A DNA stretch of 64,000 nt. Source: a virus. Shown here piece after piece: positions 1-64,000 of the stretch. Location: IMG/VR virus record IMGVR_UViG_3300044213_000170, positions 1 to 64,000 of that record. One strand, given 5' to 3'. The position numbers were made by a program, and so were the translations under genes. The notes beneath the pieces were generated by a model. That model was not told the origin of the DNA. It saw only the letters and a program-made list of their open reading frames with translations, and searched no databases. Positions within the stretch are counted from its first letter, which is position 1; each line of letters starts with the position of its first letter.

Positions 1-26
1 TCATTAAACTTGCAAGGAGAAATCGA

Positions 27-281
27 ATGGAATTATTCATCATTATGGGAATTTATGTTATTATCGTCGCTGTCTGGTATTTCAAATTCAAAAAATCAGA
101 TCAAGTAACTGAAACGGCTCAAGTAACCGAACAACAACCAGATGCTAGCGTAGCTGCTGAAACACCATCGGCTACACCAGTTACCGTTGCTGAAGCAGTT
201 CAAGAAGCACCAGCTAAAAAACGTGCGCCGGCTAAAAAACGTGCGCCGGCTAAAAAGAAACCAAAAACCAATACACAGTAA
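27..281 (+). CDS. Small membrane protein with basic Lys/Ala/Pro tail
   Basis: The 84-residue protein has one hydrophobic N-terminal helix (about residues 4-19), an acidic/neutral Gln-Thr-Ala-rich middle, and a C-terminal tail of repeated PAKKRA units resembling histone H1-like or AlgP-like basic tails. The DNA for this tail is itself a tandem repeat. The ATG at 27 has a good Shine-Dalgarno AAGGAG at 14-19. The stop overlaps the start of the next gene by one base (TAATG), so the two are probably co-translated. The layout suggests an inner-membrane anchor with a cytoplasmic nucleic-acid- or membrane-binding tail, but I recognise no family and assign no function. Confidence 0.75.
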   Translation: MELFIIMGIYVIIVAVWYFKFKKSDQVTETAQVTEQQPDASVAAETPSATPVTVAEAVQEAPAKKRAPAKKRAPAKKKPKTNTQ

Positions 282-1324
282 TGTCTTTGGATACCAATTT
301 GGGTGGAGTCTTCTATTCATCAGAGGACTCCAATTTTTTTGATTTCTTACTAAGAGATTTCGCCGTTAAACGATACGATGATGTGCAAAGTCTTCTGGTC
401 AGTAATCACGAGATCAAAACAGTGTTTATACATCTTCCTTATCCTTGGACAGACAGTGCGGATAATTTGATAAAACAACATAGTCAAACATCTCTAGAAT
501 TTTGCATTGTTGTCACAGAGCTGCACGGACCAAATTATCATTTTTTTAAAAAATACGATCAAGCAAATATATCATATTTTATTAACGGCCAATTGTCTTT
601 TCCTTTGAATTATAGCCCTGTGCATTCTTATATGGATTGGTTTACAGAGACTAAAGATCATTACTCAAAATATTCATTCTTGTCCGACTATGTTTATAAA
701 TCTTATAGATTCGATGCATTGCTTGGCAGAAACAAACCGCACCGACAACAGGTATACGATCGACTAATTAGTAATTCGGCAATATACTTGAGATACAATA
801 AAAACCAATATACCATCGACTTAGACAATTGGGATCCTGGAGTAGATCATTTAGAAATACATAAAGATCTGAAACATTCGGTCGAACAAGTGACTTATGA
901 CGATAAAATAATTCGCTTAAGTCAAATTATACCTAAAAAAATTTACGATATGTGCCACTATAGTTTGATCACTGAAACACATACCGTCGACGGGATGGTT
1001 TTTCTGACAGAAAAAACTGCTAAACCATTAATCGCCAAACGATTGTTTGTGCTAGCGGGCAATCAGTACAGCTTAAAATTCTTACGCAGTCTAGGATTTA
1101 AAACATTTAACACTGTGATTGACGAATCTTATGATAGTATTCAAGCCACAGATCTAAGAATTAAAATGGCATTAGATCAAGTCGATTACCTTTGTGAACA
1201 AAATCCCAAAGATATACATCAGCAAATACAACCGATACTAGAATACAACCATTGGTTAATTATGAATACCGACTGGCAAAAAGAATTAAAAACCTATCTT
1301 TTTAGCAAATTCAAAGCTAGCTAA
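281..1324 (+). CDS. Glycosyltransferase-like protein (paralogue of 7554-8720)
   Basis: The 347-residue protein is soluble with no signal peptide. Its C-terminal third carries the block LTEKTAKPLIAKRLFVLAG, then a GF-TF step and an IDESYDSI motif. The same block is found in the protein at 7554-8720 (LTEKIFKP, GFQTF, IDEGYDTI). From memory this motif set is common in uncharacterised myovirus proteins and recalls the sugar-nucleotide end of GT-B glycosyltransferases; the enzymatic assignment is inference. It starts at an ATG overlapping the previous stop. Its 3' end overlaps the convergent UV endonuclease gene by 39 bp, so the two ends constrain each other. Confidence 0.6.
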   Translation: MSLDTNLGGVFYSSEDSNFFDFLLRDFAVKRYDDVQSLLVSNHEIKTVFIHLPYPWTDSADNLIKQHSQTSLEFCIVVTELHGPNYHFFKKYDQANISYFINGQLSFPLNYSPVHSYMDWFTETKDHYSKYSFLSDYVYKSYRFDALLGRNKPHRQQVYDRLISNSAIYLRYNKNQYTIDLDNWDPGVDHLEIHKDLKHSVEQVTYDDKIIRLSQIIPKKIYDMCHYSLITETHTVDGMVFLTEKTAKPLIAKRLFVLAGNQYSLKFLRSLGFKTFNTVIDESYDSIQATDLRIKMALDQVDYLCEQNPKDIHQQIQPILEYNHWLIMNTDWQKELKTYLFSKFKAS

Positions 1325-2311
1325 GTTCTTACCCTTAGACTCACACATGATGTCGGCCCACTGTGAATGACTCAATGCCCAATCATTGACCGATTGATTG
1401 GGATAGAAGTCGCTATGTGCACGAAGTTTTGCTTTTTTATGTCCGGTTGCCAATAGGGTAGTCATATCGGGCATAGAATCATGTTTGAATCCAGCAGGCA
1501 AATGTTCGCTTCTACTATAGGAATAGTGTATGACAGGGGTACAGCCACGCCAAGAATCGATTACTTGCTGGACACGATGGTCTGAAGGCAAAATATATTC
1601 GCCCTCGCGACACCAATGGTGATGGATGTCAAGCACTAATGCACAATGATCAGCTAACTCCAGGGTAGAGTTTAATCCCCAGGCATTTTCTTCATTTTCG
1701 ATAGTGATTGTATTTCGTGCCTCGGGGCTTAATCGACTCAGTGTGTCAATGATGCCTTGCGGTCCTTTGCGTCCTGCGATATGCACATTAATTTTAAAGT
1801 CTTGAAATTTTTGACCGTAGCCCATCCATCGGGCCATATCTGCGTGATACTCAAATTCTTCAATGCTTCGATCGACGACGTCTGAATTGTCAGAAGCCAA
1901 TACACAAAATTGACCAGGATGCATAGACAATCGCACATCGAACTTTTTGGCAATATCTCCTACGGACTTGAAATGTTTTTCACAGTATTCAACTACGTCC
2001 GGTTTACGCCAAAAATAACTCCAGGTAGGCTCGGTGTAGACTGGTAAAATATCACTGGATAAACGTAGCATACGTAAATGGTTATCCAATGATCCTACAC
2101 GCTCGACCAGCATTCGTACAGCCTGTATATTTTGAACCATTAGATCCCATAGTTTTTGTTCTGCTACATCAACAGTTTGACGACTTAGCCACGCAACCGT
2201 AGTAGATCCGGTATTGTATTGTTTACAGGAGTCTTTTGGTTTAATGCCGTTGACCTGTTCAGGAGTATCAATCCACTTGCAGGCAAATCCGATTCGTTTG
2301 GTAATAGTCAT
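1286..2311 (-). CDS. uvsE: UV damage endonuclease UvdE/UvsE
   Basis: This 341-residue protein matches the UvdE family throughout. These are TIM-barrel metal-dependent endonucleases that nick DNA 5' of UV photoproducts to start excision repair. Visible hallmarks include RLSMHPGQF, HADMARWMG, KINVHIAGRKG, TIENEE, LVLDIHHHWC, VIHYSYSRSEH and KLRAHSDFY, supplying the His/Glu/Asp metal ligands. Length is typical of bacterial UvsE. The product probably repairs phage DNA after sunlight exposure, as expected for a surface-water virus. It converges on the gene at 281-1324, overlapping its end. Confidence 0.93.
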   Translation of the reverse strand: MTITKRIGFACKWIDTPEQVNGIKPKDSCKQYNTGSTTVAWLSRQTVDVAEQKLWDLMVQNIQAVRMLVERVGSLDNHLRMLRLSSDILPVYTEPTWSYFWRKPDVVEYCEKHFKSVGDIAKKFDVRLSMHPGQFCVLASDNSDVVDRSIEEFEYHADMARWMGYGQKFQDFKINVHIAGRKGPQGIIDTLSRLSPEARNTITIENEENAWGLNSTLELADHCALVLDIHHHWCREGEYILPSDHRVQQVIDSWRGCTPVIHYSYSRSEHLPAGFKHDSMPDMTTLLATGHKKAKLRAHSDFYPNQSVNDWALSHSQWADIMCESKGKNLASFEFAKKIGF

Positions 2312-2342
2312 ACGTTAATTATATACGCATATTACATTTTCG

Positions 2343-2720
2343 TCAAGCTATCCACCCCTGGCCGGAAATGTCGTGATACCAAACATAAAATGGGCCAGGA
2401 ATTTCTAATACCCAAGGAGATTTGAAATCTACATAATTGCATTTTGGATTAGCAAGATGTTGATATTTGGGTAATATCTCGTAACCGTTAATTGACAGCT
2501 CTGCTATCTCTATTCCCGACGAACCTTCAATAAAATCTAATACAGATATTTCTAATTTAATAGTGTCGAATAAATCGAATGATTGAATAAGATAGTCAGA
2601 GTTTAGGATCTTGTTGTTCAATTTTATAATTGCAGAAATAGTGCCATGGCGAACTATACGCAAAATTAATTTTAGTCGGTCCGACGTATCAATAGCCGTA
2701 AGATCGTAGAAATTCTTCAT
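2343..2720 (-). CDS. Conserved phage-type protein of unknown function
   Basis: The protein has 125 residues from the ATG at 2720; an in-frame TTG at 2732 is less likely. It has alternating hydrophobic segments suggesting a beta-sandwich, and a C-terminus rich in aromatic residues (WVLEIPGPFYVWYHD). The start lies inside the end of the radical SAM gene (32-bp overlap), so the pair is translationally coupled and may act together, for example as substrate or accessory protein. I do not recognise the family. Confidence 0.6.
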   Translation of the reverse strand: MKNFYDLTAIDTSDRLKLILRIVRHGTISAIIKLNNKILNSDYLIQSFDLFDTIKLEISVLDFIEGSSGIEIAELSINGYEILPKYQHLANPKCNYVDFKSPWVLEIPGPFYVWYHDISGQGWIA

Positions 2721-4008
2721 ACTCGGGTGCAAAGTCTATTATGGAATTATTTCGAATAAGCTCAAAACTTTTTAAAAATTGTACCAATTCGTGACGGGAT
2801 TCTTCCATATCATCAGGGGAAGTATATGTCGACACAATGTTGTAATAATCAATGATAGTATTAGCTATTCCTTGTTGTATATTGTCGCGTCTTCTTATGT
2901 TTAGTAAGTCTTCTTTTTTGTTAATGTTATATTTGGAAATTAAAGTTTCTAATTTGTGTAAAATATGTTTTCTAATAGAGTCAGGCAGTAGTTCTATCCT
3001 TAAACATCTCGGTTCATTCAGCGTATTGCAACTTTCTGCTATTAGATCGTTTTCAATCATAAATTCAAATAGTTGATCTATTTCATTTACAGTAAAAATG
3101 TTAGGAGTAATTCGCAGTGATATAAACAAATTTGTTTGACTTCTTAGTTCGATAAATTTATTAATATTATCCAATACAGATTCTATTTTACTAGGATATC
3201 GAATATAATTGTTCAATGGACTAACAGATTCTATACTAATCCCCAAATGGAATTCTTTAAACTCTTTAATTAAATCTTTTAATTGATCATTGTAAATGGT
3301 GCCGTTGGTAGTAGTGCCTACTATAATATTTTTACTAATGCCCGATTCGATAAGTTTATTACATATATCATAAAATGCAGGATCATATAAAGTTTCGCCG
3401 CCAAGAAAGTGTATATATTTAATATCTGGTATGGATTTTATTTCTTCCAAAAATTTGTTTAATCTAACAGGATCTTTAGTCCACGGAGTAAACGGGTCTG
3501 ATTGTTTAAATAAGCCGGGGTTTATTTTATGAAGTTTTATGTAATCTTGAGCTAATCTGCTACTGGCATACGGGCCACACATAATACAAGCAGAGTTACA
3601 GGTATTTCCTAATTCTATTTGTAGGTCGGTGGGTTTATGGTTACTATGTCCGTTGTTAGTATAACTATGCAAAAATTCTTCGTAATGGGGACTACTTCTG
3701 AAACTTAAATTAAAATCATCGGGCCGGATTCCGCTTTTAATCAATTGTCGTTGACGACCGCTTAATTTTCCAAAATCATCCTCATAGTAGCAAGATTTGC
3801 ACAAGTCGGGGTTTTCACCGTTCAACAAAGACATTCTTAAATTTCGCATCTCATCGCCATTATAAAATTCCATAATAGAGGTGTTGGCAATATTTTTGTT
3901 ATTCCTATAGCTATGGTTTGGCTTTGGCCATCGACATTCAAGCAACGACCCGTCGTAAGTCATTCTAAGGTGGTACCAAGGACTCGAACAAAATGTTTTC
4001 GAAAACAT
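2689..4008 (-). CDS. Radical SAM protein with SPASM/twitch-like N-terminal Cys cluster
   Basis: This 439-residue protein has the radical SAM [4Fe-4S] motif CNSACIMC (CxxxCxxC, near residue 136), followed by the barrel motifs HFLGGETLYDP and TTNGT. An additional Cys set near the N-terminus (CSSPW, LECRWPK, CKSCYY) resembles a SPASM/twitch auxiliary cluster placed before the core. Such enzymes cleave SAM to a 5'-deoxyadenosyl radical and often modify peptides or sugars. The substrate is unknown. Neighbouring amidinotransferase, dioxygenase and sugar-nucleotide dehydrogenase genes suggest a role in making an unusual modification. Confidence 0.85.
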   Translation of the reverse strand: MFSKTFCSSPWYHLRMTYDGSLLECRWPKPNHSYRNNKNIANTSIMEFYNGDEMRNLRMSLLNGENPDLCKSCYYEDDFGKLSGRQRQLIKSGIRPDDFNLSFRSSPHYEEFLHSYTNNGHSNHKPTDLQIELGNTCNSACIMCGPYASSRLAQDYIKLHKINPGLFKQSDPFTPWTKDPVRLNKFLEEIKSIPDIKYIHFLGGETLYDPAFYDICNKLIESGISKNIIVGTTTNGTIYNDQLKDLIKEFKEFHLGISIESVSPLNNYIRYPSKIESVLDNINKFIELRSQTNLFISLRITPNIFTVNEIDQLFEFMIENDLIAESCNTLNEPRCLRIELLPDSIRKHILHKLETLISKYNINKKEDLLNIRRRDNIQQGIANTIIDYYNIVSTYTSPDDMEESRHELVQFLKSFELIRNNSIIDFAPEYEEFLRSYGY

Positions 4009-4031
4009 AAATTTAATAAACTTGAAAACTA

Positions 4032-4745
4032 TTAGTTTTCGAATCTGATAGAAATAACGTGTTCGTAATTCTTCTTAATCAAACTCTTAAACATCAAACT
4101 TCTATGAACTAAGAAATCAGTTGCACCGGCATCTAAACAGAATTTGGCCAACTGCTTAAAATACATAGTTCTGCGATTGGAAACTGCTGAACAAACTGCA
4201 TTGTTATTTAGTGTGTAGGTAGAGGTAATAAAGCTATTTCTATCAGCCATATCCCAATTGTGTATTTCGGTGTATGCAGTTAAGCTATTATCAAATTTGA
4301 TAATAGCAGGTTGACTGTATTCGCGATCTTTGAAATCTTGATTCTTATAATCTTTAACCGTAGTTATAATTAGTTCTGTAGCAAGATTACAAAGATTTGC
4401 TACTAAATCTTTTTGGTCTTGATCTGTTTTAGCAAAGGTTAAGTATTCATCAACTGCTACTATACAGTCGACTTTCCTAATTTCTTCAAATCGTTTAATT
4501 TCCGGGCGAATATCAGTCAACCAAGAAAAAACCCTGTCAGATACTTCAGTGACGAAAATTTCTTTCGCGTTGACACTTAAAATTGCAGGATTGAACCCGA
4601 TAAACAAAAAGCTATCCGGTGACACATTATAGAATTCTGTTGTTTTATTAATAATATCTTGTTTACGATCAATAATTTCTTTATTTTTCTTATGTAAACA
4701 AAATGCATCAAAAATTACTTCGGTATACGTACTAAACTGACTCAT
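4032..4745 (-). CDS. Unknown protein, possibly methyltransferase-like
   Basis: The 237-residue soluble protein starts at the ATG at 4745. A glycine-containing strand-turn (FLFIGFNPAI) followed by repeated strand/helix pairs (DCIVAVDEYLTF, ELIITTVKDY) loosely resembles a Rossmann-type methyltransferase, but the SAM-binding GxGxG and the acidic ribose-binding position are not clear. It sits between the radical SAM and amidinotransferase genes in the same orientation, so it likely belongs to that cassette. Function is not assigned. Confidence 0.6.
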   Translation of the reverse strand: MSQFSTYTEVIFDAFCLHKKNKEIIDRKQDIINKTTEFYNVSPDSFLFIGFNPAILSVNAKEIFVTEVSDRVFSWLTDIRPEIKRFEEIRKVDCIVAVDEYLTFAKTDQDQKDLVANLCNLATELIITTVKDYKNQDFKDREYSQPAIIKFDNSLTAYTEIHNWDMADRNSFITSTYTLNNNAVCSAVSNRRTMYFKQLAKFCLDAGATDFLVHRSLMFKSLIKKNYEHVISIRFEN

Positions 4746-4797
4746 ACTAACTATAAAACCCTTCGTTTTAATTTTTATTTAAAGTTTTATAGTGTAT

Positions 4798-5811
4798 TTA
4801 GCTAGATCGTATCAAATCTAACGTCACACAATGAAAACCGCCGCCCATAGTTCGACTATGTCGGAGTTCCAATGGCACTACAGTCTGGCCGGTTTGTTCT
4901 AATTGTTTGATCAATTGAGATTGATTTTTGTCTACAATTACCGTTTTTGGGTCTACACTTAACATATTGAGGGCAATCCACTTACTGGCGTAAGGATAGT
5001 TATAGAAAGATTGCGGGGTAACATCATTAACATAAATTTTTGTCCACCCTTTAAATAAATCAGGACAATTATTTTCGTTTACTCTGCTACCATTTAAGAC
5101 GACTAAGCCGTCTCGCAATACGCTTATTGTACTATCAATATGTGCATAGGAGTATAGATTATCGACTATATGTACTCGATATTTTTTACCGATCATTCTC
5201 TGTAACCATTGTGCACCAAGCCTGTTGCCGCTGTTACTAACTAGATACAAAAGATCATCATTATGTCTCAATATATTGGCAGCATCGAACATCGGCTCTC
5301 GTTCATTTAATATAATATTGCCATCACGTACAAAATTATCTTGAGTCAGTAATCTAGGTCTGGGCGCAGAGAACCATCTGGTTCCGTCTACTATTGCCGC
5401 ATCTTTAATCGACCAATAAGCCAGTGCTTCGTGTTGTCTACTTCGATAAACCATTGGGGCTTCGATGACCATATCATCAATTACTAATAATACATCTCTA
5501 GGACAATAGTTGTACATACCGTCCGTGGACCAATTATTTGTGGTAACGACTTGACTATGATTTAATTGATCAGGGCGATATACTGTTACCCCAAAACTTT
5601 TCAATGTATTTGCCAGAATTTCTAAATCTTCGTTGGCTTCACTGATGATATGTTCGGGAAACTTTCCGAAAGGATGCGGGGTTTCTGTCCAAGCAGTAAC
5701 ATCTTTATTATAAGCAAAAATCTTATCCAGTGTCGGGAATTGTGCATCGGTCGCATCGCCCACCACACAGCTAACTAATTTATCATATTCGTTACAACTG
5801 GATATTTTCAT
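4798..5811 (-). CDS. Amidinotransferase (glycine/inosamine-phosphate amidinotransferase family)
   Basis: The 337-residue protein belongs to the guanidino-group-modifying superfamily (StrB1, arginine:glycine amidinotransferase). Visible landmarks are EAPMVYRSR, YAHIDSTISVLRDG (catalytic His with Asp) and the C-terminal GGGFHCVTLDLIRS with the nucleophilic Cys. The enzyme transfers an amidino group from arginine to an amine acceptor; which acceptor cannot be told. I chose the ATG at 5811 because it forms an ATGA overlap with the upstream stop at 5808. The longer reading from 5913 would run inside that gene. Confidence 0.85.
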   Translation of the reverse strand: MKISSCNEYDKLVSCVVGDATDAQFPTLDKIFAYNKDVTAWTETPHPFGKFPEHIISEANEDLEILANTLKSFGVTVYRPDQLNHSQVVTTNNWSTDGMYNYCPRDVLLVIDDMVIEAPMVYRSRQHEALAYWSIKDAAIVDGTRWFSAPRPRLLTQDNFVRDGNIILNEREPMFDAANILRHNDDLLYLVSNSGNRLGAQWLQRMIGKKYRVHIVDNLYSYAHIDSTISVLRDGLVVLNGSRVNENNCPDLFKGWTKIYVNDVTPQSFYNYPYASKWIALNMLSVDPKTVIVDKNQSQLIKQLEQTGQTVVPLELRHSRTMGGGFHCVTLDLIRSS

Positions 5812-6326
5812 GTGTGACCTGTAATTTGGAGAGTATATCTGGGTTCCAATCCCAAATTTGCTGCCATATGCGGAGTATCGTATTTCCATACCATAGTATC
5901 TCCTGCACGCCAATTTGTAAAAGGTTGGCTATTGTATTCTGCTATATGGCCCGGTTTCCAGTCTTCTAAAAATACCACAGCCCGCCATATGGTTTCTTCT
6001 TTACCCTGTAATTTAAAAATATCTATGTATTTTTTGTATAAATCACTGTGCTCGGGTAATACTACACCGGTGTCCATTCTATAATAACTAGTGCCGATAT
6101 CTTTCCATCCCTTACCGGAAAACATATCAATAAATCGATAGTTCCAACTAGGTTGCGGGCTACGCATATCGCACATAACGCCAGTAAACGGACCGGTATA
6201 TCCTTGCCCGGCCCATTTATTTAAACTATCAGCATCATTAAACTGTTCGTGAATGTAATTTAATGACTGATACTCGTCATCCCAGAATTTTTGTAAATGT
6301 ATTTTTTTAACGTCTTGAATTTCCAT
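5808..6326 (-). CDS. Putative 2OG-Fe(II)/cupin-type dioxygenase
   Basis: The 172-residue protein has the double-stranded beta-helix signature of aspartyl-hydroxylase-like oxygenases: PEHSDLY (an HxD pair), a later His in DTPHMAANLG, and RYTLQITG supplying the Arg that holds 2-oxoglutarate. Such enzymes hydroxylate peptides or small molecules. The gene overlaps the amidinotransferase by ATGA and its own start overlaps the dehydrogenase end by 20 bp. The three therefore form one translationally coupled block. The substrate is unknown. Confidence 0.65.
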   Translation of the reverse strand: MEIQDVKKIHLQKFWDDEYQSLNYIHEQFNDADSLNKWAGQGYTGPFTGVMCDMRSPQPSWNYRFIDMFSGKGWKDIGTSYYRMDTGVVLPEHSDLYKKYIDIFKLQGKEETIWRAVVFLEDWKPGHIAEYNSQPFTNWRAGDTMVWKYDTPHMAANLGLEPRYTLQITGHT

Positions 6327-7551
6327 AATGAATGACTTTTATGTTAGCAGTGTCTTGTAATTTGCGCCACGGATCAATAATTATACTACCCGCGACAATA
6401 TTCACATATGGTTTAGTATCTTCTTGTTGTCCAGTATATTCATATGTAATCTTTCGATTATGCGCCCAAAGATAAACTGCGGGATCATTAACTTCTGTTA
6501 CCACGTCTGTTTGATCGTCAGCCAATGGGTCTACGTAGTATACAGGTAGACCTGCTTGTTTAATATAGTGTCCTACTAACGTAGAGTAAGATCCGATACA
6601 GTATTCAACATCGGGTTTATATGCCTTACCGTGAATTACTATAGGCAGGTTTGCTTCTTTTGCAACATCTACTAAAAAGTCTGCCATATTTTTTGCTTGC
6701 ATTTCTCTGGCGTGCATTACGGTGTCGAAAATATCATAACCTACATCATATTCTTTTGCTAACCATCTAAGTGCAATATTATCTCGTGGATGGCAAGCGC
6801 CTGCATCTCCCATACCAGCAGTCATATATTTAGGACCTTGTAGTCTCATAGTTGATTTCGCTAATGCAGTTGTGACAACATCTACATTGATGTTTCCTAT
6901 ACGCATGGCAAAATCTTGAATCATATTTACAATGCCAATTTTTGTGCTGATGTAGGTATTATAGAAAATTTTAATTGCTTCGCATTCGTCCCACGTTCCA
7001 ATTTCGTAACGAGGATTATTTTGCATTACTGTGTTATACAGATCAGTTAATTCTCCGGCTAGTCCAGTTACACTACCATCTTCGGTACCGATCATGATCA
7101 TTTCAGGATTAACCATATCCCATTTTACAGAACCCATCGCAATCAAATAAGGATTGTACACAAACTGATGTTTTGGATCCAATCGGGGAACAAAATGTTT
7201 ACGAGTGGTGCCAGGCAAGACTGTTGAAATCAAAACAACCTTTTTACTTTCCTTTGCATATTTGTTGATATTGTCAATAGCGTCTAAGACTGCATCGTGT
7301 CCAAAGTCTTTTGGTTGCATATGACTGGATGGTACACTACCGTCATATCCCTCGGCGTGCGGAGTAGGAACTGCAATAAAAATCCAATCGGCATTTTCAC
7401 ATAGTTCTTCGATTCCGCAAACTTTTACTAGGTTGCTGGCTCTAGGATAAATATCATAACCCCAGACATCATGCTTTTCTGCCATAACTTCCGCGCAGTC
7501 AAGACCAAGTTTTCCAATTCCAATGAAGCCAATTTTTTGTTTATCAATCAT
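6307..7551 (-). CDS. Nucleotide-sugar 6-dehydrogenase (UDP-glucose/GDP-mannose dehydrogenase family)
   Basis: The 414-residue protein has an N-terminal NAD-binding fold (GFIGIGKLG), the family motifs FIAVPTP and STVLPGTT, and the catalytic Cys in GDAGACHPRDN. The C-terminal UDP-binding region has IHGKAYKPDVEY. These enzymes oxidise UDP-sugars or GDP-mannose to uronic acids for glycans. In a phage this may feed capsule, LPS or glycosylated-base synthesis; nearby glycosyltransferase-like genes fit. The Shine-Dalgarno is AAAGAG. Its start codon lies only 2 bp from that of the divergent gene at 7554. Confidence 0.9.
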   Translation of the reverse strand: MIDKQKIGFIGIGKLGLDCAEVMAEKHDVWGYDIYPRASNLVKVCGIEELCENADWIFIAVPTPHAEGYDGSVPSSHMQPKDFGHDAVLDAIDNINKYAKESKKVVLISTVLPGTTRKHFVPRLDPKHQFVYNPYLIAMGSVKWDMVNPEMIMIGTEDGSVTGLAGELTDLYNTVMQNNPRYEIGTWDECEAIKIFYNTYISTKIGIVNMIQDFAMRIGNINVDVVTTALAKSTMRLQGPKYMTAGMGDAGACHPRDNIALRWLAKEYDVGYDIFDTVMHAREMQAKNMADFLVDVAKEANLPIVIHGKAYKPDVEYCIGSYSTLVGHYIKQAGLPVYYVDPLADDQTDVVTEVNDPAVYLWAHNRKITYEYTGQQEDTKPYVNIVAGSIIIDPWRKLQDTANIKVIHYGNSRR

Positions 7552-7553
7552 CG

Positions 7554-8720
7554 ATGTACTCTTTAAATAATTTTTATTCTATATTATATAGCAATTTGTT
7601 GAAGCCGTCAAAATTTATTTTTGAATATTTTTATCCATTCGGATCAATTAATCCATCAGACATAATAAGCACCGCATGGATATCTCCCATAGAGTCTGAA
7701 GAATTTGGTTATACCTCTCGCCCGTACTGTTTAGCATATGATCAAGAGCCTCTAAATTCTAATTTAAATGATCTAGGTAGATGGTTTGTTAGTCCCACTC
7801 GATTGAGTTTATTTGCAAATAGCGAAAAATCAAAGGTTAAAAGTAAGTATTGCAGAGATTACGGCTATATGAATTGGTATTATTTCTTTCATGGGTTCGC
7901 AGCAGCTGATTGGTATCGAGATGCAAAATATTTCAATATCGAAACAGATAATTTTACTTCACCTTTTATGTCCTTGAATAGACTTAACCTCGGCGATAGA
8001 AGCTATAGATTATATCTTGTCAGTAAACTTAAGGATAAAAACCTATTATCAAAAGGGTTAGTCAGTTTACATTTAAACAACGACGATTGGAAAAAAGAAC
8101 TAATAAGCCCGTCTTTTCAAATGTCAAAAAATGCCAGATTCACTGTTTATCATAATCTTAAGAATCAAACGGATCCCATTATTGCAGATAAACGAAACGC
8201 AGTTGGTTGGGATAGTGCAAATTATGACTATTCTTCATTTTTATTTAATAAATCTGCTTTTTGGCATTCTGTCAGCGAAACTGTATTTTATTATGACAAA
8301 CTGCATTTAACAGAAAAAATATTTAAACCAATTGTTCATAAACGTCCTTTTATGTTAGTCGGTTCGGTAGGTAACTTAGAGTATATTAAATCATACGGGT
8401 TTCAAACATTTGATAAATGGATCGACGAAGGATATGATACTATAACAAATCACGAAGAACGAATTGATGCAATAGTTGAGCAATTAAATAAAATTTGTTC
8501 TATGTCCATAGATGATTTAGTAAAAATGAAAAACGAAATGCAAGAAGTATTAGATTTTAATTTTAATCACTTCTTTGGAAAATTTCGATATATAATATCT
8601 AAAGAATTAGTGGACAATTTTAAAGCATGTATAACTGCTTGGAATCAAAATCAACGTCGAGGGTTAGTTAATATCGATCACTGCGACTTCGAGAGAACTA
8701 TACAACTATTATCGAATTAA
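7554..8720 (+). CDS. Glycosyltransferase-like protein (paralogue of 281-1324)
   Basis: The 388-residue soluble protein shares with the product of 281-1324 the C-terminal block HLTEKIFKPIVHKRPFMLVG, SYGFQTF and IDEGYDTI, followed by an Arg-containing helix. The N-terminal half is aromatic-rich (YCLAYDQEPLN, YYFFHGF). It is one of few plus-strand genes and diverges from the dehydrogenase with two bases between start codons, so each promoter must lie inside the other gene. No clear ribosome-binding site precedes 7554. It ends six bases before the convergent cyclase gene. A glycosyltransferase role is inference. Confidence 0.6.
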   Translation: MYSLNNFYSILYSNLLKPSKFIFEYFYPFGSINPSDIISTAWISPIESEEFGYTSRPYCLAYDQEPLNSNLNDLGRWFVSPTRLSLFANSEKSKVKSKYCRDYGYMNWYYFFHGFAAADWYRDAKYFNIETDNFTSPFMSLNRLNLGDRSYRLYLVSKLKDKNLLSKGLVSLHLNNDDWKKELISPSFQMSKNARFTVYHNLKNQTDPIIADKRNAVGWDSANYDYSSFLFNKSAFWHSVSETVFYYDKLHLTEKIFKPIVHKRPFMLVGSVGNLEYIKSYGFQTFDKWIDEGYDTITNHEERIDAIVEQLNKICSMSIDDLVKMKNEMQEVLDFNFNHFFGKFRYIISKELVDNFKACITAWNQNQRRGLVNIDHCDFERTIQLLSN

Positions 8721-8726
8721 CTGATA

Positions 8727-10799
8727 TTATTTAGATTGTGCTCTGAAAACACCATCCCAATTGTCAGGCAAGCCGGCTTGACGCATTTCCTCTATACGTT
8801 CTAACCATAGACTATAATAGTTGTCCAATTGCCCATCAAACTCCCCGATTAAATCGTTAACTTGCTGCACTGCAAGGTCCCAATCTTGTCTTCGGTAGGA
8901 TGCTAACATTTCTTCATGGCCCTCTCGTGCCAATAACCATTCAGTTACTGAATTCCCCGAAGATGGCATATTTAGAACAGTATATATAGTTACCCCTTCT
9001 GTTTTTCCTTTTACTGCAATACAATCTAATTCAATGGTAAAAAATTCATCGCCGACTCGTTCTGCGGTAACTGGACCTAATACTATAAGAACTCCGTAAT
9101 TTTTACTTTGCCCTTCGAGCCTACTAGCCAAGTTAACAGCATCTCCAAGGCAGGTATAATCAAACCTCTGCTCACTACCCATGTTGCCAACCACGACAAC
9201 GCCAGTATTAATACCAATGCCCATCCCGAAAGGCGGAGTGCCTTCAGCGGAAATTTCTTTATTAAATTCATCCAAGCTCCCTATCATTTCTAATGCCGAT
9301 TTTACTGCCTCTTTGCAATGTACAGTATTATCCAATGGACTATTCCAGAATGCCATTTGAGCATCCCCGATATACTTATCTAACGTACCATTATTTTCTA
9401 ATATCTTTTTGGTCATTGCTGTCATATAGCGGTTCATAATCTTTGTCAGCCCTTGCACATCTTTCCCGTAGTGTTCACTGATACCGGTGAATCCTCGAAC
9501 ATCACTAAAGAGTATTGTCAATTCTTTTTCCTCGCCACCTAACCTTAATAGACTGGGATCCTTGACTAACTTAGCTACCAAGTCAGGACTTAAGTATGTG
9601 GAAAATTGCTTTCTGATCTGTTGTTTTTGTAAAAATTCCGACACAAATTTTACTATATAGGCGTGCAATGCTACTAATAGTAATCCTACTGCAACAAATG
9701 TGCTATCTAATAATATTAGATAATGACTGTATGCATATATGCTGCCGATTATTACACCCGATATGATAATCAATGATGCAAATATTCCTACATATACCCA
9801 TCTCATTAAACATATTAAAACGATTCCCGCCAATGCCAAAATATAAATCTCAATTTGATCTGCATCACCAGGTCTGGAAATGGCACGACCATTTAATAGC
9901 GTGCCCAAGAGACTGGCTTGTAAATATTGCGGCCATACTTCGCCTTTGGCTGTTGCAATAGGTTGAACTAATCCTGCCGCACTGAGTCCTACTACAACAA
10001 TTTCTTTATTGAATGTTGTTGGTAAGTTCATCAACGAAAACTCTGTGGGTGTTGAACTCCAGTCTATCCAAACTCTACTTATTGGGTCTATAGGTATCTT
10101 ATTTAATTTAGGAATACGAATTGCATCGATTCCAGCGCCAGTCACTTTTACTTGAATTCGAGAATCGCCCACACCTACACGTAATGTTTCCAATGCCAAT
10201 GAAGGATGTATATTTTCCCCTGTTTGAATAATCATTGGTATGCGACGAACAACACCATCAATTTCTGGGAATGTGTTAACAATACCGACACCAGCGGCCC
10301 TGTCACTTATTTCATTAACTGATGAAATTAATCCGGGATAGTTAACTAATGATTCTTCTATACCTGTTCCGATAACTTGCACAGGACTACCTGCATCTAT
10401 ATTTTTACTTTTCATACTACCTAGCGCAGGTAACACTACTGGGTATTTTTCTAAAGTTTTTTCTAATATGCTGTCTTTGTTGAATCTATCTTTTTCCGGC
10501 ATCAATACATTGAACACTACTAAACCCGCATCTCTTTTATATAAGTCTTGTATGATCTGTGCATATATGTCTCTGGGGAACGGAAACTGACCGTACTTGT
10601 CCAATGATGCTTCATCGATATTGACTGTATTTACTGGTACTCGACTGGTGGGTTGATTGATAATTAATTGATCGAAATATCTTAATCTGACAGATTCTAT
10701 AAAACTCGGATCCCATGCTCGCATAGCTAGTAAGATAGCTAGTGTAACTAATGCACCCCAGGGGTTTAGTAATATTTTTTTAATTGAAAGTTTTTTCAT
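8727..10799 (-). CDS. CHASE2-domain class III adenylate/guanylate cyclase
   Basis: The 690-residue membrane receptor has an N-terminal membrane segment (about 15-28), a periplasmic CHASE2 sensor (about 30-310), three transmembrane helices (about 316-386) and a class III cyclase domain (about 425-610). Metal-binding Asp are present in FSDVRGFT (D433) and YIGDA (D479); LGDAVNLASR gives the base-contacting Asp, Asn and transition-state Arg; VKGK supplies the substrate Lys. It therefore looks catalytically intact and probably makes cAMP from ATP. It is last in the curli-like operon behind FecR and secreted proteins. In bacteria CHASE2 cyclases are often near FecR proteins. Confidence 0.93.
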   Translation of the reverse strand: MKKLSIKKILLNPWGALVTLAILLAMRAWDPSFIESVRLRYFDQLIINQPTSRVPVNTVNIDEASLDKYGQFPFPRDIYAQIIQDLYKRDAGLVVFNVLMPEKDRFNKDSILEKTLEKYPVVLPALGSMKSKNIDAGSPVQVIGTGIEESLVNYPGLISSVNEISDRAAGVGIVNTFPEIDGVVRRIPMIIQTGENIHPSLALETLRVGVGDSRIQVKVTGAGIDAIRIPKLNKIPIDPISRVWIDWSSTPTEFSLMNLPTTFNKEIVVVGLSAAGLVQPIATAKGEVWPQYLQASLLGTLLNGRAISRPGDADQIEIYILALAGIVLICLMRWVYVGIFASLIIISGVIIGSIYAYSHYLILLDSTFVAVGLLLVALHAYIVKFVSEFLQKQQIRKQFSTYLSPDLVAKLVKDPSLLRLGGEEKELTILFSDVRGFTGISEHYGKDVQGLTKIMNRYMTAMTKKILENNGTLDKYIGDAQMAFWNSPLDNTVHCKEAVKSALEMIGSLDEFNKEISAEGTPPFGMGIGINTGVVVVGNMGSEQRFDYTCLGDAVNLASRLEGQSKNYGVLIVLGPVTAERVGDEFFTIELDCIAVKGKTEGVTIYTVLNMPSSGNSVTEWLLAREGHEEMLASYRRQDWDLAVQQVNDLIGEFDGQLDNYYSLWLERIEEMRQAGLPDNWDGVFRAQSK

Positions 10800-10817
10800 T
10801 TTAAATTATTGACGATA

Positions 10818-11144
10818 TCAGAAAGAAGAAACCTTCTTTCCTAAATTAAATCTAGTAGAGTCACTACCCGACCCAATTAAACAAGCGACTTCGTCGTTCA
10901 TTTGAATAATAGTCCAGGTTTTAGTTTTACTATTGACCATGAGCACGAAGCTGCTGTTGGTCTCAGCATCTTTACCGCCCCACGCAGGGACTTCTTCATA
11001 ATCCTCGCCTAATAAGAATTCTACAATGACCGATGTTTCGCCACAATAAATCTTCTTAGTAGCGGCAAATATTTCTGCTGCACTTGCTGTACTGTAAATC
11101 GCCAAAAGTAATGCTAATCCGCTTAATAATTTTGAAAACTTCAT
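10818..11144 (-). CDS. Small secreted protein of the curli/cyclase operon
   Basis: The 108-residue protein has a clear Sec signal peptide (FSKLLSGLALLLAIYSTASA) and a short mature domain with two Cys (KIYCGET and EVACLIG) that could form a disulfide, plus a WTIIQ strand. The ATG at 11144 is preferred over 11150 because AAGGA lies about nine bases upstream. It lies between the PA14-curlin gene and the cyclase and may be a periplasmic ligand or accessory for either. No function is known to me. Confidence 0.7.
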   Translation of the reverse strand: MKFSKLLSGLALLLAIYSTASAAEIFAATKKIYCGETSVIVEFLLGEDYEEVPAWGGKDAETNSSFVLMVNSKTKTWTIIQMNDEVACLIGSGSDSTRFNLGKKVSSF

Positions 11145-11172
11145 GATCATCGATCCTTAAAATAGTATTTAC

Positions 11173-12582
11173 TCATTTATTTCTAATGATAGATAATCCA
11201 CACCCTGCAGGATTTGTACAGGTCTGTGACAAACTATATGAATCTCCGATACCCGTCTGTACAAGATTGACAGAATTTGTTCCACCGGCATTGACTAAAT
11301 TTAATACTGCACTATGGCTATTACCAGTTTGACTTATACTGGCATTATTGCTGTCACCATATAAATTAATAGATGCTAAATTGGAATTCCCATTTTGGAT
11401 TATAGTAGAAGTATTATTATTCCCGTTAATTAATCCGTAAGACTGATTATTATTTCCGGTTTGATTTACCGTTGATGTATTTGTATTTCCCGAGATATTA
11501 ATAATCGAACTATTAGATAAGCCTATTTGTGTGTTTGTGATGTTGTTATAATTTCCAGTTACGGTAGCACCTAGAATATTGAAATTACTGGGCGTCAATG
11601 ACTCTGCCGGAATACCAATGGTGTTGTAAGTATATCCTTGCCCACTATTTAATTTATTAGATGATCCATTTAATGTAATGTCTTGATAATTGCCATGGCC
11701 GCTTTGATCCAAAGTAAGATTATTTTCACTGCTCGCTGTTACTTGTTTAATATATACGCCATTATAATTATTTCCTGTATAAGGACTAACAGGTATAGTG
11801 TTGGGACCATTAACTGCATAAGACCATGTGGTAGTGCTAGCAGTAGTACTGGGGCCCGTTGTATTAGTAGTTGTATTATCGCTATATGTTGTGGTCGTTA
11901 TTTGTGTCGTTGTGGTCGTGGTTGTTATGGGAGTTGCAGTCCCCACTACCGTATATGTGGTGTTATTCCAACCAGAATTGTTAGTAGTTGTTATAGTCGA
12001 CCCCACTTGTGAATCGGTAGTGGTTGTATTATATGTAGATGTTCCTGTTACCGTTGGCGCCCAATAATCTGCAGAAGTGGCCAACATACTGCTAGGTATA
12101 ATTTCCCAATTATTGGTAGACGGATTAAACCAATATAACATGGCCACGGCCTCGCCGCCGTTTTCATAATACCAAAAATCCACCGGCACAACTTGGCCGC
12201 TGGTTAATGGAGTAGTTCCTGACCAAAATGTTGGGGCCTGCTCTCGCCAAGCATTTACAACTATAGAATTATTAATTTTTAATATAGAACCATCATCGGT
12301 TGATGTTCCGAAATAATATGTACCGGCCGACGCAGCTTTGAAGTATCCCGTAAAGTGAACAATTACTTGATCCACTCTTCCGCTATCCATAACCACTCCC
12401 GATCCCCAATTAAAATTCACAGTAGATACAATACCAGTAGTTAACGGAGTAGGATATGTTAAGGGATTGATACTAGGTGTTGCACCGGTCCCTATATATG
12501 TGGTATAATTTAATCCGGCGGATCCTGACGCCCAGCTGGCACTTGTTATAGAAAACAACAAAAATAGTAAAAATTTTTTCAT
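11173..12582 (-). CDS. Secreted PA14-domain protein with C-terminal curlin-type repeats
   Basis: The 469-residue protein has a signal peptide ending ASWASG. A PA14/GLEYA-like domain follows (about 20-165: TGYFKAASAGTYYFGTSTDDGSILKINN, then WYYENGGEAVAMLYW in strand order). A very Thr-rich linker (about 175-260) leads to Asn/Gln/Gly-rich repeats such as NTSTVNQTGNNNQ and NNASISQTGNSHS. These match the CsgA/curlin pattern in which Gln and Asn stack in a beta-solenoid amyloid. The stop is preceded by a Cys pair. It overlaps FecR by ATGA. It is probably a fibre-tip adhesin or minor subunit exported through CsgG. Confidence 0.85.
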   Translation of the reverse strand: MKKFLLFLLFSITSASWASGSAGLNYTTYIGTGATPSINPLTYPTPLTTGIVSTVNFNWGSGVVMDSGRVDQVIVHFTGYFKAASAGTYYFGTSTDDGSILKINNSIVVNAWREQAPTFWSGTTPLTSGQVVPVDFWYYENGGEAVAMLYWFNPSTNNWEIIPSSMLATSADYWAPTVTGTSTYNTTTTDSQVGSTITTTNNSGWNNTTYTVVGTATPITTTTTTTQITTTTYSDNTTTNTTGPSTTASTTTWSYAVNGPNTIPVSPYTGNNYNGVYIKQVTASSENNLTLDQSGHGNYQDITLNGSSNKLNSGQGYTYNTIGIPAESLTPSNFNILGATVTGNYNNITNTQIGLSNSSIINISGNTNTSTVNQTGNNNQSYGLINGNNNTSTIIQNGNSNLASINLYGDSNNASISQTGNSHSAVLNLVNAGGTNSVNLVQTGIGDSYSLSQTCTNPAGCGLSIIRNK

Positions 12583-13697
12583 TTATAACTTTGACTGATT
12601 ATTATAGAACCTTGCGGTTTTCCATAAACCCCACTAAAATTCATAGCATCGGTGATTCTGTCCTGAGTTACTACAACTAATACCTTCGTATCATTTGCCA
12701 AGGAAACGGCAGCAAAATTATTGCCGTTAGGACTTAGTCCCATCCACGCCCACCCAAGTTGATTTAAATTCGGGTTATCATTTTTATAGATGCGTACTAT
12801 GTGTTCGTCTACATTAACGCTGGATTTAACTGCTACTCCAGTATCTGTTAATTTTGTCAGTAGTGCCAATGCCGAGCTTTGATCTTCTTGTTCTTTCGCT
12901 GCTTGCTTTTGATTTGCTTGTTGTTGATCTTGAACGGTCTGAACCTCAGCTTCAGATAGTGTATTATCTTTTTTAATGTCGCCTGTTTTTTGTGCAGCAG
13001 ATTTAGCGGCCTGTGTAATTAACACCCCGGTGATTGTATTGGGCGGAGTAATTAACAAATTATTGCCTATCGGTGTGTTACTTAGATTTACTATAACCGG
13101 AGGCAATGGCGGAGTGGCTGCTGTTTCAACTATAGTTGCCTGATAAGGTTTATCTAATCTTATGTTCGTTGATCCGCTATTAACATCTATTTTACCACTG
13201 CCGCAACTAGTACCTTTTAAGTTTACTGTTTGTGGTAATTCGCAAGCAGGCATTAAAAGTACCATACTTTTACCAGTTTCGTCTACTGCCATAACAAAAT
13301 CAGTACCACGGACAGTGATTGTGGCAGTCGGTGTGTTAATTTTTACACTATTGGGATTATTATGTGCAATATTACCGGACACATATCGTACTGTACCGCT
13401 AGCGGCTTTAAGACTAAGTTTACCGCCTTGAGAATTTTTTGGATCGTAAACAAAATCATCAATGACGAGACTGGAATTTTCCGTTACCTTAACGGTAGTA
13501 TTATCTTTAAACCTAATATTTACTATACCGTTTTTAGTTTCGACTTTATCGTCGGTCTCTATTAGAGAGCCTTGAGTCACTATAATAGTTTGTTTCCCGC
13601 GTTTAATTACTGCACTACCCGAGAGTTCGACTACCGAACCTATGTCGGCATAAGCTACAGTGGCCAATAGCCAAAGCAACAAGAGCCAGTTTTTCAC
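12579..13697 (-). CDS. Secreted FecR-domain protein
   Basis: The 372-residue protein starts at a GTG (13697) with Shine-Dalgarno AAGGAG and has a signal peptide (LLLLWLLATVAYA). A FecR domain follows: VVELSGSAVIKRG, LIETDDKVETKNG, VNIRFKDNTTVKVTENS and TPTATITVRGTDF. The C-terminal half is a Gln/Lys/Ala-rich helical stretch (about 230-285) and a small beta domain. FecR domains are periplasmic sensors or scaffolds. No sigma factor is nearby, but a CHASE2 cyclase is, a pairing also seen in bacteria. It likely links fibre secretion to the cyclase. Confidence 0.88.
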   Translation of the reverse strand: MKNWLLLLWLLATVAYADIGSVVELSGSAVIKRGKQTIIVTQGSLIETDDKVETKNGIVNIRFKDNTTVKVTENSSLVIDDFVYDPKNSQGGKLSLKAASGTVRYVSGNIAHNNPNSVKINTPTATITVRGTDFVMAVDETGKSMVLLMPACELPQTVNLKGTSCGSGKIDVNSGSTNIRLDKPYQATIVETAATPPLPPVIVNLSNTPIGNNLLITPPNTITGVLITQAAKSAAQKTGDIKKDNTLSEAEVQTVQDQQQANQKQAAKEQEDQSSALALLTKLTDTGVAVKSSVNVDEHIVRIYKNDNPNLNQLGWAWMGLSPNGNNFAAVSLANDTKVLVVVTQDRITDAMNFSGVYGKPQGSIIISQSYK

Positions 13698-13706
13698 AAG
13701 AACTCC

Positions 13707-14510
13707 TTAGTGACTCTTCTGAATAATATTAAAGCTACCACCCGCAGCAACTGCCTGCACATTAGCGACATTACTGTATGTACCTGTTTGACTAACATTA
13801 AACGTAGTACTACCTGCGCCGGTTTGCGATAACACCAAACTGCTCAAACTTGCACTAGTTTGTGTCAAGTTAATAGTATTGTTATCGCTACTAGTCAAAT
13901 TAATCAATGCTTGTTGACCAGCAGTACTATTTTGTTGGATAGTAACAGTGTTACCACTACCTGTGGTATAAACAGCGGCTTGCAATGCAGGACCATTACC
14001 TGTATAGTTTAATCCGTTATTATTTCCAGTAAATCTAGCATCTAATGCCGCATTATTCGTATACGTAGAAGTTGCAGAACAACTAGTTGTTAATCCACAA
14101 CTTACGTTAGCAGTATTGCTATTGCCCAATTGTTGAAGATACACATTAGCTGCATTACCAGTGATCTTCATGGTATTAATGACGTTGTTATTTCCAGTTT
14201 GATCAATTGTAACAACCTGATTATTCCCATTCAGCACCATGCTGTTAATAGCGCCGCTGGAATCACTTCCTGCTCGGTTACTATTACCATCTTGATTGAT
14301 ACTTATAGTAGGTGAATTACCTGTTTGTTGCAAATAGATAATATTGGTTGTGCTAGCATTTAAACTGGCAGTTACACCGGCTGCAAAACGAGTTGTTGAC
14401 TCGGTTGTAATGGCAGGTGCGGATGCTTGAGTAGGTGCGGTAGGTGCTGTCTGTGCAAACACCGCGCCAAATATTGTACTAACCGCTAACGATAATAATT
14501 TTTTTATCAT
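13707..14510 (-). CDS. Curlin-repeat (CsgA/CsgB-like) secreted protein
   Basis: The 267-residue protein has a signal peptide ending VFAQ and a Thr/Ala/Pro-rich N-terminal segment. At least six imperfect curlin repeats follow in the pattern x-I/V-x-Q-x-G-x-x-N (for example TISINQDGNSNRA, VVTIDQTGNNNVI, NVYLQQLGNSNTA, FNVSQTGTYSN). This is the amyloid-forming beta-solenoid pattern of E. coli CsgA and CsgB. A Cys pair (CGLTTSC) interrupts the repeats. It has a good ribosome-binding site and sits directly after CsgG, as expected for the export substrate. It is longer than CsgA (about 150 residues). Confidence 0.87.
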   Translation of the reverse strand: MIKKLLSLAVSTIFGAVFAQTAPTAPTQASAPAITTESTTRFAAGVTASLNASTTNIIYLQQTGNSPTISINQDGNSNRAGSDSSGAINSMVLNGNNQVVTIDQTGNNNVINTMKITGNAANVYLQQLGNSNTANVSCGLTTSCSATSTYTNNAALDARFTGNNNGLNYTGNGPALQAAVYTTGSGNTVTIQQNSTAGQQALINLTSSDNNTINLTQTSASLSSLVLSQTGAGSTTFNVSQTGTYSNVANVQAVAAGGSFNIIQKSH

Positions 14511-14529
14511 GATATTTCCTTATAAGGTT

Positions 14530-15342
14530 TTACTCCCTCTCTTTTTCTTCCTTGAATTTCCATAGGCCTATGCTTTCGCCCTTCTTGATAAGCTCGACAA
14601 TTCCCTGTTCGATTGCTGATCGTAAAGCATAGTTTCCTGGTTCATTGAAAGTTTGACTGATGTCAAATTCGAATGTTTTGGTATTTTGATTATAAAATTT
14701 TAATCCGGTCATACCGTCCTGGGTACTTAACAAATTTTTCTCAATTGTGATACTTGTTAATACTTCTCCAGTCTGAACACTAACTAACCGTAAACTGATT
14801 ACCACTTGATCCTGCGTATACTGAGTGTAAGGGCCGATTCCCAATGTAGCGAATCCTGATCCCCCAGTCAGTACATTAGTATTGTAATCAATGATGCCGC
14901 CTTCTAAAATAACGCCTGCTAGTGTTAATGGCGGTAACATTTTGGCTTTTTCACCTTCATAGATTTCACGTGTTTGTTTAATCATTTGACGTTCTTTTAA
15001 CAAATTCTCTAAATTCACACGTTCTACTACCGTGAACCATTGACGATTTCCGGCTTCTTGAAGGCTTCTGATTAGGTAACTTTCGGCACCTTGAGTGACT
15101 GCGGTGCTGAATAAACTTAATGTTTGACTATTTTTGCGTTGGCCGGTCAAATCTTTAAATCCGTATACTGCTATGGCAATTTTAGGACCATCTGGTGCAG
15201 GCAAAGAATCGATTTCTTTTATAATTGTAACTGATTCTTTAGGCTGATCTTTGATGCTTAATTCGGTGAATGGTCGAATAGTGCTACAACCAATTATGGA
15301 ATTTAGTATTAGAGATGGTATAATTACTTTGATTAAGTTCAT
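14530..15342 (-). CDS. csgG: CsgG-like outer-membrane curli secretion lipoprotein
   Basis: The 270-residue protein has a lipoprotein signal with lipobox IIGC (Cys19). CsgG landmarks follow in order: LPAPDGPKIAIAVYGFKDLTGQ, FSTAVTQGAESYLI, WFTVVERVNLENLLKERQ, GVILEGGIIDYNTN, GFATLGIGPYTQY, ISLRLVSVQTGEVL and a C-terminal GLWKFK helix. CsgG forms a nine-fold outer-membrane channel exporting curlin subunits. Of the E. coli constriction residues, Phe56 (before STAV) is kept, whereas the Asn55 and Tyr51 positions appear to be Leu and Gln. It lies 10 bp from csgF, with the substrate gene next. Confidence 0.95.
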   Translation of the reverse strand: MNLIKVIIPSLILNSIIGCSTIRPFTELSIKDQPKESVTIIKEIDSLPAPDGPKIAIAVYGFKDLTGQRKNSQTLSLFSTAVTQGAESYLIRSLQEAGNRQWFTVVERVNLENLLKERQMIKQTREIYEGEKAKMLPPLTLAGVILEGGIIDYNTNVLTGGSGFATLGIGPYTQYTQDQVVISLRLVSVQTGEVLTSITIEKNLLSTQDGMTGLKFYNQNTKTFEFDISQTFNEPGNYALRSAIEQGIVELIKKGESIGLWKFKEEKERE

Positions 15343-15352
15343 TTATATCTCC

Positions 15353-15841
15353 TCAAAAACTAAAACTCGATATTGGTACAGTAATGGTCTGTGTTGGGCT
15401 AGCGTTTGGAATAAATGTTCCAGCAGAATTCTTTGTGCCATCGTATACAGTTAATGTAACAGACCCGTTGGACTTAACCCATTGTATTTGTTGGGCATCG
15501 CTGACCATAAAATTACCGCTAGTACAACTTGCGCCACCGCTGGATACACAGTCTTTAAATAAATTGTTTGTTAGTTGTGTGGCCAGCTGACTGTATACTT
15601 GACCTGTAAACAGGGCCATAAATTTAGCCAGCGGAGTATTTGCTGCTGCAGACTGGGCTGCAGCAGCATCTGCTGCGGCTTTTGAGTCAACCTGAGCCTT
15701 GGCTGTTTGACGCATTTGCTCCAAAGTCAACACTTGACTAGACCAACCGTTGCCGCTGAACGTTGGATCTTTAAACTGTTGTACTAAATCGGCATTTGAT
15801 ATTATTGGTGCAAATAATAACCCCACCAAGATCTTTCTCAT
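15353..15841 (-). CDS. csgF: CsgF-like curli assembly factor
   Basis: The protein has 162 residues from the ATG at 15841, which has GGAG six bases upstream and gives a proper signal peptide (MRKILVGLLFAPIISNA); in-frame starts upstream are unlikely. The mature N-terminus LVQQFKDPTFSGNGW matches the CsgF pattern F-[RK]-[ND]-P-x-F-x-G that inserts into the CsgG channel, and the end TITVPISSFSF matches the CsgF C-terminus. An Ala-rich helix and a Cys pair lie between. CsgF caps CsgG and couples secretion to nucleation. It is the first gene of the operon; a weak late-promoter-like CTAAATATT lies just upstream. Confidence 0.85.
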   Translation of the reverse strand: MRKILVGLLFAPIISNADLVQQFKDPTFSGNGWSSQVLTLEQMRQTAKAQVDSKAAADAAAAQSAAANTPLAKFMALFTGQVYSQLATQLTNNLFKDCVSSGGASCTSGNFMVSDAQQIQWVKSNGSVTLTVYDGTKNSAGTFIPNASPTQTITVPISSFSF

Positions 15842-15889
15842 ACTAAACTCCATAGTCACTTAAATATTTAGTGAAACTGTGATTTTTTA

Positions 15890-16240
15890 TCAGGTAACTA
15901 TTAAATAAACTATTAACAAATAGGTCAGCTGATGCGCCAATTGATCTAACCCAAACTCACGCCAATATCTGGGAGTTTTATTATCTTTAGTACCATAATG
16001 TACTTTAACGTAATCTACGTGATAGTGAATGAATAAATCTAATAATGCCAACATCAGTATCATTGATACTGTAATAGGCATAAAAAACGAAACAAGTAGT
16101 AGCGATATCAATGTACCGATTACATGTTCCAAGGTATGGCTCAATCCAACGAAATCTCCGTAGATTCCTTTGCAAACAGTTTGTCGATAGTTCTGGCTCC
16201 AGAAATCAGCATACCAATGCTTGAGTTGAAGCAACAACAT
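15890..16240 (-). CDS. DUF3307-family membrane protein
   Basis: The protein has 116 residues from the ATG at 16240. An in-frame ATG at 16258 sits only five bases from a TATAAATA promoter and is unlikely to be used. Landmarks of DUF3307 are visible: LKHWYADFWSQ, a His-rich LSHTLEHVIG, HYHVDYVKVHYG and LDQLAHQLTYLLIVYLIV, with three or four membrane helices. The family is frequent in phages and plasmids and its role is unknown. It precedes csgF but has its own late promoter. Confidence 0.75.
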   Translation of the reverse strand: MLLLQLKHWYADFWSQNYRQTVCKGIYGDFVGLSHTLEHVIGTLISLLLVSFFMPITVSMILMLALLDLFIHYHVDYVKVHYGTKDNKTPRYWREFGLDQLAHQLTYLLIVYLIVT

Positions 16241-16263
16241 AATTGAAAGGGCTTCCATAACTA

Positions 16264-16271
16264 TATTTATA
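16264..16271 (-). promoter_or_regulatory. T4-type late promoter (TATAAATA)
   Basis: An exact TATAAATA on the minus strand lies 23 bases upstream of the preferred DUF3307 start. In T4 relatives this octamer is the sole core element of late promoters, read by the gp55/gp33-modified polymerase. Confidence 0.6.
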
Positions 16272-16308
16272 TCGCCTAATTTAATTGGAATTTTTAATAA
16301 ATACCATT

Positions 16309-16584
16309 ATGGACTTTTTTAAATTAGTAGCAGAATTAGGATTTCCGATAGCAGCCGCGTTAGGCGCCGGATATTTTGTATTTTTGACCTTAAAATTTAT
16401 TCTTGCTGGTGTTACATCTAGTGTAAACAGTATGGGCGGAATTATTAAAGGTTTAGATGCACGTGTAGACACCATGACCAATCAACTGCAACGAATTGAT
16501 GTAAAAGTTAGCCATGGGTTGGGGTTACAGCCAGATTACGATAGAATAGCAAGAGCCAAACAATCGGATCAGCGTAAGGATTAA
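16309..16584 (+). CDS. Holin-like small membrane protein 1
   Basis: The protein has 91 residues from the ATG at 16309; a TTG at 16285 is also in frame. One long N-terminal membrane helix (GFPIAAALGAGYFVFLTLKFIL) is followed by an amphipathic helix with heptad-like spacing (LDARVDTMTNQLQRIDVKV). It is closely related in layout to the next gene, two bases downstream. The topology resembles BhlA/UviB-type phage holins, but that is only an analogy. Confidence 0.6.
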   Translation: MDFFKLVAELGFPIAAALGAGYFVFLTLKFILAGVTSSVNSMGGIIKGLDARVDTMTNQLQRIDVKVSHGLGLQPDYDRIARAKQSDQRKD

Positions 16585-16586
16585 AA

Positions 16587-16946
16587 ATGAGTAATGATCT
16601 AGTAGAAATAGTCAATAAGTATGGATTTCCGGTCATTGCCGCCGGCGGGTTAGGTTATTTTGTCTACTATATTTGGAAATGGGTAACCACAGAAATCAAA
16701 CCAGTAATAGGACAAGCCAATGGAACTCTCATCGCTCTTATTGACCGAATTCGTATGCTCGATAATGATCTTATACGTCTTAACCAAAAAGTAGAAACCG
16801 TAATGGAACTACGCGGTAAGAGTATTGAATTTGAACGTATTAAAGCTGAACAAGAAATTAACAAAGCTGCCGCGGCGGAACAACAAATCGGCAGACATAG
16901 AAAAGCTACTAAAGCCGAAATTCGAAGTTCAGCAGGCGACGATTAA
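16587..16946 (+). CDS. Holin-like small membrane protein 2
   Basis: The 119-residue protein has an N-terminal segment NKYGFPVIAAGGLGYFVYYIWKWV forming one membrane helix. A coiled-coil helix (LIDRIRMLDNDLIRLNQKVETV) and a charged Lys/Glu-rich tail follow. It is paralogous in layout to the preceding gene and its N-terminus recurs in the 30-residue ORF at 24718-24810. The topology fits a BhlA-like holin or phage membrane scaffold. It ends convergently, overlapping the next minus-strand gene by four bases. Confidence 0.6.
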   Translation: MSNDLVEIVNKYGFPVIAAGGLGYFVYYIWKWVTTEIKPVIGQANGTLIALIDRIRMLDNDLIRLNQKVETVMELRGKSIEFERIKAEQEINKAAAAEQQIGRHRKATKAEIRSSAGDD

Positions 16947-17245
16947 TTATTAATTCTTGCTAAAATTTCGTCGTAAAAGGTGTCCATTTCGCCACCGAAT
17001 TTTCCTTTTAATTCTTCACCTAAGAATTTGCAAAGAGTAGTATTATTTCCGGTATACGCTGCAATAAACGCCTTATGTAGATCTTTAAGGCGATCTAAAT
17101 CATTGAGATCAACCAATGGTGTATTTTCTAAGACACAATATGCAGTGATCGTTTTATCATCACCCACACTAAAAGTTTCTAGTTCAAGTACTATGTAATT
17201 TTCTTGAATTTGTTTTAAATTTTCATCACCCAATATGATATTCAT
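16943..17245 (-). CDS. Unknown 100-residue phage protein
   Basis: This small acidic soluble protein (LELETFSVGDDKTITAYCVLENTPL, then helices ending FYDEILARINN) overlaps the start region of the gamma-glutamylcyclotransferase-like gene by 20 bp and so is probably co-translated with it. I do not recognise a family. Confidence 0.6.
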   Translation of the reverse strand: MNIILGDENLKQIQENYIVLELETFSVGDDKTITAYCVLENTPLVDLNDLDRLKDLHKAFIAAYTGNNTTLCKFLGEELKGKFGGEMDTFYDEILARINN

Positions 17246-17675
17246 TTTTGTCAGGAACCTCGTCTAATGCTTTGAATACAGGAATTAAATCTATTCCGTG
17301 TTGAATATAACCCTGGGCAACAGTTTTCAAATATGAATCGCTAGGCATTCCGGGTCTATCATAAAACCCTGACATATAATAAATCATGGCTCTAATGGTT
17401 TGATTATTGTGTTTAATAGAAACTTCTTTTTTCTTATAAAATTCAGGATAACCTTCTAATGCATCTAATGCACGTTCGCAATTATCGGTGATCGACCATA
17501 GTACACATTCCATACTTTCTCCTGTCGCAGGAGTTATGTCACAGAATGTTTTAAATGCAAGTTTATGATTTTCTAATTTAACTTTCCCTAAACTTTTTGC
17601 AGAAGGGCATCTCTTTCGCATCTCAGTTAAATTAGTATTCATGCCATAGGCAAGATAAAATTTTCTTGTGTTCAT
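17226..17675 (-). CDS. Gamma-glutamylcyclotransferase-like (GGCT/AIG2) protein
   Basis: The 149-residue protein has the family start FYLAYGMNTN (the YGxN loop that binds the gamma-glutamyl moiety) and ALDALEGYPEFYKK, supplying the catalytic Glu. Length is typical of the fold. Family members release 5-oxoproline from gamma-glutamyl peptides or amines, so a role in glutathione or gamma-glutamylamine turnover is possible. It overlaps the exonuclease stop by four bases (ATGA). Confidence 0.82.
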   Translation of the reverse strand: MNTRKFYLAYGMNTNLTEMRKRCPSAKSLGKVKLENHKLAFKTFCDITPATGESMECVLWSITDNCERALDALEGYPEFYKKKEVSIKHNNQTIRAMIYYMSGFYDRPGMPSDSYLKTVAQGYIQHGIDLIPVFKALDEVPDKNEYHIG

Positions 17676-18205
17676 AGTTCTGTCAAGTTATATTTTTTAA
17701 CAGCCATCTGAACCGCCTGTGCTTGACTTACACAGTCGGCTAATGCATTGTGTAACATAGCTCCGGGTTGACGACTATCTCCCAATGCTTTAAGTAATGT
17801 TCTACTGTCACGAATCGTATAGAACGGCCAAGGAACAGGCTTTCCTAGTTGCCTATATAAATTTTCTAGGATAACAATATCGAATACAGTACCTTGTGCC
17901 CAAATTCGGGTAGCGCCTACTACAAATCGATTTAGCTCTTTTGAGAATTCTTCGAGACTTACACGATCGTGCTCACCCATTGCTTCCTCTCGAACTTCTT
18001 CGTTTTGTGTACCCCACCAATCTACGGTACCTTGATCTACATTTCTGCCTAATGCAATTTGCTCATCTACGTTTATGCGAAAATACAGCCCGCTGTCTAA
18101 CTCTTGATTTGTATCAAATGGATTAAACTTGACTGCTCCAAAAGTCAAAATAACACTGTCGGGGCTAGTAGCCAGTGTTTCGATATCTAGCATTATGTCT
18201 GACAT
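17672..18205 (-). CDS. dexA: DexA-like 3'-5' exonuclease (DEDD family)
   Basis: The 177-residue protein carries Exo I (MLDIETLATSPD), Exo II (IWAQGTVFDIVILENL) and Exo III (LHNALADCVSQAQ), giving the DEDDh-type catalytic residues. TVDWW matches the STIEWW region of T4 DexA. Such enzymes trim 3' ends of DNA or RNA and in T4 help host DNA breakdown. It is shorter than T4 DexA (227 residues). It begins directly after the ClpS stop. Confidence 0.85.
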   Translation of the reverse strand: MSDIMLDIETLATSPDSVILTFGAVKFNPFDTNQELDSGLYFRINVDEQIALGRNVDQGTVDWWGTQNEEVREEAMGEHDRVSLEEFSKELNRFVVGATRIWAQGTVFDIVILENLYRQLGKPVPWPFYTIRDSRTLLKALGDSRQPGAMLHNALADCVSQAQAVQMAVKKYNLTEL

Positions 18206-18520
18206 TTAATTACTCGGTTCTAATTTTACTATTAACGGAAACCCATTACTTCTTGCTAGCAATGAGACTTCTACTCCTTTTTGCTCAGCAAGTTCATACG
18301 GCATTGTGGCGACAATGGCACTACCATCAGTATGGATTTTCATGGTCATTTCGTCCGCCGATTCTCTTGCGTAGTCAAAGAAAATAATTAATGTTTCAAC
18401 AACAAACTCCTGAGTAGTTACTTCGTCGTTGATATAGATGATATTGTATTCCGGAGGAGGTTTGATGTCCTCTCGGGGTTTAATTTTATGTACAATGGTT
18501 GGGTCTGCTTGTTCTGACAT
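18206..18520 (-). CDS. clpS: ClpS adaptor of the ClpAP protease
   Basis: The 104-residue protein has the complete ClpS core: PPPEYNIIYINDEVTTQEFV, FFDYARESADEMTMKIHTDG and ATMPYELAEQKGVEV. The N-degron pocket residues Asn-Asp (IND) and His (KIHTDG) are conserved, so it should bind N-end-rule substrates and deliver them to host ClpA. The flexible N-terminal tail needed for delivery is present. A phage copy could redirect host proteolysis. The gene lies directly downstream of the hsp20 terminator. Confidence 0.92.
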   Translation of the reverse strand: MSEQADPTIVHKIKPREDIKPPPEYNIIYINDEVTTQEFVVETLIIFFDYARESADEMTMKIHTDGSAIVATMPYELAEQKGVEVSLLARSNGFPLIVKLEPSN

Positions 18521-18535
18521 ATGATTTATAAATTA

Positions 18536-18561
18536 AAAAGGAAGCTGTTACGCTTCCTTTT
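18536..18561 (-). terminator. Rho-independent terminator after hsp20
   Basis: A perfect 10-bp inverted repeat (AAAAGGAAGC ... GCTTCCTTTT, 6-base loop) lies between hsp20 and clpS. Both strands have an oligo-T side, so it can act bidirectionally; on the minus strand it ends the hsp20 transcript. Confidence 0.85.
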
Positions 18562-18602
18562 ATTTTAACATAGAGACTAATTATTGTCAACTATATTATG
18601 GA

Positions 18603-19046
18603 TTACTTTTGAAAAGTAATTTGGATTTTTTTAGGTTTTTGTGCCTCGGGAATCACTTGTTCCAACGTAACGGTTAAAATACCATTTTGTACAGTAGCAT
18701 TACGAACTTCTACATTGTCGGCCAATGTAAAGGTGCGGTCGAAACTGCGATTACTGATACCTTTGTAAATATAGTCGGTTTCCTGATCTTTCTTGGGTTG
18801 GTTACCCTTGATAGTTAGACTATTTTCTTTAAGTTCGATATCAATTTCTTCTTCCGAAAATCCCGCAACAGCTAACTCGATAACATAGTGTGTTTCGTCA
18901 AGTTTAGCAATATTATATGGGGGATATTTGTCGTCGCTGCGACTGTTGGCGAATGATCGATTCATTTCGTCGAATAAACGATTGAAACCAATTGCATGAC
19001 GAGCAAAGCTCGGAAGATCGATGGTACGAATGTCATAGTTTGTCAT
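18603..19046 (-). CDS. hsp20: Small heat-shock protein Hsp20 (IbpA-like)
   Basis: The 147-residue protein has an N-terminal FDEMNRSF segment and an alpha-crystallin domain (about 40-130: YNIAKLDETHYVIELAVAGFSEEEI, then LTIKGN, NRSFDRTFTL, NGILTVTLEQ). The tail ends with PKKIQITF. It should hold unfolding proteins in a refoldable state and may protect virion assembly. It has its own sigma70 promoter, a late-type element, a structured leader, a strong ribosome-binding site (AAGGAG) and its own terminator, so it is an independently controlled and probably highly expressed unit. Confidence 0.95.
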   Translation of the reverse strand: MTNYDIRTIDLPSFARHAIGFNRLFDEMNRSFANSRSDDKYPPYNIAKLDETHYVIELAVAGFSEEEIDIELKENSLTIKGNQPKKDQETDYIYKGISNRSFDRTFTLADNVEVRNATVQNGILTVTLEQVIPEAQKPKKIQITFQK

Positions 19047-19080
19047 ATTATATTCTCCTTAAAAAGCAAGTTAATGACCT

Positions 19081-19103
19081 GTAGACCCCACCCGGGCATC
19101 TAC
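19081..19103 (-). promoter_or_regulatory. Hairpin in the hsp20 leader
   Basis: The 5' leader of hsp20 contains an inverted repeat GTAGA...TCTAC enclosing CCC/GGG pairs, about 20 bases upstream of the AAGGAG ribosome-binding site. It could be a regulatory stem such as an RNA thermometer, but the ribosome-binding site is not obviously inside the stem. Confidence 0.35.
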
Positions 19104-19108
19104 ATTAG

Positions 19109-19142
19109 TATTTATTATAATAAAATCACTACCGACTGTCAA
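19109..19142 (-). promoter_or_regulatory. hsp20 promoter: sigma70-type overlapping late-type element
   Basis: On the minus strand TTGACA (19137-19142) is followed after exactly 17 bp by TATAAT (19114-19119). The sequence continues AATAAATA (19109-19116), a late-promoter-like octamer overlapping the -10. The gene may thus be read both early and late. The -35 lies inside the end of the upstream gene. Confidence 0.75.
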
Positions 19143-19407
19143 TTGATTTGGTTACTATTTTTGGTTCCACAAATCGATAATCTTTGAGATATTCTACTAT
19201 TTTGGGAAGCGGATGTTCAGGATCCCAAGTTAAAGCAAAGAACTCGTACAGTGATTGGTTTTTGAGAAATACTCTAATAGTGAATTTTACTGGTTTAATT
19301 CTAACTATTTCAATTGAGTAGCGTTCGCCCCAAACTCGAATTTGCTCCAGAATTACTTGATGAACGTACCAAATATCTTCGATAGGTAAAGCAAATTCGA
19401 TATACAT
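19129..19407 (-). CDS. Unknown protein coupled to bS21
   Basis: The 92-residue protein begins at the ATG at 19407, which overlaps the bS21 stop (TGATG). It is rich in aromatic and hydrophobic strand-like segments (YIEFALPIEDIWYVHQVI, IRVFLKNQSLYEFF). It is presumably translated together with bS21. I do not recognise the family. Confidence 0.6.
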   Translation of the reverse strand: MYIEFALPIEDIWYVHQVILEQIRVWGERYSIEIVRIKPVKFTIRVFLKNQSLYEFFALTWDPEHPLPKIVEYLKDYRFVEPKIVTKSIDSR

Positions 19408-19649
19408 CAATAAAGACGTTTAGGCAACTGCTGCGACCTTAGGTGCTTTTGCCAGCGATTTTTGGCCGCGGATTTTTTCTTTTTTCGTGTAATTGTCGGT
19501 TTTTCAAAAAACTCTTTATCTCGCAGAATTTGTAGCAATCCGTTGTCTGCAATTTTCTTTTTAAATTTTCTAAGAGCCTTTTCAATATTGTCGTCTTTGA
19601 CAAAAACTGCTGTTCCTCTGATTCGTTGACGTCTGTCTGGAAAACTCAT
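19407..19649 (-). CDS. rpsU: Ribosomal protein bS21
   Basis: The 80-residue protein matches bS21: GTAVFVKDDNIEKALRKFKKKI, LRDKEFFEKPTITRKKK and a strongly basic Arg/Lys/Gln-rich C-terminus. bS21 sits near the anti-Shine-Dalgarno end of 16S rRNA and influences initiation. Phage copies are known in large phages and are thought to bias host ribosomes toward phage mRNAs. Length is slightly greater than E. coli bS21 (71 residues). Confidence 0.92.
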   Translation of the reverse strand: MSFPDRRQRIRGTAVFVKDDNIEKALRKFKKKIADNGLLQILRDKEFFEKPTITRKKKKSAAKNRWQKHLRSQQLPKRLY

Positions 19650-19684
19650 TTTAATCCTTTAAATTAATATAGTATATATCTTTT

Positions 19685-20392
19685 TTATGATATAACAGTT
19701 AATATTTTCTGAATCCACCGAGACAAATCTTGTTGTCTCTCGGGGTGTGAATAATCGTCAGGGTTTGACGGATCTACTCCGTCGGCGGCATAACTGCGTT
19801 CTTTAAAAGTTTCGTCATTATTGCCTCCGGTAACATCGGCTCGATCATGAAATACTTCTACCGCAATATTTTTTAGTCTACCTGCTGGGGCTGTTACATT
19901 ATAAATCCACCAATCACTATGTGCAACAGGACTTATACAACCAAATGTATCAATCCAACTGCGAGGGATAATGGGAAATAATGCGAATGGATGATTCATA
20001 CTAACACAAGGCATACGCAATAATCCAAAATAGCCGTCTTGCTCGATTATTTTTTCATCCCAATTGTCGGTTAACATTAATGCATCGTCATTCCAAAACA
20101 TCAACCAATCACCAGAAGCTTTTTCACCCAAAAAGTTAACATAACGATTTAACTTTAGATATCCAAACCTTTCAGTTTCAAAAACCTTAGAGCTGGCATT
20201 TACTTGCTGGATAAACGGGAACCAAGTAGTGGAAAAAAATTCTCTACTTTCTGCATCATCATCGTCGTATGCAATTAAAATTTCAAGTTGCTCGGGATGT
20301 TTGGCCGTAGCCAATAAACTACCTATACTTTTAATAACTGCTGCAGATCGTTTTCTTGTAGGTAATAAAATTGATATTTTAGGTGTGGTCAT
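19685..20392 (-). CDS. Family 2-type glycosyltransferase
   Basis: The 235-residue protein has the GT-A start ISILLPTRKRSAAVIKSI, an acidic DDDDAE stretch, the nucleotide-sugar motif WLMFWNDDALM (a DxD equivalent) and the acceptor-side SDWWIYN. It lacks membrane segments. It could glycosylate virion proteins, DNA or host surface glycans. Its start overlaps the end of the large membrane-protein gene by 14 bp. Confidence 0.75.
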   Translation of the reverse strand: MTTPKISILLPTRKRSAAVIKSIGSLLATAKHPEQLEILIAYDDDDAESREFFSTTWFPFIQQVNASSKVFETERFGYLKLNRYVNFLGEKASGDWLMFWNDDALMLTDNWDEKIIEQDGYFGLLRMPCVSMNHPFALFPIIPRSWIDTFGCISPVAHSDWWIYNVTAPAGRLKNIAVEVFHDRADVTGGNNDETFKERSYAADGVDPSNPDDYSHPERQQDLSRWIQKILTVIS

Positions 20393-21998
20393 CTGTTCCT
20401 AGACGTTTGAGTTCTTCGGCCACTAATTCCTGTTCGGTGGCACTTAATTGATCTAATTCATACTCACCCGATGTAAGTTTATCTATTAGGAAATTAATAT
20501 ATTGTTTATCGTAAGTATAGCTATCGGTTAACTCTTTGTCAACTTCTATCCACTTGAATCCATTAAATTTGAACAATTTATTTGGTATGATATCTACTCG
20601 TAGGAACATATCTCCTTTGGCTGCGGAATTCGGAAATTGCGAGCCGAAGGTTGTTGAGGTGTCGATCTGTGCCGTATTATCAGCACGTAACCCTATTTTT
20701 ACAGCTAATTCTGGATGTTCCAAAGCAAAAATGTCTGCATGCATTTTTTTACCAGCAACTTCAATATAGTCTGATTCTTGTATTCTTTTAACCGACTTGT
20801 GAATCTCGTCTTGTTTGCCATCGACTATATCAACCACCGACGTTGGATCCTCTGCTATAGGTTCGTCCTTAGGTCCAAATTTATCCCATATGGCCTGAAC
20901 ATCTGCGTAGGAAAGCTCTTGATCCTGCTGGTCGGGCGGTAAGAGATCAGGATCGGTTTCCTGAACCGTTAATGGTTCCATTGGTTCGATTTCTGCAATA
21001 GCGTTATTTGCTTGTTCTACCAATTTATTATCTTCCTCTATAGAGGAAAATGTTTCTGCAATATCCACGGTCTTGTCATCGGGTAGTTCCTCTATTACTG
21101 CGCCTGGAATAGGTTCCCCGTTGTCCAGTGCCCTGGCAATTGTTCGTCCTCGATCAAAAAATTCCTGTAGTTCCGGATCGTTTTCTAATTCTCGCTTAAA
21201 TTCTTCTTCGGATATTTTTTCTTGCTGTTCGGTTTCTTTATCTTCTTTGGCCCAACGTAAACTTTGTTGTGCAGCTAAAATTAATACCAATGCCAATGGA
21301 TCAAATACTGCAACAATAATAATAATGACAAAACGAACTGCTTTTTCTAAAATAGATGTGTCCGGGTTGTCACTATATAATAATGCCGCAATATATTTTA
21401 TTGGGCCAACTTCTGCTTCAACTTTTCTAACCTCTGATCGAATAGGCGCGGATTCGTCATTAAGAGTAGCAATAAGCTTCTGGTTGGTTTCGATGTCTTT
21501 GGCCAACGTATTCCTATCACGCGACTGTGACTTACGGATACTGTTGGCTTTGTCGGCACCTTTTTCATCTGAACTTCGTACCATGACCTGGTCGACAGCC
21601 TCATCCATCTGTTTAAGTTGCTTGCGGTCACTTTCAATATTTTCTCTTGCAGTTTTAATTTTTTCATCATAGATTGCTATCTTTCCTTGAACATCACCAC
21701 TTACTAAACTTTGATCGCTATGTGCTTTACTTAAGAAACCGAAGATACCCATAGAAGTCAGTAGCATAAGAAATGCCACTGCCGGAACCAAATACAATTT
21801 ATACGTGATTTTTGCACGATCCCAATTTAATTTTAACCATACTGCGGCCGTTACTTTACCTATTTCTAGACTAGCACCCATAATAATAATAGGAATAAGT
21901 GCCGCACTAAAGATAGCAGTTAACCCGACGATACTATAGTAAGCAGCAACACAGCTAATTACTAATGCAACAAATAATGTGAATAACCCAAATATCAT
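20379..21998 (-). CDS. Large membrane protein with coiled coil and acidic tail
   Basis: The 539-residue protein has two or three N-terminal membrane helices (FTLFVALVISCVAAYYSIVGL, FSAALIPIIIMGASLEIGKV, YLVPAVAFLMLLTSMGIFGFL). A long Lys/Glu/Asp-rich coiled coil (about 105-195) follows, then another membrane helix (VIIIIVAVFDPLALVLILAA) and a roughly 270-residue soluble acidic tail. The pattern is common among T4-like marine phages, where it is annotated only as a membrane or virion protein. A CTAAATAC late-type element lies five bases before the ATG, so it may be a late, nearly leaderless gene. Confidence 0.7.
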   Translation of the reverse strand: MIFGLFTLFVALVISCVAAYYSIVGLTAIFSAALIPIIIMGASLEIGKVTAAVWLKLNWDRAKITYKLYLVPAVAFLMLLTSMGIFGFLSKAHSDQSLVSGDVQGKIAIYDEKIKTARENIESDRKQLKQMDEAVDQVMVRSSDEKGADKANSIRKSQSRDRNTLAKDIETNQKLIATLNDESAPIRSEVRKVEAEVGPIKYIAALLYSDNPDTSILEKAVRFVIIIIVAVFDPLALVLILAAQQSLRWAKEDKETEQQEKISEEEFKRELENDPELQEFFDRGRTIARALDNGEPIPGAVIEELPDDKTVDIAETFSSIEEDNKLVEQANNAIAEIEPMEPLTVQETDPDLLPPDQQDQELSYADVQAIWDKFGPKDEPIAEDPTSVVDIVDGKQDEIHKSVKRIQESDYIEVAGKKMHADIFALEHPELAVKIGLRADNTAQIDTSTTFGSQFPNSAAKGDMFLRVDIIPNKLFKFNGFKWIEVDKELTDSYTYDKQYINFLIDKLTSGEYELDQLSATEQELVAEELKRLGTDDHT

Positions 21999-22019
21999 AA
22001 AAAGTATTTAGTATCCTTT

Positions 22020-22370
22020 TTAAGTAATTTTAATATGCTGTTTATTGGCACGATCAGAAAATATATTTCTGCCGCGTTCTCGAATCAGATCCGCTGACCC
22101 TTGTGGATCATTGTTGAACATCTGTTTAATGTCTGTTGCGGTGATTCCATCCTCGACATCTATGGCATAAATTTCGTAATGTCTTTGAGGATTATATCTG
22201 GCTCTAAGCACTAACATATTTAGCAGACTATTTGGATTGTGTGATCTGTTGTTGTCTCCGTCGTAGGTGCCAGCTAATATATCGAAAGTTACTTGTCTAT
22301 CTGCCTCGGTGGCATTAAACACACATTCTACACCGAGTTGATCCCAACTAATAATAAAAGTCTCAGCCAT
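22020..22370 (-). CDS. Unknown 116-residue early protein
   Basis: The soluble protein (FIISWDQLGVECVFNATEADRQ, then LLNMLVLRARYNPQRHYEIY and a C-terminal basic helix) starts after an AAGGGG ribosome-binding site. It is preceded by a sigma70-like promoter at 22391-22419, so it is likely an early gene. No recognised family. Confidence 0.65.
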   Translation of the reverse strand: MAETFIISWDQLGVECVFNATEADRQVTFDILAGTYDGDNNRSHNPNSLLNMLVLRARYNPQRHYEIYAIDVEDGITATDIKQMFNNDPQGSADLIRERGRNIFSDRANKQHIKIT

Positions 22371-22390
22371 AAAAATCCCCTTCAGGGACT

Positions 22391-22419
22391 ATTATAATCT
22401 ATAAAGTCAACAAAATCAA
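22391..22419 (-). promoter_or_regulatory. Sigma70-type promoter for 22020-22370
   Basis: TTGATT (22414-22419), 17 bp, TATAAT (22391-22396) on the minus strand, about 20 bases before the start codon. A small hairpin TCCC-TGAA-GGGGA follows in the leader. Confidence 0.7.
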
Positions 22420-22420
22420 A

Positions 22421-22616
22421 TTATTGATAACCGTAATGTAAGGACATTTTATTAATTTCATCATCGGTCAAGTGCTCGGGCTCGGTACTCGGGCATTTCC
22501 GAAAAAGTTGTTGTTAGATACAACGAATGTAATTGTTGATTTCGTTTTCGGAATTCCGAAAACAATTGATTATTTACAAAATGAGCCATTTCAATCTCAG
22601 TAGCTAAATTACTCAT
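22421..22616 (-). pseudogene. Small gene with apparent +1 frameshift at a T5/A5 run
   Basis: From the ATG at 22616, which overlaps the upstream stop as ATGA, 51 codons run to a TGA at 22461. In the +1 frame, immediately after the homopolymer at 22502-22506, a convincing C-terminus continues to a TAA at 22421 (FRKCPSTEPEHLTDDEINKM...). Removing one base of the run joins both parts into a 65-residue protein. This is therefore a sequencing indel, a natural frameshift or a programmed shift. Function unknown. Confidence 0.5.
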
Positions 22617-22876
22617 TTCCCCAATAGGTTTGGAACTGCTGGTTGCTTAAGCATATACATTATAACATCGGCACAATCAACTATAACAACATCCCATGGA
22701 TACTTATTACCGTCGAAAGTACAACGTTTATTACTAACTTCTTCAACCCTAAGCATCTTGGGATTAATTTTAACTATCTTTCCAATCACTAAACTATTTC
22801 TGTGCGGGAAGGCCACGCAATCGTTTAACTGTATTTCTTTGCCCAACTTGTCTAAATGAATGGGAATTTCTTTCAT
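22613..22876 (-). CDS. Unknown 87-residue protein, SH3-like
   Basis: This small basic beta-rich protein has the pattern LGKEIQLNDCVAFPHRNSLVIGKIVKINPKML, typical of short SH3-like barrels seen in phage early proteins. It overlaps both neighbours by ATGA, so it is translated in a chain. Function unknown. Confidence 0.65.
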   Translation of the reverse strand: MKEIPIHLDKLGKEIQLNDCVAFPHRNSLVIGKIVKINPKMLRVEEVSNKRCTFDGNKYPWDVVIVDCADVIMYMLKQPAVPNLLGK

Positions 22877-23445
22877 TTTCTTAATATCCCTATAATTTCA
22901 TCAAAGGTGGCATCTTTCCAGTACCATTTAATAAATTGTCTCAGACCTGCTTTGTGTGCTGTTACTGTATGAATTTGTGCCACATTAAATAGGTACAGCT
23001 CATTGGTGCTGGCTGTAAATTCATCAACATACTCTACTTGATCCCAAGTATAGACGTTCGCAGTATCTTTACCTGGATACACCGTGGGAGTTGCGTGGCC
23101 TTTTACTTTAAAAAACTGTGTAGTCGACTCGGCCGGATTAGAGTAATAATTGGCACATACAGATATACCGTGGTCAACGTGTGGGTTCAAGGAGCCTGCA
23201 CTCGCATTGTTGACCTCAGCAACTACGACCTCAGCAACCATAACGTTATCCGGGGGCAAGGCATCCCACGGCATCTCATCAGGCAACAAACTATTTAGAT
23301 AGTCCTTGTCTTTAATATCATAATATGATATCACAGGAAACGGATGATTTCCATATGACGTCAAGAATGCTCCCTTCAATCGTTCGAAATCAAGATCTTC
23401 CTTTAACTTAAAGTCAAGTTTCTGATACATTACATTTTTCGCCAT
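22873..23445 (-). CDS. Putative 2OG-Fe(II) oxygenase-like protein
   Basis: The 190-residue protein has HVDHG (an HxD pair, about residues 90-94), a distal His in QIHTV and a following Arg in LRQFIKWYW. These could be the Fe(II) and 2-oxoglutarate ligands of a double-stranded beta-helix oxygenase. The overall length fits. The substrate is unknown, and the match rests on motifs only. Confidence 0.6.
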   Translation of the reverse strand: MAKNVMYQKLDFKLKEDLDFERLKGAFLTSYGNHPFPVISYYDIKDKDYLNSLLPDEMPWDALPPDNVMVAEVVVAEVNNASAGSLNPHVDHGISVCANYYSNPAESTTQFFKVKGHATPTVYPGKDTANVYTWDQVEYVDEFTASTNELYLFNVAQIHTVTAHKAGLRQFIKWYWKDATFDEIIGILRK

Positions 23446-23658
23446 TTATACTCCCAGTTTTAACAACATCATAAGATACTCTGCAGGCTGCTCGGGCTTA
23501 CCGTCACGATGACTAATCTTGTTATAGCACTTGGAGCAGAAGGTGCCCGAGATTTTAAAATATCCCGAGCAGACCCACCATTGCTCACGATCACGATAGT
23601 CGTCTTCGTGAGGTTTAGTCTTACCACAGCCTCGACAAGTCGTTTTAAGTTCAAACAT
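23446..23658 (-). CDS. Small zinc-finger protein
   Basis: The protein has 70 residues from the ATG at 23658, which overlaps the stop of the upstream membrane ORF (TAATG). Two Cys pairs, CRGCGKTK and CSKCYNK, about 30 residues apart with a WWVCSGYF strand between them, indicate a treble-clef-like zinc site. It is one base from the next gene. Probably a small regulatory or nuclease-like early protein. Confidence 0.65.
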   Translation of the reverse strand: MFELKTTCRGCGKTKPHEDDYRDREQWWVCSGYFKISGTFCSKCYNKISHRDGKPEQPAEYLMMLLKLGV

Positions 23659-23786
23659 TACATCCCCGCAATCATTGCCGCCAACACAATCCACCATCCG
23701 CTGTATGGACTTTGTATGATCTATACCGCGAATGCTAGAACTGCTAATATGCGTAGAGTTTTATTACATTCCATATTAGACCTCAT
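23658..23786 (-). CDS. Two-helix membrane ORF interrupted by an in-frame TAG
   Basis: From an ATG at 23786 the frame encodes a short basic start and a hydrophobic helix (LRILAVLAFAV). A TAG follows at 23721-23723, then 20 further codons (IIQSPYSGWWIVLAAMIAGM) to a TAA that overlaps the next ATG as TAATG. The second half is also membrane-like and keeps the translational coupling, so the whole may be one 41-residue protein read through the TAG. Alternatively it is a decayed gene. Confidence 0.4.
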
Positions 23787-23790
23787 TGAC

Positions 23791-23943
23791 TCAAATGTGT
23801 TTTCCAAAAATACAATAAATTACAAACCATTTTTCGGGCTTATTGTCGATCCAATATGGGTTGACACGAAAGGTAATCTCCCAATCTCTACTGAATTGAA
23901 AATGCCTCGTGCCAAACCTAATGTTAAACCAAAGATTGCTCAT
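23791..23943 (-). CDS. Small aromatic-rich ORF of the ATGA chain
   Basis: The 50 codons start at 23943 with an ATGA overlap to the upstream stop at 23940. The product is rich in Trp, Phe and Arg (FGTRHFQFSRDWEITFRV) and resembles in style the beta-strand protein at 24153-24470. The overlap and consistent composition support translation. Function unknown. Confidence 0.5.
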   Translation of the reverse strand: MSNLWFNIRFGTRHFQFSRDWEITFRVNPYWIDNKPEKWFVIYCIFGKHI

Positions 23944-24149
23944 AGTTCAATTCCGAAATGTGCCAACACACTATTCTTTACAGTTAACCGATCATCTGGA
24001 TGCGAATTTATAGGCATACTGATTTCAGCAATACCGGCACATTCTTTAACAATCGATTCAGAAAAATTTTCCAGAAATTTAACCTGGCCCGCCCATGTAT
24101 CATCGTTATTAATTGCTTGTTCCCATAAATGTTTGATTCGCTCGTTCAT
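23940..24149 (-). CDS. Small early protein, HFG-E family member 1
   Basis: The 69-residue helical protein has the layout shared with 24467-24721 and 24929-25210: an ER-K-L-EQA start, a FAE/FSE-IV-ECA helix and the terminal signature HFGIEL. This is a paralogous family of tiny phage proteins. It overlaps the following ORF by ATGA. Confidence 0.6.
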   Translation of the reverse strand: MNERIKHLWEQAINNDDTWAGQVKFLENFSESIVKECAGIAEISMPINSHPDDRLTVKNSVLAHFGIEL

Positions 24150-24152
24150 ACT

Positions 24153-24470
24153 TTACCACCACTTCTCTACTTCTTCTGGATTGTTATAATCGACCCAACG
24201 ATTTGCATCACAATTCCAATGACGATTATCACTGATGCCTAGTCGGATTCCGAGTCCAAGTACTCGCAACTTAAACTTTGGTCCGGCGTGACTTTGGCCT
24301 CGCCAACGTGTGTCAATGCTTAAATCAAACCAATCCCAAGTATAGAAATCAATGCCCCACTCAAAAGTTTTGTTTTTAGTGATAGCGTGATCGGCTTGCC
24401 CGAGATCTCGCCACGGACTCGTGGTGTCATTATGCCACGGGTTCTGAATAGAAAATCCAATATAAATCAT
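24153..24470 (-). CDS. Unknown beta-rich 105-residue early protein
   Basis: This Trp-rich protein (FEWGIDFYTWDWFDLSIDTRW, FKLRVLGLGIRLGI) looks like an all-beta sheet. It overlaps the preceding gene's stop by ATGA at 24467-24470 and ends three bases before the next start, so it is embedded in a translational chain. No function recognised. Confidence 0.6.
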   Translation of the reverse strand: MIYIGFSIQNPWHNDTTSPWRDLGQADHAITKNKTFEWGIDFYTWDWFDLSIDTRWRGQSHAGPKFKLRVLGLGIRLGISDNRHWNCDANRWVDYNNPEEVEKWW

Positions 24471-24721
24471 TCTTCAACTCCGAAATGTTTTAGAATATTG
24501 GTGTGAACACGGCGCATAATAGCATCAATGTCATCACCATCTTCTACACTGTCATATCCAACTTCGGCACATTCCCTGACAATCAACTCGGCGAACTTGG
24601 CCAATTCTTCATCATAGTTGCTTGACCAGTCAATAGTGTTGCCTTTGGGTCGCCAATCTTCATCAGCCCAAAAGATAAATCCAGCCTGCTCTGCTAATTC
24701 TAAAAATCTTTCTTTGTTCAT
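24467..24721 (-). CDS. Small early protein, HFG-E family member 2
   Basis: The 84-residue helical acidic protein (RFLELAEQAGFIF, KFAELIVRECAEV) ends HFGVEE. It is paralogous to 23940-24149 and 24929-25210. The stop forms ATGA with the next gene, and its own start forms ATGA with the 30-residue ORF upstream. Confidence 0.65.
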   Translation of the reverse strand: MNKERFLELAEQAGFIFWADEDWRPKGNTIDWSSNYDEELAKFAELIVRECAEVGYDSVEDGDDIDAIMRRVHTNILKHFGVEE

Positions 24722-24810
24722 TCTTCAACTCCGAAATAAGTGTATCCCATTCCCCCGGCAGCTACGACAGGAAAACCATACTTGTTAACTAGATCAACTA
24801 CGCTATCCAT
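24718..24810 (-). CDS. 30-residue chimeric ORF (holin-like N-terminus, HFG-E-family C-terminus)
   Basis: The 30 codons begin with DLVNKYGFPVVAAGGMGY, closely matching the N-terminal membrane segment of the holin-like protein at 16587-16946, and end YFGVEE, the terminal signature of the neighbouring paralogous family. It starts at an ATG with AGAGA upstream and its stop overlaps the next start (ATGA). It looks like a deletion fusion of two genes that may still be translated as a micro-membrane peptide. Confidence 0.5.
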   Translation of the reverse strand: MDSVVDLVNKYGFPVVAAGGMGYTYFGVEE

Positions 24811-24932
24811 AATCCAAATCTCTTTCTAAAAATGTAGAATTTAAGCCTTAGTCTATACCAAGGATTACTCAATCTTTGTGCTTTCTCTATCTCAAACAGC
24901 CTAAGATTTTCTGCTACGGTTTGGATGTTCAT
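24798..24932 (-). CDS. 44-residue basic ORF of the ATGA chain
   Basis: The ORF starts at 24932 with an ATGA overlap to the upstream gene stop and ends 13 bases inside the 30-residue ORF. The product is basic and aromatic (NPWYRLRLKFYIFRKRF). Too short to recognise; supported mainly by the overlap pattern. Confidence 0.45.
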   Translation of the reverse strand: MNIQTVAENLRLFEIEKAQRLSNPWYRLRLKFYIFRKRFGLWIA

Positions 24933-25210
24933 TCTTCAACTCCGAAATGTTCTTTCACTCTACGAATAGATTCATCAATAGCACCAATGGCAAAATCCTC
25001 AATGTCTGCCATATTACGGTATGGATTGCCGCGTTCAATTTGCATTTGTTGGATACATTCCAGAACAATCAACTCGGCGAACTTTTCTCGGTCCCATACC
25101 TTTTGTTTATGAACAGATACAATCGTAGGATCTACTACAGAACTTTCGTAAGGCACTTCATAGACCACATAAGCCTGTTCATAAAGTTCGTTGATTTTTG
25201 CTTTGTTCAT
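24929..25210 (-). CDS. Small early protein, HFG-E family member 3
   Basis: The 93-residue helical protein (INELYEQAYVVYEV, KFAELIVLECIQQM, SIRRVKEHFGVEE) belongs to the paralogous family with 24467-24721 and 23940-24149. Its start overlaps the upstream 41-residue ORF stop (ATGA). Confidence 0.65.
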   Translation of the reverse strand: MNKAKINELYEQAYVVYEVPYESSVVDPTIVSVHKQKVWDREKFAELIVLECIQQMQIERGNPYRNMADIEDFAIGAIDESIRRVKEHFGVEE

Positions 25211-25332
25211 TCCACTTCCTTCTCAAGGATAACAGCATCGTAGAGGGCACCTTTCCGGCTGGCTCGGGCCTTGGCCAGGCTATCGTAGACACCGTAGACG
25301 GTACCTTTATAGCAAACGATGTAAACGGTCAT
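25207..25332 (-). CDS. 41-residue early protein
   Basis: The ORF has an ATG at 25332 with a strong ribosome-binding site (CAAGGAG), its own sigma70-like promoter and an ATGA overlap downstream. The product (MTVYIVCYKGTVYGVYDSLAKARA...) resembles the tiny beta-hairpin/helix proteins common in phage early regions. GC is higher than in neighbouring late genes. Confidence 0.65.
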   Translation of the reverse strand: MTVYIVCYKGTVYGVYDSLAKARASRKGALYDAVILEKEVE

Positions 25333-25358
25333 TTGTCGCTCCTTGTTGTCTTGTATGT

Positions 25359-25387
25359 ATTATATCATCAATTGTAGTCCGTATCAA
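25359..25387 (-). promoter_or_regulatory. Sigma70-type promoter for 25207-25332
   Basis: TTGATA (25382-25387), 17 bp, TATAAT (25359-25364). The leader contains the element ACATACAAGACAACAAGGAG, closely matching the leaders of the promoters at 25665 and 25893. Confidence 0.8.
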
Positions 25388-25637
25388 GCTCATATTGATC
25401 ATCATAGCGATGATCTTCCTGCATAGCATCGCGTTCGTCCAGGATGCGCGTGATCTCGGCCACATCAACAAGGATCGTCTCACGAACTGCACCGTAGACC
25501 TTGAAGGGCTCGTCAACCTTGATAGTATGCTGGACTTGTCCGCCGTACTTAACGCGACTCTCAGTGATCAAGCCTGAGTAGGGGAACAGGCCCATGTAGA
25601 GTCCATTAACCCGATTGCCTTCCAAGTTCCAGTTCAT
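25368..25637 (-). CDS. Unknown 89-residue early protein
   Basis: This small beta-rich protein (GLYMGLFPYSGLITESRVKYGG, then VYGAVRETILVDVAEI) has an acidic tail. It starts after AAAGGAG and is driven by a consensus sigma70 promoter. Composition is more GC-rich than the late genes. No recognised family. Confidence 0.65.
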   Translation of the reverse strand: MNWNLEGNRVNGLYMGLFPYSGLITESRVKYGGQVQHTIKVDEPFKVYGAVRETILVDVAEITRILDERDAMQEDHRYDDQYELDTDYN

Positions 25638-25664
25638 ATCAGCTCCTTTGTTGTCTATGTCAGT

Positions 25665-25693
25665 ATTATACGATCGTTTGGATAACCTGTCAA
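25665..25693 (-). promoter_or_regulatory. Consensus sigma70 promoter for 25368-25637
   Basis: TTGACA (25688-25693), exactly 17 bp, TATAAT (25665-25670), a perfect match to the bacterial consensus, followed by the shared leader element ACATAGACAACAAAGGAG. Confidence 0.9.
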
Positions 25694-25702
25694 GTGGTAG
25701 GG

Positions 25703-25864
25703 TTATTCTTCGCAGACCTCACACTCGGCCCAATGCTGGTCCACGAAGGCATAGGCTTCGTCCACAGTGTCGAACCAAGCCACTGCCTTACCTACCCAAC
25801 GCTCAGGACCAGTGCCATCTACATCACCGCCCCACTCTACTTCTCTGACTACGAACTGGGTCAT
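25703..25864 (-). CDS. 53-residue acidic early protein
   Basis: The ORF has an ATG at 25864 after CAAAGGAG and its own promoter. The product (FVVREVEWGGDVDG..., then a helix DEAYAFVDQHWAECEVCEE) has a CEVC pair at the end. Reading frame, ribosome-binding site and promoter all agree. Function unknown. Confidence 0.65.
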   Translation of the reverse strand: MTQFVVREVEWGGDVDGTGPERWVGKAVAWFDTVDEAYAFVDQHWAECEVCEE

Positions 25865-25892
25865 AGTGTGCTCCTTTGTTGTCTATGTATGT

Positions 25893-25921
25893 ATTATAGC
25901 AAAATACCGAATTTTGATCAA
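25893..25921 (-). promoter_or_regulatory. Sigma70-type promoter for 25703-25864
   Basis: TTGATC (25916-25921), 17 bp, TATAAT (25893-25898). The TTTTGC before the -10 and the leader ACATAGACAACAAAGGAG are shared with other early promoters here. Confidence 0.85.
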
Positions 25922-25922
25922 G

Positions 25923-25938
25923 TAATACCGAAGTATTA
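25923..25938. repeat. Stop-codon palindrome, copy 1
   Basis: TAATACCGAAGTATTA, a near-perfect palindrome whose right end is the TAA stop of the gene at 25936-26250 on the minus strand. Similar 16-mers sit on the stops at 61487 and 61796. Confidence 0.6.
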
Positions 25939-26250
25939 ATATTGGTTCAGTGCAGGCTGAATTTCGGCGATCACGCTGCGTTCGAATGCGTGAGCGTCCA
26001 ATCGACCACGTACCACAGCCAACACATCCATTTCAAATGCTTCGGCACCGTGTTCACGTATGCTACGGCATAAATTCCAATCCTTGCCCTCGGTCAGAGC
26101 GCGGCGGATATGCTTTTGCATACGAACTTTAAGTGCCTTTTTCAATTGTTGACCGCATACAGTAATACCTACATAAAACTCGCCTGTGTTAGTATTCGCT
26201 AACATATAGACAGCGTGTTTACGATCGTTTCTGGCTTTGCGTTTCATCAT
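25936..26250 (-). CDS. Small GIY-YIG-type endonuclease-like protein
   Basis: The 104-residue protein opens with HAVYMLANTNTGEFYVGIT, the GIY-YIG core with Ala-Val-Tyr and Tyr-Val-Gly variants. It then has the catalytic-type Arg (KVRMQKHI) and Glu (FERSVIAEI) and a terminal Asn (PALNQY). It lacks a DNA-binding extension, so it is a minimal nuclease domain. The -10 element ends only a few bases before the ATG, suggesting a nearly leaderless mRNA. Confidence 0.7.
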   Translation of the reverse strand: MMKRKARNDRKHAVYMLANTNTGEFYVGITVCGQQLKKALKVRMQKHIRRALTEGKDWNLCRSIREHGAEAFEMDVLAVVRGRLDAHAFERSVIAEIQPALNQY

Positions 26251-26256
26251 AATGTA

Positions 26257-26285
26257 ATTATAACACCAAAATGAATAATGAGCAA
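26257..26285 (-). promoter_or_regulatory. Sigma70-type promoter for 25936-26250
   Basis: TTGCTC (26280-26285), 17 bp, TATAAT (26257-26262). The ATG at 26250 lies six bases after the -10. Confidence 0.7.
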
Positions 26286-26301
26286 TACCTACCCGTATTA
26301 G

Positions 26302-26340
26302 TAAGGTAGTACTAAGGTAGTACTAAGGTAGTACTAAGGT
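26302..26340. repeat. Tandem 11-bp repeat with palindromic TAGTACTA core
   Basis: Three and a half copies of TAAGGTAGTAC run head to tail, so the perfect palindrome TAGTACTA occurs three times at 11-bp spacing, one per helical turn. It lies between the stop of 26342-26515 and the promoter of 25936-26250. It may bind a regulator or help termination. Confidence 0.8.
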
Positions 26341-26341
26341 T

Positions 26342-26515
26342 TTACTTTTTGAGCTTGATAATTGTGTCGGTTTCCGCATAATAGCTAACATAGCGGGGAC
26401 CTTGCTCTCCGTTGCGCTTCAAAAATGCTTCTGCTTCGGAGCGGCTGTTGGCCTGGACAATAACCATATTGCTGTCTGTTTGGGAATAGTCGAGACGGAA
26501 AATGTAGTATGTCAT
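26342..26515 (-). CDS. 57-residue early protein
   Basis: The ORF has an ATG at 26515 and a sigma70 promoter. The product starts with a strand (TYYIFRLDY) followed by a helix (SRSEAEAFLKRNG) and a strand, an alpha/beta mini-fold seen in phage early proteins. The stop abuts the tandem repeat. Function unknown. Confidence 0.65.
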   Translation of the reverse strand: MTYYIFRLDYSQTDSNMVIVQANSRSEAEAFLKRNGEQGPRYVSYYAETDTIIKLKK

Positions 26516-26542
26516 TTTGGACTCATTTCTTACTAGGCTTTT

Positions 26543-26571
26543 AGTATAAGCGATATTGAATTAAATGTCAA
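26543..26571 (-). promoter_or_regulatory. Sigma70-type promoter for 26342-26515
   Basis: TTGACA (26566-26571), 17 bp, TATACT (26543-26548) on the minus strand. Confidence 0.85.
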
Positions 26572-26594
26572 TTAAAATTTATACTACTAAAGTG

Positions 26595-26822
26595 TTAGTT
26601 CAATAATCCAGCAATATACACTAATCCGCAAAAAATATTAAGCACCCAAACACTAGGTTGCCGCCATAACACCCCCACCCAAGTCCATAGCATACAGCCT
26701 GCTAGAAATAAGACTTTGTTAATGGGATTGACATCAAAGGCAGTAGCCAAGGTAGCCAAAATAACTACCACCATGGCTAGCCATTTTAGATAAAAATCAA
26801 GATTTTTCAAATTCTCTCGCAA
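26595..26822 (-). CDS. Small membrane protein with three helices
   Basis: The 75-residue product consists of hydrophobic helices (WLAMVVVILATLATAF, VLFLAGCMLWTWVGVLW, VWVLNIFCGLVYIAGLL) after a charged N-terminus. Its start overlaps the upstream gene's end by 26 bp. Such small proteins in phage early regions often target the host inner membrane; no specific role can be given. Confidence 0.65.
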   Translation of the reverse strand: MRENLKNLDFYLKWLAMVVVILATLATAFDVNPINKVLFLAGCMLWTWVGVLWRQPSVWVLNIFCGLVYIAGLLN

Positions 26823-27012
26823 TATAATAAGAAATCATTTTTCGATCAATGTTAGTAGGCAGATCGACATAAGGTTCTTCTACAATGAATCGAAATTTAC
26901 ATCCATCCCAACTACGGGAATTGATATATGTAAAATATGCACGACGATGCTCTTCATTTTCGGCATCAAAAATCGTATGCGGGCGAGTATGTTTTACAAA
27001 AGTTTTGAGCAT
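26797..27012 (-). CDS. Unknown 71-residue early protein
   Basis: The soluble basic protein (KHTRPHTIFDAENEEHRRAYFTYI, then a FIVEEPYVDLPTNI segment and a helix) has a good promoter upstream and an overlapping membrane gene downstream. The family is not recognised by name. Confidence 0.6.
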   Translation of the reverse strand: MLKTFVKHTRPHTIFDAENEEHRRAYFTYINSRSWDGCKFRFIVEEPYVDLPTNIDRKMISYYIAREFEKS

Positions 27013-27044
27013 TTTGAATCATTAAAAAGTTATTGATGCTGCGT

Positions 27045-27073
27045 ATTGTACAAAAATACGGTATTGTTGTCAA
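27045..27073 (-). promoter_or_regulatory. Sigma70-type promoter for 26797-27012
   Basis: TTGACA (27068-27073), 17 bp, TACAAT (27045-27050). The -35 overlaps the end of the upstream gene. Confidence 0.85.
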
Positions 27074-27285
27074 TGCAAAGTGTGTGTATCATGCAACCCT
27101 ATACCAAATAGTTTCATAAGTTTCAGAATTCCATCACTGTGAACAACGGATTCATCTTCGGGACACATTAATGTTTTCAAATTGCCATCCGCATCCACTA
27201 CAAACACATAATCATTTGGATCAATTGATTCAATCGATTCTTCGTCGATACCAATCAAATCAACAATATTTGGTTCTTGTTTCAT
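27070..27285 (-). CDS. Unknown acidic 71-residue protein
   Basis: The acidic soluble protein (VDLIGIDEESIESIDPNDYVFVVDADG) ends His-rich (GLHDTHTLH). It overlaps the end of the metallopeptidase-like gene by 26 bp, so it is likely co-translated. No family recognised. Confidence 0.6.
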   Translation of the reverse strand: MKQEPNIVDLIGIDEESIESIDPNDYVFVVDADGNLKTLMCPEDESVVHSDGILKLMKLFGIGLHDTHTLH

Positions 27286-27925
27286 TTTTTTGTTTCTCCA
27301 ATTTTTTAAAATATGTATTTGCTTTTCGAACCAGTTTTAAAACTACTGGGTCGTCTTTATCAAATGCATTCACATACATTTTATAAATTCTAGTAGATGT
27401 TATTTTTCTCTTATAAGGCTTAAGTTCGACTACGGCATTTGCTGCCGCCGTCCAAGCATACGCATCCACTTCATCACTATCACCTAGATAATTTTGCAGA
27501 TCACGCTTTGATTTATTTTTATGTTTGCTAACATACGGGCGATTCATATTAAAATTTCTTCGTCTGAATTGATTCATATGAATAAATTCGTGCCCGAGTA
27601 TAGTTGCAAAATCAATACAAAATTCAGCCCATCTATCTAATGAAATGTGTTTTTCATCAAATATCACTGCTTCCCACATTTTATGAATAGAAACTTCTAT
27701 ATCTATAGGGTTTTCCGATTCGGAGTCTAATTCGGCATCGTATAAACCTGCAATTTCTATTATCGACGAAGGATATACGTTTAATGTTCGATTAATTCTT
27801 ATATTGCATTCCGTGTAAGGAACAGCTTTTTTTAAAAAGTATAAAAACTGACGATCCGTTAATTGTTTATTGCGTAGTTTATCATACGCACCAAATAATC
27901 TAGTCAACAGATCAAAATAATTCAT
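27260..27925 (-). CDS. Zincin-type metallopeptidase-like protein
   Basis: The 221-residue protein has LGHEFIHMNQF, the HExxH zinc site, at about residues 111-115, with a downstream acidic DSDEVDAYAWTAA helix that could give the third ligand (Glu or Asp). A Lys-rich tail follows. Similar proteins occur in T4-like phages without known substrate. It lies behind the SleB-type lysin and a membrane protein and overlaps the latter by one base, so lysis or envelope processing is a reasonable guess. Confidence 0.7.
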   Translation of the reverse strand: MNYFDLLTRLFGAYDKLRNKQLTDRQFLYFLKKAVPYTECNIRINRTLNVYPSSIIEIAGLYDAELDSESENPIDIEVSIHKMWEAVIFDEKHISLDRWAEFCIDFATILGHEFIHMNQFRRRNFNMNRPYVSKHKNKSKRDLQNYLGDSDEVDAYAWTAAANAVVELKPYKRKITSTRIYKMYVNAFDKDDPVVLKLVRKANTYFKKLEKQKNETRTKYC

Positions 27926-28239
27926 TATCTAAATAATATAAAAGCCATTAGTACTGCTTGACACATAAACCCAATGCCAACGGTAATAATATTTAAGTAA
28001 TCTTTAGAAATTATTGCTTTTCCGAATAATAATCCCAAGCTCGCATAGATAAACAACACCAGATCCACATTGGGCGGTTTATCTGCTATCCCGCTCATAT
28101 ATGCCAGCATACTAGGAACCGTACTGAAATGCAGAGTGACGGTGGCCATCCAATTTAATGTTTCTGCTGTAGTTTTTTTGAAATATCCGATGAAGTTTTG
28201 TTTTACTAAAACAATAAATTTTTTAATAGAGTAGTTCAT
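27925..28239 (-). CDS. Membrane protein between lysin and zincin genes
   Basis: The 104-residue product has three hydrophobic segments (TLHFSTVPSMLAYMSGI, LVLFIYASLGLLFG, IITVGIGFMCQAVLMAFILF) after a basic N-terminus. Its position after a cell-wall hydrolase makes it a holin candidate by context only. It starts three bases after the hydrolase stop. Confidence 0.6.
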   Translation of the reverse strand: MNYSIKKFIVLVKQNFIGYFKKTTAETLNWMATVTLHFSTVPSMLAYMSGIADKPPNVDLVLFIYASLGLLFGKAIISKDYLNIITVGIGFMCQAVLMAFILFR

Positions 28240-28242
28240 AAT

Positions 28243-28812
28243 TTACTTGTAAAAAATGTGTTGACCGATTTGACCTACTTTTTGTCTATCCCAATGAGGG
28301 TTTACATAAGATGCATGATAGTACATAGCATCGTTCAACCCTTGTAATCTAAAGTTTTCTAGTAGAACTTTTTTAGCAACTTCTTGACTTTCTTTATACC
28401 AGTCTTCCCTTACTGATTTTACCTTGTACGTTCCTTCACAGACCCAGCTAAATTGACAAATAACTTTTTCGTATATAATATTTTTTTGATATACAACTCC
28501 GCATATACCATTACCAAATCGTTTGGATTCTGCACGATTTAAGGTTACTTGTGCAACTGCAACCTTGCCTTCGAATGGCTCAGACGCAGCTTCCCAATAA
28601 ATATTTTTAGACAAGCAATCTAATTCTTTTTCTCGTTGGGCTGCGGTAACGATCTCAATATCATTATTTTGAAAGATCGATTGATTAAGTTTGTATTTTA
28701 CTGATTTCATGCCAACTGATACCATGATAATAGTGGCAAGTAAAATTAGAGCAACTTTTACTGATATTATGACCCCATTATAATATCGTTTCGATATAGC
28801 TGTTGAAGCCAT
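28243..28812 (-). CDS. SleB-family cell-wall hydrolase (Hydrolase_2), membrane-anchored
   Basis: The 189-residue protein has one N-terminal membrane helix (VKVALILLATIIMVSVGM), then the SleB domain: LSKNIYWEAASEPFEGKVAVAQVTLNR with its catalytic-type Glu, FGNGICGVVYQ, CQFSWVCEG and YYHASYVNPHW. The family cleaves peptidoglycan (lytic transglycosylase or amidase). With an uncleaved anchor it resembles a signal-arrest endolysin. Ribosome-binding site AAGGAG and a sigma70-like promoter precede it. Confidence 0.88.
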   Translation of the reverse strand: MASTAISKRYYNGVIISVKVALILLATIIMVSVGMKSVKYKLNQSIFQNNDIEIVTAAQREKELDCLSKNIYWEAASEPFEGKVAVAQVTLNRAESKRFGNGICGVVYQKNIIYEKVICQFSWVCEGTYKVKSVREDWYKESQEVAKKVLLENFRLQGLNDAMYYHASYVNPHWDRQKVGQIGQHIFYK

Positions 28813-28897
28813 ATTTGTGTTCTCCTTTTTATGAGTGTTAGTTATATAATCAAAATTACAAATAGTTAACTACGCGGATAACCATATAACTGCGTAT

Positions 28898-28926
28898 ATT
28901 ATAGATGATAATTTGAATTTAATCAA
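28898..28926 (-). promoter_or_regulatory. Sigma70-type promoter of the SleB operon
   Basis: TTGATT (28921-28926), 17 bp, TATAAT (28898-28903). The leader of about 85 bases has a GTAGTTAACTA inverted repeat. Confidence 0.75.
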
Positions 28927-28931
28927 TGATT

Positions 28932-30749
28932 TTACACCAATCCGGTGATTTTGCCGCCAATCGACGACACCGTATTAGAATTCATTACATAGTTCATCAA
29001 ATTCTGAGCAACATTACCTGCCGCATTGGGTTGGCATAGTTGATACCAAAAATAGTCGGCGCCTACACCATTTGCATCTAATGTATACGTAGGCAAAGAT
29101 TCTGTAAAGTTCAATAGTTGTCCGTTGTCGTTATATGAAGATGCTACAAAATTTGCTTTGTTATAATTTGTGTGTTCGCTTTCTAAGTGACTGCACACAA
29201 ATGTGTAATTAGAATTGATCTTATTAACTATGGCGGCCATTTTAGGATCAGCCGCAATGGTATTTAATAATGCAAAATACGCAGATTGGCTAGCTAAACA
29301 GTTGGCCTGATCACCGATAGATAGATATCTACTGATTTCAGATAGTACTGTAGTTATTTGCGGACCGTAAGATGTTGCAGCTAACTCTGCTAATCCCTCA
29401 TTGACATTCTCTAATAGATTTGCATAATATCCGGTTGCAGTACCGATTACATTTAAAATACTAATAGGCTGATTAGAACCCACATTAGCCGGCAAAAATG
29501 TACGTAAAGCTGTGATAAATTCCGGAGATAATAAACTAGTATCGCTGTTTAATTGCTCGATTGAGTCAGCAGTAGAAGATTGTATGCTAACTATAAATTG
29601 CGAAACTTGCGACCCTAATGTAAATGTTGATCCGGGATTTTTTAGATTCATATCCGTCCCAACATCGGCTAAACTAGCAAACTTGCTATCGTTTGCTTGA
29701 CCACTGGTTATTTCTATACTTGTATAGCTTAACGGAGATTTAAACAACTTTGCAGGTACTGTTGTTTGCAATACTTCTTGAATGGTTGTTAAATCATTGG
29801 GGTCCGTAATAGTTTCCAATATCGAATCGATTTGTTTGGTCTTCTCTAAATCCCATATATTTGAATAAGATATTCCCACAGAATGCAATAGGTTACTTAA
29901 ATTACCAATAGCACCTAACCCATGATCTATCATTGACTTTGCTACAGCATTTGACGTCCCGAAGTACCCCAGTGGTATGGTTTCAACTAATACACCTAAA
30001 TTATTAAATGCCGTGATCAACGCACTACCCGATTTGTAATTACTCCATCCGTGGGTAACTAAATCATTGTAACTGCTAACCCCATGATATTGTAAATTTT
30101 GATTTTCGCTGTTCACTAATGCACTGTTATATTTGTTGGTATTATTCACCCAATTGAGTAATTGATTAAATGCATTCATTGCATAATTATTATACCAATA
30201 TTGACCGCCGGTCAATCTTGTAGTTTGCAAATCTACATAATACACAAAACTTCCTGGCATAGTATTCTGAAAACCCTCGGGTACTACACCAGTTATTGCA
30301 GGTATTGCACTATTGGCTCCAAATGTTGTTTTTTGTGGATTAGTCCAATAAGTTCTAAGATAGCCTGATAGCCAAGGCACAATTTTTGTGCCTAATGGAT
30401 ATATCGGATATTGATGCCCCGTAACTGTGTTTGTTGCAGTTCCTGTTGGTGCAACCACATTTTCATTACTGTCTATGCATTTATAATCAAATGCATTGTT
30501 TTTGTTAATTAGATAATTATCACCTAAGGCAGTTGCCACCATATTACCCAATGACGATATAGTTCCAGCATAAACACCACTATATCCTTCATGCCATTGA
30601 TTAGTTATATTGGCCAATAGTGCGGGGTCGAAAGCCAAGTTTGCATTAAAGGTGCTGTTCCAAGATTTTTGTGTTATGGTGGCAGGTTGAGGTTTAATTA
30701 CTGGACCATTGTCAAGAATATCATTTATTGTAGAAGAATAATAGCTCAT
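28932..30749 (-). CDS. Large putative virion protein (spike/baseplate region)
   Basis: The 605-residue soluble protein is rich in Asn, Ser, Thr and aromatic residues with no signal peptide. The first half has SYYSSTINDILDNGP and NQWHEGYSGVYAG; the second half is largely helical. It is followed upstream by a 140-residue protein and a PAAR-repeat spike-tip gene. I therefore place it in the baseplate or cell-puncturing module by context. No enzyme motif is visible. Confidence 0.6.
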   Translation of the reverse strand: MSYYSSTINDILDNGPVIKPQPATITQKSWNSTFNANLAFDPALLANITNQWHEGYSGVYAGTISSLGNMVATALGDNYLINKNNAFDYKCIDSNENVVAPTGTATNTVTGHQYPIYPLGTKIVPWLSGYLRTYWTNPQKTTFGANSAIPAITGVVPEGFQNTMPGSFVYYVDLQTTRLTGGQYWYNNYAMNAFNQLLNWVNNTNKYNSALVNSENQNLQYHGVSSYNDLVTHGWSNYKSGSALITAFNNLGVLVETIPLGYFGTSNAVAKSMIDHGLGAIGNLSNLLHSVGISYSNIWDLEKTKQIDSILETITDPNDLTTIQEVLQTTVPAKLFKSPLSYTSIEITSGQANDSKFASLADVGTDMNLKNPGSTFTLGSQVSQFIVSIQSSTADSIEQLNSDTSLLSPEFITALRTFLPANVGSNQPISILNVIGTATGYYANLLENVNEGLAELAATSYGPQITTVLSEISRYLSIGDQANCLASQSAYFALLNTIAADPKMAAIVNKINSNYTFVCSHLESEHTNYNKANFVASSYNDNGQLLNFTESLPTYTLDANGVGADYFWYQLCQPNAAGNVAQNLMNYVMNSNTVSSIGGKITGLV

Positions 30750-30767
30750 TGATTTTTACCTAAAATA

Positions 30768-31190
30768 TTATATGCCGGCGCCATTATTAAAATCTACATC
30801 ACTACCAGACGATACTACTCCGTTGGATACTTTTGCAGCATAATAAACCCACGTAGCAAAAGGTAATTCGGATCTTTTACCTATAAGTGCATATTCGTAT
30901 ACGCCAGGAGTCGAAGTTTGACGATAGATGTAAATATCGTCTCCTATCGCATAATATCCGAGACCAGTAATAGTTTTACTAATATCCGGTTGTCTTGGCA
31001 GACCCGATCTGGGATCGATAGTTAAAGGACTTTGCGGTATACTGTCTGAAAAGATTCTCATGGCATTTAAAAATCTTTGATTAACATCAAATGCTCGTGG
31101 GGTACCATCCACTAGATATTTCAACAATGCCAATTGCAAAGGAGATAATGTAGGGGTAACTACTGGATTAATATTAGGCACGGTTGACAT
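30768..31190 (-). CDS. Putative structural protein next to the PAAR spike
   Basis: The 140-residue protein (LSPLQLALLKYLVDGTPRAFDV, then GYYAIGDDIYIYRQTSTPGVYEYALIG and WVYYAAKV) has a beta-rich C-terminal half. Its spacing to both neighbours is tight. It is probably a baseplate component; family not recognised. Confidence 0.55.
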   Translation of the reverse strand: MSTVPNINPVVTPTLSPLQLALLKYLVDGTPRAFDVNQRFLNAMRIFSDSIPQSPLTIDPRSGLPRQPDISKTITGLGYYAIGDDIYIYRQTSTPGVYEYALIGKRSELPFATWVYYAAKVSNGVVSSGSDVDFNNGAGI

Positions 31191-31196
31191 TTATGA

Positions 31197-31532
31197 TCAC
31201 CCGTTGGCTGCAGCACCGGCCACCAAGCCTAGTATGCTGCCTTTGCCAAAAATAACATTACTACTTGCAGTCATTACAGTATGACCGCATAGTCCTATAG
31301 ATCCTTTGCGTAAAGGTATTTGATTATTAACCATAACACCACAGTCAGAATCTACAGTGGGACCGAAACAATGCGTAGGCGGACAATTTGCTACTCCGCA
31401 ACAAGGATGCGGCGTATAGATACATCCCAATAATGCCACTGGTCTGCCATTTACAATCACATTGGAACTAGCAGGGGCAGTTAATAACCCCCCTGGTCCT
31501 AAAATATCACCTACTCTTGCTGCTCCTGACAT
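31197..31532 (-). CDS. PAAR-repeat spike-tip protein (gp5.4-like)
   Basis: The 111-residue protein shows the PAAR pattern: AARVGDILGPGGLL, SSNVIVNGRPVALLGC, CGVMVNNQIPLRKGS, CGHTVMTASSNVIFGKGS. These proteins fold into a metal-stabilised cone that sharpens the membrane-piercing spike of contractile tails. Seven Cys (CC, CPPTHC and others) and several His suggest an unusually Cys-rich metal site or disulfides. Confidence 0.88.
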   Translation of the reverse strand: MSGAARVGDILGPGGLLTAPASSNVIVNGRPVALLGCIYTPHPCCGVANCPPTHCFGPTVDSDCGVMVNNQIPLRKGSIGLCGHTVMTASSNVIFGKGSILGLVAGAAANG

Positions 31533-31539
31533 GTTAATC

Positions 31540-31857
31540 TCACTTAATAATTGAGCCGCCGTTTACTGGTGCAATACCTGTAGTAGTTTGTATATAATGA
31601 TTTTCCATCTCTTTTATCGTCACAGAATGTATCATTACATGATCGGTTCTTAGCTCTATATTTTTATTTATATCCCCAGTAAATAGGCTTTGTATTAACC
31701 CTATACCTTGAGCACTAGGCACTACAGTGCAGGGTCTATTAACGATCCAGCCTGTCATTGACGTTTCGACTATTTTAGCAATTAATTCATCACCATTTAC
31801 TAATTTAAATGAAACAACATCGTCTTTATCGTACTTAGAGTTATTGTTAAACAGCAT
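31540..31857 (-). CDS. Sm-like (LSm-fold) phage protein
   Basis: The 105-residue protein has the Sm-type start DVVSFKLVNGDELIAKIVE (Sm1-like), WIVNRPCTVVP and a later TDHVMIHSVTI strand. The family is common in T4-like marine phages and the fold recalls Hfq/LSm RNA-binding rings. RNA binding here is inferred. It overlaps the glutaredoxin gene by 11 bp. Confidence 0.6.
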   Translation of the reverse strand: MLFNNNSKYDKDDVVSFKLVNGDELIAKIVETSMTGWIVNRPCTVVPSAQGIGLIQSLFTGDINKNIELRTDHVMIHSVTIKEMENHYIQTTTGIAPVNGGSIIK

Positions 31858-32098
31858 TTGCTCGCTCCATTAATTCGCTTTCGGTTAATTTGGAAAGTCC
31901 TTGATATCCGCCCTGTACAAATAACTTGCCATCTTTATAAAGTTGCGGTACTGTTCTATGGCCTTCGTTTACGATGAATTGTCGTGCATCTGGGTTTTCA
32001 TCCACTTTAATTTCTTCGTACGAAATATTTTTTAATTTAAGAAGATTTTTTGCTTGATCGCAAAAAGGGCAATTGTTTTTTGAATAAATTGTTATCAC
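31847..32098 (-). CDS. grx: Glutaredoxin
   Basis: The 83-residue protein is a standard glutaredoxin: CPFC active site (residues 11-14), TVPQLY with cis-Pro and a GG loop before the last helix. It donates electrons to ribonucleotide reductase, matching its place just after nrdB. Length is typical of short Grx3-type proteins. Confidence 0.95.
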   Translation of the reverse strand: MITIYSKNNCPFCDQAKNLLKLKNISYEEIKVDENPDARQFIVNEGHRTVPQLYKDGKLFVQGGYQGLSKLTESELMERANAV

Positions 32099-32142
32099 GT
32101 GTTAATTCCTTATTATGTAATTAGTGTAAAATGTCGCCGCAA

Positions 32143-33246
32143 TTAAATTTCAGGAAGTTCATCATAATTAAGTTGATCGGTCATAACACCAATTACATAA
32201 TTAGTGCTTTCATTTTCTTGCAATGCGGTTTGTTTTTTACTAGTATCACTATGTTTATTAAACCAAGGGATAGGTGTATTCTTTGGTGCAGGTAAATGAT
32301 ATTTAATACCGATTTCTTTTAATGCCGTCGCTGCAGTATAATCTACAAACTCTTTAAGAATAGACGGCCCTAATCCAATAACCGGACCTTTATGGAACAA
32401 ATAATCGGCCCACTCTTTCTCCTCACGAATAACATCTAAATACATGGCATACACTTCGTCTTTACATTCTTGTGCAACCCTAGCAAACCTAGCATCTTCT
32501 TTTACTACTTGATTAATAATATATGCCGTCCACCCCTTATGCAACATTTCATCCTGAAGAATTAAACTAATAATATTGCCATTACCGATAAAAATCTTAT
32601 TTTCTACCATTGCCAAACTTGTAGCAAATGATACCATAAATCTAAAGGCTTCTAATGCATAACTAGCATTAAGAGCCAACCAGATTGCTTTAATGTGGGA
32701 TTCCTCACTGACGGTTCTTGGAGATACTTCTTTAAAACAATTTAGTTGATGCAAGTCGTCATAATACTTACCAACACTACTAGCCATGTTTACGATTTCT
32801 TGTGTGTCATGTATAGTATTGAATACCGCTTTTGGTACATTATAAATGTTACGAATGATGTGACTATAACTGCGACTATGAATATTTGTTTCAAAGAATG
32901 TCCAATTATATACAAGTGCTTCTAATTCTGGTAAACTTACAACAGGTGTAAAGATTTGACTGGGACCGCGACCTTGCAAACTGTCTAATGCTGTTTGACG
33001 TAATAGGTTGCTAGTGAAGATATGTCTAACTGTATCACTAGCATCCTTGAAGTCGCCGGCGTCTTTAGTTAAACTGATTTCTTCCGGAACCCAAAAGAAT
33101 CCACGTGCGGTTTGTTCAAAGTCAGCGATTTTTTTATATTTCACCTCTTCAAACCTTTGTATTACCACCGGTCCTTCGGGATCCAAAAACATTTTTCTTG
33201 TTAGATAGTTTGGATTTTTTGACAAATCATATTGTGCTCTACTCAT
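32143..33246 (-). CDS. nrdB: Ribonucleotide reductase class Ia beta subunit NrdB
   Basis: The 367-residue protein contains the diiron ligand helices: LEALVYNWTFFETNIHSRSY (Glu, His), the upstream DAGDFKDASD region, EESHIKAIWLA and DEMLHKGW (Glu, His). The tyrosyl-radical candidate lies near the first Glu-His pair. It supplies the radical to NrdA for dNTP synthesis. It is uninterrupted, unlike nrdA. Downstream is glutaredoxin; upstream a GIY-YIG endonuclease separates it from nrdA. Confidence 0.95.
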   Translation of the reverse strand: MSRAQYDLSKNPNYLTRKMFLDPEGPVVIQRFEEVKYKKIADFEQTARGFFWVPEEISLTKDAGDFKDASDTVRHIFTSNLLRQTALDSLQGRGPSQIFTPVVSLPELEALVYNWTFFETNIHSRSYSHIIRNIYNVPKAVFNTIHDTQEIVNMASSVGKYYDDLHQLNCFKEVSPRTVSEESHIKAIWLALNASYALEAFRFMVSFATSLAMVENKIFIGNGNIISLILQDEMLHKGWTAYIINQVVKEDARFARVAQECKDEVYAMYLDVIREEKEWADYLFHKGPVIGLGPSILKEFVDYTAATALKEIGIKYHLPAPKNTPIPWFNKHSDTSKKQTALQENESTNYVIGVMTDQLNYDELPEI

Positions 33247-33254
33247 TTATTTCC

Positions 33255-33944
33255 TTATTGATGTTTATGGAATCTAGATAATCCCATATTATTAGTTTCT
33301 TTTTGACACACTACGCAAGATACTCTGGTTCGGGCAGGATTATTATTTATAAAGTAACATTCGCCATTTTCAATCTGTTCTTTCATCCATTCTGAGTGCT
33401 TAATACCATGTTGCTTCTTCCACTCAGGATCAATGAAATGATGCGTACCTGCCTTAACTCTATCAGATGCCACACTGGTGCCGTCAGGGCGTTTTAGTAA
33501 ATTATGTTTTCCCTCCGCAACTAACCTTTTAGTTACCTTACCACCTAAGTTTGCTTTTGGAGGATCATTGACAAAATTGTGCGTCCCATTATCTATTCTT
33601 TTCTGTGCATTTTCTTTTCCAGCATCTCTCAGTTTTTCAATGGCAGATTCAGTGTGTTTATATCCAGAATTATTGCCTCTACCACCATTGGTAGAATTTC
33701 TCAGTATCCCCGTACCCAAATCTTTTCGTCCATATTGTTCAATTAGTTCCGATTCATAATCGTATGCTTCTTCTTCATACAAACAATCTCTTAGAATGAC
33801 TATTTTACTTTTATCTTTCGGCAAAAGATTAGTTCCATTCGTTCCCGTATGTGATTTCCATGCTCTATCGTTACTGCCCTTACCAATGTAATAAGGTGTT
33901 AGGTCTTCTCGTAGATATGCGTAAACATAAAATATATTTTCCAT
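33255..33944 (-). CDS. GIY-YIG homing endonuclease
   Basis: The 229-residue protein opens with YVYAYLREDLTPYYIGKGSNDRAW (GIY-YIG with catalytic Tyr and Arg) and has a Glu-bearing YESELIEQYG. It ends with NUMOD-like repeated helix modules and a Cys pair (CVVCQKE) suggesting a zinc finger. It sits between nrdA-C and nrdB, a classical homing site in T4 phages. A strong ribosome-binding site (AGGAG) and its own late-like promoter are present. Confidence 0.9.
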   Translation of the reverse strand: MENIFYVYAYLREDLTPYYIGKGSNDRAWKSHTGTNGTNLLPKDKSKIVILRDCLYEEEAYDYESELIEQYGRKDLGTGILRNSTNGGRGNNSGYKHTESAIEKLRDAGKENAQKRIDNGTHNFVNDPPKANLGGKVTKRLVAEGKHNLLKRPDGTSVASDRVKAGTHHFIDPEWKKQHGIKHSEWMKEQIENGECYFINNNPARTRVSCVVCQKETNNMGLSRFHKHQ

Positions 33945-33966
33945 TATTTCTCCTAATGCATAATAC

Positions 33967-33974
33967 TATTTATC
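33967..33974 (-). promoter_or_regulatory. Late-type promoter GATAAATA before the GIY-YIG gene
   Basis: GATAAATA on the minus strand lies about 22 bases before the endonuclease start. Homing endonuclease genes in T4 relatives are often under late promoters. Confidence 0.5.
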
Positions 33975-34003
33975 ATTTACGCTTCATATCGTTGAATAGT
34001 TAC

Positions 34004-35017
34004 TCAAAGTTTGCATGCCTCACAATCTTCCATGTCGTCAAAATCAATGACTTCTGGTGGTGCTTCAATATCATCTTGTACTTTGGCTCCCTGCTTATTA
34101 ATAAGTGAGTAATAAAAAGTTTTGGTTCCGTAATAATGTGCCATCATCAAGTTTTTAGCAACCAATGTCGTTGGAACTTTTCTGTCAGGAAAATGTGCCG
34201 GATTGTAGAAAGTATTTACAGATATTGCCTGATCAACATATGCTTGTAATACAGCCGATGTTTTTAGATACCCGACACAATCTGTTTGATCCCACATCAA
34301 TTGATATTTGTTTTTCAATTTGTGATATTCTGGAACAACTTGTGTAAATGATCCTGCTTTGCTTTCTTTAACTGTAATTAAACTCATTGGCATTTCTATG
34401 CCGTTAGTGCTATTAATAACGACACTACTAGATTCTACAGGAGCAATCGCCATTTGTGTAGCATTACGGACACCATATTCTTTCATCTGAATTCTCAGTG
34501 ATTCCCAATCCAATTCCGGTGCAAAGTTTGCTAGTTCATTTACACCTGCGGCACGTACTTCCCACGGGAATGTACCTTGTCCATATCTAGTTTTGTCACT
34601 GTCTAAACATTTACCACGCTCTTTTGCTAACTCAACCGATGCCTCTGTTAAATAGTAGGCTTGATGTTCCATCCAAGTTTTTACATCTTGCAACGCATCT
34701 TTATCACCATACTTATAATCTCGCTTGGCGTGCCAATACGCTAAGTTAGTGACACCAATACCTAGCGGACGGATTTCGTCATTGCTTAATTTACTTTGGA
34801 TACTTAGAAAATCTTGATAGTCCAAAATATTATTGAGACTGCGGTGAAGAATACGACAGGCACGACGCATATCTTCCGGGTTACGGAAGGCACCCCAATT
34901 GATAGAGCCGAGTGTGCAAAGAGCCACTCTGCCCTCCGCTTCATCAATCTCAAAATATTCGTATTCATCATCTAACTCTTCGGGTAGATATTCTATTTCT
35001 TCATATAGTTCGTTCAT
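34004..35017 (-). CDS. nrdA-C: Ribonucleotide reductase NrdA, C-terminal piece
   Basis: The 337-residue protein corresponds to the C-terminal 45 percent of class Ia NrdA. It contains VALCTLGSINWGAF (second active-site Cys, E. coli C462), GIGVTNLAYW, PVESSSVVINSTNGIEMP, ISVNTFYNP and the tail CEACKL that takes electrons from glutaredoxin. It begins with an added or extended acidic segment rich in Glu, Asp and Tyr. It must pair with the N-terminal piece at 35025-36494 to be active. Confidence 0.93.
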   Translation of the reverse strand: MNELYEEIEYLPEELDDEYEYFEIDEAEGRVALCTLGSINWGAFRNPEDMRRACRILHRSLNNILDYQDFLSIQSKLSNDEIRPLGIGVTNLAYWHAKRDYKYGDKDALQDVKTWMEHQAYYLTEASVELAKERGKCLDSDKTRYGQGTFPWEVRAAGVNELANFAPELDWESLRIQMKEYGVRNATQMAIAPVESSSVVINSTNGIEMPMSLITVKESKAGSFTQVVPEYHKLKNKYQLMWDQTDCVGYLKTSAVLQAYVDQAISVNTFYNPAHFPDRKVPTTLVAKNLMMAHYYGTKTFYYSLINKQGAKVQDDIEAPPEVIDFDDMEDCEACKL

Positions 35018-35024
35018 TATTCAT

Positions 35025-36494
35025 CTACCTTATCTTCCTGATGTTAACAATGTCATTTGATTTTGTTTTCATAAACTCGTCTACATTGGACTTTTTAACT
35101 CTAATCAACTTTCGTTCAGAATTCATTCGCTTGAAACTCTTGGTGGGCAAAAGGATTTCGCAACATAAATTCGACTGATAAATCTTATGATATTCAGGAT
35201 CAAACGGACCTTGATTCATTACATTGTCTATGAACACAAGATAGATACGTCCGGTGTCTGTACGTTCTTTTAAAATGCCGCCTTTGAATACTTCTTCTGC
35301 TGACATAACTTTTTTACGCAAGCCCGATTGTTTTTCATATTTTGTATATAATTGTTCAAACAACTGAGTATCTCTGTAAAATGCTTCGTACAAGTCAGGT
35401 ACTTCGTTGGGATCAAAGAAAGTAATATTTTCTTTATTTTTAAAGCGGCGCCAAAAGAAGGCACTTAATACAACGCCATAGTCCATATGACGTACACGTG
35501 TTTCTTCCGTACCTTGATTATTCTTTAGAACGATAAGATCATCAAATTGATGATGCCAAATTGGATAAAATACTGTGGCGCTGGCATTACGTATACCACC
35601 CTGACTACAACTTCGTAGATCGCCGAACCATTTCTTTAAGAATGGTATCATACCTGTATGCATAATTTCCCCGCCACGAATAGGACTACCAAGCGGACGT
35701 AAGCGACCAATCTCTAATCCTATGCCAGCACGTTTGCTGGCATACTTGGCCATCATTTCGCCCGAAGCAAAGATACTATCAAGATCGTCGTCACTGCGAA
35801 TGAGAACACAACTGCTAAACTGTTTAGTTGGAGTTCCAAGGCCAGCAAGCACAGGAGTAGCGAGAGTGAAAAGACCATCGGACGCCGCATGGTAATACTC
35901 TTTAATGTATCGCATCCTTGCTGTGTTAGGTTCTTCTTTGTGAAATACTGTTGCAGCCGCGACCATATATCTAATTTGGGGAGTTTCATATGTTTCCTTA
36001 GTAGCACGATTTCTAACTAGATATTTTTCAATTAACTGTTCAATCGCAGCATAGCTATATTGTTCGTCCTTCTCATGGTCCAACATGGCGTTCATTTTAT
36101 CCCAGTCTTCTTTTGTATACCACTCAAGAAGTTCAGGAGTATATAATCCTACGCTTACATTTTTTTTAACAATCTCATATATGTGTGGTACTTCGTAGTC
36201 GCCGTAGACATCTTTGCGTAACATACTAAGACGTTGTTTACCGGCCACATATTGATAATTTGTATGTCCTACTTCGGGGTTATTTTCTACGTCGATTAAA
36301 TCGACTATAGCTCGCAGTGTTATTTCATCTATTTCTCGTGTAGTGATATTATCATAAAATTGAGGATGACTTTTAATTTCGATCATACTCTGACTTACAT
36401 CTGCTACACCTCTACAAACTTTTTGAACTTGTGCTTGCCACTTTTCAACCGACAATGGTTCTTTATTGCCTGAACGTTTTACTACTTGAATCAT
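35025..36494 (-). CDS. nrdA-N: Ribonucleotide reductase NrdA, N-terminal piece
   Basis: The 489-residue protein begins with an ATP-cone (VVKRSGNKEPLSVEKWQAQV) and holds SSCVLIRSDDDLDSI (E. coli C225), GIGLEIGRLR and QSNLCCEILLPTK (thiyl-radical Cys C439 and Glu). It then ends with a non-homologous basic tail rich in Lys and Arg and stops with TAG, seven bases before the C-terminal piece. All N-side catalytic residues are present. Confidence 0.93.
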   Translation of the reverse strand: MIQVVKRSGNKEPLSVEKWQAQVQKVCRGVADVSQSMIEIKSHPQFYDNITTREIDEITLRAIVDLIDVENNPEVGHTNYQYVAGKQRLSMLRKDVYGDYEVPHIYEIVKKNVSVGLYTPELLEWYTKEDWDKMNAMLDHEKDEQYSYAAIEQLIEKYLVRNRATKETYETPQIRYMVAAATVFHKEEPNTARMRYIKEYYHAASDGLFTLATPVLAGLGTPTKQFSSCVLIRSDDDLDSIFASGEMMAKYASKRAGIGLEIGRLRPLGSPIRGGEIMHTGMIPFLKKWFGDLRSCSQGGIRNASATVFYPIWHHQFDDLIVLKNNQGTEETRVRHMDYGVVLSAFFWRRFKNKENITFFDPNEVPDLYEAFYRDTQLFEQLYTKYEKQSGLRKKVMSAEEVFKGGILKERTDTGRIYLVFIDNVMNQGPFDPEYHKIYQSNLCCEILLPTKSFKRMNSERKLIRVKKSNVDEFMKTKSNDIVNIRKIR

Positions 36495-36514
36495 TTATCT
36501 TGAACCTATACTTA

Positions 36515-36970
36515 TTATATTATTTTATCAAGACCCAAATCCGCTATGGTTATGGTTCTTTTTAATTTTAAGTTTTTATTGACTTGTGCTTTATTTAATA
36601 CCGTGTCATGTTCCATATTAAGAACATATAATCCTTGGTTAACAAAGACTAAATTATACTGTTCATTAGTTGATGGGTCAACAAATATTTTTATTTCTAA
36701 CTCAGGCTTATGTTCGCTTAGATATAAAGTATATACTATACCTAGTGCAATTGCAAGAGTACAGTAATAATTTTCAAAAATTAATTCCCAAGGACCGGGC
36801 CACAGGGAAATATCATCCAAGCTAAGATAATGTTTTTGATATGGAGTATAACTCCACATATGTTCGGTTTCTTTAACTGCATCAGCCAAAGATAAGCCAG
36901 AAATTTTTGTTCTAAATTCTTGCCATAACCGAAGTCGGTGGTATGGCATCTCGTTCCAAAAAGTATTCAA
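36515..36970 (-). CDS. Conserved phage protein of unknown function
   Basis: The 151-residue protein starts PYHRLRLWQEFRTKISGLSLADAVKETEHMW and has SLWPGPWELIFENYYCTLAIALGIVYTLYLS in the middle. I recall this pattern from marine T4-like phages. The WPxPWEL/CxLAxALG core suggests a compact globular fold without membrane insertion. Function unknown; likely co-transcribed with nrd genes or the fibre gene upstream. Confidence 0.6.
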   Translation of the reverse strand: MNTFWNEMPYHRLRLWQEFRTKISGLSLADAVKETEHMWSYTPYQKHYLSLDDISLWPGPWELIFENYYCTLAIALGIVYTLYLSEHKPELEIKIFVDPSTNEQYNLVFVNQGLYVLNMEHDTVLNKAQVNKNLKLKRTITIADLGLDKII

Positions 36971-36973
36971 TTT

Positions 36974-37522
36974 TTACCAGGTAAAATCAGATTTTGTAAA
37001 TTTCATATCTGCCGAATTACCGGCAGTTGTTGTTGCTACCAGCACCGCAGTGTTACCATGCATCACTGCCCCTAATATAATACCTATATTAGTGGATTCA
37101 ACATAGTCATCTCTGGTTGAAACATAAGTACCATTATGTGCAATAAAAAAATTCCCTGCTCTAAAATCAGAGTCACGTTTGATTGTATAATTTATAACTG
37201 CGGCAGGTTCATCAATCCCGAATGATACCGGTATGGTATTGACAGTCACATTGGCTAGTGTTACCCCTGCACTGATGCTATCAGTGTTTTGTTGGACATT
37301 GGCACCATAGTAAATGTTCACATTGGCATTACCGCTAGTAATATCCTGCTGTGTAATCACCTTAACTATGGACCCAGGATTAACTGCCTCAGGATCGGAC
37401 CCTACACCGATATATAATTCATGTGTATCTACACACCAGCCGAATTCGCCACCGTCTAATTGCGATAAATCGTCCTTGATACCCCTACGAGTTTTAACTT
37501 TGCTAATCTGTGTTACGGCCAT
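36974..37522 (-). CDS. Fibre-like structural protein
   Basis: The 182-residue protein begins ISKVKTRRGIKDDLSQLDGGEFGWCVDTHELYIG, the N-terminal pattern shared by phage tail-fibre and appendage proteins (a short beta module with Gly-Glu-Phe/Leu-Gly-Trp and an Asp-Thr turn). A beta-rich body of Asn, Thr and Val follows. An exact TATAAATA lies upstream, consistent with late expression. Confidence 0.65.
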   Translation of the reverse strand: MAVTQISKVKTRRGIKDDLSQLDGGEFGWCVDTHELYIGVGSDPEAVNPGSIVKVITQQDITSGNANVNIYYGANVQQNTDSISAGVTLANVTVNTIPVSFGIDEPAAVINYTIKRDSDFRAGNFFIAHNGTYVSTRDDYVESTNIGIILGAVMHGNTAVLVATTTAGNSADMKFTKSDFTW

Positions 37523-37544
37523 TTTTTTATTACCTTAATAGTTA

Positions 37545-37552
37545 TATTTATA
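37545..37552 (-). promoter_or_regulatory. T4-type late promoter (TATAAATA)
   Basis: Exact octamer on the minus strand, 22 bases before the fibre-like gene start at 37522. It overlaps the last codons of the nuclease gene. Confidence 0.65.
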
Positions 37553-38231
37553 GTGATTGATAATACTGTTCTACTCTTGCGAGCCAGTTTTCTGTCCACA
37601 TCGAAAATTCGTCACCCTCAATGACAAATTCTTGGTAATTACAATCGGCACTGCACATTAAAATAACACCTTGATTTATAGTTGTACCATATGTTTCATT
37701 ATGCGCCAATGCATACGCAGTCAGCTGAAGAAAATAATCCTCAATCCATTCGCGTTTTTTAAGTTTATTTGTTTGTTTAAAGTCTAAAATTGCTGGGTTT
37801 CCACGCCATTCGGCAATACAATCTGTTGTGCCCGCATACAATCCTTTACAGTATAAAGGAATCTCTACCCCCCAATATTCAGTGACATTTTTGCCTAATC
37901 CGTCAAAAATGATAGTATTGGCCATACTGTGACTTTGTTTACTAAAAGGATTAGATCCGGGTTGGCCCAAGAATCCATCTTTAATATAGTCTTCAAGCCA
38001 TTTGTGCATTCTGGTGCCACGCCCGGCAGCTTCAGCTGTTATTTCTTTTGCTTTTACTTCGCCTACACGTTTACGCCACTGTTGCAACGCATCTCGTTTT
38101 TCTTGAGGTTTAGTAGCGTCTAGAATAGTTGTGACAGACGGCAAGGCTTCACCGTCCGGAGTTAGATAAACCCGTTTACCATTACGAGACTCTCGTATCA
38201 TTGATTTATATGTAAATTTATTGGTTATCAT
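37548..38231 (-). CDS. PD-(D/E)XK (RecB/MGME1-like) exonuclease
   Basis: The 227-residue protein has the core GTTDCIAEW...PAILDFKQTNK (Asp, Asp-x-Lys), a preceding helix AAGRGTRMHKWLEDYI with RGTxxH, and a following QLTAYALAHNE (QxxxY) helix. These five features define RecB-like nucleases such as phage recombination exonucleases. It probably processes DNA ends in replication or recombination. It overlaps the SGNH-like gene by 14 bp. Confidence 0.85.
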   Translation of the reverse strand: MITNKFTYKSMIRESRNGKRVYLTPDGEALPSVTTILDATKPQEKRDALQQWRKRVGEVKAKEITAEAAGRGTRMHKWLEDYIKDGFLGQPGSNPFSKQSHSMANTIIFDGLGKNVTEYWGVEIPLYCKGLYAGTTDCIAEWRGNPAILDFKQTNKLKKREWIEDYFLQLTAYALAHNETYGTTINQGVILMCSADCNYQEFVIEGDEFSMWTENWLARVEQYYQSL

Positions 38232-39027
38232 AATATCTTGTATATTGAGTTAACATTTTTTGTTTAAAATATTCTTGTGTTTTTTTACCAGGATGTTGAC
38301 CATCTCTTGCCAAGTCAATTGACTGAAAAAATTCTTTCAAGCCGGCAGGAGAAGGTAGCTTTGCGTCTTCTTGATTTTTATTAAAATCTAATAACTGTTC
38401 TGCATCTTCCGAAAATACTGCCTTTACGCCATAAACGTTTGCTAATAAATTTACCATTAATTTATTTTTATGCAGCCTATGTGTGGCGTGCGGGTCGCTT
38501 AATAGATCAATTGACTCCCCTATCTTGCTCCACGGGCCCAGGAATTCGAACCTATTAAATTTTGCTCCAAAATCTCCCTTTGTTAATACTTCAAATCTCG
38601 CTGCACTCGGCCATAATATAAAAACGAATTCCGGGTTAAAGTATGGTATCGTATTTGCAGCCAGTCTGGCAATTGTATCCGAACTAGCACCAGGAAGACC
38701 GAAATTATAAATGGTATGAGTTGGAAACTCTTTTTCTAATAGCACAGGCCACGGCTCGTCTACTCCGACACCTTCAGTAAAGCTGCATCCAAAGCACAAA
38801 ATGGTGTTAGTTAACTCGACGAACTCGTGTGTTCGCCATCCATACGTATTAAATCTATATTCAAAAGAATCGGGCGTGTAGTCGGGTTCGATGCCTTTCG
38901 ATGCACAGTTAGATAGATATTTTTTAAAATTTTTAAGATTATCGGTTCCGGACCAAGTCGAAACCACAGGTTTTGATATGTGCTCTTGTTTTTTAGGTAT
39001 TACCCCTAATTCGAATTTATTTTCCAT
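38218..39027 (-). CDS. SGNH/GDSL-like hydrolase
   Basis: The 269-residue protein has block I LCFGCSFTEGVGVDEPWP (Ser in CSFT), a block-II-like FGLPGASSD, block III-like FVFILWPSAARFE and a late DGQHPG (Asp/His) segment. This fits the SGNH catalytic order. Such phage enzymes may deacetylate or cleave esters on host glycans. A second member is at 52816-53628. Confidence 0.7.
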   Translation of the reverse strand: MENKFELGVIPKKQEHISKPVVSTWSGTDNLKNFKKYLSNCASKGIEPDYTPDSFEYRFNTYGWRTHEFVELTNTILCFGCSFTEGVGVDEPWPVLLEKEFPTHTIYNFGLPGASSDTIARLAANTIPYFNPEFVFILWPSAARFEVLTKGDFGAKFNRFEFLGPWSKIGESIDLLSDPHATHRLHKNKLMVNLLANVYGVKAVFSEDAEQLLDFNKNQEDAKLPSPAGLKEFFQSIDLARDGQHPGKKTQEYFKQKMLTQYTRYYDNQ

Positions 39028-39655
39028 TATGCTTGGTCGACTGTTTTATTTTATTTGCCGCTATCTCTTTGTTGGAGATATCATAATTCTTTAAGAATAA
39101 AAAAGGATTTAAGTTTTTAACCCATTTACTTTGCAAGAGTTGAATTTTGCTTAATAAGTTGTGTTGTTCAACAAAAAAGTCATTTGTATATTCAAGTGTA
39201 GTAGGTTTAGGTAATTCTACCCGACTGGTAATTTCTAATCCATCACGTTCAACAATTCGCAGACCAAATTTTGTTGCAAGGTGTTGAATTTTTTTGTTTT
39301 GAGTAATACAGTGCATGAATACATTATCAATGCCGTGTAACTTGGCCCAGGCAATCATATACTTCATTAATTCTCCGGCCACACCTTTGCCTTGAGATAT
39401 AGCATCTACACTTACTGCCAGTTCCCAATCATTTCCAAATTTTGCCAAATGTCCAAATCCTATTATTTCTTCGGAGTCGATCGCACAAAATAAATGGTGG
39501 TCTTGTTGGTTATACAAAATATTTAATATTAGAGCATCAATTTGATGATCGGTTATGTTGTGACAAAATCGAGTGTATTTGTCATCGGCTGGAAGATTTT
39601 TTAAATGTAAACCATACACAGCCAAAACGTCGATTGATTTATGTTGAATTTTCAT
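39017..39655 (-). CDS. GNAT-family N-acetyltransferase
   Basis: The 212-residue protein has the acetyl-CoA-binding motif A: WELAVSVDAISQGKGVAGELMKYMI (Q-x-x-G-x-G/A) and the motif-B segment IDNVFMHCITQNKKIQHLATKFGL. The C-terminal 60 residues are an extra helical extension. Possible targets are host or virion proteins, or small molecules. It overlaps the SGNH-like gene by 11 bp. Confidence 0.85.
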   Translation of the reverse strand: MKIQHKSIDVLAVYGLHLKNLPADDKYTRFCHNITDHQIDALILNILYNQQDHHLFCAIDSEEIIGFGHLAKFGNDWELAVSVDAISQGKGVAGELMKYMIAWAKLHGIDNVFMHCITQNKKIQHLATKFGLRIVERDGLEITSRVELPKPTTLEYTNDFFVEQHNLLSKIQLLQSKWVKNLNPFLFLKNYDISNKEIAANKIKQSTKHNGK

Positions 39656-39668
39656 AGATGAAGAATAT

Positions 39669-39714
39669 AGTGGGTACCATTGGTGCCCACTTGTGTAATT
39701 ATAAAATATTTATT
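39669..39714 (-). promoter_or_regulatory. Late-type element AATAAATA and leader hairpin before the GNAT gene
   Basis: On the minus strand AATAAATA (39707-39714) is followed by a GTGGGCACC-AAT-GGTACCCAC hairpin (39669-39689, one mismatch) about 14 bases before the ATG. The hairpin could stabilise the mRNA or attenuate readthrough from the upstream gene. Confidence 0.45.
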
Positions 39715-40097
39715 TAACTTTGTCTACGTTTCAAGGCGCTTTTGGCCATATTAGAAACCGTTTGTGCAGGATTATCCACAGATGTACCGGATGACTCGGA
39801 ATCCTGTGTATTACTGACATTTGAGTAACTATGAGTAACAAACACTATTTCGTTCGGAGTAATTTGTTTAATGATGTTTTTCATAGCCGGAATCTCGTCA
39901 TTCGCAGCCATTAAATCTTCTAAACTAAAACTCGATGCTCCAGTATTTTGAATAAGGCGGACAACAAATTGAACGGGCAATTTGGATTTTAATTCGCCTT
40001 GATCTATTTTACTCTTAATAAGGCTAAGAGCGGTGATAACATTACTATGTACATCACCGTCTTCATTGACTGTATCGAGGAAGTCGTTTGCTCGCAT
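39714..40097 (-). CDS. Small conserved phage protein, possible structural or core component
   Basis: The 127-residue protein (MRANDFLDTVNEDGD start, Ser/Asp-rich tail) has the short MRxxxF-x-E style start seen in several neighbouring virion-type genes. It overlaps the next upstream gene by one base. No family is recognised. Confidence 0.55.
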   Translation of the reverse strand: MRANDFLDTVNEDGDVHSNVITALSLIKSKIDQGELKSKLPVQFVVRLIQNTGASSFSLEDLMAANDEIPAMKNIIKQITPNEIVFVTHSYSNVSNTQDSESSGTSVDNPAQTVSNMAKSALKRRQS

Positions 40098-40783
40098 TAA
40101 CGACGCTCACGACCTAATTCTTCTTCGCCGCCCGCTGCTGCGTCAGAAGTTGCAAAACCATCATCATCATGATCAAAATCGTCTTCAGGAGCAGGTAACT
40201 CACCGCCAGGTGCAGATAAGTCAGCACCCGAATCGGCACCGCCCATAGCCATCGGCTCAGCAATTTGTTCACCGGCTAATGCACGACTACCCTGATCTAA
40301 ATTGTCACGTGCGCCATTTAATGCATCCATTAAACCTTGTAATGCTGCGGTTGCTGTACCTTTAAACTGATCGGCTTGAGCTGTGCCCAATTGGTCACGG
40401 ATACTATCTAACAATGGAGGTAATTGTTCATTTAACATTTTACTAGCGTCGCTGATCATATCTTGAATGCTGTCCACCATATCTTTAGCGGCCAACACTG
40501 CTTCTGCTGTTTCCAATTCTCCTTCAGTTAAGACATTATTATCTACTAACCAAGCATCAATTCCTTCCTTGACCATGAACATTTCCATATATTTAGGATT
40601 TTGCTCAGCAGTATGAATGCCATAACTTTTACGGATTTTATTCAGACTTTCTTCTAATGCAATGCTTAAGCGTTGCGCTTTAGCATAAGTCATATTTTTA
40701 TAATCAACGGAGAATCCAAAGCGACTTTCCATTACTTTGTTCAAACGTTTTGTTGCCTTAGGGGCTAATTCTTTTAAATTCAT
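40097..40783 (-). CDS. Conserved T4-like phage protein, helical with acidic tail
   Basis: The 228-residue protein has a start LKELAPKATKRLNKVMESRFGFSVDYKNMTYAKA that I recall as conserved in marine T4-like phages. A long helical region follows, then a Gly/Ala/Asp/Glu-rich acidic tail. The acidic low-complexity end suggests a scaffold or prohead-core role, but this is inference. Confidence 0.6.
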   Translation of the reverse strand: MNLKELAPKATKRLNKVMESRFGFSVDYKNMTYAKAQRLSIALEESLNKIRKSYGIHTAEQNPKYMEMFMVKEGIDAWLVDNNVLTEGELETAEAVLAAKDMVDSIQDMISDASKMLNEQLPPLLDSIRDQLGTAQADQFKGTATAALQGLMDALNGARDNLDQGSRALAGEQIAEPMAMGGADSGADLSAPGGELPAPEDDFDHDDDGFATSDAAAGGEEELGRERR

Positions 40784-41295
40784 ATTAAGGTATCCCAGAT
40801 TTTATTATATTTAGCCGTTGTTAGAATTTTTGTAAATTCTGATTCTGCATTTTTTAACCTATAATAAGCTAGTTGAAATTTAGCTAATCGTATGTTATGT
40901 TCGACTTCGTCAGCATTTGCGTGATTTCTAATTCTATGTGCTAATATGATATAATCGGCACGCGACTTTGCTAATTCTAAGTCGGCTGATAATAATCTAG
41001 TAGATCTGGTAAATTTATGCAGTTTTTCGTAAGCCGAGTAGTAAATTGCTATTTGTTTATTCTGAAAATGATGTACTAACTTATCATCATTATATACTTT
41101 AGCTGTGCCGTCTTGTTGGATTTTAATATCAAAATTGCCAATACCATAATGTTGTTTGGAATATTCGATGCAAAATGCTTGCGGTTTGTTTTTTATTTTT
41201 GCGAGTTCGCTTTTGGCCCAGTTTTCTACTTGTTCAACTGGCAACTTTTTTGCTATTAATTTAGTGAGTTTTTCTTTTATAAACGACACAGCCAT
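40780..41295 (-). CDS. Unknown 171-residue protein
   Basis: The mostly helical basic protein has FDIKIQQDGTAKVYNDDKLVHHF, a small beta stretch, in the middle. Overlaps on both sides (ATGA-like with the next gene, 35 bp with the 70-residue gene) place it in a translational chain with the probable structural genes around it. Confidence 0.55.
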   Translation of the reverse strand: MAVSFIKEKLTKLIAKKLPVEQVENWAKSELAKIKNKPQAFCIEYSKQHYGIGNFDIKIQQDGTAKVYNDDKLVHHFQNKQIAIYYSAYEKLHKFTRSTRLLSADLELAKSRADYIILAHRIRNHANADEVEHNIRLAKFQLAYYRLKNAESEFTKILTTAKYNKIWDTLI

Positions 41296-41473
41296 TTTCT
41301 TTAACCCTTGTTAGTACATTCTTATTTACTAAATTGCTGGCCATGAGTTGTTGTCTTTGATCCAAGTCGCGCTTGAGCACAACCGGAGTGTGTTCGTCAA
41401 ACTTCAATAACAGATCTGATTCTTCGTTTGTGATTGCTACAGATAAACCGTGTGTTATTTCTAATATCTTCAT
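41261..41473 (-). CDS. Unknown 70-residue protein
   Basis: The small protein (MKILEITHGLSVAITNEESDLLLKF... then KRDLDQRQQLMASNLVNKNVLTRV) overlaps neighbours by 4 and 35 bp. The start MKILEIT resembles the leader-like starts of other virion genes here (MKLFEI, MKVNEV, MKIAEL), which may be a shared head-targeting or proteolysis signal. Confidence 0.55.
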   Translation of the reverse strand: MKILEITHGLSVAITNEESDLLLKFDEHTPVVLKRDLDQRQQLMASNLVNKNVLTRVKENGCVVYKRKTH

Positions 41474-41730
41474 TTATTGACTAAATTAATTAATAATGTG
41501 ATGATTGCTGTAAACATTACCCCCAAAATTGCTGTACCAATAGTTACTAATCTGCTATCAAATCCATTTGCTTTGTTAGATACGGTATCTTTGATTTCTA
41601 ATAAATGCGATTCAACAACGACCAATCTATGATCTAGTTGTTCGAGTTTATTTTCCAATTGTTTGTACCTTTCTGCACATAACTCAACATGCGCTTCTAG
41701 GTTCTCTTTCTCAATGTTGGTGGTAGCCAT
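41470..41730 (-). CDS. Small coiled-coil membrane-tail protein
   Basis: The 86-residue protein has an N-terminal coiled coil (LEAHVELCAERYKQLENKLEQLDHRLVVVESHLLEIKDTV) followed by one C-terminal membrane helix (TIGTAILGVMFTAIITLLINL). This is a tail-anchored topology, found in phage lysis or membrane-scaffold proteins. It overlaps the next gene by ATGA. A CTAAATATA late-like element lies 85 bases upstream. Confidence 0.6.
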   Translation of the reverse strand: MATTNIEKENLEAHVELCAERYKQLENKLEQLDHRLVVVESHLLEIKDTVSNKANGFDSRLVTIGTAILGVMFTAIITLLINLVNK

Positions 41731-41859
41731 TTAAATCTCTCTTCAATGAAAGATGCTGTGAATCCTTTGCCTGTGTGTGCCATGAAAAAGTGCCTGAATA
41801 TGCCGTGAGCATCAAATATATTTAGTTTTTGTTACTAATTGTAAAACTATGTTTTATTA

Positions 41860-41893
41860 AAAAAGTAAGGCAGCAAATGCCGCCTTACTTTTT
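41860..41893 (-). terminator. Strong bidirectional terminator after the 84-residue late gene
   Basis: The 12-bp arms AAAAAGTAAGGC / GCCTTACTTTTT are separated by 10 bases and have oligo-T on both strands. The hairpin lies just downstream of 41912-42166, isolating that gene's transcript. Confidence 0.9.
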
Positions 41894-41911
41894 ACTAATA
41901 TTAAATGGATA

Positions 41912-42166
41912 TTAAGCGAATGCTAAACCACTTAATTGAACTTCTGTCCAACCATCTGCTGATGTAAAGTTCTCAACACCACAAGTTACACCAGCTGCTG
42001 TTGGTGTTCCGATGATTGTAATCGATACTTGTGCTTGTAAAACTTGAATAGCTGCTTCAAAGTTAGCATGTACGCTCATGTCGCCTGTGTGTTGAACCCA
42101 GTGAATGTCGCGACCTACTTGTTCCATTGGTGCTACAGCACCGTTTACTCTTGCAAATACTGCCAT
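41912..42166 (-). CDS. Small, probably abundant late (virion) protein
   Basis: The 84-residue neutral, Ala/Val/Gly-rich beta protein (VFARVNGAVAPMEQVGRDIHWVQHTGDM) has a perfect TATAAATA promoter, a purine-rich ribosome-binding site (AAAGGAAAAG) and a dedicated terminator. That regulatory set implies very high late expression, as for a capsid decoration or appendage protein. The sequence itself is not recognised. Confidence 0.7.
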   Translation of the reverse strand: MAVFARVNGAVAPMEQVGRDIHWVQHTGDMSVHANFEAAIQVLQAQVSITIIGTPTAAGVTCGVENFTSADGWTEVQLSGLAFA

Positions 42167-42207
42167 TTTCTTTTCCTTTAATGTTTAGCACCTAAAGTGC
42201 ATAATAA

Positions 42208-42215
42208 TATTTATA
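42208..42215 (-). promoter_or_regulatory. T4-type late promoter (TATAAATA)
   Basis: Exact octamer on the minus strand, 41 bases before the start at 42166. The leader carries a small GCAC...GTGC hairpin. Confidence 0.75.
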
Positions 42216-42218
42216 CCT

Positions 42219-43583
42219 TTAGTCTTTTTTCCACTGTTTTGTGGCGGTAAAGTTCTGCTTACTAAATTCTAATCTATCTACTAATTTTACTGCCCCGCCG
42301 TCATGACCAATGGCAACAAATCCTTCAGGTGCAGTTACTTTGTATCCGTCGTCTGTTTTAATAAACGTTCCGATACTCTCGACCTGTTGAATCTTACTGA
42401 GAATAGCTAGTTTTACTTCAATGATTCGTTTATATATAGCTAATACACCTAATAGTGTATTGCTATTATCTTCCATAAATTCTTCGTTTAAAACAATCTT
42501 TTCAATCCTGCGTAAAACTGCTACTTTAACTCCGCTGTCGACTAATGCGGTGTCCAACTGTTTTCTGGCAGAAGGCTCACGTGTGGCCATATATTGATGA
42601 ATTAAGTCTTCTTGTGGTTCTGTAAATTGACTTTGTTTCATTAGATCGTCGATGTCTTTTTCCATCTTACCACGATAATATGACATAAACTCTTGTAGGA
42701 ATTTAGTAGGCTCGCCTGTTTGTTCTCCGCCGCGAACTTTATTGTTGATGAATGGTTTAATATATTGACTGAATTCTGTGTTATTTAAAACAACATTAAA
42801 TTTTTCAGGACTAATCTTCTTTAATGTGTTGGCCGCTGCCCCCAATGTTCTGCCAATCGCACTATTTTCATCTGGGGTTAAACTTGCAATTCCCGTCAAA
42901 TCTTTATATGTTGCATCATCGAACCATACATCAGCATTGGGTTGTAATCCAGCTACACTTGCACCAAAACTGGCTCTCATTTCAGGTAAATTGGGACCTT
43001 CGTACTGGGTATGAAATATAATTCCCAATTTAGCACGAGCGATACGTTTACCTAACTCACTGGCTACAGGTACTGCGTATGTTATGGTATTGGGTTGAAA
43101 TACATGGCAGGGTTCACCATTGATGTCGACGGTTTGTAAGTCACCTTCTGTAAACATCAAATCCCCTTGTAACACATTGCCTATTCCTAATTTAGGCAAA
43201 TATTTTAGTGCTGCTTCTAATTTAGCCGCAAGACCTTCTTGTTGAGAATAAAATTTACGAATATCCGCAGATGACTTACACGCCTTGGGCTCAGTTTTAG
43301 CAAATACACTTTTTGTACCTACAAAAAACTTACCGTCCGCGGGATCTACTCCGCAAATAATTGCAGGTGCTCCGTCCCATTTAACTGTTACTTTTGTGTT
43401 AGTGCCTATGCCGTCGGCAAACATCTTACGTAGGCCTTCACAGTAGCTCAATGCTCGTTGTGCACCTTGATAGCCTTCGTTAAACACTAAATCTTCAATG
43501 TGTTCTAAGTGTACATTTTTGCCCTCTTTGCTTTCAAAGAGTTGCCATTGGGGTATTGACTTTTTAATTTCAAATAATTTCAT
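42219..43583 (-). CDS. DUF6267-like protein with ligase/nucleotidyltransferase motifs
   Basis: The 454-residue protein is of a type conserved in T4-like marine phages. I read a covalent-nucleotidyltransferase pattern: motif I VKWDGAP (Lys68), FFVGTKSVF near 86-94, LQGDLMF near 138-144, and near the C-terminus PEGFVAIG plus AVKLVDR, matching motifs IV and V of DNA/RNA ligases and capping enzymes. A roughly 270-residue helical insertion separates the halves. A ligase-like activity is inference. It overlaps the next gene by four bases. Confidence 0.7.
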   Translation of the reverse strand: MKLFEIKKSIPQWQLFESKEGKNVHLEHIEDLVFNEGYQGAQRALSYCEGLRKMFADGIGTNTKVTVKWDGAPAIICGVDPADGKFFVGTKSVFAKTEPKACKSSADIRKFYSQQEGLAAKLEAALKYLPKLGIGNVLQGDLMFTEGDLQTVDINGEPCHVFQPNTITYAVPVASELGKRIARAKLGIIFHTQYEGPNLPEMRASFGASVAGLQPNADVWFDDATYKDLTGIASLTPDENSAIGRTLGAAANTLKKISPEKFNVVLNNTEFSQYIKPFINNKVRGGEQTGEPTKFLQEFMSYYRGKMEKDIDDLMKQSQFTEPQEDLIHQYMATREPSARKQLDTALVDSGVKVAVLRRIEKIVLNEEFMEDNSNTLLGVLAIYKRIIEVKLAILSKIQQVESIGTFIKTDDGYKVTAPEGFVAIGHDGGAVKLVDRLEFSKQNFTATKQWKKD

Positions 43584-44005
43584 AATAAATGTAAGTATTG
43601 GTTTAGTATTGCAGCCTGGCCCGAAGAAACCTTAGAGTTCGGTCTATTCAATGGATGCCATTCGTCGAAGTCGTCTAATTCAAATCGTTGTTTGTCAACT
43701 TGTAATACAATAGGATGTCTTGCCAATAGTTTAACATTTGGTGGAAGACCTTGTTGCTGTTGTGTAGCAGCGGCAGGTCTCGGAGACATGCTTTGCTGAG
43801 ATGCGGCAGACTGTGTGGCTGTCGGGGATTTATATGCTAAGTTTGTGGGTGCGTGATAAAATCGATCGCTTTCGGCTTTTTGACTAGCTAGCCAACTGGC
43901 ATTAGTTTCTCCCGCCTTTGCGTTCGGACCGGATTTTCTGGCACCACCTCGCAATTGATTTACAAAATCGCCCAACCCTTCTTTAATTACTTCATTTACT
44001 TTCAT
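43580..44005 (-). CDS. Unknown protein with Gln/Ala-rich linker
   Basis: The 141-residue protein (MKVNEVIKEGLGDFVNQLRGGARK start, Gln/Ser/Pro-rich centre, ordered end VKLLARHPIVLQVDKQRFELDDFDEW) has the short MKxxEv start of several virion-type neighbours. It overlaps neighbouring genes on both sides. Probably a minor virion protein. Confidence 0.55.
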   Translation of the reverse strand: MKVNEVIKEGLGDFVNQLRGGARKSGPNAKAGETNASWLASQKAESDRFYHAPTNLAYKSPTATQSAASQQSMSPRPAAATQQQQGLPPNVKLLARHPIVLQVDKQRFELDDFDEWHPLNRPNSKVSSGQAAILNQYLHLL

Positions 44006-44243
44006 TTTGAATTCGTTTAACTCCGCGACTAAATTTAGCAGGATCTTGACCTCTAATACTATTGATCAAACGACGCTCAAGTTCGTCTGCTTGATCTGCA
44101 TCATATGTTTCTCGAATAAAATTAATAAGATTAATCGCACCTTGAATAACGTGGTTGGCACGACTTTCTACTAGGTTCTCCCTGTCTCGTTGTAAACGAT
44201 AAGAGTCTAGTTCTTCCAATAAGCTACGAGTTTTTTTCTGCAA
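43992..44243 (-). CDS. Conserved small helical phage protein
   Basis: The 83-residue protein (RSLLEELDSYRLQRDRENLVESRANHVIQGAINLINFI..., then LERRLINSIRGQDPAKFSRGVKRI) belongs to a family I recall in cyanophages. It is entirely helical and charged. A TATAAATA promoter lies 21 bases upstream. Confidence 0.65.
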   Translation of the reverse strand: MQKKTRSLLEELDSYRLQRDRENLVESRANHVIQGAINLINFIRETYDADQADELERRLINSIRGQDPAKFSRGVKRIQNESK

Positions 44244-44264
44244 AATAAGGCTCCAGATTAACTA

Positions 44265-44272
44265 TATTTATA
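44265..44272 (-). promoter_or_regulatory. T4-type late promoter (TATAAATA)
   Basis: Exact octamer on the minus strand before 43992-44243, in the short gap after the helicase gene. Confidence 0.65.
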
Positions 44273-44306
44273 AAATTTTTAAAAGTTCAGGTAGAGGTTT
44301 TCGGGG

Positions 44307-45752
44307 TTATTCTGTTTTCTTCAATCCTGCTAACATAGCTTTGAGCTTGGTATTATTTGCTTCACCGTGTACTGGTTTATCTAAACTCCAACCTTCCCTG
44401 GGCTGTGCTCGCTGAAACCCAGATTCAGGACTTCGATCATCATCACCGACTGTACTTTTTGGTTTAATTTGATTCATTATACTACCGACCTGTGGTTTAA
44501 TAGTACCAGGAGTTCCTTGCGCCTCTTCACCAGGATCGGTAATACGTAACGTTTCAATGTCGAAATCTAAGTCAACTTTCATACCAACACCGCTAGAACT
44601 ACGAGTTTTCATCAATTGAATCTGATATCTTCCACGTTCACGCATTGCTCTACTTGTAAAAATACCAAATACATTATCTGCGGTGTTAATTTTACTAATA
44701 CCGCCCGATATATGACTATGATCAAATTCAATTTCTTCCACTGCACTACGATTTAACTGACTGGCTGTGACCATTAAAATTTGAAATTCACGGGCCAGAT
44801 TACGCAATTCTTCAGACACATATTTGTCTTTAACAAATAAATCATTTGGACTAACTTTGGCACTAACTGGCATTACCAAATCCAAATAGTCCACCATAAT
44901 AAAGTCAGTTTTACGTCCGGTTTGTACTTCGAGTTCTTTAAGATATGCACGAATTTGATTTACGTTGCTTTGTGCTGGCATATACTTAATACGTAAATTA
45001 CCTGATTTTTTGCCTGCCATTTTCACTTTAAGTTCAACAGTTTCCATATCCTTAAATACTTCTCTTGTACTAACATTGGCTACCATACTATCCATGCGCA
45101 TAGCACACAATTCTTCACTGAGTTCTAATGTAAGAAATACCCCGTTAAGTCCTTGAGTGACCCAATTAATTGCAATATTTTGCATAAACAATGACTTGCC
45201 TGATCCTGACCCGCCTGCAAAAATATTCAATTCGCCGCGATTCATGCCGCCAAATAAACGCTTATCTAAGGTTGGCCAGCCTGTGCTAACTTGACCATTA
45301 TTATCTTTAATTTTCATTAACCTGGATCTAGGATCAGCAAAATATTCTGTACCCATATCTTTAGTTAAACTGATTTGCACTGCGTCTTTAATGAGTTTTT
45401 CCACCGGATCAAAATCGCCTTTTTCAATCATATCGGCGGCTTTGAGGATAGCTCTTTCTAATTCTTGTTTTTTAGTGAACCCTTCGAATTCACTCATAAA
45501 CCAGTCATAATGATTGTCGCCTAAGTCGGGTACCGGTTTAAGTTCAGTCCCTGTTACTGCTGCTAACTGATCCCTAGTGGGCATTGCTTTATATTGTTCT
45601 ACATGATCTTTAATAAACGTTGCCACAGGTCGTAGACTGCGATCAAAGTTTTCTGGATTGTAAATATTTTGCACTCGCAGATAACTTTCTGCATTTTGCA
45701 TCATCATTTCTAAAAATAGCTTTTGTAAGTCCTGCGAGTATTCTTTTGTCAT
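44307..45752 (-). CDS. gp41: Replicative DNA helicase, gp41/DnaB type
   Basis: The 481-residue protein has an N-terminal helical domain and a RecA-like core: Walker A GGSGSGKS, FLTLELSEELCAMRMD, Walker B IMVDYLDLV and LMVTASQLNRSA with its sensor Gln, then MKTRSSSGVG. It unwinds the fork 5' to 3' and partners the primase encoded immediately upstream, with which it overlaps by four bases. No intein is seen in it. Confidence 0.95.
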   Translation of the reverse strand: MTKEYSQDLQKLFLEMMMQNAESYLRVQNIYNPENFDRSLRPVATFIKDHVEQYKAMPTRDQLAAVTGTELKPVPDLGDNHYDWFMSEFEGFTKKQELERAILKAADMIEKGDFDPVEKLIKDAVQISLTKDMGTEYFADPRSRLMKIKDNNGQVSTGWPTLDKRLFGGMNRGELNIFAGGSGSGKSLFMQNIAINWVTQGLNGVFLTLELSEELCAMRMDSMVANVSTREVFKDMETVELKVKMAGKKSGNLRIKYMPAQSNVNQIRAYLKELEVQTGRKTDFIMVDYLDLVMPVSAKVSPNDLFVKDKYVSEELRNLAREFQILMVTASQLNRSAVEEIEFDHSHISGGISKINTADNVFGIFTSRAMRERGRYQIQLMKTRSSSGVGMKVDLDFDIETLRITDPGEEAQGTPGTIKPQVGSIMNQIKPKSTVGDDDRSPESGFQRAQPREGWSLDKPVHGEANNTKLKAMLAGLKKTE

Positions 45753-46771
45753 TTATTTTTCATTAATTTAATTTTTAAAGGATTTGTTTCTGCCGCGGTT
45801 AGTATTGCCTTTAGCACAAATAATTTCCCATATTTCTGAACAGCCGAGTTAATATCCTTGCAAGTTTCTCTCCAAACAGGAAAACTCACATCCCACCCAT
45901 ATTCGATAGCATGATCGATCATTTGTTTGCCAGGTTCATCCCAGTCTGGTACTACTATTACACGTTTGCCCAATGATTCGATCAACTCTGCTTGCTGTTC
46001 GCTTATTTGGTTGCCCTGCACACTGATCCCGTCAATACTCATAGCATCTATCGGCCCTTCACATACAATAACAAATTTATTGTTTGGTAACTGTTCGTCT
46101 AAATTAAAAACAAAATCCGAAGGATGGTTGCTATAGTATTTTGGTTTTATCCCGTCAACTAATGCTCTTGCAGTATATCCCACTATCCCTTGTTTGTATT
46201 TAAACGGAATAATCACTCGATGACTTAATTTGTGTTCTACTTCGGGTGTCCAATAAAAATCATATTTTTGAGCATTTAACCCTCGATCTCGTGTAATGTA
46301 GTTTACTGAATCAGAGAACAGGGTGGGCAAATTATTATAATCGGCCAAACGGTAAAATTCTGCCAATGCCCAAAAACTTTTAGCTTCCTTGGGTAACTCT
46401 CTTATTTCAAATTCGATTTTTTCTTCGGGTTCTTTAACATCTGCGGGTTCTATTAGATCTTTAATTCTGACAGCTTCGATTACCAGTCGCTGAACTTCGT
46501 TTTGATCTGCACCCAACCATCTCAGTAATTTTCTAAATTTAAAACTTAATGGGCGCCCAGGAATATAGCTGGTTTTAAATTTACAATTGAAACAAGAATA
46601 GCTTACTCCACCGTCCGGATTGGAAATTACCCCGCCGCGTCCCCGAGTGTCCAGTGACTCGCCGTTATGTTGACAACAAACCGCGTTGAAAGAAAGCCAA
46701 CCAGATTGGCTTTTTCTTCGTTTGGCTGGCAATAAACTTAATGTGTAATCTTGAACCGCATTGAACATCAA
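45749..46771 (-). CDS. gp61: DNA primase, gp61 type
   Basis: The 340-residue protein has an N-terminal zinc-ribbon (CCQHNGES, CFNCKF), a linker and a TOPRIM domain (VIVCEGPIDAMSIDG with the catalytic Glu; VIVVPDWDEPG with the DxD acids). It makes RNA primers on the lagging strand and works as a complex with the overlapping gp41-type helicase gene. Confidence 0.93.
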   Translation of the reverse strand: MMFNAVQDYTLSLLPAKRRKSQSGWLSFNAVCCQHNGESLDTRGRGGVISNPDGGVSYSCFNCKFKTSYIPGRPLSFKFRKLLRWLGADQNEVQRLVIEAVRIKDLIEPADVKEPEEKIEFEIRELPKEAKSFWALAEFYRLADYNNLPTLFSDSVNYITRDRGLNAQKYDFYWTPEVEHKLSHRVIIPFKYKQGIVGYTARALVDGIKPKYYSNHPSDFVFNLDEQLPNNKFVIVCEGPIDAMSIDGISVQGNQISEQQAELIESLGKRVIVVPDWDEPGKQMIDHAIEYGWDVSFPVWRETCKDINSAVQKYGKLFVLKAILTAAETNPLKIKLMKNK

Positions 46772-46824
46772 AGTATTTTATACTAAATTACAGACAAAGT
46801 CAAAGAAATTATCTGTAATTTATA

Positions 46825-48939
46825 TTATAAAATTACCGCTTCGATTAGTTTTTCGCCGGTATCTTCGCTAGATTCGAGTGCGATTCCAAAAGACATAAAG
46901 CTCAATGCAGATCCCGCAATTGCGACCCCGGCGGTTTCTGAAGCAATTAAACTATCGCCTTTGTTGACTGGTCCTACTACTCTGACTGGTACACGACCTT
47001 TTAACGCCACAGCCTGACCGTCGGCTTTTTCATTCATTAAAAATGCCGGAGCTTCACTGATTACCCCGATTGGTCTGCTGCCAACTAAACTGGCCGTTAC
47101 TTCTGCGGAACCACCGACAGATACTACCGTGCCAGTAGTATAGTTAACATCAGTCAAGTATTTTTCTGCAATGTCGGCATATAGAGCATTAACTGCGGTT
47201 ACAGTTAACGTATTAGTACTTGGATTATAGTAGAATCCGCTGTTGGTGTATGCCGTTGAATTAGCTCCCTGGGTGTTCACAAACACTGGATAATAGTTCG
47301 CATTTGTTGTTTGGTTTGCCGCATTAATAGTAGTGCTTGGCCCTGTTGGTCCTTGTGGACCTTGTGGACCTGTTGACCCAGTTGGACCTTGTGGACCTTG
47401 TGGACCTTGTGGACCTGTACCCGATCCTGCAGGTCCTGCCGGGCCTGTTGGTCCTTGCGGGCCCTGTGGGCCACCTGCCGGACCTTGTGGACCTTGCGGG
47501 CCTGTTGCACCTTGTGCACCTGTTGGACCTTGAGGACCTTGCGGACCTGTACTACCAGTTGCACCTTGCGGACCTTGCGGGCCAATCGAGCCACCGCCCG
47601 AAGTAACTGCTGCATATCCGGATACTGCACTACTAAAAGTCAATACCGCTTGTGTGTTACTGACAAAGGAAACAGATGGATAATCATATCTACCCACATA
47701 TGATACACCAGTGTTATCAATTGGTTCAATATTAACATACTGAACGCCTAAATTATGGTTGATAGTCCAAGTTGTACTTGGGGTAGTTTGTGTGTGTATG
47801 TATCCGCCACCCGAATCGCCCTTAGGACCTTGTGGACCTTGTGGACCTGTCGACCCAGCTGGGCCTTGTGGCCCTTGTGGACCAGGTGAGCCCGAGCCCG
47901 ATCCTTCCGGGCCTGCCGGGCCTGTTGGTCCTTGCGGGCCCTGTGGGCCACCTGCCGGACCTTGTGGGCCTTGTGGGCCTGTTGCACCTATTGTCCCAGC
48001 TGTACCTGCTGGACCTTGTGGACCTTGCGGACCTGTCGACCCTGCTGGACCTTGTGGGCCAGCTGGTCCGCCACCCGAGGTAACAGCTGCCCACCCCGAA
48101 ACAGCACTATCAAATGTCAATACCGCTTGTGTATTACTAGCAAAGGAAACAGATGGATAATCATATCTACCCACATATGATACACCAGTGTTATCAATTG
48201 GTTCGATATTGACGTATTGTATACCTAAGTTGTGGTTAATAGTCCAAGTTGTACTAGCAGAACTTTGAGTATGGATGTATCCGCCAGTTGCCCCCGAATC
48301 GCCTTTAGGCCCTTGTGGACCTTGTGGACCTGTACCGCCCGGCGAACCCGGTAATCCTGCTGCACCGTTAGTACCAGCCGGGCCTTGTGGTCCTTGCGGA
48401 CCTGTTGCCCCAGTTGCCCCAGGTAATCCTTGTATTCCGATTGGTCCTTGTGGACCTGTTAAACCTACCGGACCTTGTGGTCCTTGTGGACCTTGTGGTC
48501 CTACTGTGCCGACTGCGCCGGCTAAACCTATCTGCCAATTATTATACGTTCCACTGCCAAGTACGCCAGATACGCTAACAATCAATTGACCATTTGCTGT
48601 AGTATAACTAGTAATATTACCAGTCATCAAATCTGAACCATCATAAGCAATAATTACTTCTTGCCCAATGGAGTATGCTAACCCTGCTTCAACAGTTAAA
48701 GTATGTGTTCCTGTGCCAATAGTTAAATTAGTGGAAGATATAGTTGTATATTTGTCGCCAAATACCCCGTCAGCTCCTTGGGGTCCTTGGGGTCCTTGGG
48801 GCCCTTGTGGGCCACTCGACCCGAGTGTTGAAGTTACATTTGCAAAATTTTTGTTTATTTTATTAAATGCATCTCGTAAATTATCTCCAGTCCCGTCGTT
48901 GGGACTGGTGCCGATATTAATATTTCCAAATGAACTCAT
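46825..48939 (-). CDS. Collagen-like tail fibre protein
   Basis: The 704-residue protein has an attachment module [28 protein letters not shown] (typical of T4-like fibres) and several blocks of GPQGPQGP collagen triplets (Gly-Xaa-Yaa). Two nearly identical roughly 75-residue beta modules ([20 protein letters not shown]...) lie between them, and the C-terminal domain includes [24 protein letters not shown]. It should form a trimeric triple-helical fibre for host recognition. A late-type AATAAATA element precedes it. Confidence 0.93.
47333..48589. repeat. Collagen-repeat DNA (9-bp GGACCTTGT-like units)
   Basis: Several blocks of degenerate 9-bp units encoding Gly-Pro-Gln, plus the duplicated module at about 47585-47815 and 48065-48290. 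These give long open frames on all strands that are shadows of the fibre gene. The repeats favour recombination and length variation of the fibre. Confidence 0.85.
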
Positions 48940-48961
48940 GTTTTAACCCAAATAATAGTTG

Positions 48962-48969
48962 TATTTATT
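48962..48969 (-). promoter_or_regulatory. Late-type promoter AATAAATA before the fibre gene
   Basis: AATAAATA (followed by C) on the minus strand, 23 bases before the fibre start. Confidence 0.5.
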
Positions 48970-49001
48970 CAATTTAAATTATTCATGATATTGGGTATAC
49001 A

Positions 49002-49223
49002 TTAGTTTATTTCTTGCCGTTCGATACTTGACACCACTTTCTGATTATTGCCACTTGTACATACTTCAATCACAAACTCGTAATATTTACCATGCAACCC
49101 ATCTCGCGCCAACTGATAAGTAAATCCTGTCGGAGCTTGGGATGTTATAGAACTAGATTGATTACTTGCTATAATGTAGCTTGTTGTATTAACTCGTTGT
49201 GGGTAGCGTGGTTCTGCAGACAT
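49002..49223 (-). CDS. Small putative structural protein
   Basis: The 73-residue Ser/Thr/Asn/Gln-rich beta protein (NTTSYIIASNQSSSITSQAPTGF) lies directly upstream of the fibre in transcription order, likely an accessory of the fibre or neck. Not recognised. Confidence 0.55.
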   Translation of the reverse strand: MSAEPRYPQRVNTTSYIIASNQSSSITSQAPTGFTYQLARDGLHGKYYEFVIEVCTSGNNQKVVSSIERQEIN

Positions 49224-49240
49224 TTTAATTTGCCTTCGTA

Positions 49241-49447
49241 TTATTTCCAGGGGCGTCCTTCTATTAGTCCGCCGGCATTCGGCTGCGAATCAGGTTCAAT
49301 ATTATTTCCTACATAAGGATTAGGCAATTCAGTTTTATCTAATAGATGACGACGGCCATCGGATATACGTTTAGCAGTTGCAAGTGCTAGTTTAGCATCT
49401 TGTTTTTGTTGTCGTGTGGTTAAATGTGCTATTCCATTTGCGGACAT
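49241..49447 (-). CDS. Small basic helical protein, probably virion-associated
   Basis: The 68-residue protein (AHLTTRQQKQDAKLALATAKRISDGRRHLLDKTEL, then a flexible Pro/Asn/Gly tail) has spacing of 3 and 17 bases to neighbours that suggests one transcript with the fibre genes. Function unknown. Confidence 0.55.
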   Translation of the reverse strand: MSANGIAHLTTRQQKQDAKLALATAKRISDGRRHLLDKTELPNPYVGNNIEPDSQPNAGGLIEGRPWK

Positions 49448-49450
49448 AAT

Positions 49451-49750
49451 TTACTCCTCGGCAGAATATTTAGGATACATGCTAATACTATCACTACGCA
49501 TATCAGCAGGATTTTTACTGTGATGCATGTCTGTACCTGCAGGGAAAGCCGCGGTTATTGGAAATATCTGTTCGTTAGGTTTCGTGGTTGCACGTGCAAC
49601 ACCTGCCAATCTAGCCAACTGTTCCAATTCGCTGGTATTTTCGGGCTCTTGTTGTGCTACTATTTCAACAGTATTTACTTGCGGCATCTGTTCTGCTTGT
49701 TCGGCATCTACCAAATCTGCCAGTGTTCTTAAAAGTTCTGCTATTTTCAT
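49451..49750 (-). CDS. Unknown 99-residue protein, MKIAEL start
   Basis: The protein has an N-terminal helix KIAELLRTLADLVDAEQAEQM, an acidic-Gln linker and a partly ordered C-terminus. The start matches the MK-x-x-E-(I/L/V) style shared with other virion-type genes here. A late-type AATAAATA lies 19 bases upstream. Confidence 0.55.
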   Translation of the reverse strand: MKIAELLRTLADLVDAEQAEQMPQVNTVEIVAQQEPENTSELEQLARLAGVARATTKPNEQIFPITAAFPAGTDMHHSKNPADMRSDSISMYPKYSAEE

Positions 49751-49768
49751 AAATTGTTGCCTATTAGA

Positions 49769-49776
49769 TATTTATT
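49769..49776 (-). promoter_or_regulatory. Late-type promoter AATAAATA
   Basis: AATAAATA on the minus strand before the gene at 49451-49750. Confidence 0.5.
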
Positions 49777-49788
49777 GTATTCCGTATG

Positions 49789-50229
49789 TTATCGAGGGAT
49801 AGAACTAATTAATAATTGGCCACTGGCTCCATAGTTATCATCAACATAAGCCGCAACGTTAGCGGTACCGGTGTTGACCACCACTGCGTATGTATAACTT
49901 TCTCTATCTAACACCGCGACATCATTGCTACTTAATGTAACAGTACCTAATCCAGCTGCAGAGTTTACTATAGTTACATTAGCACGTAAAACTACATTAG
50001 CATCGGCATTAACATAAGCATCGACAATGTTAAATTGTAAGGCATACCCAGTAATATCAACGGCTTTTTGATCACCGTTTTGCACTTTAATTTTTAAAAT
50101 ATTATCTACACCTTTGTAGATTTGTATTGGTCGTGTATACACTACTCTATTCCTTTGCGTGATAGTGGGATCTGTAGTAACTTGTACTGTGACCCATTGA
50201 TCATATAAAAACGAATTTATTTGTTGCAT
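49789..50229 (-). CDS. Beta-rich putative structural protein
   Basis: The protein has 146 residues from the ATG at 50229; the TTG at 50247 lies upstream of the promoter element and is rejected. It is all-beta with Val/Asn/Ala strands (VTVQVTTDPTITQRNRVVYTRPIQIY, VLDRESYTYAVVV), like a small tail or neck domain. A divergent late promoter drives it and the gene at 50293. Confidence 0.6.
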   Translation of the reverse strand: MQQINSFLYDQWVTVQVTTDPTITQRNRVVYTRPIQIYKGVDNILKIKVQNGDQKAVDITGYALQFNIVDAYVNADANVVLRANVTIVNSAAGLGTVTLSSNDVAVLDRESYTYAVVVNTGTANVAAYVDDNYGASGQLLISSIPR

Positions 50230-50293
50230 TATAGAGTATTTATTCAAAAACCATAATCAAATCACACAAAATTTTTGGATTATAAATACTCTG
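50229..50293. promoter_or_regulatory. Divergent late promoter pair with inverted repeat
   Basis: AGAGTATTTAT (50233-50243) and ATAAATACTCT (50282-50292) form an exact 11-bp inverted repeat. The minus-strand element AATAAATAC and the plus-strand TATAAATAC each lead into a start codon within about a dozen bases (ATG at 50229, GTG at 50293). Both genes would have almost no leader. Confidence 0.65.
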
Positions 50294-50664
50294 TGACTGA
50301 AATTCAAGAACTACTGGATAACTACCCCTTTTTAAGTTTCGTAACTTATGGTGGTAATGAATATATCGGGATTATACAAAACATCGATGATGTTATTACC
50401 AGCATCTACGATTTTAGTATGCTTAAAACCCCCGAGCAGAAACATCTCTATCTAGAATTAGGAGAGGCTTGGTGGTGGGAAAGTAATAGGATGGTTCCTA
50501 TTAATATTTTCTTGAAAACAGAATGGATATACTTTAAACCTTGCTTAAAAACATTCAACAGCAAAGATGTAGAAGTAAAATATGGCCCAGCATTGAGCCT
50601 TAAAGAAAATGCTCAAAAACGTTCAAAGCGACGTAGTATTACATTAGTTCGTCGGATCGTTTAA
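50293..50664 (+). CDS. Unknown plus-strand late protein
   Basis: The protein has 123 residues from GTG 50293; the earlier in-frame TTG at 50275 lies upstream of the promoter. The sequence TEIQELLDNYPFLSFVTYGGNEYIGIIQNIDDVI has an Sm/SH3-like strand order, and the C-terminus is basic (QKRSKRRSITLVRRI). One of few plus-strand genes; it converges with the DnaE-like gene, overlapping by 21 bp. Confidence 0.6.
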   Translation: MTEIQELLDNYPFLSFVTYGGNEYIGIIQNIDDVITSIYDFSMLKTPEQKHLYLELGEAWWWESNRMVPINIFLKTEWIYFKPCLKTFNSKDVEVKYGPALSLKENAQKRSKRRSITLVRRIV

Positions 50665-51228
50665 ATTCATATTAACTACCACAAGTTGTGAATAGGCCAG
50701 ACTATGGCTCTTCTTGAAATAATAACTGTCATCAGCAGGTTTTTCCCAAATGGTTTCAGCAACTTCTTTCCACGGTTTCCCTATTAAATGCCGCTTTGCA
50801 GGCCTAATCACTGACAAAAACATGGCCAGCCTGGGAATACTGTCTATGTGCTCGGGCATTTTCATCATAGTGTCATAATGATTATTAATGTGAATTAACT
50901 GCTCACAGAATGCACGATCACGCAACTTGCTCCAGTCGGGCTCGCGAGTCATTAAATCTATTAGATGTTGCTCGCTGGTAATCCTATTATAGATATTCAC
51001 ATTAAGAAAGTCCAACTTTAAATATCCGCGAGATTCTGCAACTTGATAATCCAAGCTAGCTTGTCCAGTAAAAGGGTCTACTGGGATCTTTTGAAAATAG
51101 ACACCGGTATTGTGCTTAGTGATATTGCCATCCTTGATAATACTAGCCGGGGTATGCACTAATAAAGCAAGAATTTGATCTCTGTTAGCAAAATCTATGT
51201 CAATGTCTGAGTTAAATTTTTGATCCAT
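50644..51228 (-). CDS. Miniature DnaE (Pol III alpha)-like protein
   Basis: The 194-residue protein carries, in the right order, short versions of the Pol III alpha palm motifs: DIDIDFANRDQI (compare DFDVDF; Asp10 and Asp12), KHNTGVYF (compare KHAGGVVI), GYLKLDFLNV (compare GLVKFDFLGL; Asp73), VIRPAK (compare LFRPGP) and FKKSHSLAYSQLVVVNM (compare FNKSHSAAYALVSYQT). All three catalytic Asp equivalents are kept, while about 950 residues of normal DnaE are absent. It may be a relic polymerase, primer-handling enzyme or decoy. Confidence 0.72.
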   Translation of the reverse strand: MDQKFNSDIDIDFANRDQILALLVHTPASIIKDGNITKHNTGVYFQKIPVDPFTGQASLDYQVAESRGYLKLDFLNVNIYNRITSEQHLIDLMTREPDWSKLRDRAFCEQLIHINNHYDTMMKMPEHIDSIPRLAMFLSVIRPAKRHLIGKPWKEVAETIWEKPADDSYYFKKSHSLAYSQLVVVNMNLNDPTN

Positions 51229-51433
51229 ATTTTAATAAAATCCAAGTTGCAATGTCATCGGTGCATTCAAATTCTACATATCTATTAGACATAGTTTGGT
51301 AAACATTGTCCCAAACAGAGGGATTGTATGTCCAACTAAAATCCTTATGGACAGTATATCCGATATTATCTAATCCTTCGAGTATTCTGTAGATCTCGCC
51401 GACGTCGTCTAATAGTATAGTAACTGTTGTCAT
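51212..51433 (-). CDS. Unknown 73-residue protein
   Basis: The start at the ATG at 51433 is chosen because longer readings run into the upstream gene. The product (TVTILLDDVGEIYRILEGLDNIGYTVHKDFSW, then YVEFECTDDIATWILLKYG) is a small alpha/beta domain. It overlaps the DnaE-like gene start by 17 bp, so the two may be co-translated. No family recognised. Confidence 0.55.
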   Translation of the reverse strand: MTTVTILLDDVGEIYRILEGLDNIGYTVHKDFSWTYNPSVWDNVYQTMSNRYVEFECTDDIATWILLKYGSKI

Positions 51434-51449
51434 CAAAAATATATAGATT

Positions 51450-52133
51450 TTACAATCCTGCTTCCTGTAAAATATTTTTAATATACTCAGTATCTGCAAC
51501 ATAATCTTTGAATTTTTGTTGCCAAAAATCAGGATCGATCCACGGTATGATTAATTCAATTTGTTCGTCATTGAGTTGACTTAATAAGGTAACTCCTGTG
51601 TCACAATTAAACACAATCCACGGGCTGATTCTACCATTGGATATGTGATGACATATTCTATTAACATTGCCGGCACGAAAATAGTTACTAAAATTGTTTT
51701 GTAATTGTTGACTATTTTCTGCATATTCCTGCATTTCCTTAAATGCTCGATCTAATGCGTCATCGACACTTTCTTTACGCATATATTGTTTAAGCCACTC
51801 AACGTAAAACTCATCCTTGGTCCATTGATCCAATTTTTTATTATTTTTAAGTAGCCAGTCAGCGAAACTGCTAAAATTTACACAACGAATTCCACGACAA
51901 TATCTGCCGAATTTTACAAATGCCGAATAGAAATTACTGGTGGCAAAATCCTCGTAAGTTTTTAACTTGGCACTGCCTTGAGTAATTTCGTAAAATCTTA
52001 AATACGCCTTAAATCCCAGCTGAACATCGGGATCAGACTGATTTCGTGCCCTGCGTTTAGGCTCACAAAGGTGTACAGCCAGTGTACTCTCCTTTGCATA
52101 AGTCTTTTTGCAGTATTGGCAAGTATAGTTCAA
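51450..52133 (-). CDS. Zinc-finger protein of the replication region
   Basis: The 227-residue protein begins with a C2HC/C2H2-like finger CQYCKKTYAKESTLAVHLC. A helical body with repeated Trp/Tyr (FVKFGRYCRGIRCVNFSSFADWLL) and a C-terminal YIKNILQEAGL follow. Similar proteins occur in marine T4-like phages with no known function. DNA binding is likely. It overlaps the next gene by four bases. Confidence 0.65.
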   Translation of the reverse strand: MNYTCQYCKKTYAKESTLAVHLCEPKRRARNQSDPDVQLGFKAYLRFYEITQGSAKLKTYEDFATSNFYSAFVKFGRYCRGIRCVNFSSFADWLLKNNKKLDQWTKDEFYVEWLKQYMRKESVDDALDRAFKEMQEYAENSQQLQNNFSNYFRAGNVNRICHHISNGRISPWIVFNCDTGVTLLSQLNDEQIELIIPWIDPDFWQQKFKDYVADTEYIKNILQEAGL

Positions 52134-52594
52134 CCCAGTTCCTTTTTAATCTCAGCATCGGTCATACCAAGGTTTTTGGCCAATTCTTTTAACTCTTTAT
52201 CTGTGTTAATGCTAGCCAGCAATGCCGCTTCATCTTCTTTAATATGTGGAAATAATTTAATAATAAATTTAATTGCTTTGCTATTGCCGCTTTCTTTCTT
52301 TTTACTGGCTTGCCAATAATGTCTTTGTGTGCCCATGTCGGGGCTAACTGTAGTGCATAGCAACCATTGTAATTTAGGGTGGCGACCAAGGTCAAAGAAA
52401 TTTCTATTTACTTTTTCATTAGTCGAACGCAAATACCATTCTTGCAAATCTGCAGAACCTTGTACACTGGCGGCATATCTCAACATTAAATAAGGACTAA
52501 ACTTTTTGCGTTCTTCCTCATTGAGATCATCGTAAAAGTCTCTGTTTTTACGATCAAGTTGAGTCATTTCATTGTTAATTGATAGCTTATCCAT
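52130..52594 (-). CDS. Possible clamp-loader small subunit (gp62-like) or conserved replication protein
   Basis: The 154-residue helical protein has the pattern LDRKNRDFYDDLNEEERKKFSPYLMLRYAASVQGS and NRNFFDLGRHPKLQWLLCTTVSP, which I associate with phage clamp-loader A proteins. The resemblance to T4 gp62 itself is weak. Its position among replication genes fits. It overlaps the zinc-finger gene by ATGA and the next gene by eight bases. Confidence 0.45.
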   Translation of the reverse strand: MDKLSINNEMTQLDRKNRDFYDDLNEEERKKFSPYLMLRYAASVQGSADLQEWYLRSTNEKVNRNFFDLGRHPKLQWLLCTTVSPDMGTQRHYWQASKKKESGNSKAIKFIIKLFPHIKEDEAALLASINTDKELKELAKNLGMTDAEIKKELG

Positions 52595-52829
52595 TTTCTT
52601 TAATCAAGTGATATAGCATTATAACACGATCTACTTCTTCTTGTAAAGCCTTGTTGGTCTTTGCAGTCTGTCGAATTTTAATCCAAAGATTGTGTTCGTC
52701 TAGTTCAATTTGACTAGCAGTTCTGCCAACTTCAAATCGTTCGCTGTGTGGGGCACCGAACTCTCTGGCATAGGTAACCCCACTTGCACGTTCGTAAATA
52801 TAAGTTACACCCGGTTTAAGTTTTCCCAT
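52587..52829 (-). CDS. Conserved small phage protein
   Basis: The 80-residue protein (LKPGVTYIYERASGVTYAREFGAPHSERFEVG, then a helical end LQEEVDRVIMLYHLIKE) is a small strand-then-helix protein I recall from marine T4-like phages. Function unknown; overlapped on both sides in a translational chain. Confidence 0.6.
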   Translation of the reverse strand: MGKLKPGVTYIYERASGVTYAREFGAPHSERFEVGRTASQIELDEHNLWIKIRQTAKTNKALQEEVDRVIMLYHLIKENG

Positions 52830-53628
52830 TTTCTGCCTCCTGTCCGGGTAATCGACTTATTTCTTTACCCGGAAAATCCCATTGTTCATAAGACTTGATT
52901 GTATCACTGTCCCACTGTTTAATAATTTCATAAAAAATATTTGCAAGATATTGCTGACTTTTTGGACTACCATGGTACCCAGGGTCTTTATTTTCTACCG
53001 GATATAACCAAGTGGCATGCTGGGGCAACATTTCGTTTTTGGTAATCAGATATTTGTCCGGAATAAATGAAGGAATGATGTTCCGTACTGTATCAGCCGA
53101 CCATAAGTTATCCGGCAATACAATAAATTTAATACCCGCCGCATAGGCCTGTACTATCCCATCACGCATGATCCAAGTGTCAATTTGCAATTTCCAGTTG
53201 CTGTCATAAAGATAACTGACATAAGATTTAACTGCCTGTTGAGTAGCACTATCTAATTTAGGACATCTGTCAGAATGTAGATAATTTTCTGCAAGACTGG
53301 CGATTGGTTCACAAATTAACGAATAAGGCTGTTTACCATAGTTTACATTTTTAATACCCAGCTCAGATTGATATCCTACGGAGTTTGATACTTTTGCAGG
53401 AATCTCCATACGATCATGGAACGTAGGGGCTATGATAGCAAAATCGGGCTTCTGGCGTATGACTTCATCAATTTGAAGCCTGATTCCGCCGTTACTACAC
53501 CCCGGTCGTGCAAGTTGTACTAATTCCCAATCGAGTTGTTGGGCTAATAACTCTCCGTAACTTGTATCGGGAAATTCTTTACTGGCAGCACTAAAACTAC
53601 ATCCACATATGACCAGTTTTTTCTTCAT
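52816..53628 (-). CDS. SGNH-like hydrolase 2
   Basis: The 270-residue protein has a start KLVICGCSFSAASKEFPDTSYGE (CSFS, block I), LARPGCSNGGI (block II-like Gly/Asn), IIAPTFHDRMEI (block III) and a late PGYHGSPKSQ (Asp/His region). This is the same superfamily as 38218-39027 but divergent. Substrate unknown; glycan or lipid esters are possible. Confidence 0.65.
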   Translation of the reverse strand: MKKKLVICGCSFSAASKEFPDTSYGELLAQQLDWELVQLARPGCSNGGIRLQIDEVIRQKPDFAIIAPTFHDRMEIPAKVSNSVGYQSELGIKNVNYGKQPYSLICEPIASLAENYLHSDRCPKLDSATQQAVKSYVSYLYDSNWKLQIDTWIMRDGIVQAYAAGIKFIVLPDNLWSADTVRNIIPSFIPDKYLITKNEMLPQHATWLYPVENKDPGYHGSPKSQQYLANIFYEIIKQWDSDTIKSYEQWDFPGKEISRLPGQEAENGKT

Positions 53629-53638
53629 ACATGAGATT

Positions 53639-54142
53639 TTACCAAACTTTGGTGTAATTTATCACTTCACATTGTCGGCTAATATCTTTAACAAAGTAAA
53701 CACATAATGGTTTTTCTTTGTCTGTTTCTAATGGAACTGCCAACATCTGACCTGGCTTCAATTTAGGAAAATACCATTTAATATCTTGATAAATGTCCAC
53801 TACTTCGATCTTAAAGAATTCAGGTCTAAAACTACCCATGGGATTAAATGCAAATGCGCTAAAACCACGATCGTTGATACTGGTTAACGGCACAACTTCC
53901 AGATCTCCCAAATCTGGTTCTCCTATTAGTATTTGCCAATCCATTGGCATCTTAATAATATTCCCGCCTATGTTTAGTACTAATGCAGGGCTATTAAATG
54001 ATTCTAAAAAGATAAGCGGTATGAAAAAATAATCGGGGTCTTTTGGATCACTGTTGTCCAGCACACAAAACCTTACGTCATCTACTTCTTCGGGTATCTC
54101 GTTAAGTTCATAGCTGGTGTTTTCTAAAGTTAAAAGTCGCAT
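53639..54142 (-). CDS. Conserved phage protein of unknown function
   Basis: The 167-residue beta-rich protein (RLLTLENTSYELNEIPEEVDDVRFCVLDNSDPKDPDYFFIPLIFLESFNSPALVL) has a MDWQILIGEPDLGDLEVVPL centre. It lies next to uvsW, and I believe related genes keep that position in marine T4-like phages. Function unknown. Confidence 0.6.
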   Translation of the reverse strand: MRLLTLENTSYELNEIPEEVDDVRFCVLDNSDPKDPDYFFIPLIFLESFNSPALVLNIGGNIIKMPMDWQILIGEPDLGDLEVVPLTSINDRGFSAFAFNPMGSFRPEFFKIEVVDIYQDIKWYFPKLKPGQMLAVPLETDKEKPLCVYFVKDISRQCEVINYTKVW

Positions 54143-54173
54143 ATTTGTATAATATAAGATTTACATCTGTTTG

Positions 54174-55016
54174 TCAAGATTGCCAGTCTATTTTTTCCAG
54201 ACTGAATGGGTAGTTGGCTTCTTTGTAGAATGATTTTCGTTTAGTAAGATGTCGTTTGGCAAATTTACAGGTGCTTGTGATGTCCCAAATTTCAACGTGG
54301 TCCTTGTCTTGAGCTTTCCTAATACCTCGGCCAATAGATTGTATAACCCTAACAAAGCTCTTTCCGGGTTCCACAAGAACCAAATTAAAGATCCGAGGAA
54401 TATTAATCCCCACAGCGGCCACACCATAAGTCGCCACAATAACTTTCCCATCTGCGGTAGCCACCTCATCATATTCTTCCTTTCGATCCTTGGCCTTTGT
54501 TGCGCCACTAACAAATACAGCATCTTTGATTCTGCTGGTCAATTCCTTGCCCGGGCCCACTCTATCTACTAGAACTAATGTGTTACCTGACTCCGCTATC
54601 TTACTGATCATATTGCTCATATAATCAATTCGTTCTTGTGTTTCTAACAAATATCGTAGCTCTTGCTGATAGTCTTTGTATTCTACATAGTCTACCATCT
54701 GTACTATATTTACATGACAATTACTCAAGTGGCCTGCTTCTTGAAGTTCGTTGGCGCTGAGTTTTCCTACCACTGGCCCGATGCAACAAAATAATGCTTG
54801 AGCTGCATATTCTTCTTTTGGTATGGTCCCCGTTAGCCCCCAACGGATCGGTGTATTGGCAAATACGCTGGTTAACAAAGTTTTTAATGCATCTGCTTTA
54901 GCACTATGGCAATTAGATACAACTGCGCCATTAACAATATAGTTGTGATCATTTTGAATATGTAGGTTATACACCAATTCAGGTTTTGTGATTTCTGTTT
55001 TCTTTATTAATTTCAT
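54174..55016 (-). CDS. uvsW-C: Split intein C-fragment fused to C-terminal half of UvsW helicase
   Basis: Residues 1-35 are an intein C-domain (KKTEITKPELVYNLHIQNDHNYIVNGAVVSN) with block F His and terminal Asn. The +1 residue is Cys of CHSAKAD, which completes the DECH box of a superfamily-2 helicase. The 245-residue extein continues with WGLTGTIPKE (motif III), TLVLVDRVGPG (IV), VATYGVAAVGINIP (V) and VIQSIGRGIRK (VI). Trans-splicing with the product of 55940-56956 would give a 486-residue UvsW (T4 UvsW about 503). Confidence 0.93.
   Translation of the reverse strand: MKLIKKTEITKPELVYNLHIQNDHNYIVNGAVVSNCHSAKADALKTLLTSVFANTPIRWGLTGTIPKEEYAAQALFCCIGPVVGKLSANELQEAGHLSNCHVNIVQMVDYVEYKDYQQELRYLLETQERIDYMSNMISKIAESGNTLVLVDRVGPGKELTSRIKDAVFVSGATKAKDRKEEYDEVATADGKVIVATYGVAAVGINIPRIFNLVLVEPGKSFVRVIQSIGRGIRKAQDKDHVEIWDITSTCKFAKRHLTKRKSFYKEANYPFSLEKIDWQS
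54884..54902. repeat. 19-bp extein repeat, copy in the C-extein
   Basis: TTAATGCATCTGCTTTAGC encodes, on the minus strand, the first residues (SAKADAL) of the UvsW C-extein. The same 19 bases recur at 55912-55930. Confidence 0.85.
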
Positions 55017-55912
55017 AATGTTATTAATTTCTTAATTTTTTCCTGTGTGTTAACATCAAACACAGTATAATCAATATTGCCAATTTTCTTAGCAGTTAAA
55101 CAAATCCATTCTTTGTTTACTAGGATTACATTATAACAGCTATTTTCGGCCCATTGCAACAATGCAGTATATTTTGCCATAAATTTTTGTTCGGAACATA
55201 ATTCTATCGGTTTTACTTCGATGCAAGTTTTGGTTATGTGATTTACAAAATCAACTATATAAACACGTTCTTTACTGTTATACTGATATGGTATTCTCAG
55301 AGTTTCATATAATGCATCTTTATCAAAATACTGATACAATGCCTCCCAGCTTGATCGGTAACGCTTACCATTATACTGTGCATCCCAATGAGTATTTCTA
55401 TTATTAGAGTTCGGAGTAAACTTACCTGATAAAATTAGTGATTTCATTAATTTAGAATGTGCCTCTTTTTGATCAGCTGACATTCGTTTGCCGTACATAC
55501 CGTTGTTTTTACCTTTGTTCTTTTCACTAATTTTTAATTTAGATTCTTCTGTATGCGGTGTACCCAGAAATCCTGTTTTCCCTTTGTTCCAAGGAATACC
55601 TGTATTTAAATTGTTTATTATTTTATTTTTATGAATATGCCAACAAGAATTACCACCCAATTTGGCTAATTCTGTCTTGATTTCTTTTTCTGTTTGTGCA
55701 CCGTCAAGTAAGTTATCAACGTTTTTAACCCATATATCCGTTTTTTTGTTTAGCAGGCGCCTTTTAAACTTCTGCAAATCTTTACCACTTATTAATATAC
55801 CGTTTGATAACTCAACTGTTTTATTTTTATAATCCACAATTCTGGTAATTTGACCATAATGTGTTAACAAGTTATTAATATCTACAATCCAACTATTATT
55901 TGTTTTTTTCAT
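55013..55912 (-). CDS. Free-standing homing endonuclease inside the split intein
   Basis: The 299-residue protein has an N-terminal WIVDINNLL/VKNVDNLLDG repeat and NUMOD3-like DNA-binding motifs (GFLGTPHTEESKLKISEKNKGKNNGMYG). A nuclease domain follows with RSSWEALYQYFD, YIVDFVNHITKTCIEVKP (Asp...Glu-x-Lys) resembling the EDxHD/PD-(D/E)XK-type endonucleases of fractured split-intein genes. It overlaps the downstream uvsW-C start by four bases. It should spread the intein by cutting intact uvsW. Confidence 0.85.
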   Translation of the reverse strand: MKKTNNSWIVDINNLLTHYGQITRIVDYKNKTVELSNGILISGKDLQKFKRRLLNKKTDIWVKNVDNLLDGAQTEKEIKTELAKLGGNSCWHIHKNKIINNLNTGIPWNKGKTGFLGTPHTEESKLKISEKNKGKNNGMYGKRMSADQKEAHSKLMKSLILSGKFTPNSNNRNTHWDAQYNGKRYRSSWEALYQYFDKDALYETLRIPYQYNSKERVYIVDFVNHITKTCIEVKPIELCSEQKFMAKYTALLQWAENSCYNVILVNKEWICLTAKKIGNIDYTVFDVNTQEKIKKLITL

Positions 55913-55930
55913 TAATGCATCTGCTTTAGC
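55912..55930. repeat. 19-bp extein repeat, footprint copy upstream of the endonuclease
   Basis: Exact copy of 54884-54902, lying between the intein N-fragment stop and the endonuclease start. On the minus strand it still spells HSAKADAL before the ATG, a remnant of the uninterrupted UvsW target. Adjacent Ser codons differ (TCA here, AGT in the extein), so it is not a recent copy. Confidence 0.85.
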
Positions 55931-55939
55931 TGAATGTAC

Positions 55940-56956
55940 TTATGTTTTATTTATTATTTCGTGATTTTCGGTCAACTCATCGGCCCTGCACCAACCCAAG
56001 TTAGTCAAAAATTTATGGTTACCAGTTACTTCTATTATAGTCCCATTATCAAATTCTAACTTATACATTTTTTCTGACTCAGAATTTGTTAAATTTATGT
56101 GCTGTTTTACCACCGTGTCTGTTTTAAATTCTTTTGCGGTCTCAGAATAATTAATGATTACATCACCAACAGCAACATCTTTTATGGGCTTATATCCGTC
56201 CACTGTTAATACTAACGAATCGCCGGAAAAGCATTCATCGACCATAACACAAACCACATTTTCTACGAATTCACCGATAGTCATATCGGCTTCGTAATTT
56301 TTTGTATTTTTAAGTAAAGCATTGAGGCTTTGCCAAGTGCATATTGTATGTGTACGGTTATACTCTTTCCTGTCGCCGAATAATACCCCAACATCCAGCC
56401 CCATATTAATATAATCGGCTTCGGTCTGTGTCACAAGACTTTTGCTGGGCACAATAACTATGCTACGACCATATTTTTGCACACTTGCAGACAATGCCGC
56501 TGTCATAATAGTTTTACCCGCACCTGTAGCCACTTCCTGTATGCATTGAGGATTTTCTAAAAATTTATTTACAATTTCAACTTGATAATCTCTCATTAAT
56601 ATCGGTTGACCTTCTGCCGGATGTCCTTTTGGCCATTTGATATCTTGGAATGTTGTTTCTGTAACAGGGTCAAATTCAAATGTAGTGCTGTATTGCCGTA
56701 AATCATTTACTTCTATATCGTAACCCCGTTCGTCCAAAAACGGCAAAATTTCGGGCAACAAGTTAATATATGTAGTGCCTCCTAGATTAAAATAAGGAAC
56801 TTTGCCGTCCCAACGACCAAGACGTACTGCTGGCAAGTACCTTGCTCCAGGAATCTCATATTTAAACTTATCAACTAATCGTTTCCGATCAGTTAATTCT
56901 ACGTTATGAAGTTTACAATTAACTTCATCTTTAATTTCAATTATACAGGTTGTCAT
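55940..56956 (-). CDS. uvsW-N: N-terminal half of UvsW helicase fused to split intein N-fragment
   Basis: The first 241 residues are UvsW: an N-terminal domain, the Q-like MRDYQVEIVNKF, Walker A ATGAGKTI, motif Ia IVIVPSKSLVTQ and CVMVDE (first half of DECH). The remaining 97 residues (55943-56233) are an intein N-domain beginning CFSGDSLVLTVDGYKPI (Cys1, block A) with block B VTGNHKFLTNLGW. It needs the C-fragment at 54174-55016 for splicing. UvsW remodels branched DNA and drives recombination-dependent replication. Confidence 0.95.
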   Translation of the reverse strand: MTTCIIEIKDEVNCKLHNVELTDRKRLVDKFKYEIPGARYLPAVRLGRWDGKVPYFNLGGTTYINLLPEILPFLDERGYDIEVNDLRQYSTTFEFDPVTETTFQDIKWPKGHPAEGQPILMRDYQVEIVNKFLENPQCIQEVATGAGKTIMTAALSASVQKYGRSIVIVPSKSLVTQTEADYINMGLDVGVLFGDRKEYNRTHTICTWQSLNALLKNTKNYEADMTIGEFVENVVCVMVDECFSGDSLVLTVDGYKPIKDVAVGDVIINYSETAKEFKTDTVVKQHINLTNSESEKMYKLEFDNGTIIEVTGNHKFLTNLGWCRADELTENHEIINKT

Positions 56957-58008
56957 TCGATGTAAAAAATCTTTTCTGCGTTAAGCAACCAACTGGTTTT
57001 TCTAGAACCGACCATTAATGAACTTTCACTGACCATACAACGAATGGGTGTATTTGCATTTTCTGATCTTAAGTATTTAATTTCGTCGGTACTGGTCTTG
57101 GGTATTCCAGTAGCATATACATATACCGGCAAGCGGTTAGTGGATCTTGCATATTCCACTATATCGAGTAATGAAGTACTGTCTTTGGGGAAATGATATA
57201 GTCTTTTGACTGTACACATAATTTGTGCAGTGTTTAGCTCAGTGGTACTGCCCGATAAAAACTTTTGCAATATTTCATCTGCGACCTCATATCCAAGAAT
57301 CTCGGAATTATCTATCAAGGATAATAAATTATCGTACCCGAATCCGCCCAGTTTATCATTGATATATTCTTTCAATGAATCGCTGGCATTTTCTATATCA
57401 TATCCTGTACCGGTATCAACTAACTTAATAGCAAATCCACGACTTTCGACATCAAGTATTTTTTGATATAGTTCTTGAATCTCTTGATCCACTTCAATTT
57501 GTCGATTTTCTGCAATTGTGCATAGCCAATTGATTGCATTTTCAGTTAATCCTAAGATCCATACTTTCTGATCGTGATCAAATTTAACCGATCCTTGACC
57601 ATCACGACCCTGAGCTTTAATTACATTAATTAATTCGGAATCATATGGAAATCTCAATACTATCCTTTGATTTTCTATATATGCTCGTTTGCTTCTATCA
57701 ATTTGTCTAATAGGGAATCTAAAGTTATCTAGCTCGGTTTCGTCAGGCACAAGTACAGGCACTTTCAATTGACTCAATTGTTTACGATATTTACTAACAA
57801 TCTTAACTGCCAATAGTGCTTGTTTGTCAGTGTACCCGCGAGACAATTCCGAAGTTTGAATTGCTAAACTGTCAACAATTTTTACATCGTATCTGGCTAA
57901 ACTAACAGGGCAAGGTCGATAACCAAACATTCCCAGTTTTTTATTATTTTCATCTCGATATCCAGCAATGAATTCAAGATAATCTTCGACGTAATAAAAT
58001 GTGCTCAT
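56953..58008 (-). CDS. UvsW-associated protein with HARP-like domain
   Basis: The 351-residue protein contains IVLRFPYDSELINVIKAQGRDGQGSVKFDHDQKVWILGL, resembling the HARP module of annealing helicases (SMARCAL1), followed by a mostly helical C-terminal half. It overlaps uvsW-N by ATGA, so the two are translated together. It is probably a DNA-binding partner of UvsW; I see no helicase motifs of its own. Confidence 0.65.
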   Translation of the reverse strand: MSTFYYVEDYLEFIAGYRDENNKKLGMFGYRPCPVSLARYDVKIVDSLAIQTSELSRGYTDKQALLAVKIVSKYRKQLSQLKVPVLVPDETELDNFRFPIRQIDRSKRAYIENQRIVLRFPYDSELINVIKAQGRDGQGSVKFDHDQKVWILGLTENAINWLCTIAENRQIEVDQEIQELYQKILDVESRGFAIKLVDTGTGYDIENASDSLKEYINDKLGGFGYDNLLSLIDNSEILGYEVADEILQKFLSGSTTELNTAQIMCTVKRLYHFPKDSTSLLDIVEYARSTNRLPVYVYATGIPKTSTDEIKYLRSENANTPIRCMVSESSLMVGSRKTSWLLNAEKIFYIE

Positions 58009-58040
58009 GAATCTATTATATAGTAAACAGATCGCAAAGT

Positions 58041-58140
58041 CAAAAAAAATCCTGCATAATGCAGGATTAAAAATACCAATCGATACACGAGTTAGTTAAG
58101 AGCTGTATCGGTTGGGATTTGCAGCAAGCCGCAAATTTTT
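58041..58140. ncRNA. Three-stem structured intergenic element
   Basis: Three hairpins lie in a 100-bp gap. Stem 1: ATCCTGCAT/ATGCAGGAT (58049-58067), with eight T on the minus strand, a terminator for 58144-58575. Stem 2: CCAATCGATACA/TGTATCGGTTGG (58076-58115), 12 bp with one G-T pair and a 16-base loop. Stem 3: ATTTGC/GCAAAT (58117-58136) followed by T5 on the plus strand. The set may be back-to-back terminators or a small RNA. Confidence 0.55.
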
Positions 58141-58143
58141 ATT

Positions 58144-58575
58144 CTAGAGGGTCGGTGATATTCCAATGGATGACAACTCTGCCAAAATTTGAAATTGATC
58201 CCACGCTAATTTGGCAGCAGGATTCTTTTCAATATCCGAATCAATCAATACTGTTTCTAACCAGTAATAGGGCAAACGCTGAGGATTCGCTCCAAATTTA
58301 CGGGGCTGGTGTAGTTTGCCCATCTCAAATAGTTCTATACTGACACTGCGAAAACGGCCTTCGTCCTCGTCAGCATAGTTGCCCCACTCGGGCATACTCC
58401 AGATGCTGCCCGCACCTCCGTTGCCGCCGCCATACCCTTGCCAAATACCTTTCCATTGATCGTCATCGTGGGGATCAAAATCTGTGCGGGCAATGATCAC
58501 AAGTACATCTCGAATGCCGACCTTGCCTTCTACAATATCTCGCACACAGCGGCTATAACTTAATCCGATCCGCAT
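58144..58575 (-). CDS. Conserved phage protein of unknown function
   Basis: The 143-residue protein (RIGLSYSRCVRDIVEGKVGIRDVLVIIARTDFDP, then DQWKGIWQGYGGGNGG) is of a type I recall from several phage lineages. The conserved SRCVRDIV and RTDFDP blocks look like an active or binding site. GC is higher than in late genes. It ends with TAG immediately before the hairpin cluster. Confidence 0.65.
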   Translation of the reverse strand: MRIGLSYSRCVRDIVEGKVGIRDVLVIIARTDFDPHDDDQWKGIWQGYGGGNGGAGSIWSMPEWGNYADEDEGRFRSVSIELFEMGKLHQPRKFGANPQRLPYYWLETVLIDSDIEKNPAAKLAWDQFQILAELSSIGISPTL

Positions 58576-58581
58576 TTTAGT

Positions 58582-58773
58582 TTAATTCTCTGTAGGTAGC
58601 AGGTTCCACTCTTTGACGATTGCCAGCATTTCTTCTTCGGTGTTGCAAAGAATCTTACAAGTCTTCCAATCGTCGTCATAATCTCGACCACCCACTTCGA
58701 CCATCCAACCGTTGTCATAACGGTTGATGCTGATGCTTTCATTTACTTTTGATAATTTGTTTAAAAATGCCAT
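58582..58773 (-). CDS. Unknown 63-residue early protein
   Basis: The product (FLNKLSKVNESISINRYDNGWMVEVGGRDYDDDWKTCKILCNTEEEM) is a small alpha/beta protein of the kind clustered in the early region. It starts one base after the end of the 37-residue ORF. Confidence 0.6.
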   Translation of the reverse strand: MAFLNKLSKVNESISINRYDNGWMVEVGGRDYDDDWKTCKILCNTEEEMLAIVKEWNLLPTEN

Positions 58774-58774
58774 T

Positions 58775-58888
58775 TTATGCTTCCTCTTTCTTTGTTAATA
58801 CTGTAAATCCAGCGTCTACAGCTTCATCGGCTTCGTATTCTGTATCTACAGAATACAAAAATAAATTGCCGTCCCATACCTCGTACAT
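58775..58888 (-). CDS. 37-residue acidic early protein
   Basis: ATG at 58888. The product (MYEVWDGNLFLYSVDTEYEADEAVDAGFTVLTKKEEA) has a beta-hairpin-then-helix pattern like other tiny early proteins. It ends one base before the next start. Supported by spacing and composition only. Confidence 0.5.
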   Translation of the reverse strand: MYEVWDGNLFLYSVDTEYEADEAVDAGFTVLTKKEEA

Positions 58889-58898
58889 AATAATACCT

Positions 58899-59294
58899 TT
58901 AGATTAATTTGTCAATTTCTTTTTCGGATTTATTTGCCAGAATAGCAAACATCTTTTTCTTTTCTTCACGCTCTTTAGCCAACCGTTGACGTTCAACTTC
59001 TTTGGCTTCGAATTTCTTACGCTTCTTGTCGTCACTCATACGCAAGAGCATATCGTATTGTTGGGCACGTGCCCAACCGGTTAAGAATATCTCTACCTGA
59101 CTAAATGTACCTATAAAAAGTTCAGCATCACGAGTGTAAACTGGCAAAGCGTCGATGTCAGGGAACACTGCGACCTCGTCCTGATCAGAGGAAGTAGAGC
59201 CCCACCCACTCTTGGGACTAGCAAGGCGAAACCCCAAGGATTTAGCTTGTTCTTCGATTCGACTCCAACGTTTATAAGTTGTATATCCGCTCAT
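58899..59294 (-). CDS. Unknown helical early protein
   Basis: The 131-residue protein has YKRWSRIEEQAKSLGFRLASPK at the start and a Lys/Glu/Arg-rich coiled coil at the end (KKRKKFEAKEVERQRLAKEREEKKKMF). It overlaps the next gene by ATGA. No family recognised. Confidence 0.6.
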   Translation of the reverse strand: MSGYTTYKRWSRIEEQAKSLGFRLASPKSGWGSTSSDQDEVAVFPDIDALPVYTRDAELFIGTFSQVEIFLTGWARAQQYDMLLRMSDDKKRKKFEAKEVERQRLAKEREEKKKMFAILANKSEKEIDKLI

Positions 59295-59605
59295 TTTTTC
59301 TTCAATCCCAACAATATTTTTTCTTCATCAGTAAGTCTGGCTAGAAGTTGTGCTTTGGCTTCTTCTTTCCGTTGTTTGGCTTCTGCAGCTTCACGAGTAC
59401 GACGATCAGCTTCTTGGTGAGCGATCCACCATTCTCGAAGTTCGTCATCTTCTAACAGAAGAAAATCTTCTTGTTCATTCTCTTGTAAAGCCAAAAGGGC
59501 CTTACAAGCAATACGAGTTACTTTATCAAGTTCCCGTTTCAGACGCCGAACTTCGCCATCGCTACTACGAGTAGCCCAATCCGTATCGTAACTTTGACAA
59601 GGCAT
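59291..59605 (-). CDS. Unknown coiled-coil early protein
   Basis: The 104-residue, strongly charged helical protein (VRRLKRELDKVTRIACKALLALQENEQEDF, EEKILLGLKKK) overlaps 58899-59294 by ATGA and may form a complex with its coiled coil. Similar Arg/Glu-rich small proteins are usual in phage early regions. Confidence 0.6.
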   Translation of the reverse strand: MPCQSYDTDWATRSSDGEVRRLKRELDKVTRIACKALLALQENEQEDFLLLEDDELREWWIAHQEADRRTREAAEAKQRKEEAKAQLLARLTDEEKILLGLKKK

Positions 59606-59614
59606 ATAACCCCT

Positions 59615-59719
59615 TTAGCCTATTGCTATACAAAAGATAATCAAGGCAATAATTGGGTGACCGCAAAACAATGCAAACAATGCGATCACTGATCCAAAGA
59701 ATATCCGATCATCATTCAT
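59615..59719 (-). CDS. 34-residue membrane peptide
   Basis: ATG at 59719 overlaps the stop of the 71-residue gene (ATGA). The product is almost entirely hydrophobic (FFGSVIALFALFCGHPIIALIIFCIAIG) with an acidic start. Translation is supported by the overlap. It could insert in the inner membrane. Confidence 0.5.
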   Translation of the reverse strand: MNDDRIFFGSVIALFALFCGHPIIALIIFCIAIG

Positions 59720-59931
59720 ATAACTTTTCCTAGACCGGAATAGATCAATTGATCTAACTCTTTTGTAAAATCTTGGCCTGTCCTACGTTTGTGCCACACT
59801 TGCGTTAATAAGCTATGAAAAGGTTCCGGCGCAGCAGAATCCCGGAGTCCTCGACTGTCTAGTTCGTCTAGTAGATCGTCATCATCAAACATATCTAAAT
59901 CAACATTAACATCAATATTTATATAAGCCAT
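59716..59931 (-). CDS. Unknown acidic 71-residue early protein
   Basis: The protein starts with a very acidic segment (VDLDMFDDDDLLDELDSRGL) and continues with a helical HSLLTQVWHKRRTGQDFTKELDQLI. It has AAAGGA upstream. A structured leader precedes it. Function unknown. Confidence 0.6.
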   Translation of the reverse strand: MAYINIDVNVDLDMFDDDDLLDELDSRGLRDSAAPEPFHSLLTQVWHKRRTGQDFTKELDQLIYSGLGKVI

Positions 59932-59956
59932 TTTTGCTATCCTTTTATATTATCGA

Positions 59957-59993
59957 AACCGGACTTACATCATACGTGGTATGAATGCCGGTT
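59957..59993 (-). promoter_or_regulatory. Stem-loop in the 5' region of 59716-59931
   Basis: AACCGG (59957-59962) pairs with CCGGTT (59988-59993), and an inner CATAC/GTATG stem caps it. The element lies between the AAA ATPase stop and the small gene start. It could be a terminator, attenuator or leader structure; no clear sigma70 promoter was found next to it. Confidence 0.4.
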
Positions 59994-60014
59994 ACGCACA
60001 CGGCAGGGGTAATT

Positions 60015-61046
60015 TTACACGGGCTTAGTGCAAGTAGTCAATGCCATCGACTTCCAACGCAAAGGGAAACTCTTATACAAATCTGCAATTTTCAAAGCCA
60101 TACGCAAACTCATTTCGCGCAACTTGTTCTTATTCTCATCCATAAACGACAGGATCTCATCCTGACCAACTTGGCCAAATTCATAGTCTCGAAACAATTC
60201 ACCATCGTTGGCAATTTGCTTAATACGCAAGAATTTGTCACGCATGGTGTCAAGTGTCAAGTCCAAATAGTGACAACGGCTTTGCAAGGCATCCAAGTGA
60301 TCACGAAGTTTTTGGCTTCGCATAGTATCAAACTTCAAGTTCGTGATAAAGATCACACTTCCATTAAAGTTGAAACTGTCAGGGACACCTTCACGGCGCA
60401 ACATATTGCTATCACTCAACCAAGAAATCTTACGCTTCTTACCCGAGTCCAACGCACCTTTCAGCAAGTTCAAAGCAACATCATCCAACAAAATACTATC
60501 ACAGTCATCGAACACCAACACACAATTGGGATCGGAATATTTGTACAAAGTGCAATACAAACCCAATGCGGTAGCAGAACCTTTGACTACTTCTGCACGA
60601 AGGCGCTTGCCTGCAATTTGATCAAAAAGACAAGCCTTTTCGATTTCGGTTTCTACACCGTGAGATTTACCAACGCCGGGAGGTCCTGAAACAATCATTG
60701 CACGAATGTCGCCGTTGGTGGATGCTTTGGTCATCTCAGTGAGAATATCAAAACGTTCACGGATGCGTTCAATCGCTTGTTCATCTGTTTCTGTCGGGGT
60801 CAGGACTTCCGTCGATTCTTCGACAACATTATTCAAATTTTCTACTCCATTTACAAACTCATAAGCATCGGTTCCCGACACTTTAATACGAATGACATCA
60901 GGAAACCCAGGAAAAGCGTCACCGTTTTTGACTGTTACAAACCCACCAGTGGCAGTACGCTTATACTGATCTACCAACTCAAACACTTTACCTTTGATTT
61001 TTTGATTACGGTAAGTGCCTTTGGTGATGCGGATAGTTGCTGACAT
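60015..61046 (-). CDS. AAA+ ATPase
   Basis: The 343-residue protein has an N-terminal beta domain (ITKGTYRNQKIKGKVFELVDQ), Walker A GPPGVGKSHG, Walker B CVLVFDDCDSIL, sensor 1 VIFITNL and an Arg-rich downstream helix (LQSRCHYLDL). It resembles the single-domain AAA ATPases of T4-like marine phages. It probably remodels a protein or DNA complex. A consensus sigma70 promoter marks it as early. Confidence 0.88.
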   Translation of the reverse strand: MSATIRITKGTYRNQKIKGKVFELVDQYKRTATGGFVTVKNGDAFPGFPDVIRIKVSGTDAYEFVNGVENLNNVVEESTEVLTPTETDEQAIERIRERFDILTEMTKASTNGDIRAMIVSGPPGVGKSHGVETEIEKACLFDQIAGKRLRAEVVKGSATALGLYCTLYKYSDPNCVLVFDDCDSILLDDVALNLLKGALDSGKKRKISWLSDSNMLRREGVPDSFNFNGSVIFITNLKFDTMRSQKLRDHLDALQSRCHYLDLTLDTMRDKFLRIKQIANDGELFRDYEFGQVGQDEILSFMDENKNKLREMSLRMALKIADLYKSFPLRWKSMALTTCTKPV

Positions 61047-61079
61047 TTACTAACTCCTGTTGCGTTATTGTAAGTTTAT

Positions 61080-61108
61080 ATTATACAATGATTTGGTTTT
61101 TTAGTCAA
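61080..61108 (-). promoter_or_regulatory. Sigma70-type promoter for the AAA+ ATPase
   Basis: TTGACT (61103-61108), 17 bp, TATAAT (61080-61085). The -35 overlaps the stop codon of the upstream gene. Confidence 0.88.
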
Positions 61109-61382
61109 CCAAATCGACTTGAACTGGAACTAATACTTCGGTTTTACCGTCGGCAGTATAGCGGTAATTAAATCCGAACCCCACCGGAGCGACCGTGCGT
61201 TTCACTTGGGCAACGCTGCGTTCGTGTGCAAGATTTTGCAGAGCCATTGTCACTGCTACTTGATGTGAATGAGTACAGATGTTAGTGGTGCCGTAAACCG
61301 TAGTGTAAAAGCCAACACCGTCAACAATTACACGAATTTTTTGACTATTTTTCAAGCCTGAAATGTAAGTCGGTTTACGCAT
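61101..61382 (-). CDS. Unknown early protein
   Basis: The protein has 93 residues from the ATG at 61382 (GGAG six bases before it); a TTG at 61388 is rejected. It is a small alpha/beta product (QKIRVIVDGVGFYTTVYGT, HSHQVAVTMALQNLAHERS). No family recognised. It has its own promoter. Confidence 0.6.
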   Translation of the reverse strand: MRKPTYISGLKNSQKIRVIVDGVGFYTTVYGTTNICTHSHQVAVTMALQNLAHERSVAQVKRTVAPVGFGFNYRYTADGKTEVLVPVQVDLVD

Positions 61383-61414
61383 CTTCAACTCCTGTTTTGT
61401 TACTGTATGTCATT

Positions 61415-61443
61415 ATTATAGCAAAACACCCAATTTCAGTCAA
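61415..61443 (-). promoter_or_regulatory. Sigma70-type promoter for 61101-61382
   Basis: TTGACT (61438-61443), 17 bp, TATAAT (61415-61420), with TTTTGC before the -10 as in the promoter at 25893. Confidence 0.88.
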
Positions 61444-61473
61444 TACCCGCCAATTTGACAGGGTATTAATTTG

Positions 61474-61489
61474 TAATACTTAAGTATTA
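61474..61489. repeat. Stop-codon palindrome, copy 2
   Basis: TAATACTTAAGTATTA, a perfect 16-bp palindrome ending in the stop codon of 61487-61708 (minus). Downstream an AATACCC/GGGTATT stem (61442-61467) precedes the promoter. Confidence 0.75.
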
Positions 61490-61708
61490 CTTTTTAGACA
61501 CTTCGTTCAAACGCTCAAGCGCCTCTGCTTTGTGCAACTCAAAATCGTATTCCAATTTGAGCAGATACACTATAAAAATGCCGCCGAGACCAGCCAAAAT
61601 TTCATTAGTGCTAAACACATTAAATGCGACCACCAACCCTGCGTAACATGCGATAACGTAGGCGATCAATTTGGTAACGCGCAAAAGCGCCGTTTGTTTT
61701 GGGGTCAT
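61487..61708 (-). CDS. Small membrane protein, early
   Basis: The 73-residue product has two hydrophobic helices (LIAYVIACYAGLVVAFNVF, LAGLGGIFIVYLLKL) and a charged C-terminal helix. Strong ribosome-binding site (AAGGAAG) and a sigma70-like promoter. It probably sits in the host inner membrane; function unknown. Confidence 0.65.
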   Translation of the reverse strand: MTPKQTALLRVTKLIAYVIACYAGLVVAFNVFSTNEILAGLGGIFIVYLLKLEYDFELHKAEALERLNEVSKK

Positions 61709-61732
61709 AAACTTCCTTTCTTTGTATACTAC

Positions 61733-61761
61733 ATTATAACAAATATGCGAATTAAATGCAA
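61733..61761 (-). promoter_or_regulatory. Sigma70-type promoter for 61487-61708
   Basis: TTGCAT (61756-61761), 17 bp, TATAAT (61733-61738). A weak terminator-like stem AACCCTT/AAGGGT lies just upstream. Confidence 0.8.
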
Positions 61762-61782
61762 TACCCTTATAAAAACAAGGGT

Positions 61783-61798
61783 TAATACCTAAGTGTTA
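61783..61798. repeat. Stop-codon palindrome, copy 3
   Basis: TAATACCTAAGTGTTA, an imperfect palindrome ending in the stop of 61796-61951 (minus), followed by a stem and the promoter of the next gene. Confidence 0.55.
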
Positions 61799-61951
61799 CT
61801 CTTCAGATTTATCGTTTGCATCTAGATGCTGTTTGACTACCCGCATCAGCTTACGGCTGGTGTCGTATACATATTCCTTAGCATCGTCTTCGGTGTTGAC
61901 TACAAGGATAAAACCGTTTGCGGCTTTGCGAACTTCGAGTGATTCGAACAT
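61796..61951 (-). CDS. Unknown 51-residue early protein
   Basis: Start at the ATG at 61951, with TTGGAG upstream. The in-frame ATG at 61978 is rejected because it lies one base from the -10 of the gene's own promoter. The product (FESLEVRKAANGFILVVNTEDDAKEYVYD...) is a small beta/helix protein. Function unknown. Confidence 0.6.
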   Translation of the reverse strand: MFESLEVRKAANGFILVVNTEDDAKEYVYDTSRKLMRVVKQHLDANDKSEE

Positions 61952-61979
61952 ATTGGCTCCAAAAGTTAATTGATTCATA

Positions 61980-62008
61980 ATAATAGCATATTATTGAATA
62001 ATAGTCAA
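61980..62008 (-). promoter_or_regulatory. Sigma70-type promoter for 61796-61951
   Basis: TTGACT (62003-62008), 17 bp, TATTAT (61980-61985). It decides the start codon of the downstream gene. Confidence 0.8.
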
Positions 62009-62373
62009 GCGATTCGGCGAAACACGGTATGTAATACTAAACTGGCACTGTCAAAATTTGATTCCATATGGGGCAAATTTGCAAAACCATATGCAATGGC
62101 GCCCATGTCTCTATAATAAGTATCACTGGGCCACCGTCTTTTCTTTAACGGATAACTGTTTATAAGTAAACACTCATCGCCTATATGTTGATAATTTCCG
62201 CCGGTTAAGAGCTGGATTGCGATGGCTTCTTCATCAATTTTTAGTTCAACAAAGTTTTTAGCAAGTAAATAGACAACATACTGTTCAACCGTATCGTCTA
62301 AGTATGTATTTGCTATACTTTCACTTTCCATTATAAGATCATACGAAGCTGTTAGGAAATTTTGCCAACTCAT
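62005..62373 (-). CDS. Unknown 122-residue protein
   Basis: The soluble, largely helical protein (SYDLIMESESIANTYLDDTVEQYVVYLLAKNFVELKIDEE) has a conserved-looking RRWPSDTYYRDMGAIAYGFANLPHMES segment. A CTAAATA late-type element lies about 12 bases upstream. No family recognised. Confidence 0.55.
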   Translation of the reverse strand: MSWQNFLTASYDLIMESESIANTYLDDTVEQYVVYLLAKNFVELKIDEEAIAIQLLTGGNYQHIGDECLLINSYPLKKRRWPSDTYYRDMGAIAYGFANLPHMESNFDSASLVLHTVFRRIA

Positions 62374-62391
62374 ACAATTATTTAGTAGCTG

Positions 62392-63123
62392 TCACAATAA
62401 ACCAATTTGGCCGGCAACTTGTTGCATCAACGCCAATCTTTGTTGGGCACCGCGACTACTGTGCCAATGAATAATATTGGCATCGCTAAACGCACATCGG
62501 TTCCATTGATCTGCGTAATGCTCGCCGCCGGGTAACATAAATGCTTGATAGGCCAGTGCAGGTCTAATCATAGCTGCTGGCGGAATTTGTTGATGCCACG
62601 CCATAGTGTTTAATATGATTTGTTCAGTATTCCAATCAGATAAATCCCAATCGTGTGCCATGGCCAGTCCAATGTCCCAAGTTTCTTTTTTCATCGACGC
62701 TGGAAAATACCTAACACCCGCATTTAAAAAAATATCAAATGATTTATTATAACGATTGGGTGCTTGAAAAACAGGAGGGTCTGTTATGTTAAACATGGAA
62801 AAATAATCAAACTTTCCAAATATCTCTGTGTGAGTTATCATTAACGTATCGGGATCAGTATATAAAATATTACAAGGTTCGCTGGACCATAAATCGTAAA
62901 TTTTAAAGAAAGTTTCTTTTAATGCTTGATGTATATTGTCGGTTTTGCCGCCGTAAAACACCAATTCCCAATCATCTTTAAGACATACTCGATGACTTAA
63001 AATGGATAAGTCGTGCATTTCTTGATACACAGGAAATATATTGTTTTCTCCGCTGCGATCAATATCAGGGCTCCATTTCGGGTCTACGACTTCGAATAAT
63101 GATTTAACTAAATAATTCTTCAT
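62392..63123 (-). CDS. GT-A-type glycosyltransferase-like protein
   Basis: The 243-residue protein has ILYTDPDTLMITHTE, a DxD-type metal/nucleotide-sugar site, and FDIFLNAGVRYFP, the family-8/GT-A acceptor-side motif, followed by WNTEQIILNTMAW. It lacks membrane helices. It overlaps the FkbM methyltransferase gene by 20 bp, so glycan and methyl decoration may be coupled. Confidence 0.7.
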   Translation of the reverse strand: MKNYLVKSLFEVVDPKWSPDIDRSGENNIFPVYQEMHDLSILSHRVCLKDDWELVFYGGKTDNIHQALKETFFKIYDLWSSEPCNILYTDPDTLMITHTEIFGKFDYFSMFNITDPPVFQAPNRYNKSFDIFLNAGVRYFPASMKKETWDIGLAMAHDWDLSDWNTEQIILNTMAWHQQIPPAAMIRPALAYQAFMLPGGEHYADQWNRCAFSDANIIHWHSSRGAQQRLALMQQVAGQIGLL

Positions 63124-63862
63124 ATATACGGGTCATTGATTTATGAATAGCGATACAAGCATCATCGTGCCTATGTAATGTGTAGCCCAAGTCTATTAGA
63201 TAGGTTTTAAGTTTCTCGGCATTATCATCCCACCAACGATTATAACTCCATAATTCGTAAACTATCGGTGGATAATCATTTCCGGCAATGGTATTAATAG
63301 CACCGTCTAATACGTGTTGCTCTAGCCCTTCGACATCTAGTTTAATTGCACGAATTCGGCCCTTGAGTCCTAATGAATCTAAGGTCTTGACTTCTACTTC
63401 AGCCATTTGTCCATACCCTTGTGCAATGTCAGACTGATCCTGAACATATGAATTTAAACTGAATGCACCTATATTGGTGGCGGTATCATAATCGGGCAAT
63501 CGAATCGATATTGTCTTGATTACATTACTCAGACCGTATGGATGTACTTGTATGTTAGTGATGTTATTTGATGTGATATTTTCGTTAATTATCGACACCA
63601 TGTGAGGTTGTACTTCAAAAGCGTGGAATTGATATTTTTTATATTTTACGGCCAAAGGTAAGGATACAGATGCCATATTAGCACCCACATCTAAAAAAAC
63701 CCCGTCGTTGAACTTTGACAACAGATAATCTAATATATCAACCACATACCATTCATATTCTCCGGTACGCAGTAATTGTTGACTGATAAGATCATCGGGA
63801 TGATGGATATTCATTAAACCGTGACGAGTTTTAACCAGTAAAGGCAGATTATTTGTATTCAT
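63104..63862 (-). CDS. FkbM-family methyltransferase
   Basis: The 252-residue protein has the SAM-binding motif VFLDVGANMASVSLPLA, the acidic FHAFEVQPHM (motif II), IQVHPYGLSN and the FkbM signature IRAIKLDVEGLEQHVLDGA. The family O-methylates sugars and polyketides. Together with the adjacent glycosyltransferase it likely tailors a glycan on phage or host surface. Confidence 0.88.
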   Translation of the reverse strand: MNTNNLPLLVKTRHGLMNIHHPDDLISQQLLRTGEYEWYVVDILDYLLSKFNDGVFLDVGANMASVSLPLAVKYKKYQFHAFEVQPHMVSIINENITSNNITNIQVHPYGLSNVIKTISIRLPDYDTATNIGAFSLNSYVQDQSDIAQGYGQMAEVEVKTLDSLGLKGRIRAIKLDVEGLEQHVLDGAINTIAGNDYPPIVYELWSYNRWWDDNAEKLKTYLIDLGYTLHRHDDACIAIHKSMTRIYEELFS

Positions 63863-64000
63863 AATTTACACTTGTTTCGTTGATGCGATAAATGGTAGCA
63901 CCATTTTTCAAATGGAATCTACGAGCCAATTCTGTCGGTGGACTTAATGTTACAAATTGTTTTACTCCGGGCATTTCAGATTTAATTTGTAATAAAACTT
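63849..64000 (-). CDS. C-terminal end of a malonyl-CoA-decarboxylase-like protein (partial)
   Basis: Only the last 49 codons lie in the window; the gene runs off the right edge and overlaps the methyltransferase start by 14 bp. The visible end (PGVKQFVTLSPPTELARRFHLKNGATIYRIN) matches the malonyl-CoA decarboxylase C-terminus: the TLSP element, RFHL-NGA and a terminal VNY-Y. The insertion normally found after RIN is absent. The match is to a short segment only. Confidence 0.5.
   Translation of the reverse strand, partial: VLLQIKSEMPGVKQFVTLSPPTELARRFHLKNGATIYRINETSVNYEYK

What the first reader, a model, noticed from the sequence alone, without database searches (positions are those of the whole stretch)
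8727..15841. Phage-borne curli-type operon with fibre subunits, FecR and a nucleotide cyclase
Seven collinear genes encode CsgF, CsgG, a curlin-repeat protein, FecR, a PA14-curlin hybrid, a small secreted protein and a CHASE2 cyclase. CsgG/CsgF pairs have been reported in pelagimyophages, as far as I know without curlin substrates or a signalling arm. Here pore, cap, substrates, periplasmic sensor and cyclase sit in one unit. The infected cell might display amyloid fibres, change permeability or signal by cAMP.
Basis: partly seen in the sequence, partly recalled or inferred. Interest (0 to 1): 0.92.

Follow-up and report, generated by a model that had tools for sequence, protein, structure and literature searches.

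The report
Jumbo-phage curli module with lectin heads
A large bacteriophage carries a compact set of genes that should let the infected bacterium secrete sticky amyloid (curli-type) fibres tipped with a sugar-binding domain and report on them through a membrane cAMP enzyme; the basic gene set was already known from marine phages, but the exchangeable sugar-binding heads and the jumbo-phage home are new.

Summary
In detail: seven tightly packed collinear genes encode CsgF, CsgG, a curlin-type subunit, FecR, a PA14-curlin hybrid, a small secreted protein and a CHASE2 adenylate cyclase, on a contig that also carries phage terminase, tail and replication genes. The novelty claim is not right. Wittmers et al. 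2022 (PMC9599517) described CsgF-CsgG-CsgA/B-FecR-(CsgA/B)-adenylate cyclase in pelagiphages, and cultured phages HTVC008M and Melnitz carry it in the same order, HTVC008M even with an unannotated PA14 head. What is new here: (1) the window's phage belongs to a PA5oct-like jumbo lineage; relatives on 250-383 kb contigs carry the module. (2) The second curlin is modular: in 64 phages its last 150 residues form one family, while its first 150 fall into nine unrelated groups (PA14 lectin, F5/8 type C, others). Bacterial curlins and phage curlin 1 have no such head. (3) FecR and cyclase accompany phage CsgG in 39/39 and 36/39 loci, but 0/15 closest bacterial curli loci. (4) The phage FecR ends in a conserved curlin-like strand. 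Best reading: lectin-headed adhesive fibres with a FecR-CHASE2 monitor that makes cAMP. Function is inferred. The 110-aa protein is not a conserved member.

The parts
8727..10799 (-). CHASE2 sensor + class III adenylate cyclase (690 aa) with a C-terminal tail that also occurs as a stand-alone small phage protein
   Evidence: Pfam CHASE2 6e-33, cyclase 7e-20; metal Asp433/Asp479, Lys475, Asn556 and Arg560 present; across 76 scored phage homologues D433, K475 and D479 are 76/76 and R560 74/76; best solved relatives are adenylate cyclases 6fht, 3r5g, 2w01
10818..11150 (-). small secreted protein (110 aa), accessory, not a conserved part of the module
   Evidence: no Pfam or PHROG family; absent from this position in relatives; no hit in the phage record collection
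11173..12582 (-). headed curlin (curlin 2): signal peptide, PA14 sugar-binding head (about 22-170), Thr-rich linker, curlin solenoid (about 272-469)
   Evidence: Pfam PA14 1.4e-13 and Curlin_rpt 4e-8; model and Foldseek to sugar-bound PA14 lectins 6xa5, 6xac, 5a3l, 4lhk; Asp96-Asp97-Gly98 invariant in nine PA14-headed homologues
12579..13697 (-). secreted periplasmic FecR-domain protein with a curlin-like C-terminal domain
   Evidence: Pfam FecR 2e-11; AF2 mean pLDDT 87 and Foldseek to FecR/PupR signalling domains 4m0h, 6ovk; Gln369 invariant in 65/65
13707..14510 (-). curlin 1, probable main fibre subunit (267 aa), no head
   Evidence: 25 of 40 sequences of its family alignment match Curlin_rpt; repeat tract begins near residue 29 (median) in homologues
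14530..15342 (-). CsgG outer-membrane secretion pore, lipoprotein
   Evidence: Pfam 1.8e-47; E=2.5e-41 to solved E. coli CsgG over 17-269; invariant Gly18-Cys19 lipobox in ten aligned phage CsgGs
15353..15859 (-). CsgF pore partner
   Evidence: Pfam 4.7e-9; N-terminal pore-peptide motif F-x-[NDS]-P-x-F-x-G in 117/124 phage CsgFs and 0 background ORFs
15890..16258 (-). 122-aa membrane protein, collinear first gene of the unit in close relatives; a general phage protein (phrog_2470), role in curli unknown
   Evidence: 30-bp gap to CsgF

Best explanation
This is a phage-encoded type VIII (curli) secretion module joined to a bacterial-type periplasmic sensing pair. Shown by sequence: a CsgG lipoprotein pore, CsgF, two curlin-type substrates, a secreted FecR protein and a membrane adenylate cyclase with a CHASE2 sensor domain. 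Inferred: during infection CsgG-CsgF exports curlin 1 and the headed curlin 2 onto the surface of the infected cell, where they polymerise into amyloid fibres. Curlin 2 displays a sugar-binding PA14 head (in other phages an F5/8 type C or other head), so the fibres stick to particular glycans, most likely on neighbouring cells or particles. FecR, held in the periplasm, reads curlin traffic or pore state through its curlin-like C-terminal domain and passes the signal to the CHASE2 domain, changing cAMP in the infected cell. The likely benefit is to keep the dying cell in contact with new hosts or a surface.
For: Domain assignments. Order CsgF-CsgG-curlin-FecR-(headed curlin)-(cyclase) is nearly invariant in phages; 39/39 CsgG-baited loci with at least 8 kb downstream have FecR and 36/39 CHASE2-cyclase, against 0/15 closest bacterial loci. 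dN/dS is about 0.05-0.2 for nearly every gene in six pairs, and higher for curlin 2, where the heads differ. Heads: nine unrelated clusters for the first 150 residues, one cluster for the last 150, n=64, with different heads even in many pairs whose FecR is 70-90% identical. 59% of phage curlin 2 but 0/21 bacterial curlins and 0/88 curlin 1 start their repeats after residue 150. FecR C-terminus: x-I-x-I-x-Q type motif in 109/112 FecR against 11/897 other ORFs; profile match to curlin C-termini scores 24-29 against a null maximum of 14.3 in 25 families. FecR lies next to CHASE2 genes in bacteria and in the Burkholderia biofilm operon (PMC5192318).
Against: No experiment here. Buchholz et al. 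saw no clumping in Melnitz infections (PMC9004378), although Melnitz curlin 2 lacks a head. No CsgE, CsgC or CsgD in the module. Pfam finds no curlin repeat among the top families of 65 FecR proteins and the profile match is moderate (probability 27-60%). About 40% of the phage cyclases carry Asp549/Ser556 instead of Thr/Asn, so activity may not be universal. Some modules lack curlin 2 or the cyclase. The hybrid model has mean pLDDT 69 with a disordered linker.
Confidence: 0.52

Rival explanations
1. Pore-only use: CsgG-CsgF is repurposed as a gated outer-membrane hole for uptake of nutrients or for timing of lysis (Buchholz et al. 2022; uptake also suggested by Zaragoza-Solas et al. 2020), and the curlins are secondary.
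For: No CsgE gate in the module; Melnitz authors found no clumping and predicted a narrowed barrel (PMC9004378).
Against: Curlin genes are present in every complete phage locus examined (64/64 with at least one, 53/64 with two) and under purifying selection; pore-only use does not explain exchangeable sugar-binding heads. The Melnitz argument rested on absence of csgA/csgB, yet its record annotates two curlin-repeat proteins.
Confidence: 0.12
2. Barrier: the fibres form a matrix around the infected cell that blocks competing phages (superinfection exclusion), and the heads only fix fibres to the cell's own surface glycans.
For: Curli is described as blocking or trapping phages in E. coli biofilms (abstracts, e.g. 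PMC8346279); suggested for pelagiphages in PMC9599517; the window also carries a possible surface-sugar gene, a UDP-glucose dehydrogenase-like protein (6307-7551).
Against: Head swapping among phages with closely related FecR suggests that the target changes often; nothing here distinguishes self-binding from neighbour binding.
Confidence: 0.22
3. Two independent cargoes: FecR-cyclase manipulates host cAMP/CRP regulation by itself and merely travels with the curli genes.
For: FecR-CHASE2 pairs exist in bacteria without curli next to them; a few phage modules lack the cyclase.
Against: FecR sits between the two curlin genes in nearly every locus and its C-terminus resembles the curlins; cyclase association in 36/39 loci.
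Confidence: 0.12
4. Assembly artefact: a bacterial island joined to phage DNA.
For: None found.
Against: Terminase, tail and replication genes on the same record; module in over 100 further viral loci and in cultured phages HTVC008M and Melnitz; closest bacterial curli loci lack FecR and CHASE2.
Confidence: 0.02

Closest known systems
Pelagiphage T8SS module (Wittmers et al. 2022, PMC9599517; HTVC008M gp014-gp019)
   Same: Same genes in the same order: CsgF, CsgG, CsgA/B, FecR, second CsgA/B, adenylate cyclase. HTVC008M gp018 also has a PA14 head.
   Different: Window phage is of a PA5oct-like jumbo lineage, and its proteins are only about 26-46% identical to those of HTVC008M and Melnitz; no histidine kinase seen just upstream; the headed, modular nature of curlin 2 and the FecR C-terminus are not described there.
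Curli module of Methylophilales phage Melnitz (Buchholz et al. 2022, PMC9004378)
   Same: Same order; record annotates CsgF, CsgG, two curlin-repeat proteins, FecR, cyclase.
   Different: Melnitz curlin 2 has no head; its cyclase has the Asp/Ser active-site variant; authors stated that csgA/csgB were missing.
Bacterial curli operons of Alphaproteobacteria (Hyphomonas, Henriciella, Erythrobacter loci among L021-L036)
   Same: CsgF-CsgG followed by curlin genes; CsgG 36-49% identical.
   Different: No FecR, no CHASE2 cyclase at the locus, no headed curlins.
FecR/CHASE2 pair of the Burkholderia BiofilmReg operon (PMC5192318)
   Same: Secreted FecR-domain protein encoded next to a CHASE2 membrane sensor, linked to biofilm control.
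   Different: Output there is a histidine kinase with a response regulator, FecR has a LysM domain, and no curli genes are part of it.
PA14 lectins (RTX ice adhesin MpAFP, flocculin Flo1/Flo5, Epa1)
   Same: Fold and the Asp-Asp pair of the sugar/calcium site.
   Different: Here the lectin is fused to a curlin-type amyloid subunit instead of a giant RTX or wall-anchored adhesin.

Membership tests
Curli / type VIII secretion | CsgG-family outer-membrane lipoprotein pore | tested here: met
Curli / type VIII secretion | CsgF with N-terminal CsgG-binding peptide | tested here: met
Curli / type VIII secretion | Curlin-repeat substrate: headed curlin 2 | tested here: met
Curli / type VIII secretion | Curlin-repeat substrate: curlin 1 (13707-14510) | tested here: inconclusive
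   own sequence below threshold; 25/40 family members match; no structure model made
Curli / type VIII secretion | CsgE gate, CsgC chaperone, CsgD regulator | tested here: not met
   none among the operon ORFs scanned; rest of the genome not searched; also absent from the published phage modules and reported absent from alphaproteobacterial operons
Curli / type VIII secretion | Secreted amyloid fibres | not testable with these tools
   needs expression and Congo red / EM
Published pelagiphage T8SS module | Gene order CsgF-CsgG-CsgA/B-FecR-(CsgA/B)-(AC) | tested here: met
Published pelagiphage T8SS module | Carried by Pelagibacter myo- or podophages | tested here: not met
   terminase, DnaB and UvsW-type helicase closest to PA5oct-like jumbo phages; host unknown
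FecR anti-sigma regulators (FecIRA surface signalling) | Periplasmic FecR domain | tested here: met
FecR anti-sigma regulators (FecIRA surface signalling) | N-terminal cytoplasmic anti-sigma part and membrane anchor, with a sigma factor and TonB receptor nearby | tested here: not met
   FecR fold begins at about residue 20, right after a signal-type helix; no such neighbours among the operon ORFs
CHASE2 class III adenylate cyclases | CHASE2 domain plus catalytic domain with two metal Asp, adenine-site Lys, catalytic Asn/Arg | tested here: met
   activity not tested
PA14 carbohydrate-binding domains | PA14 fold with Asp-Asp calcium/sugar site | tested here: met
   ligand not tested

The most novel reading that the evidence does not exclude
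Phages have built a new kind of adhesive surface organelle: a curli fibre with exchangeable lectin-type heads, swapped between phages like receptor-binding domains and coupled to a FecR-CHASE2 cAMP monitor that recognises curlin through a curlin-like domain. It would let an infected cell grip chosen targets (new hosts or particles) before lysis, in jumbo phages as well as small marine ones.
Probability: 0.4. Interest if true: 0.8.

Novelty: new variant of a known kind. Interest (0 to 1): 0.6.

Why it matters
The purpose of phage curli is an open question, with pore, lysis and 'sibling capture' proposals in print and no direct evidence. Finding that one subunit carries interchangeable sugar-binding heads on a conserved amyloid body points to adhesion, and gives a direct test: what does each head bind? 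The module also offers a small, genetically separable system in which FecR, CHASE2 and a curlin substrate can be studied together; what CHASE2 domains recognise was stated to be unknown (PMC5192318). Its presence in a jumbo-phage lineage shows that the module is not peculiar to SAR11/OM43 phages.

Tried and rejected
Rejected: novelty of the gene set (published). Rejected: bacterial island or misassembly. Rejected: the 110-aa protein as a module member. T4-type late promoter motif TATAAATA: 8 hits against 10.3 expected by chance; one lies at 16264 but only 5 bp before the first gene, so nothing is concluded; consensus promoter and terminator scans were at or below chance. Rfam: no RNA family, so the Melnitz-style riboswitch/tmRNA is not in the window. 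Upstream 'cyclase' hits (e.g. window 16943-17245) proved to be only the cyclase's C-terminal tail as a stand-alone protein, and cyclase counts were redone by domain. My first head clustering used unreliable domain borders and was replaced by fixed first/last 150 residues. Pfam does not list curlin repeats for FecR. phmmer of CsgF and curlin 1 against solved structures gave nothing useful. A viral scan with the headed-curlin alignment found no stretch conserved enough. The gp23 capsid search of the record found nothing, and its controls were silent too.
Full report
OBSERVATION. The window is bases 1-64000 of a 145.4 kb virus record. On the minus strand, seven ORFs follow each other with gaps of 10, 19, 9, -4, 22 and 18 bp: CsgF, CsgG, curlin 1, FecR, a PA14-curlin hybrid (curlin 2), a 110-aa secreted protein and a CHASE2 cyclase. 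A 122-aa membrane protein (phrog_2470) precedes CsgF by 30 bp and does so in the close relatives too. Curlin 1 of this phage is below the Pfam curlin threshold by itself (E=0.14), but 25 of 40 sequences in its family alignment match the curlin repeat. The 110-aa protein has no family and is missing from this place in relatives, where other unrelated ORFs or none stand between curlin 2 and the cyclase, so it is a passenger.

IS IT PHAGE? Yes. The window holds a ribonucleotide reductase, a DnaB-like helicase, further helicases and a tail-fibre protein, and the rest of the record has a terminase, tail sheath, tail tube and head-tail adaptor. Terminase (51-52% over 99%), DnaB (53%) and a UvsW-type helicase (54%) are all closest to PA5oct-like Pseudomonas jumbo phages of about 287 kb. 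Five relatives that carry the module on contigs of 250-383 kb have terminases 59-76% identical to this one (three of those were compared over a partial ORF). One other gene (42219-43583) is nearest to cyanophages, so the genome is mosaic. The host is unknown, and the 145 kb record may be a fragment.

PRIOR ART. The combination is not new. HTVC008M has CsgF, CsgG, 'curlin minor subunit CsgB', an unnamed protein that is FecR, a second curlin and an adenylate/guanylyl cyclase in the same order; Melnitz likewise, with two proteins annotated as curlin repeat. Zaragoza-Solas 2020 (PMC7029224) reported the pore genes and proposed 'sibling capture'; Buchholz 2022 (PMC9004378) proposed a lysis-related pore on the ground that csgA/B are missing; Wittmers 2022 (PMC9599517) identified the curlins, FecR and cyclase in myo- and podo-pelagiphages and argued for a whole working system. 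I found no mention there of adhesin or lectin heads, CHASE2 or jumbo phages, and searches for curlin with PA14 or curli with jumbo phage gave no phage paper describing them. The library is open-access only, so unseen papers are possible.

HOW WIDESPREAD. After removing duplicates, 64 phage-type loci had at least 8 kb downstream of CsgG: all 64 have FecR and a curlin, 53 have two curlins and 59 have a CHASE2 cyclase. To avoid circularity I also took only the loci fetched with CsgG: 39/39 FecR, 36/39 CHASE2-cyclase. The 15 closest bacterial curli loci have 0 and 0 (Fisher p 1e-13 and 9e-11; loci are related, so these p values overstate independence). Three 'bacterial' loci (L020, L025, L037) have the phage arrangement and are probably phage contigs binned with bacteria; they were left out of the bacterial group for that reason, a choice that favours the contrast.

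WHERE THE SIGNALLING ARM COMES FROM. In the genomes of those bacterial curli loci, FecR and CHASE2 genes lie next to each other elsewhere: three times in one Erythrobacter genome and once each in two others, within about 1-3 kb, and not at the curli locus. A FecR-CHASE2 pair is also the core of the Burkholderia BiofilmReg operon (PMC5192318). So the phages appear to have joined two bacterial modules. Among 289 Alphaproteobacteria CsgF was found over the cut-off in only 4, and the listed bacterial FecR matches do not reach the C-terminal part of the phage profile.

THE HEADED CURLIN. Curlin 2 is the most telling protein. In 64 phages its last 150 residues form one BLAST family (1895 of 2016 pairs linked) while its first 150 residues fall into nine unlinked clusters with 330 pairs linked. 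Phages with FecR 70-90% identical often have unrelated heads. Named heads are PA14 (window, HTVC008M and seven others) and F5/8 type C (L042, L092); the rest are unnamed. Repeats begin after residue 150 in 59% of curlin 2 proteins but in none of 88 curlin 1 and none of 21 bacterial curlins. The window's model shows a confident PA14 domain, a disordered Thr-rich linker and a regular strand-turn series. Foldseek places the head with sugar-bound PA14 domains of the Marinomonas ice adhesin, flocculins and Epa adhesins, and the Asp96-Asp97-Gly98 motif is invariant in nine PA14-headed phages; that such an Asp pair binds calcium and sugar in known PA14 lectins is my background knowledge. This pattern, a fixed body with interchangeable binding heads, is what one expects of an adhesin, and it is not explained by pore-only proposals.

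FECR. The N-terminal part models confidently (mean pLDDT 87) and matches FecR/PupR signalling domains. There is no cytoplasmic anti-sigma part; the protein starts with a signal-type helix. The C-terminal 85 residues form a small beta domain whose last strand carries an invariant Gln369 (65/65). An x-I-x-I-x-Q type pattern near the C-terminus occurs in 109/112 phage FecR but 11/897 other ORFs. Profile comparison with curlin C-termini scores 24-29, against at most 14.3 for 25 unrelated families. Pfam itself does not list a curlin repeat there, so I rate the kinship as likely but not proven. If right, FecR can dock on, or cap, a curlin solenoid: a plausible way to sense subunit traffic.

CYCLASE. 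Metal aspartates, adenine-site lysine, catalytic Asn and Arg are all present in the window protein; across phages there are two clean types, Thr549/Asn556 (37, plus 4 with Ser549) and Asp549/Ser556 (33). The nearest solved relatives are adenylate cyclases. The C-terminal tail also exists as a separate small protein near the module in several phages, including ORF 16943-17245 here.

SELECTION. dN/dS over six pairs of related loci is about 0.05-0.2 for nearly every gene, with curlin 2 higher where heads differ (dS is near saturation in several pairs, so treat these as rough). The module is maintained, not decaying.

VERDICT. A real, phage-borne, complete-looking curli module with a signalling arm; the gene set is known, the lineage and the modular lectin-headed fibre subunit are new. 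Mechanism is inference and needs the expression, glycan and cAMP tests listed.

Noticed in passing
window 1-64000; L232:9579-11192: The phage is of a PA5oct-like jumbo lineage by terminase, DnaB and UvsW-type helicase, so the 145.4 kb record is probably a fragment of a larger genome.
   Followed up: partly
window 34004-36494: The ribonucleotide reductase large subunit is split into two adjacent ORFs (489 and 337 aa) with 7 bp between them.
   Followed up: no
window 16943-17245: A stand-alone 100-aa ORF resembles the C-terminal tail of the module's cyclase; similar small ORFs lie just upstream of CsgF in several other phages.
   Followed up: partly
L020, L025, L037: Public genome bins labelled Rhodobacteraceae, Flavobacteriaceae and Pelagibacter contain contigs with the phage-type curli module, so they are probably phage contigs.
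   Followed up: partly
L018:9839-12633: The Melnitz paper states that csgA/csgB are missing, yet the deposited record annotates two curlin-repeat proteins and both match the Pfam curlin repeat.
   Followed up: yes
phage cyclases, alignment A3: Two clean active-site types, Thr549/Asn556 and Asp549/Ser556, occur among otherwise related CHASE2 cyclases; the second lacks the usual catalytic Asn.
   Followed up: partly
L002:11152-11703, L003:12594-13583, L004:12903-15170: The slot between curlin 2 and the cyclase holds different cargo in relatives, by sequence appearance an HD-type hydrolase, a radical SAM protein and others.
   Followed up: no
window 6307-7551 and 7554-8720: Next to the module lie a UDP-glucose dehydrogenase-like protein and an opposite-strand 388-aa protein with no family, possibly surface-sugar genes.
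   Followed up: no

What the first reader, a model, noticed from the sequence alone, without database searches (positions are those of the whole stretch)
8727..10799. Catalytically complete class III cyclase of CHASE2 type in a phage
Metal Asp residues (D433, D479), substrate Lys, base-contact Asp, Asn and transition-state Arg are all readable. A receptor cyclase with a periplasmic sensor would let the phage alter host cAMP in response to envelope conditions. I know of no described phage example.
Basis: partly seen in the sequence, partly recalled or inferred. Interest (0 to 1): 0.78.

Follow-up and report, generated by a model that had tools for sequence, protein, structure and literature searches.

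The report
Phage curli operon with membrane cyclase
A large bacterial virus carries an apparently intact membrane receptor that should make cyclic AMP, as the last gene of an operon for amyloid (curli) surface fibres; such virus-borne sets have been described before, but this one sits in a giant-phage lineage where I found no earlier report, and related viruses have repeatedly swapped the receptor's enzyme half.

Summary
The ORF is real but lies on the MINUS strand (8727-10799, 690 aa): CHASE2 (E 6e-33) plus class III cyclase (E 7e-20). Five of the six named residues hold: D433, D479, K475, N556, R560. The base-contact residue is Thr549, not Asp. The claim of no described phage example is wrong: HTVC008M and Melnitz carry it, and a 2022 paper describes adenylate cyclase inside phage curli (T8SS) clusters. 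Of 95 distinct viral homologues with enough flank, 86 have CsgF, CsgG and FecR. The four core residues are invariant in 133 distinct proteins and dN/dS is about 0.1, so a working enzyme is very likely. What looks new: (1) the module in jumbo-type phages (PA5oct/Atu_ph07-like terminase); (2) repeated swapping of three catalytic-domain types onto the same CHASE2 sensors, breaking near residue 391; (3) a stand-alone copy of the cyclase's C-terminal subdomain in some phages. No phage record searched holds a cNMP-binding protein, so cAMP must act on host receptors. Ordinary as 'a cyclase in a phage'; moderately interesting as a modular receptor.

The parts
8727..10799 (-). CHASE2-class III (IIIb-type) adenylate cyclase receptor, 690 aa; N-terminal TM helix, periplasmic CHASE2, three TM helices, coupling helix, cyclase 423-609, C-terminal helical tail 618-675; catalytic set D433 K475 D479 T549 N556 R560
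10818..11150 (-). small secreted protein (110 aa, signal peptide by inspection), no family match
   Evidence: phmmer relatives in some loci
11173..12582 (-). secreted PA14-domain protein with C-terminal curlin repeats (second curlin-like subunit)
   Evidence: PA14 1.4e-13, Curlin_rpt 4e-8
12579..13697 (-). FecR-domain secreted protein
   Evidence: FecR 2e-11; overlaps the next gene by 4 bases
13707..14510 (-). secreted curlin-like protein (QxGN repeats seen by pattern; no Pfam match)
   Evidence: position and sequence relatives
14530..15342 (-). CsgG outer-membrane curli export pore (lipobox ..IIGC by inspection)
   Evidence: 1.8e-47
15353..15859 (-). CsgF curli accessory protein
   Evidence: 4.7e-9
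16285..16584 (+). small membrane protein with GFPI motif, recurring partner of the module
   Evidence: both small proteins present in 90 of 95 assessed viral loci
16587..16946 (+). second small membrane protein of the same family
16943..17245 (-). stand-alone copy of the cyclase C-terminal subdomain (matches residues 572-669 of the cyclase; lacks all catalytic residues)
   Evidence: (E about 1e-13 for the matched stretch)

Best explanation
The gene is the signalling end of a phage-encoded curli (type VIII secretion) operon. During infection the phage makes a CsgG/CsgF outer-membrane exporter, two curlin-like secreted proteins, a periplasmic FecR protein and a CHASE2 receptor cyclase. The CHASE2 domain sits in the periplasm and, as in the bacterial relative CyaD1, restrains a cytoplasmic homodimeric class IIIb cyclase. 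A periplasmic state reported by FecR and/or by exported or stalled curlin releases it. The resulting cAMP acts on host CRP/Clr-type receptors, since the phage encodes none that I could find, and shifts the host surface and motility programme in step with amyloid export. Shown here: domains, catalytic residues, operon order, conservation, purifying selection, FecR-CHASE2 linkage in bacteria, no phage cNMP-binding protein found. Inferred: expression as one unit, cyclase activity and ATP specificity, gating by FecR or curli state, the host target and the benefit to the phage.
For: Seven same-strand genes with gaps of at most about 20 bases. In 95 distinct viral homologues with enough flank, 86 have CsgF+CsgG+FecR. 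D433, K475, D479, R560 invariant in 133 distinct phage-type proteins; median dN/dS 0.10 overall, 0.05 in the catalytic domain, 29 independent pairs. AlphaFold model pLDDT 87 gives a class III fold (TM 0.85-0.90 to CyaB/CyaC). Bacterial CHASE2 genes have FecR within 7 kb in 23 of 40 alphaproteobacterial loci, against about 0.5 expected from 117 FecR domains in about 139 Mb. In SAR116 the order is C39 ABC exporter, cNMP-binding-HlyD fusion, CHASE2 cyclase, FecR: the cyclase pair linked to another export system with its cAMP receptor fused to the exporter. No cNMP-binding protein in 32 phage records. S. meliloti CyaD1 without CHASE2 makes cAMP constitutively, and Clr-cAMP raises succinoglycan and lowers motility genes (PMC5498481). 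FecR+CHASE2 cyclase clusters in Campylobacterota (PMC9239204); FecR+CHASE2 kinase operon controls biofilm in Burkholderia (PMC5192318).
Against: In S. meliloti the neighbouring FecR protein SMc02177 was not needed for signal perception by CyaD1/D2/K (PMC5498481), so FecR may be output rather than ligand. Five of 95 viral homologues have no curli genes within reach of the fetched DNA. The host is unknown, so presence of a CRP/Clr receptor is unknown; CRP-like and Clr-like sites are not enriched in the window. No clumping was seen with Melnitz infection (PMC9004378). No biochemical test exists.
Confidence: 0.55

Rival explanations
1. The cyclase feeds general host reprogramming (catabolite or motility control, or counteracting loss of cAMP during infection) and sits in the curli operon only because the whole bacterial FecR-CHASE2-export cluster was acquired together; it does not sense curli.
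For: FecR-CHASE2 cyclase pairs are common in bacteria without CsgG (0 of 40 loci had CsgG); five viral homologues stand without curli genes.
Against: Linkage to CsgF/CsgG/FecR kept in 86 of 95 divergent viral loci and across two terminase lineages.
Confidence: 0.25
2. The product is not (only) cAMP: the three catalytic types (T/N, D/S, S/N at positions 549/556) make different cyclic nucleotides, or differ in how hosts or rival systems sense or degrade the product, and phages swap them for that reason.
For: Repeated catalytic-domain exchange at the sensor-enzyme junction.
Against: K475 and all core residues are constant and the Lys+Thr/Asp pairs are both adenine-type by the known rule; swaps could be neutral mosaicism.
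Confidence: 0.15
3. A passenger acquired from a host and without function in infection.
For: No experimental function known.
Against: Strong purifying selection, invariant active site, hundreds of viral homologues, expression of phage curli components in metatranscriptomes (PMC9599517).
Confidence: 0.05

Closest known systems
Pelagiphage T8SS cluster with FecR and adenylate cyclase (PMC9599517; HTVC008M NC_020484, Melnitz MZ577097)
   Same: Same gene order csgF-csgG-curlin-FecR-curlin-cyclase; cyclase 37-38% identical over 88-98%
   Different: Those are pelagi/methylophages (podo- and Kyanoviridae-type); this one has a jumbo-phage-type terminase, a PA14-curlin protein and a stand-alone cyclase tail; catalytic residues are T/N here, D/S in Melnitz, S/N in HTVC008M; a search of the three curli-phage papers for 'CHASE' gave no CHASE2 domain
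Sinorhizobium meliloti CyaD1 (CHASE2 adenylate cyclase) with SMc02177 (FecR) and Clr
   Same: CHASE2 receptor cyclase beside a FecR gene; cAMP controls surface polysaccharide and motility (PMC5498481)
   Different: Bacterial; has its own receptor Clr next door, the phage has none; compared from the paper, not by alignment here
SAR116 CHASE2 cyclase-FecR next to cNMP-HlyD/C39 ABC exporter (L092, L093)
   Same: CHASE2 cyclase + FecR joined to a protein exporter; 32% identical cyclase
   Different: Type I exporter with a fused cNMP receptor instead of CsgG/CsgF; D/S catalytic type
Burkholderia BiofilmReg operon (LysM-FecR, CHASE2 histidine kinase; PMC5192318)
   Same: FecR + CHASE2 receptor pair controlling biofilm
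   Different: Histidine kinase output instead of cyclase; bacterial
Jumbo phages PA5oct, Phosso, Atu_ph07
   Same: Terminase 51-53% identical
   Different: No cyclase match in these records

Membership tests
Class III nucleotide cyclase | two metal Asps, substrate Lys, Asn and transition-state Arg in register | tested here: met
   D433, D479, K475, N556, R560
Class III nucleotide cyclase | base-contact Asp (class IIIa) or Thr (class IIIb) | tested here: met
Class III nucleotide cyclase | makes cAMP or cGMP | not testable with these tools
   needs an enzyme assay
CHASE2 receptor cyclases | CHASE2 between an N-terminal TM helix and three TM helices, then the output domain | tested here: met
   (CHASE2 6.1e-33), model helices 13-29, 313-331, 335-360, 367-399
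CHASE2 receptor cyclases | activity controlled by the periplasmic domain | not testable with these tools
   reported for CyaD1 in PMC5498481 only
Curli / type VIII secretion system | CsgG pore and CsgF | tested here: met
Curli / type VIII secretion system | secreted curlin-repeat subunits | tested here: met
   Curlin_rpt in 11173-12582; 13707-14510 by repeat pattern only
Curli / type VIII secretion system | CsgE/CsgC/CsgD as in enterobacteria | tested here: not met
   no Pfam match to these in the gene block; the phage clusters in PMC9599517 also lack them. These are not universal outside enterobacteria, so this does not exclude membership
Published phage T8SS-FecR-AC module | order csgF, csgG, curlin, FecR, curlin, cyclase | tested here: met
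Jumbo (PA5oct/Atu_ph07-like) phage | large terminase of that lineage | tested here: met
   51.7% to PA5oct group, 53.4% Phosso, 51.1% Atu_ph07
Jumbo (PA5oct/Atu_ph07-like) phage | genome over 200 kb | tested here: inconclusive
   record is 145.4 kb, probably a fragment; records with 61-72% identical terminase and the same cyclase reach 250, 328 and 343 kb

The most novel reading that the evidence does not exclude
Phages keep a CHASE2 envelope sensor and repeatedly exchange its whole enzyme half between three catalytic types at one fixed joint (near residue 391), and some also carry a free copy of the enzyme's C-terminal subdomain as a separate gene. This would be a modular, rapidly re-armed second-messenger receptor that reports curli export to the host cell.
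Probability: 0.3. Interest if true: 0.68.

Novelty: new member of a known kind. Interest (0 to 1): 0.45.

Why it matters
Phages of at least two large lineages carry an amyloid-export operon together with a receptor that should write cAMP into the host, and hold the receptor under strong selection. What CHASE2 domains sense is an open question (stated as such in PMC5192318); the tight phage package of CHASE2 cyclase, FecR and a curli exporter, with natural enzyme-half swaps that mark the signalling joint, offers a compact system to test whether CHASE2/FecR pairs monitor protein export in the periplasm.

Tried and rejected
Host CRP sites as evidence that the phage uses cAMP: not enriched; the alphaproteobacterial Clr box neither. 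A phage-encoded cAMP receptor: none in 32 records. Assignment to Kyanoviridae/pelagimyophages by analogy with Melnitz: rejected by the terminase (31-35% to that lineage, 61-72% to jumbo-type records). Bacterial close relatives from genome contigs: the first scan found none; of the six loci of the second, L089-L091 carry curli-module genes and are probably phage contigs binned into MAGs (inference). Stand-alone tail as a general T4-like phage gene: no match in 50,697 phage records and only two loci by collection scan, so it is specific to these module-bearing phages as far as seen. Convergence at positions 549/556 instead of domain exchange: rejected, since the catalytic tree was built without these two columns. 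Searching L018, L164 and eight other records for this terminase gave nothing, so the lineage of the mosaic examples is unknown.

Full report
Observation. The finding's coordinates hold a clean 690-aa ORF, but on the minus strand; the plus strand is not open. It carries CHASE2 (residues 19-326) and a class III cyclase domain (425-606) well above Pfam cut-offs. Alignment with solved cyclases and residue numbering put D433 and D479 at the metal sites, K475 at the substrate Lys, N556 and R560 at the Asn and transition-state Arg. The base-contact site, seven residues before the Asn (Thr1139 in Spirulina CyaC, from established knowledge), is Thr549. Thr is the class IIIb residue, so the active site is nevertheless complete.

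Structure. An AlphaFold model from 28 window/locus sequences has mean pLDDT 87.1: one TM helix (13-29), a periplasmic CHASE2 fold, three TM helices, a coupling helix, the cyclase fold (423-609) and a helical tail (618-675). Foldseek finds CyaB (TM-score 0.89-0.90 by target length, 36% identity), CyaC and Cya2. The listed matches are all nucleotide cyclases.

Context. The cyclase is the last of seven minus-strand genes with gaps of at most about 20 bases: CsgF 15353-15859, CsgG 14530-15342, a curlin-like protein 13707-14510, FecR 12579-13697, a PA14 protein with curlin repeats 11173-12582, a small secreted protein 10818-11150, and the cyclase. Two small membrane proteins (16285-16584 and 16587-16946, plus strand) recur with the module in 90 of 95 assessed viral loci. 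In HTVC008M and Melnitz they are encoded just upstream of csgF; those tested match no Pfam family. They occupy the place where PMC9599517 reports a histidine kinase, which deserves a second look.

What virus. The window is part of a 145.4-kb IMG/VR record. Its terminase is closest to jumbo phages PA5oct and kin (51.7%), Phosso (53.4%) and Atu_ph07 (51.1%). Among records with the same cyclase, some have a terminase 61-72% identical to it (records of 149 to 343 kb), others only 31-35% identical, among them Melnitz and HTVC008M. The module thus sits in at least two lineages of phages. I found no paper on curli carried by jumbo phages (one search returned only incidental co-mentions, judged by title and abstract); the library holds open-licence papers only.

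Literature. PMC7029224 reported csgF/csgG in pelagimyophages and proposed 'sibling capture'. PMC9004378 reported them in Melnitz and proposed a lysis role. PMC9599517 described the full cluster with FecR and adenylate cyclase in podo- and myo-pelagiphages and proposed transfer between viral families. A search of the three texts for 'CHASE' found no mention of the CHASE2 domain.

Conservation. A scan of IMG/VR found at least 598 related stretches. In 133 distinct viral-type proteins D433, K475, D479, D553 and R560 never vary; positions 549/556 are Thr/Asn (67), Asp/Ser (64) or Ser/Asn (2). Over 29 independent close pairs dN/dS has a median of 0.10, and 0.05 in the catalytic domain. Of 95 distinct loci with at least 5.5 kb upstream, 86 have CsgF, CsgG and FecR, four more have FecR, and five have none of them.

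Domain exchange. A tree of the catalytic domain without columns 549 and 556 needs 2 changes of catalytic type; a tree of the CHASE2/TM part of the same 74 proteins needs 8, and holding the Asp/Ser proteins together there is rejected (AU p = 4.6e-68). Identity profiles show the joint: L164 is mostly 60-83% identical to L019 up to about residue 300 and 36-58% from residue 391 to 630, while against Melnitz it jumps from mostly 17-53% before residue 390 to mostly 60-93% after it; L018 against L005 drops from mostly 64-96% before residue 330 to 33-56% over the catalytic domain. The break lies at about the last TM helix and the coupling helix. The trees are quick ones with some long branches, so the number of swaps is approximate, but the profiles alone show that swaps happened.

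Stand-alone tail. ORF 16943-17245 and 12 relatives in viral contigs match residues 572-669 of the cyclase. The model (pLDDT 89) has the same order of elements as that part of the cyclase, without any catalytic residue. It has no match in the cultured-phage collection. A regulator of, or decoy for, the cyclase is a guess.

Bacterial relatives and mechanism. In 40 alphaproteobacterial loci chosen by CHASE2, 23 have a FecR gene within about 7 kb (expected about 0.5 from 117 FecR domains in about 139 Mb), several have a HlyD-type exporter gene or a cNMP-binding protein, none CsgG. In SAR116 the nearest cellular cyclases are followed by FecR and preceded by a protein that fuses a cNMP-binding domain to a HlyD adaptor, next to a C39 ABC exporter. 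I read this as a CHASE2-FecR pair that can attach to export systems. Experimental support from relatives: CyaD1 lacking CHASE2 is constitutive, and Clr-cAMP raises succinoglycan and lowers motility genes in S. meliloti (PMC5498481); FecR-CHASE2 operons govern biofilm in Burkholderia (PMC5192318); Campylobacterota CHASE2 cyclases cluster with FecR (PMC9239204). Against it, SMc02177 (FecR) was not needed for signal perception. No phage record searched holds a cNMP-binding protein, so the target is most likely a host protein. CRP-like and Clr-like sites in the window are at chance level.

Verdict. An active cAMP-making receptor is very likely (about 0.9, inference from residues and selection). 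That it senses the envelope or curli-export state and steers host surface behaviour is the best explanation (about 0.55). As a find it is a new member of a published kind, with a new phage lineage, a corrected base-contact residue, and domain exchange as the more novel element.

Noticed in passing
L018, L025, L161, L164, L165, L167 versus relatives: Mosaic cyclases: CHASE2 half from one group, catalytic half from another, joint near residue 391.
   Followed up: yes
window 16943-17245 (-) and L013, L014, L016, L020-L022, L028-L030, L036, L037, L074, L095: Free-standing gene homologous to the C-terminal subdomain of the cyclase, mostly beside the curli genes.
   Followed up: partly
window 16285-16584 and 16587-16946 (+): Two related small membrane proteins with a GFPI motif accompany nearly every viral curli module; they may be what was called 'histidine kinase' in PMC9599517.
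   Followed up: partly
L092:1388-8977: SAR116 operon with a cNMP-binding domain fused to a HlyD adaptor, a C39 ABC exporter, CHASE2 cyclase and FecR: export apparently under direct cAMP control.
   Followed up: partly
L008, L009, L012, L059, L080: Viral homologues of the cyclase with no CsgF/CsgG/FecR found in the fetched flank.
   Followed up: no
window 54174-56956 (-): UvsW-type helicase broken in two by what looks like a split intein (N half ends with ..ECFSGDSL.. onwards, C half begins ..YIVNGAVVSNC) with a NUMOD3 endonuclease-like gene between.
   Followed up: partly
window 33255-36494 (-): Ribonucleotide reductase large subunit in two ORFs, with a GIY-YIG-like endonuclease ORF (33255-33944, by eye; no Pfam match) next door; possible intron or fractured gene.
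   Followed up: no
G001 positions 216075-218752: Terminase large subunit of a 250-kb related record is split into two pieces about 1.1 kb apart.
   Followed up: no
window 18206-19046 (-): Phage-encoded ClpS adaptor and HSP20 chaperone side by side.
   Followed up: no
L084:330-3305 (-): Three membrane desaturase-like proteins in the same record, judged by eye from His-box motifs.
   Followed up: no
L089, L090, L091: Contigs filed under Rhodobacteraceae and Pirellulales MAGs carry phage curli-module genes and are probably phage contamination.
   Followed up: no
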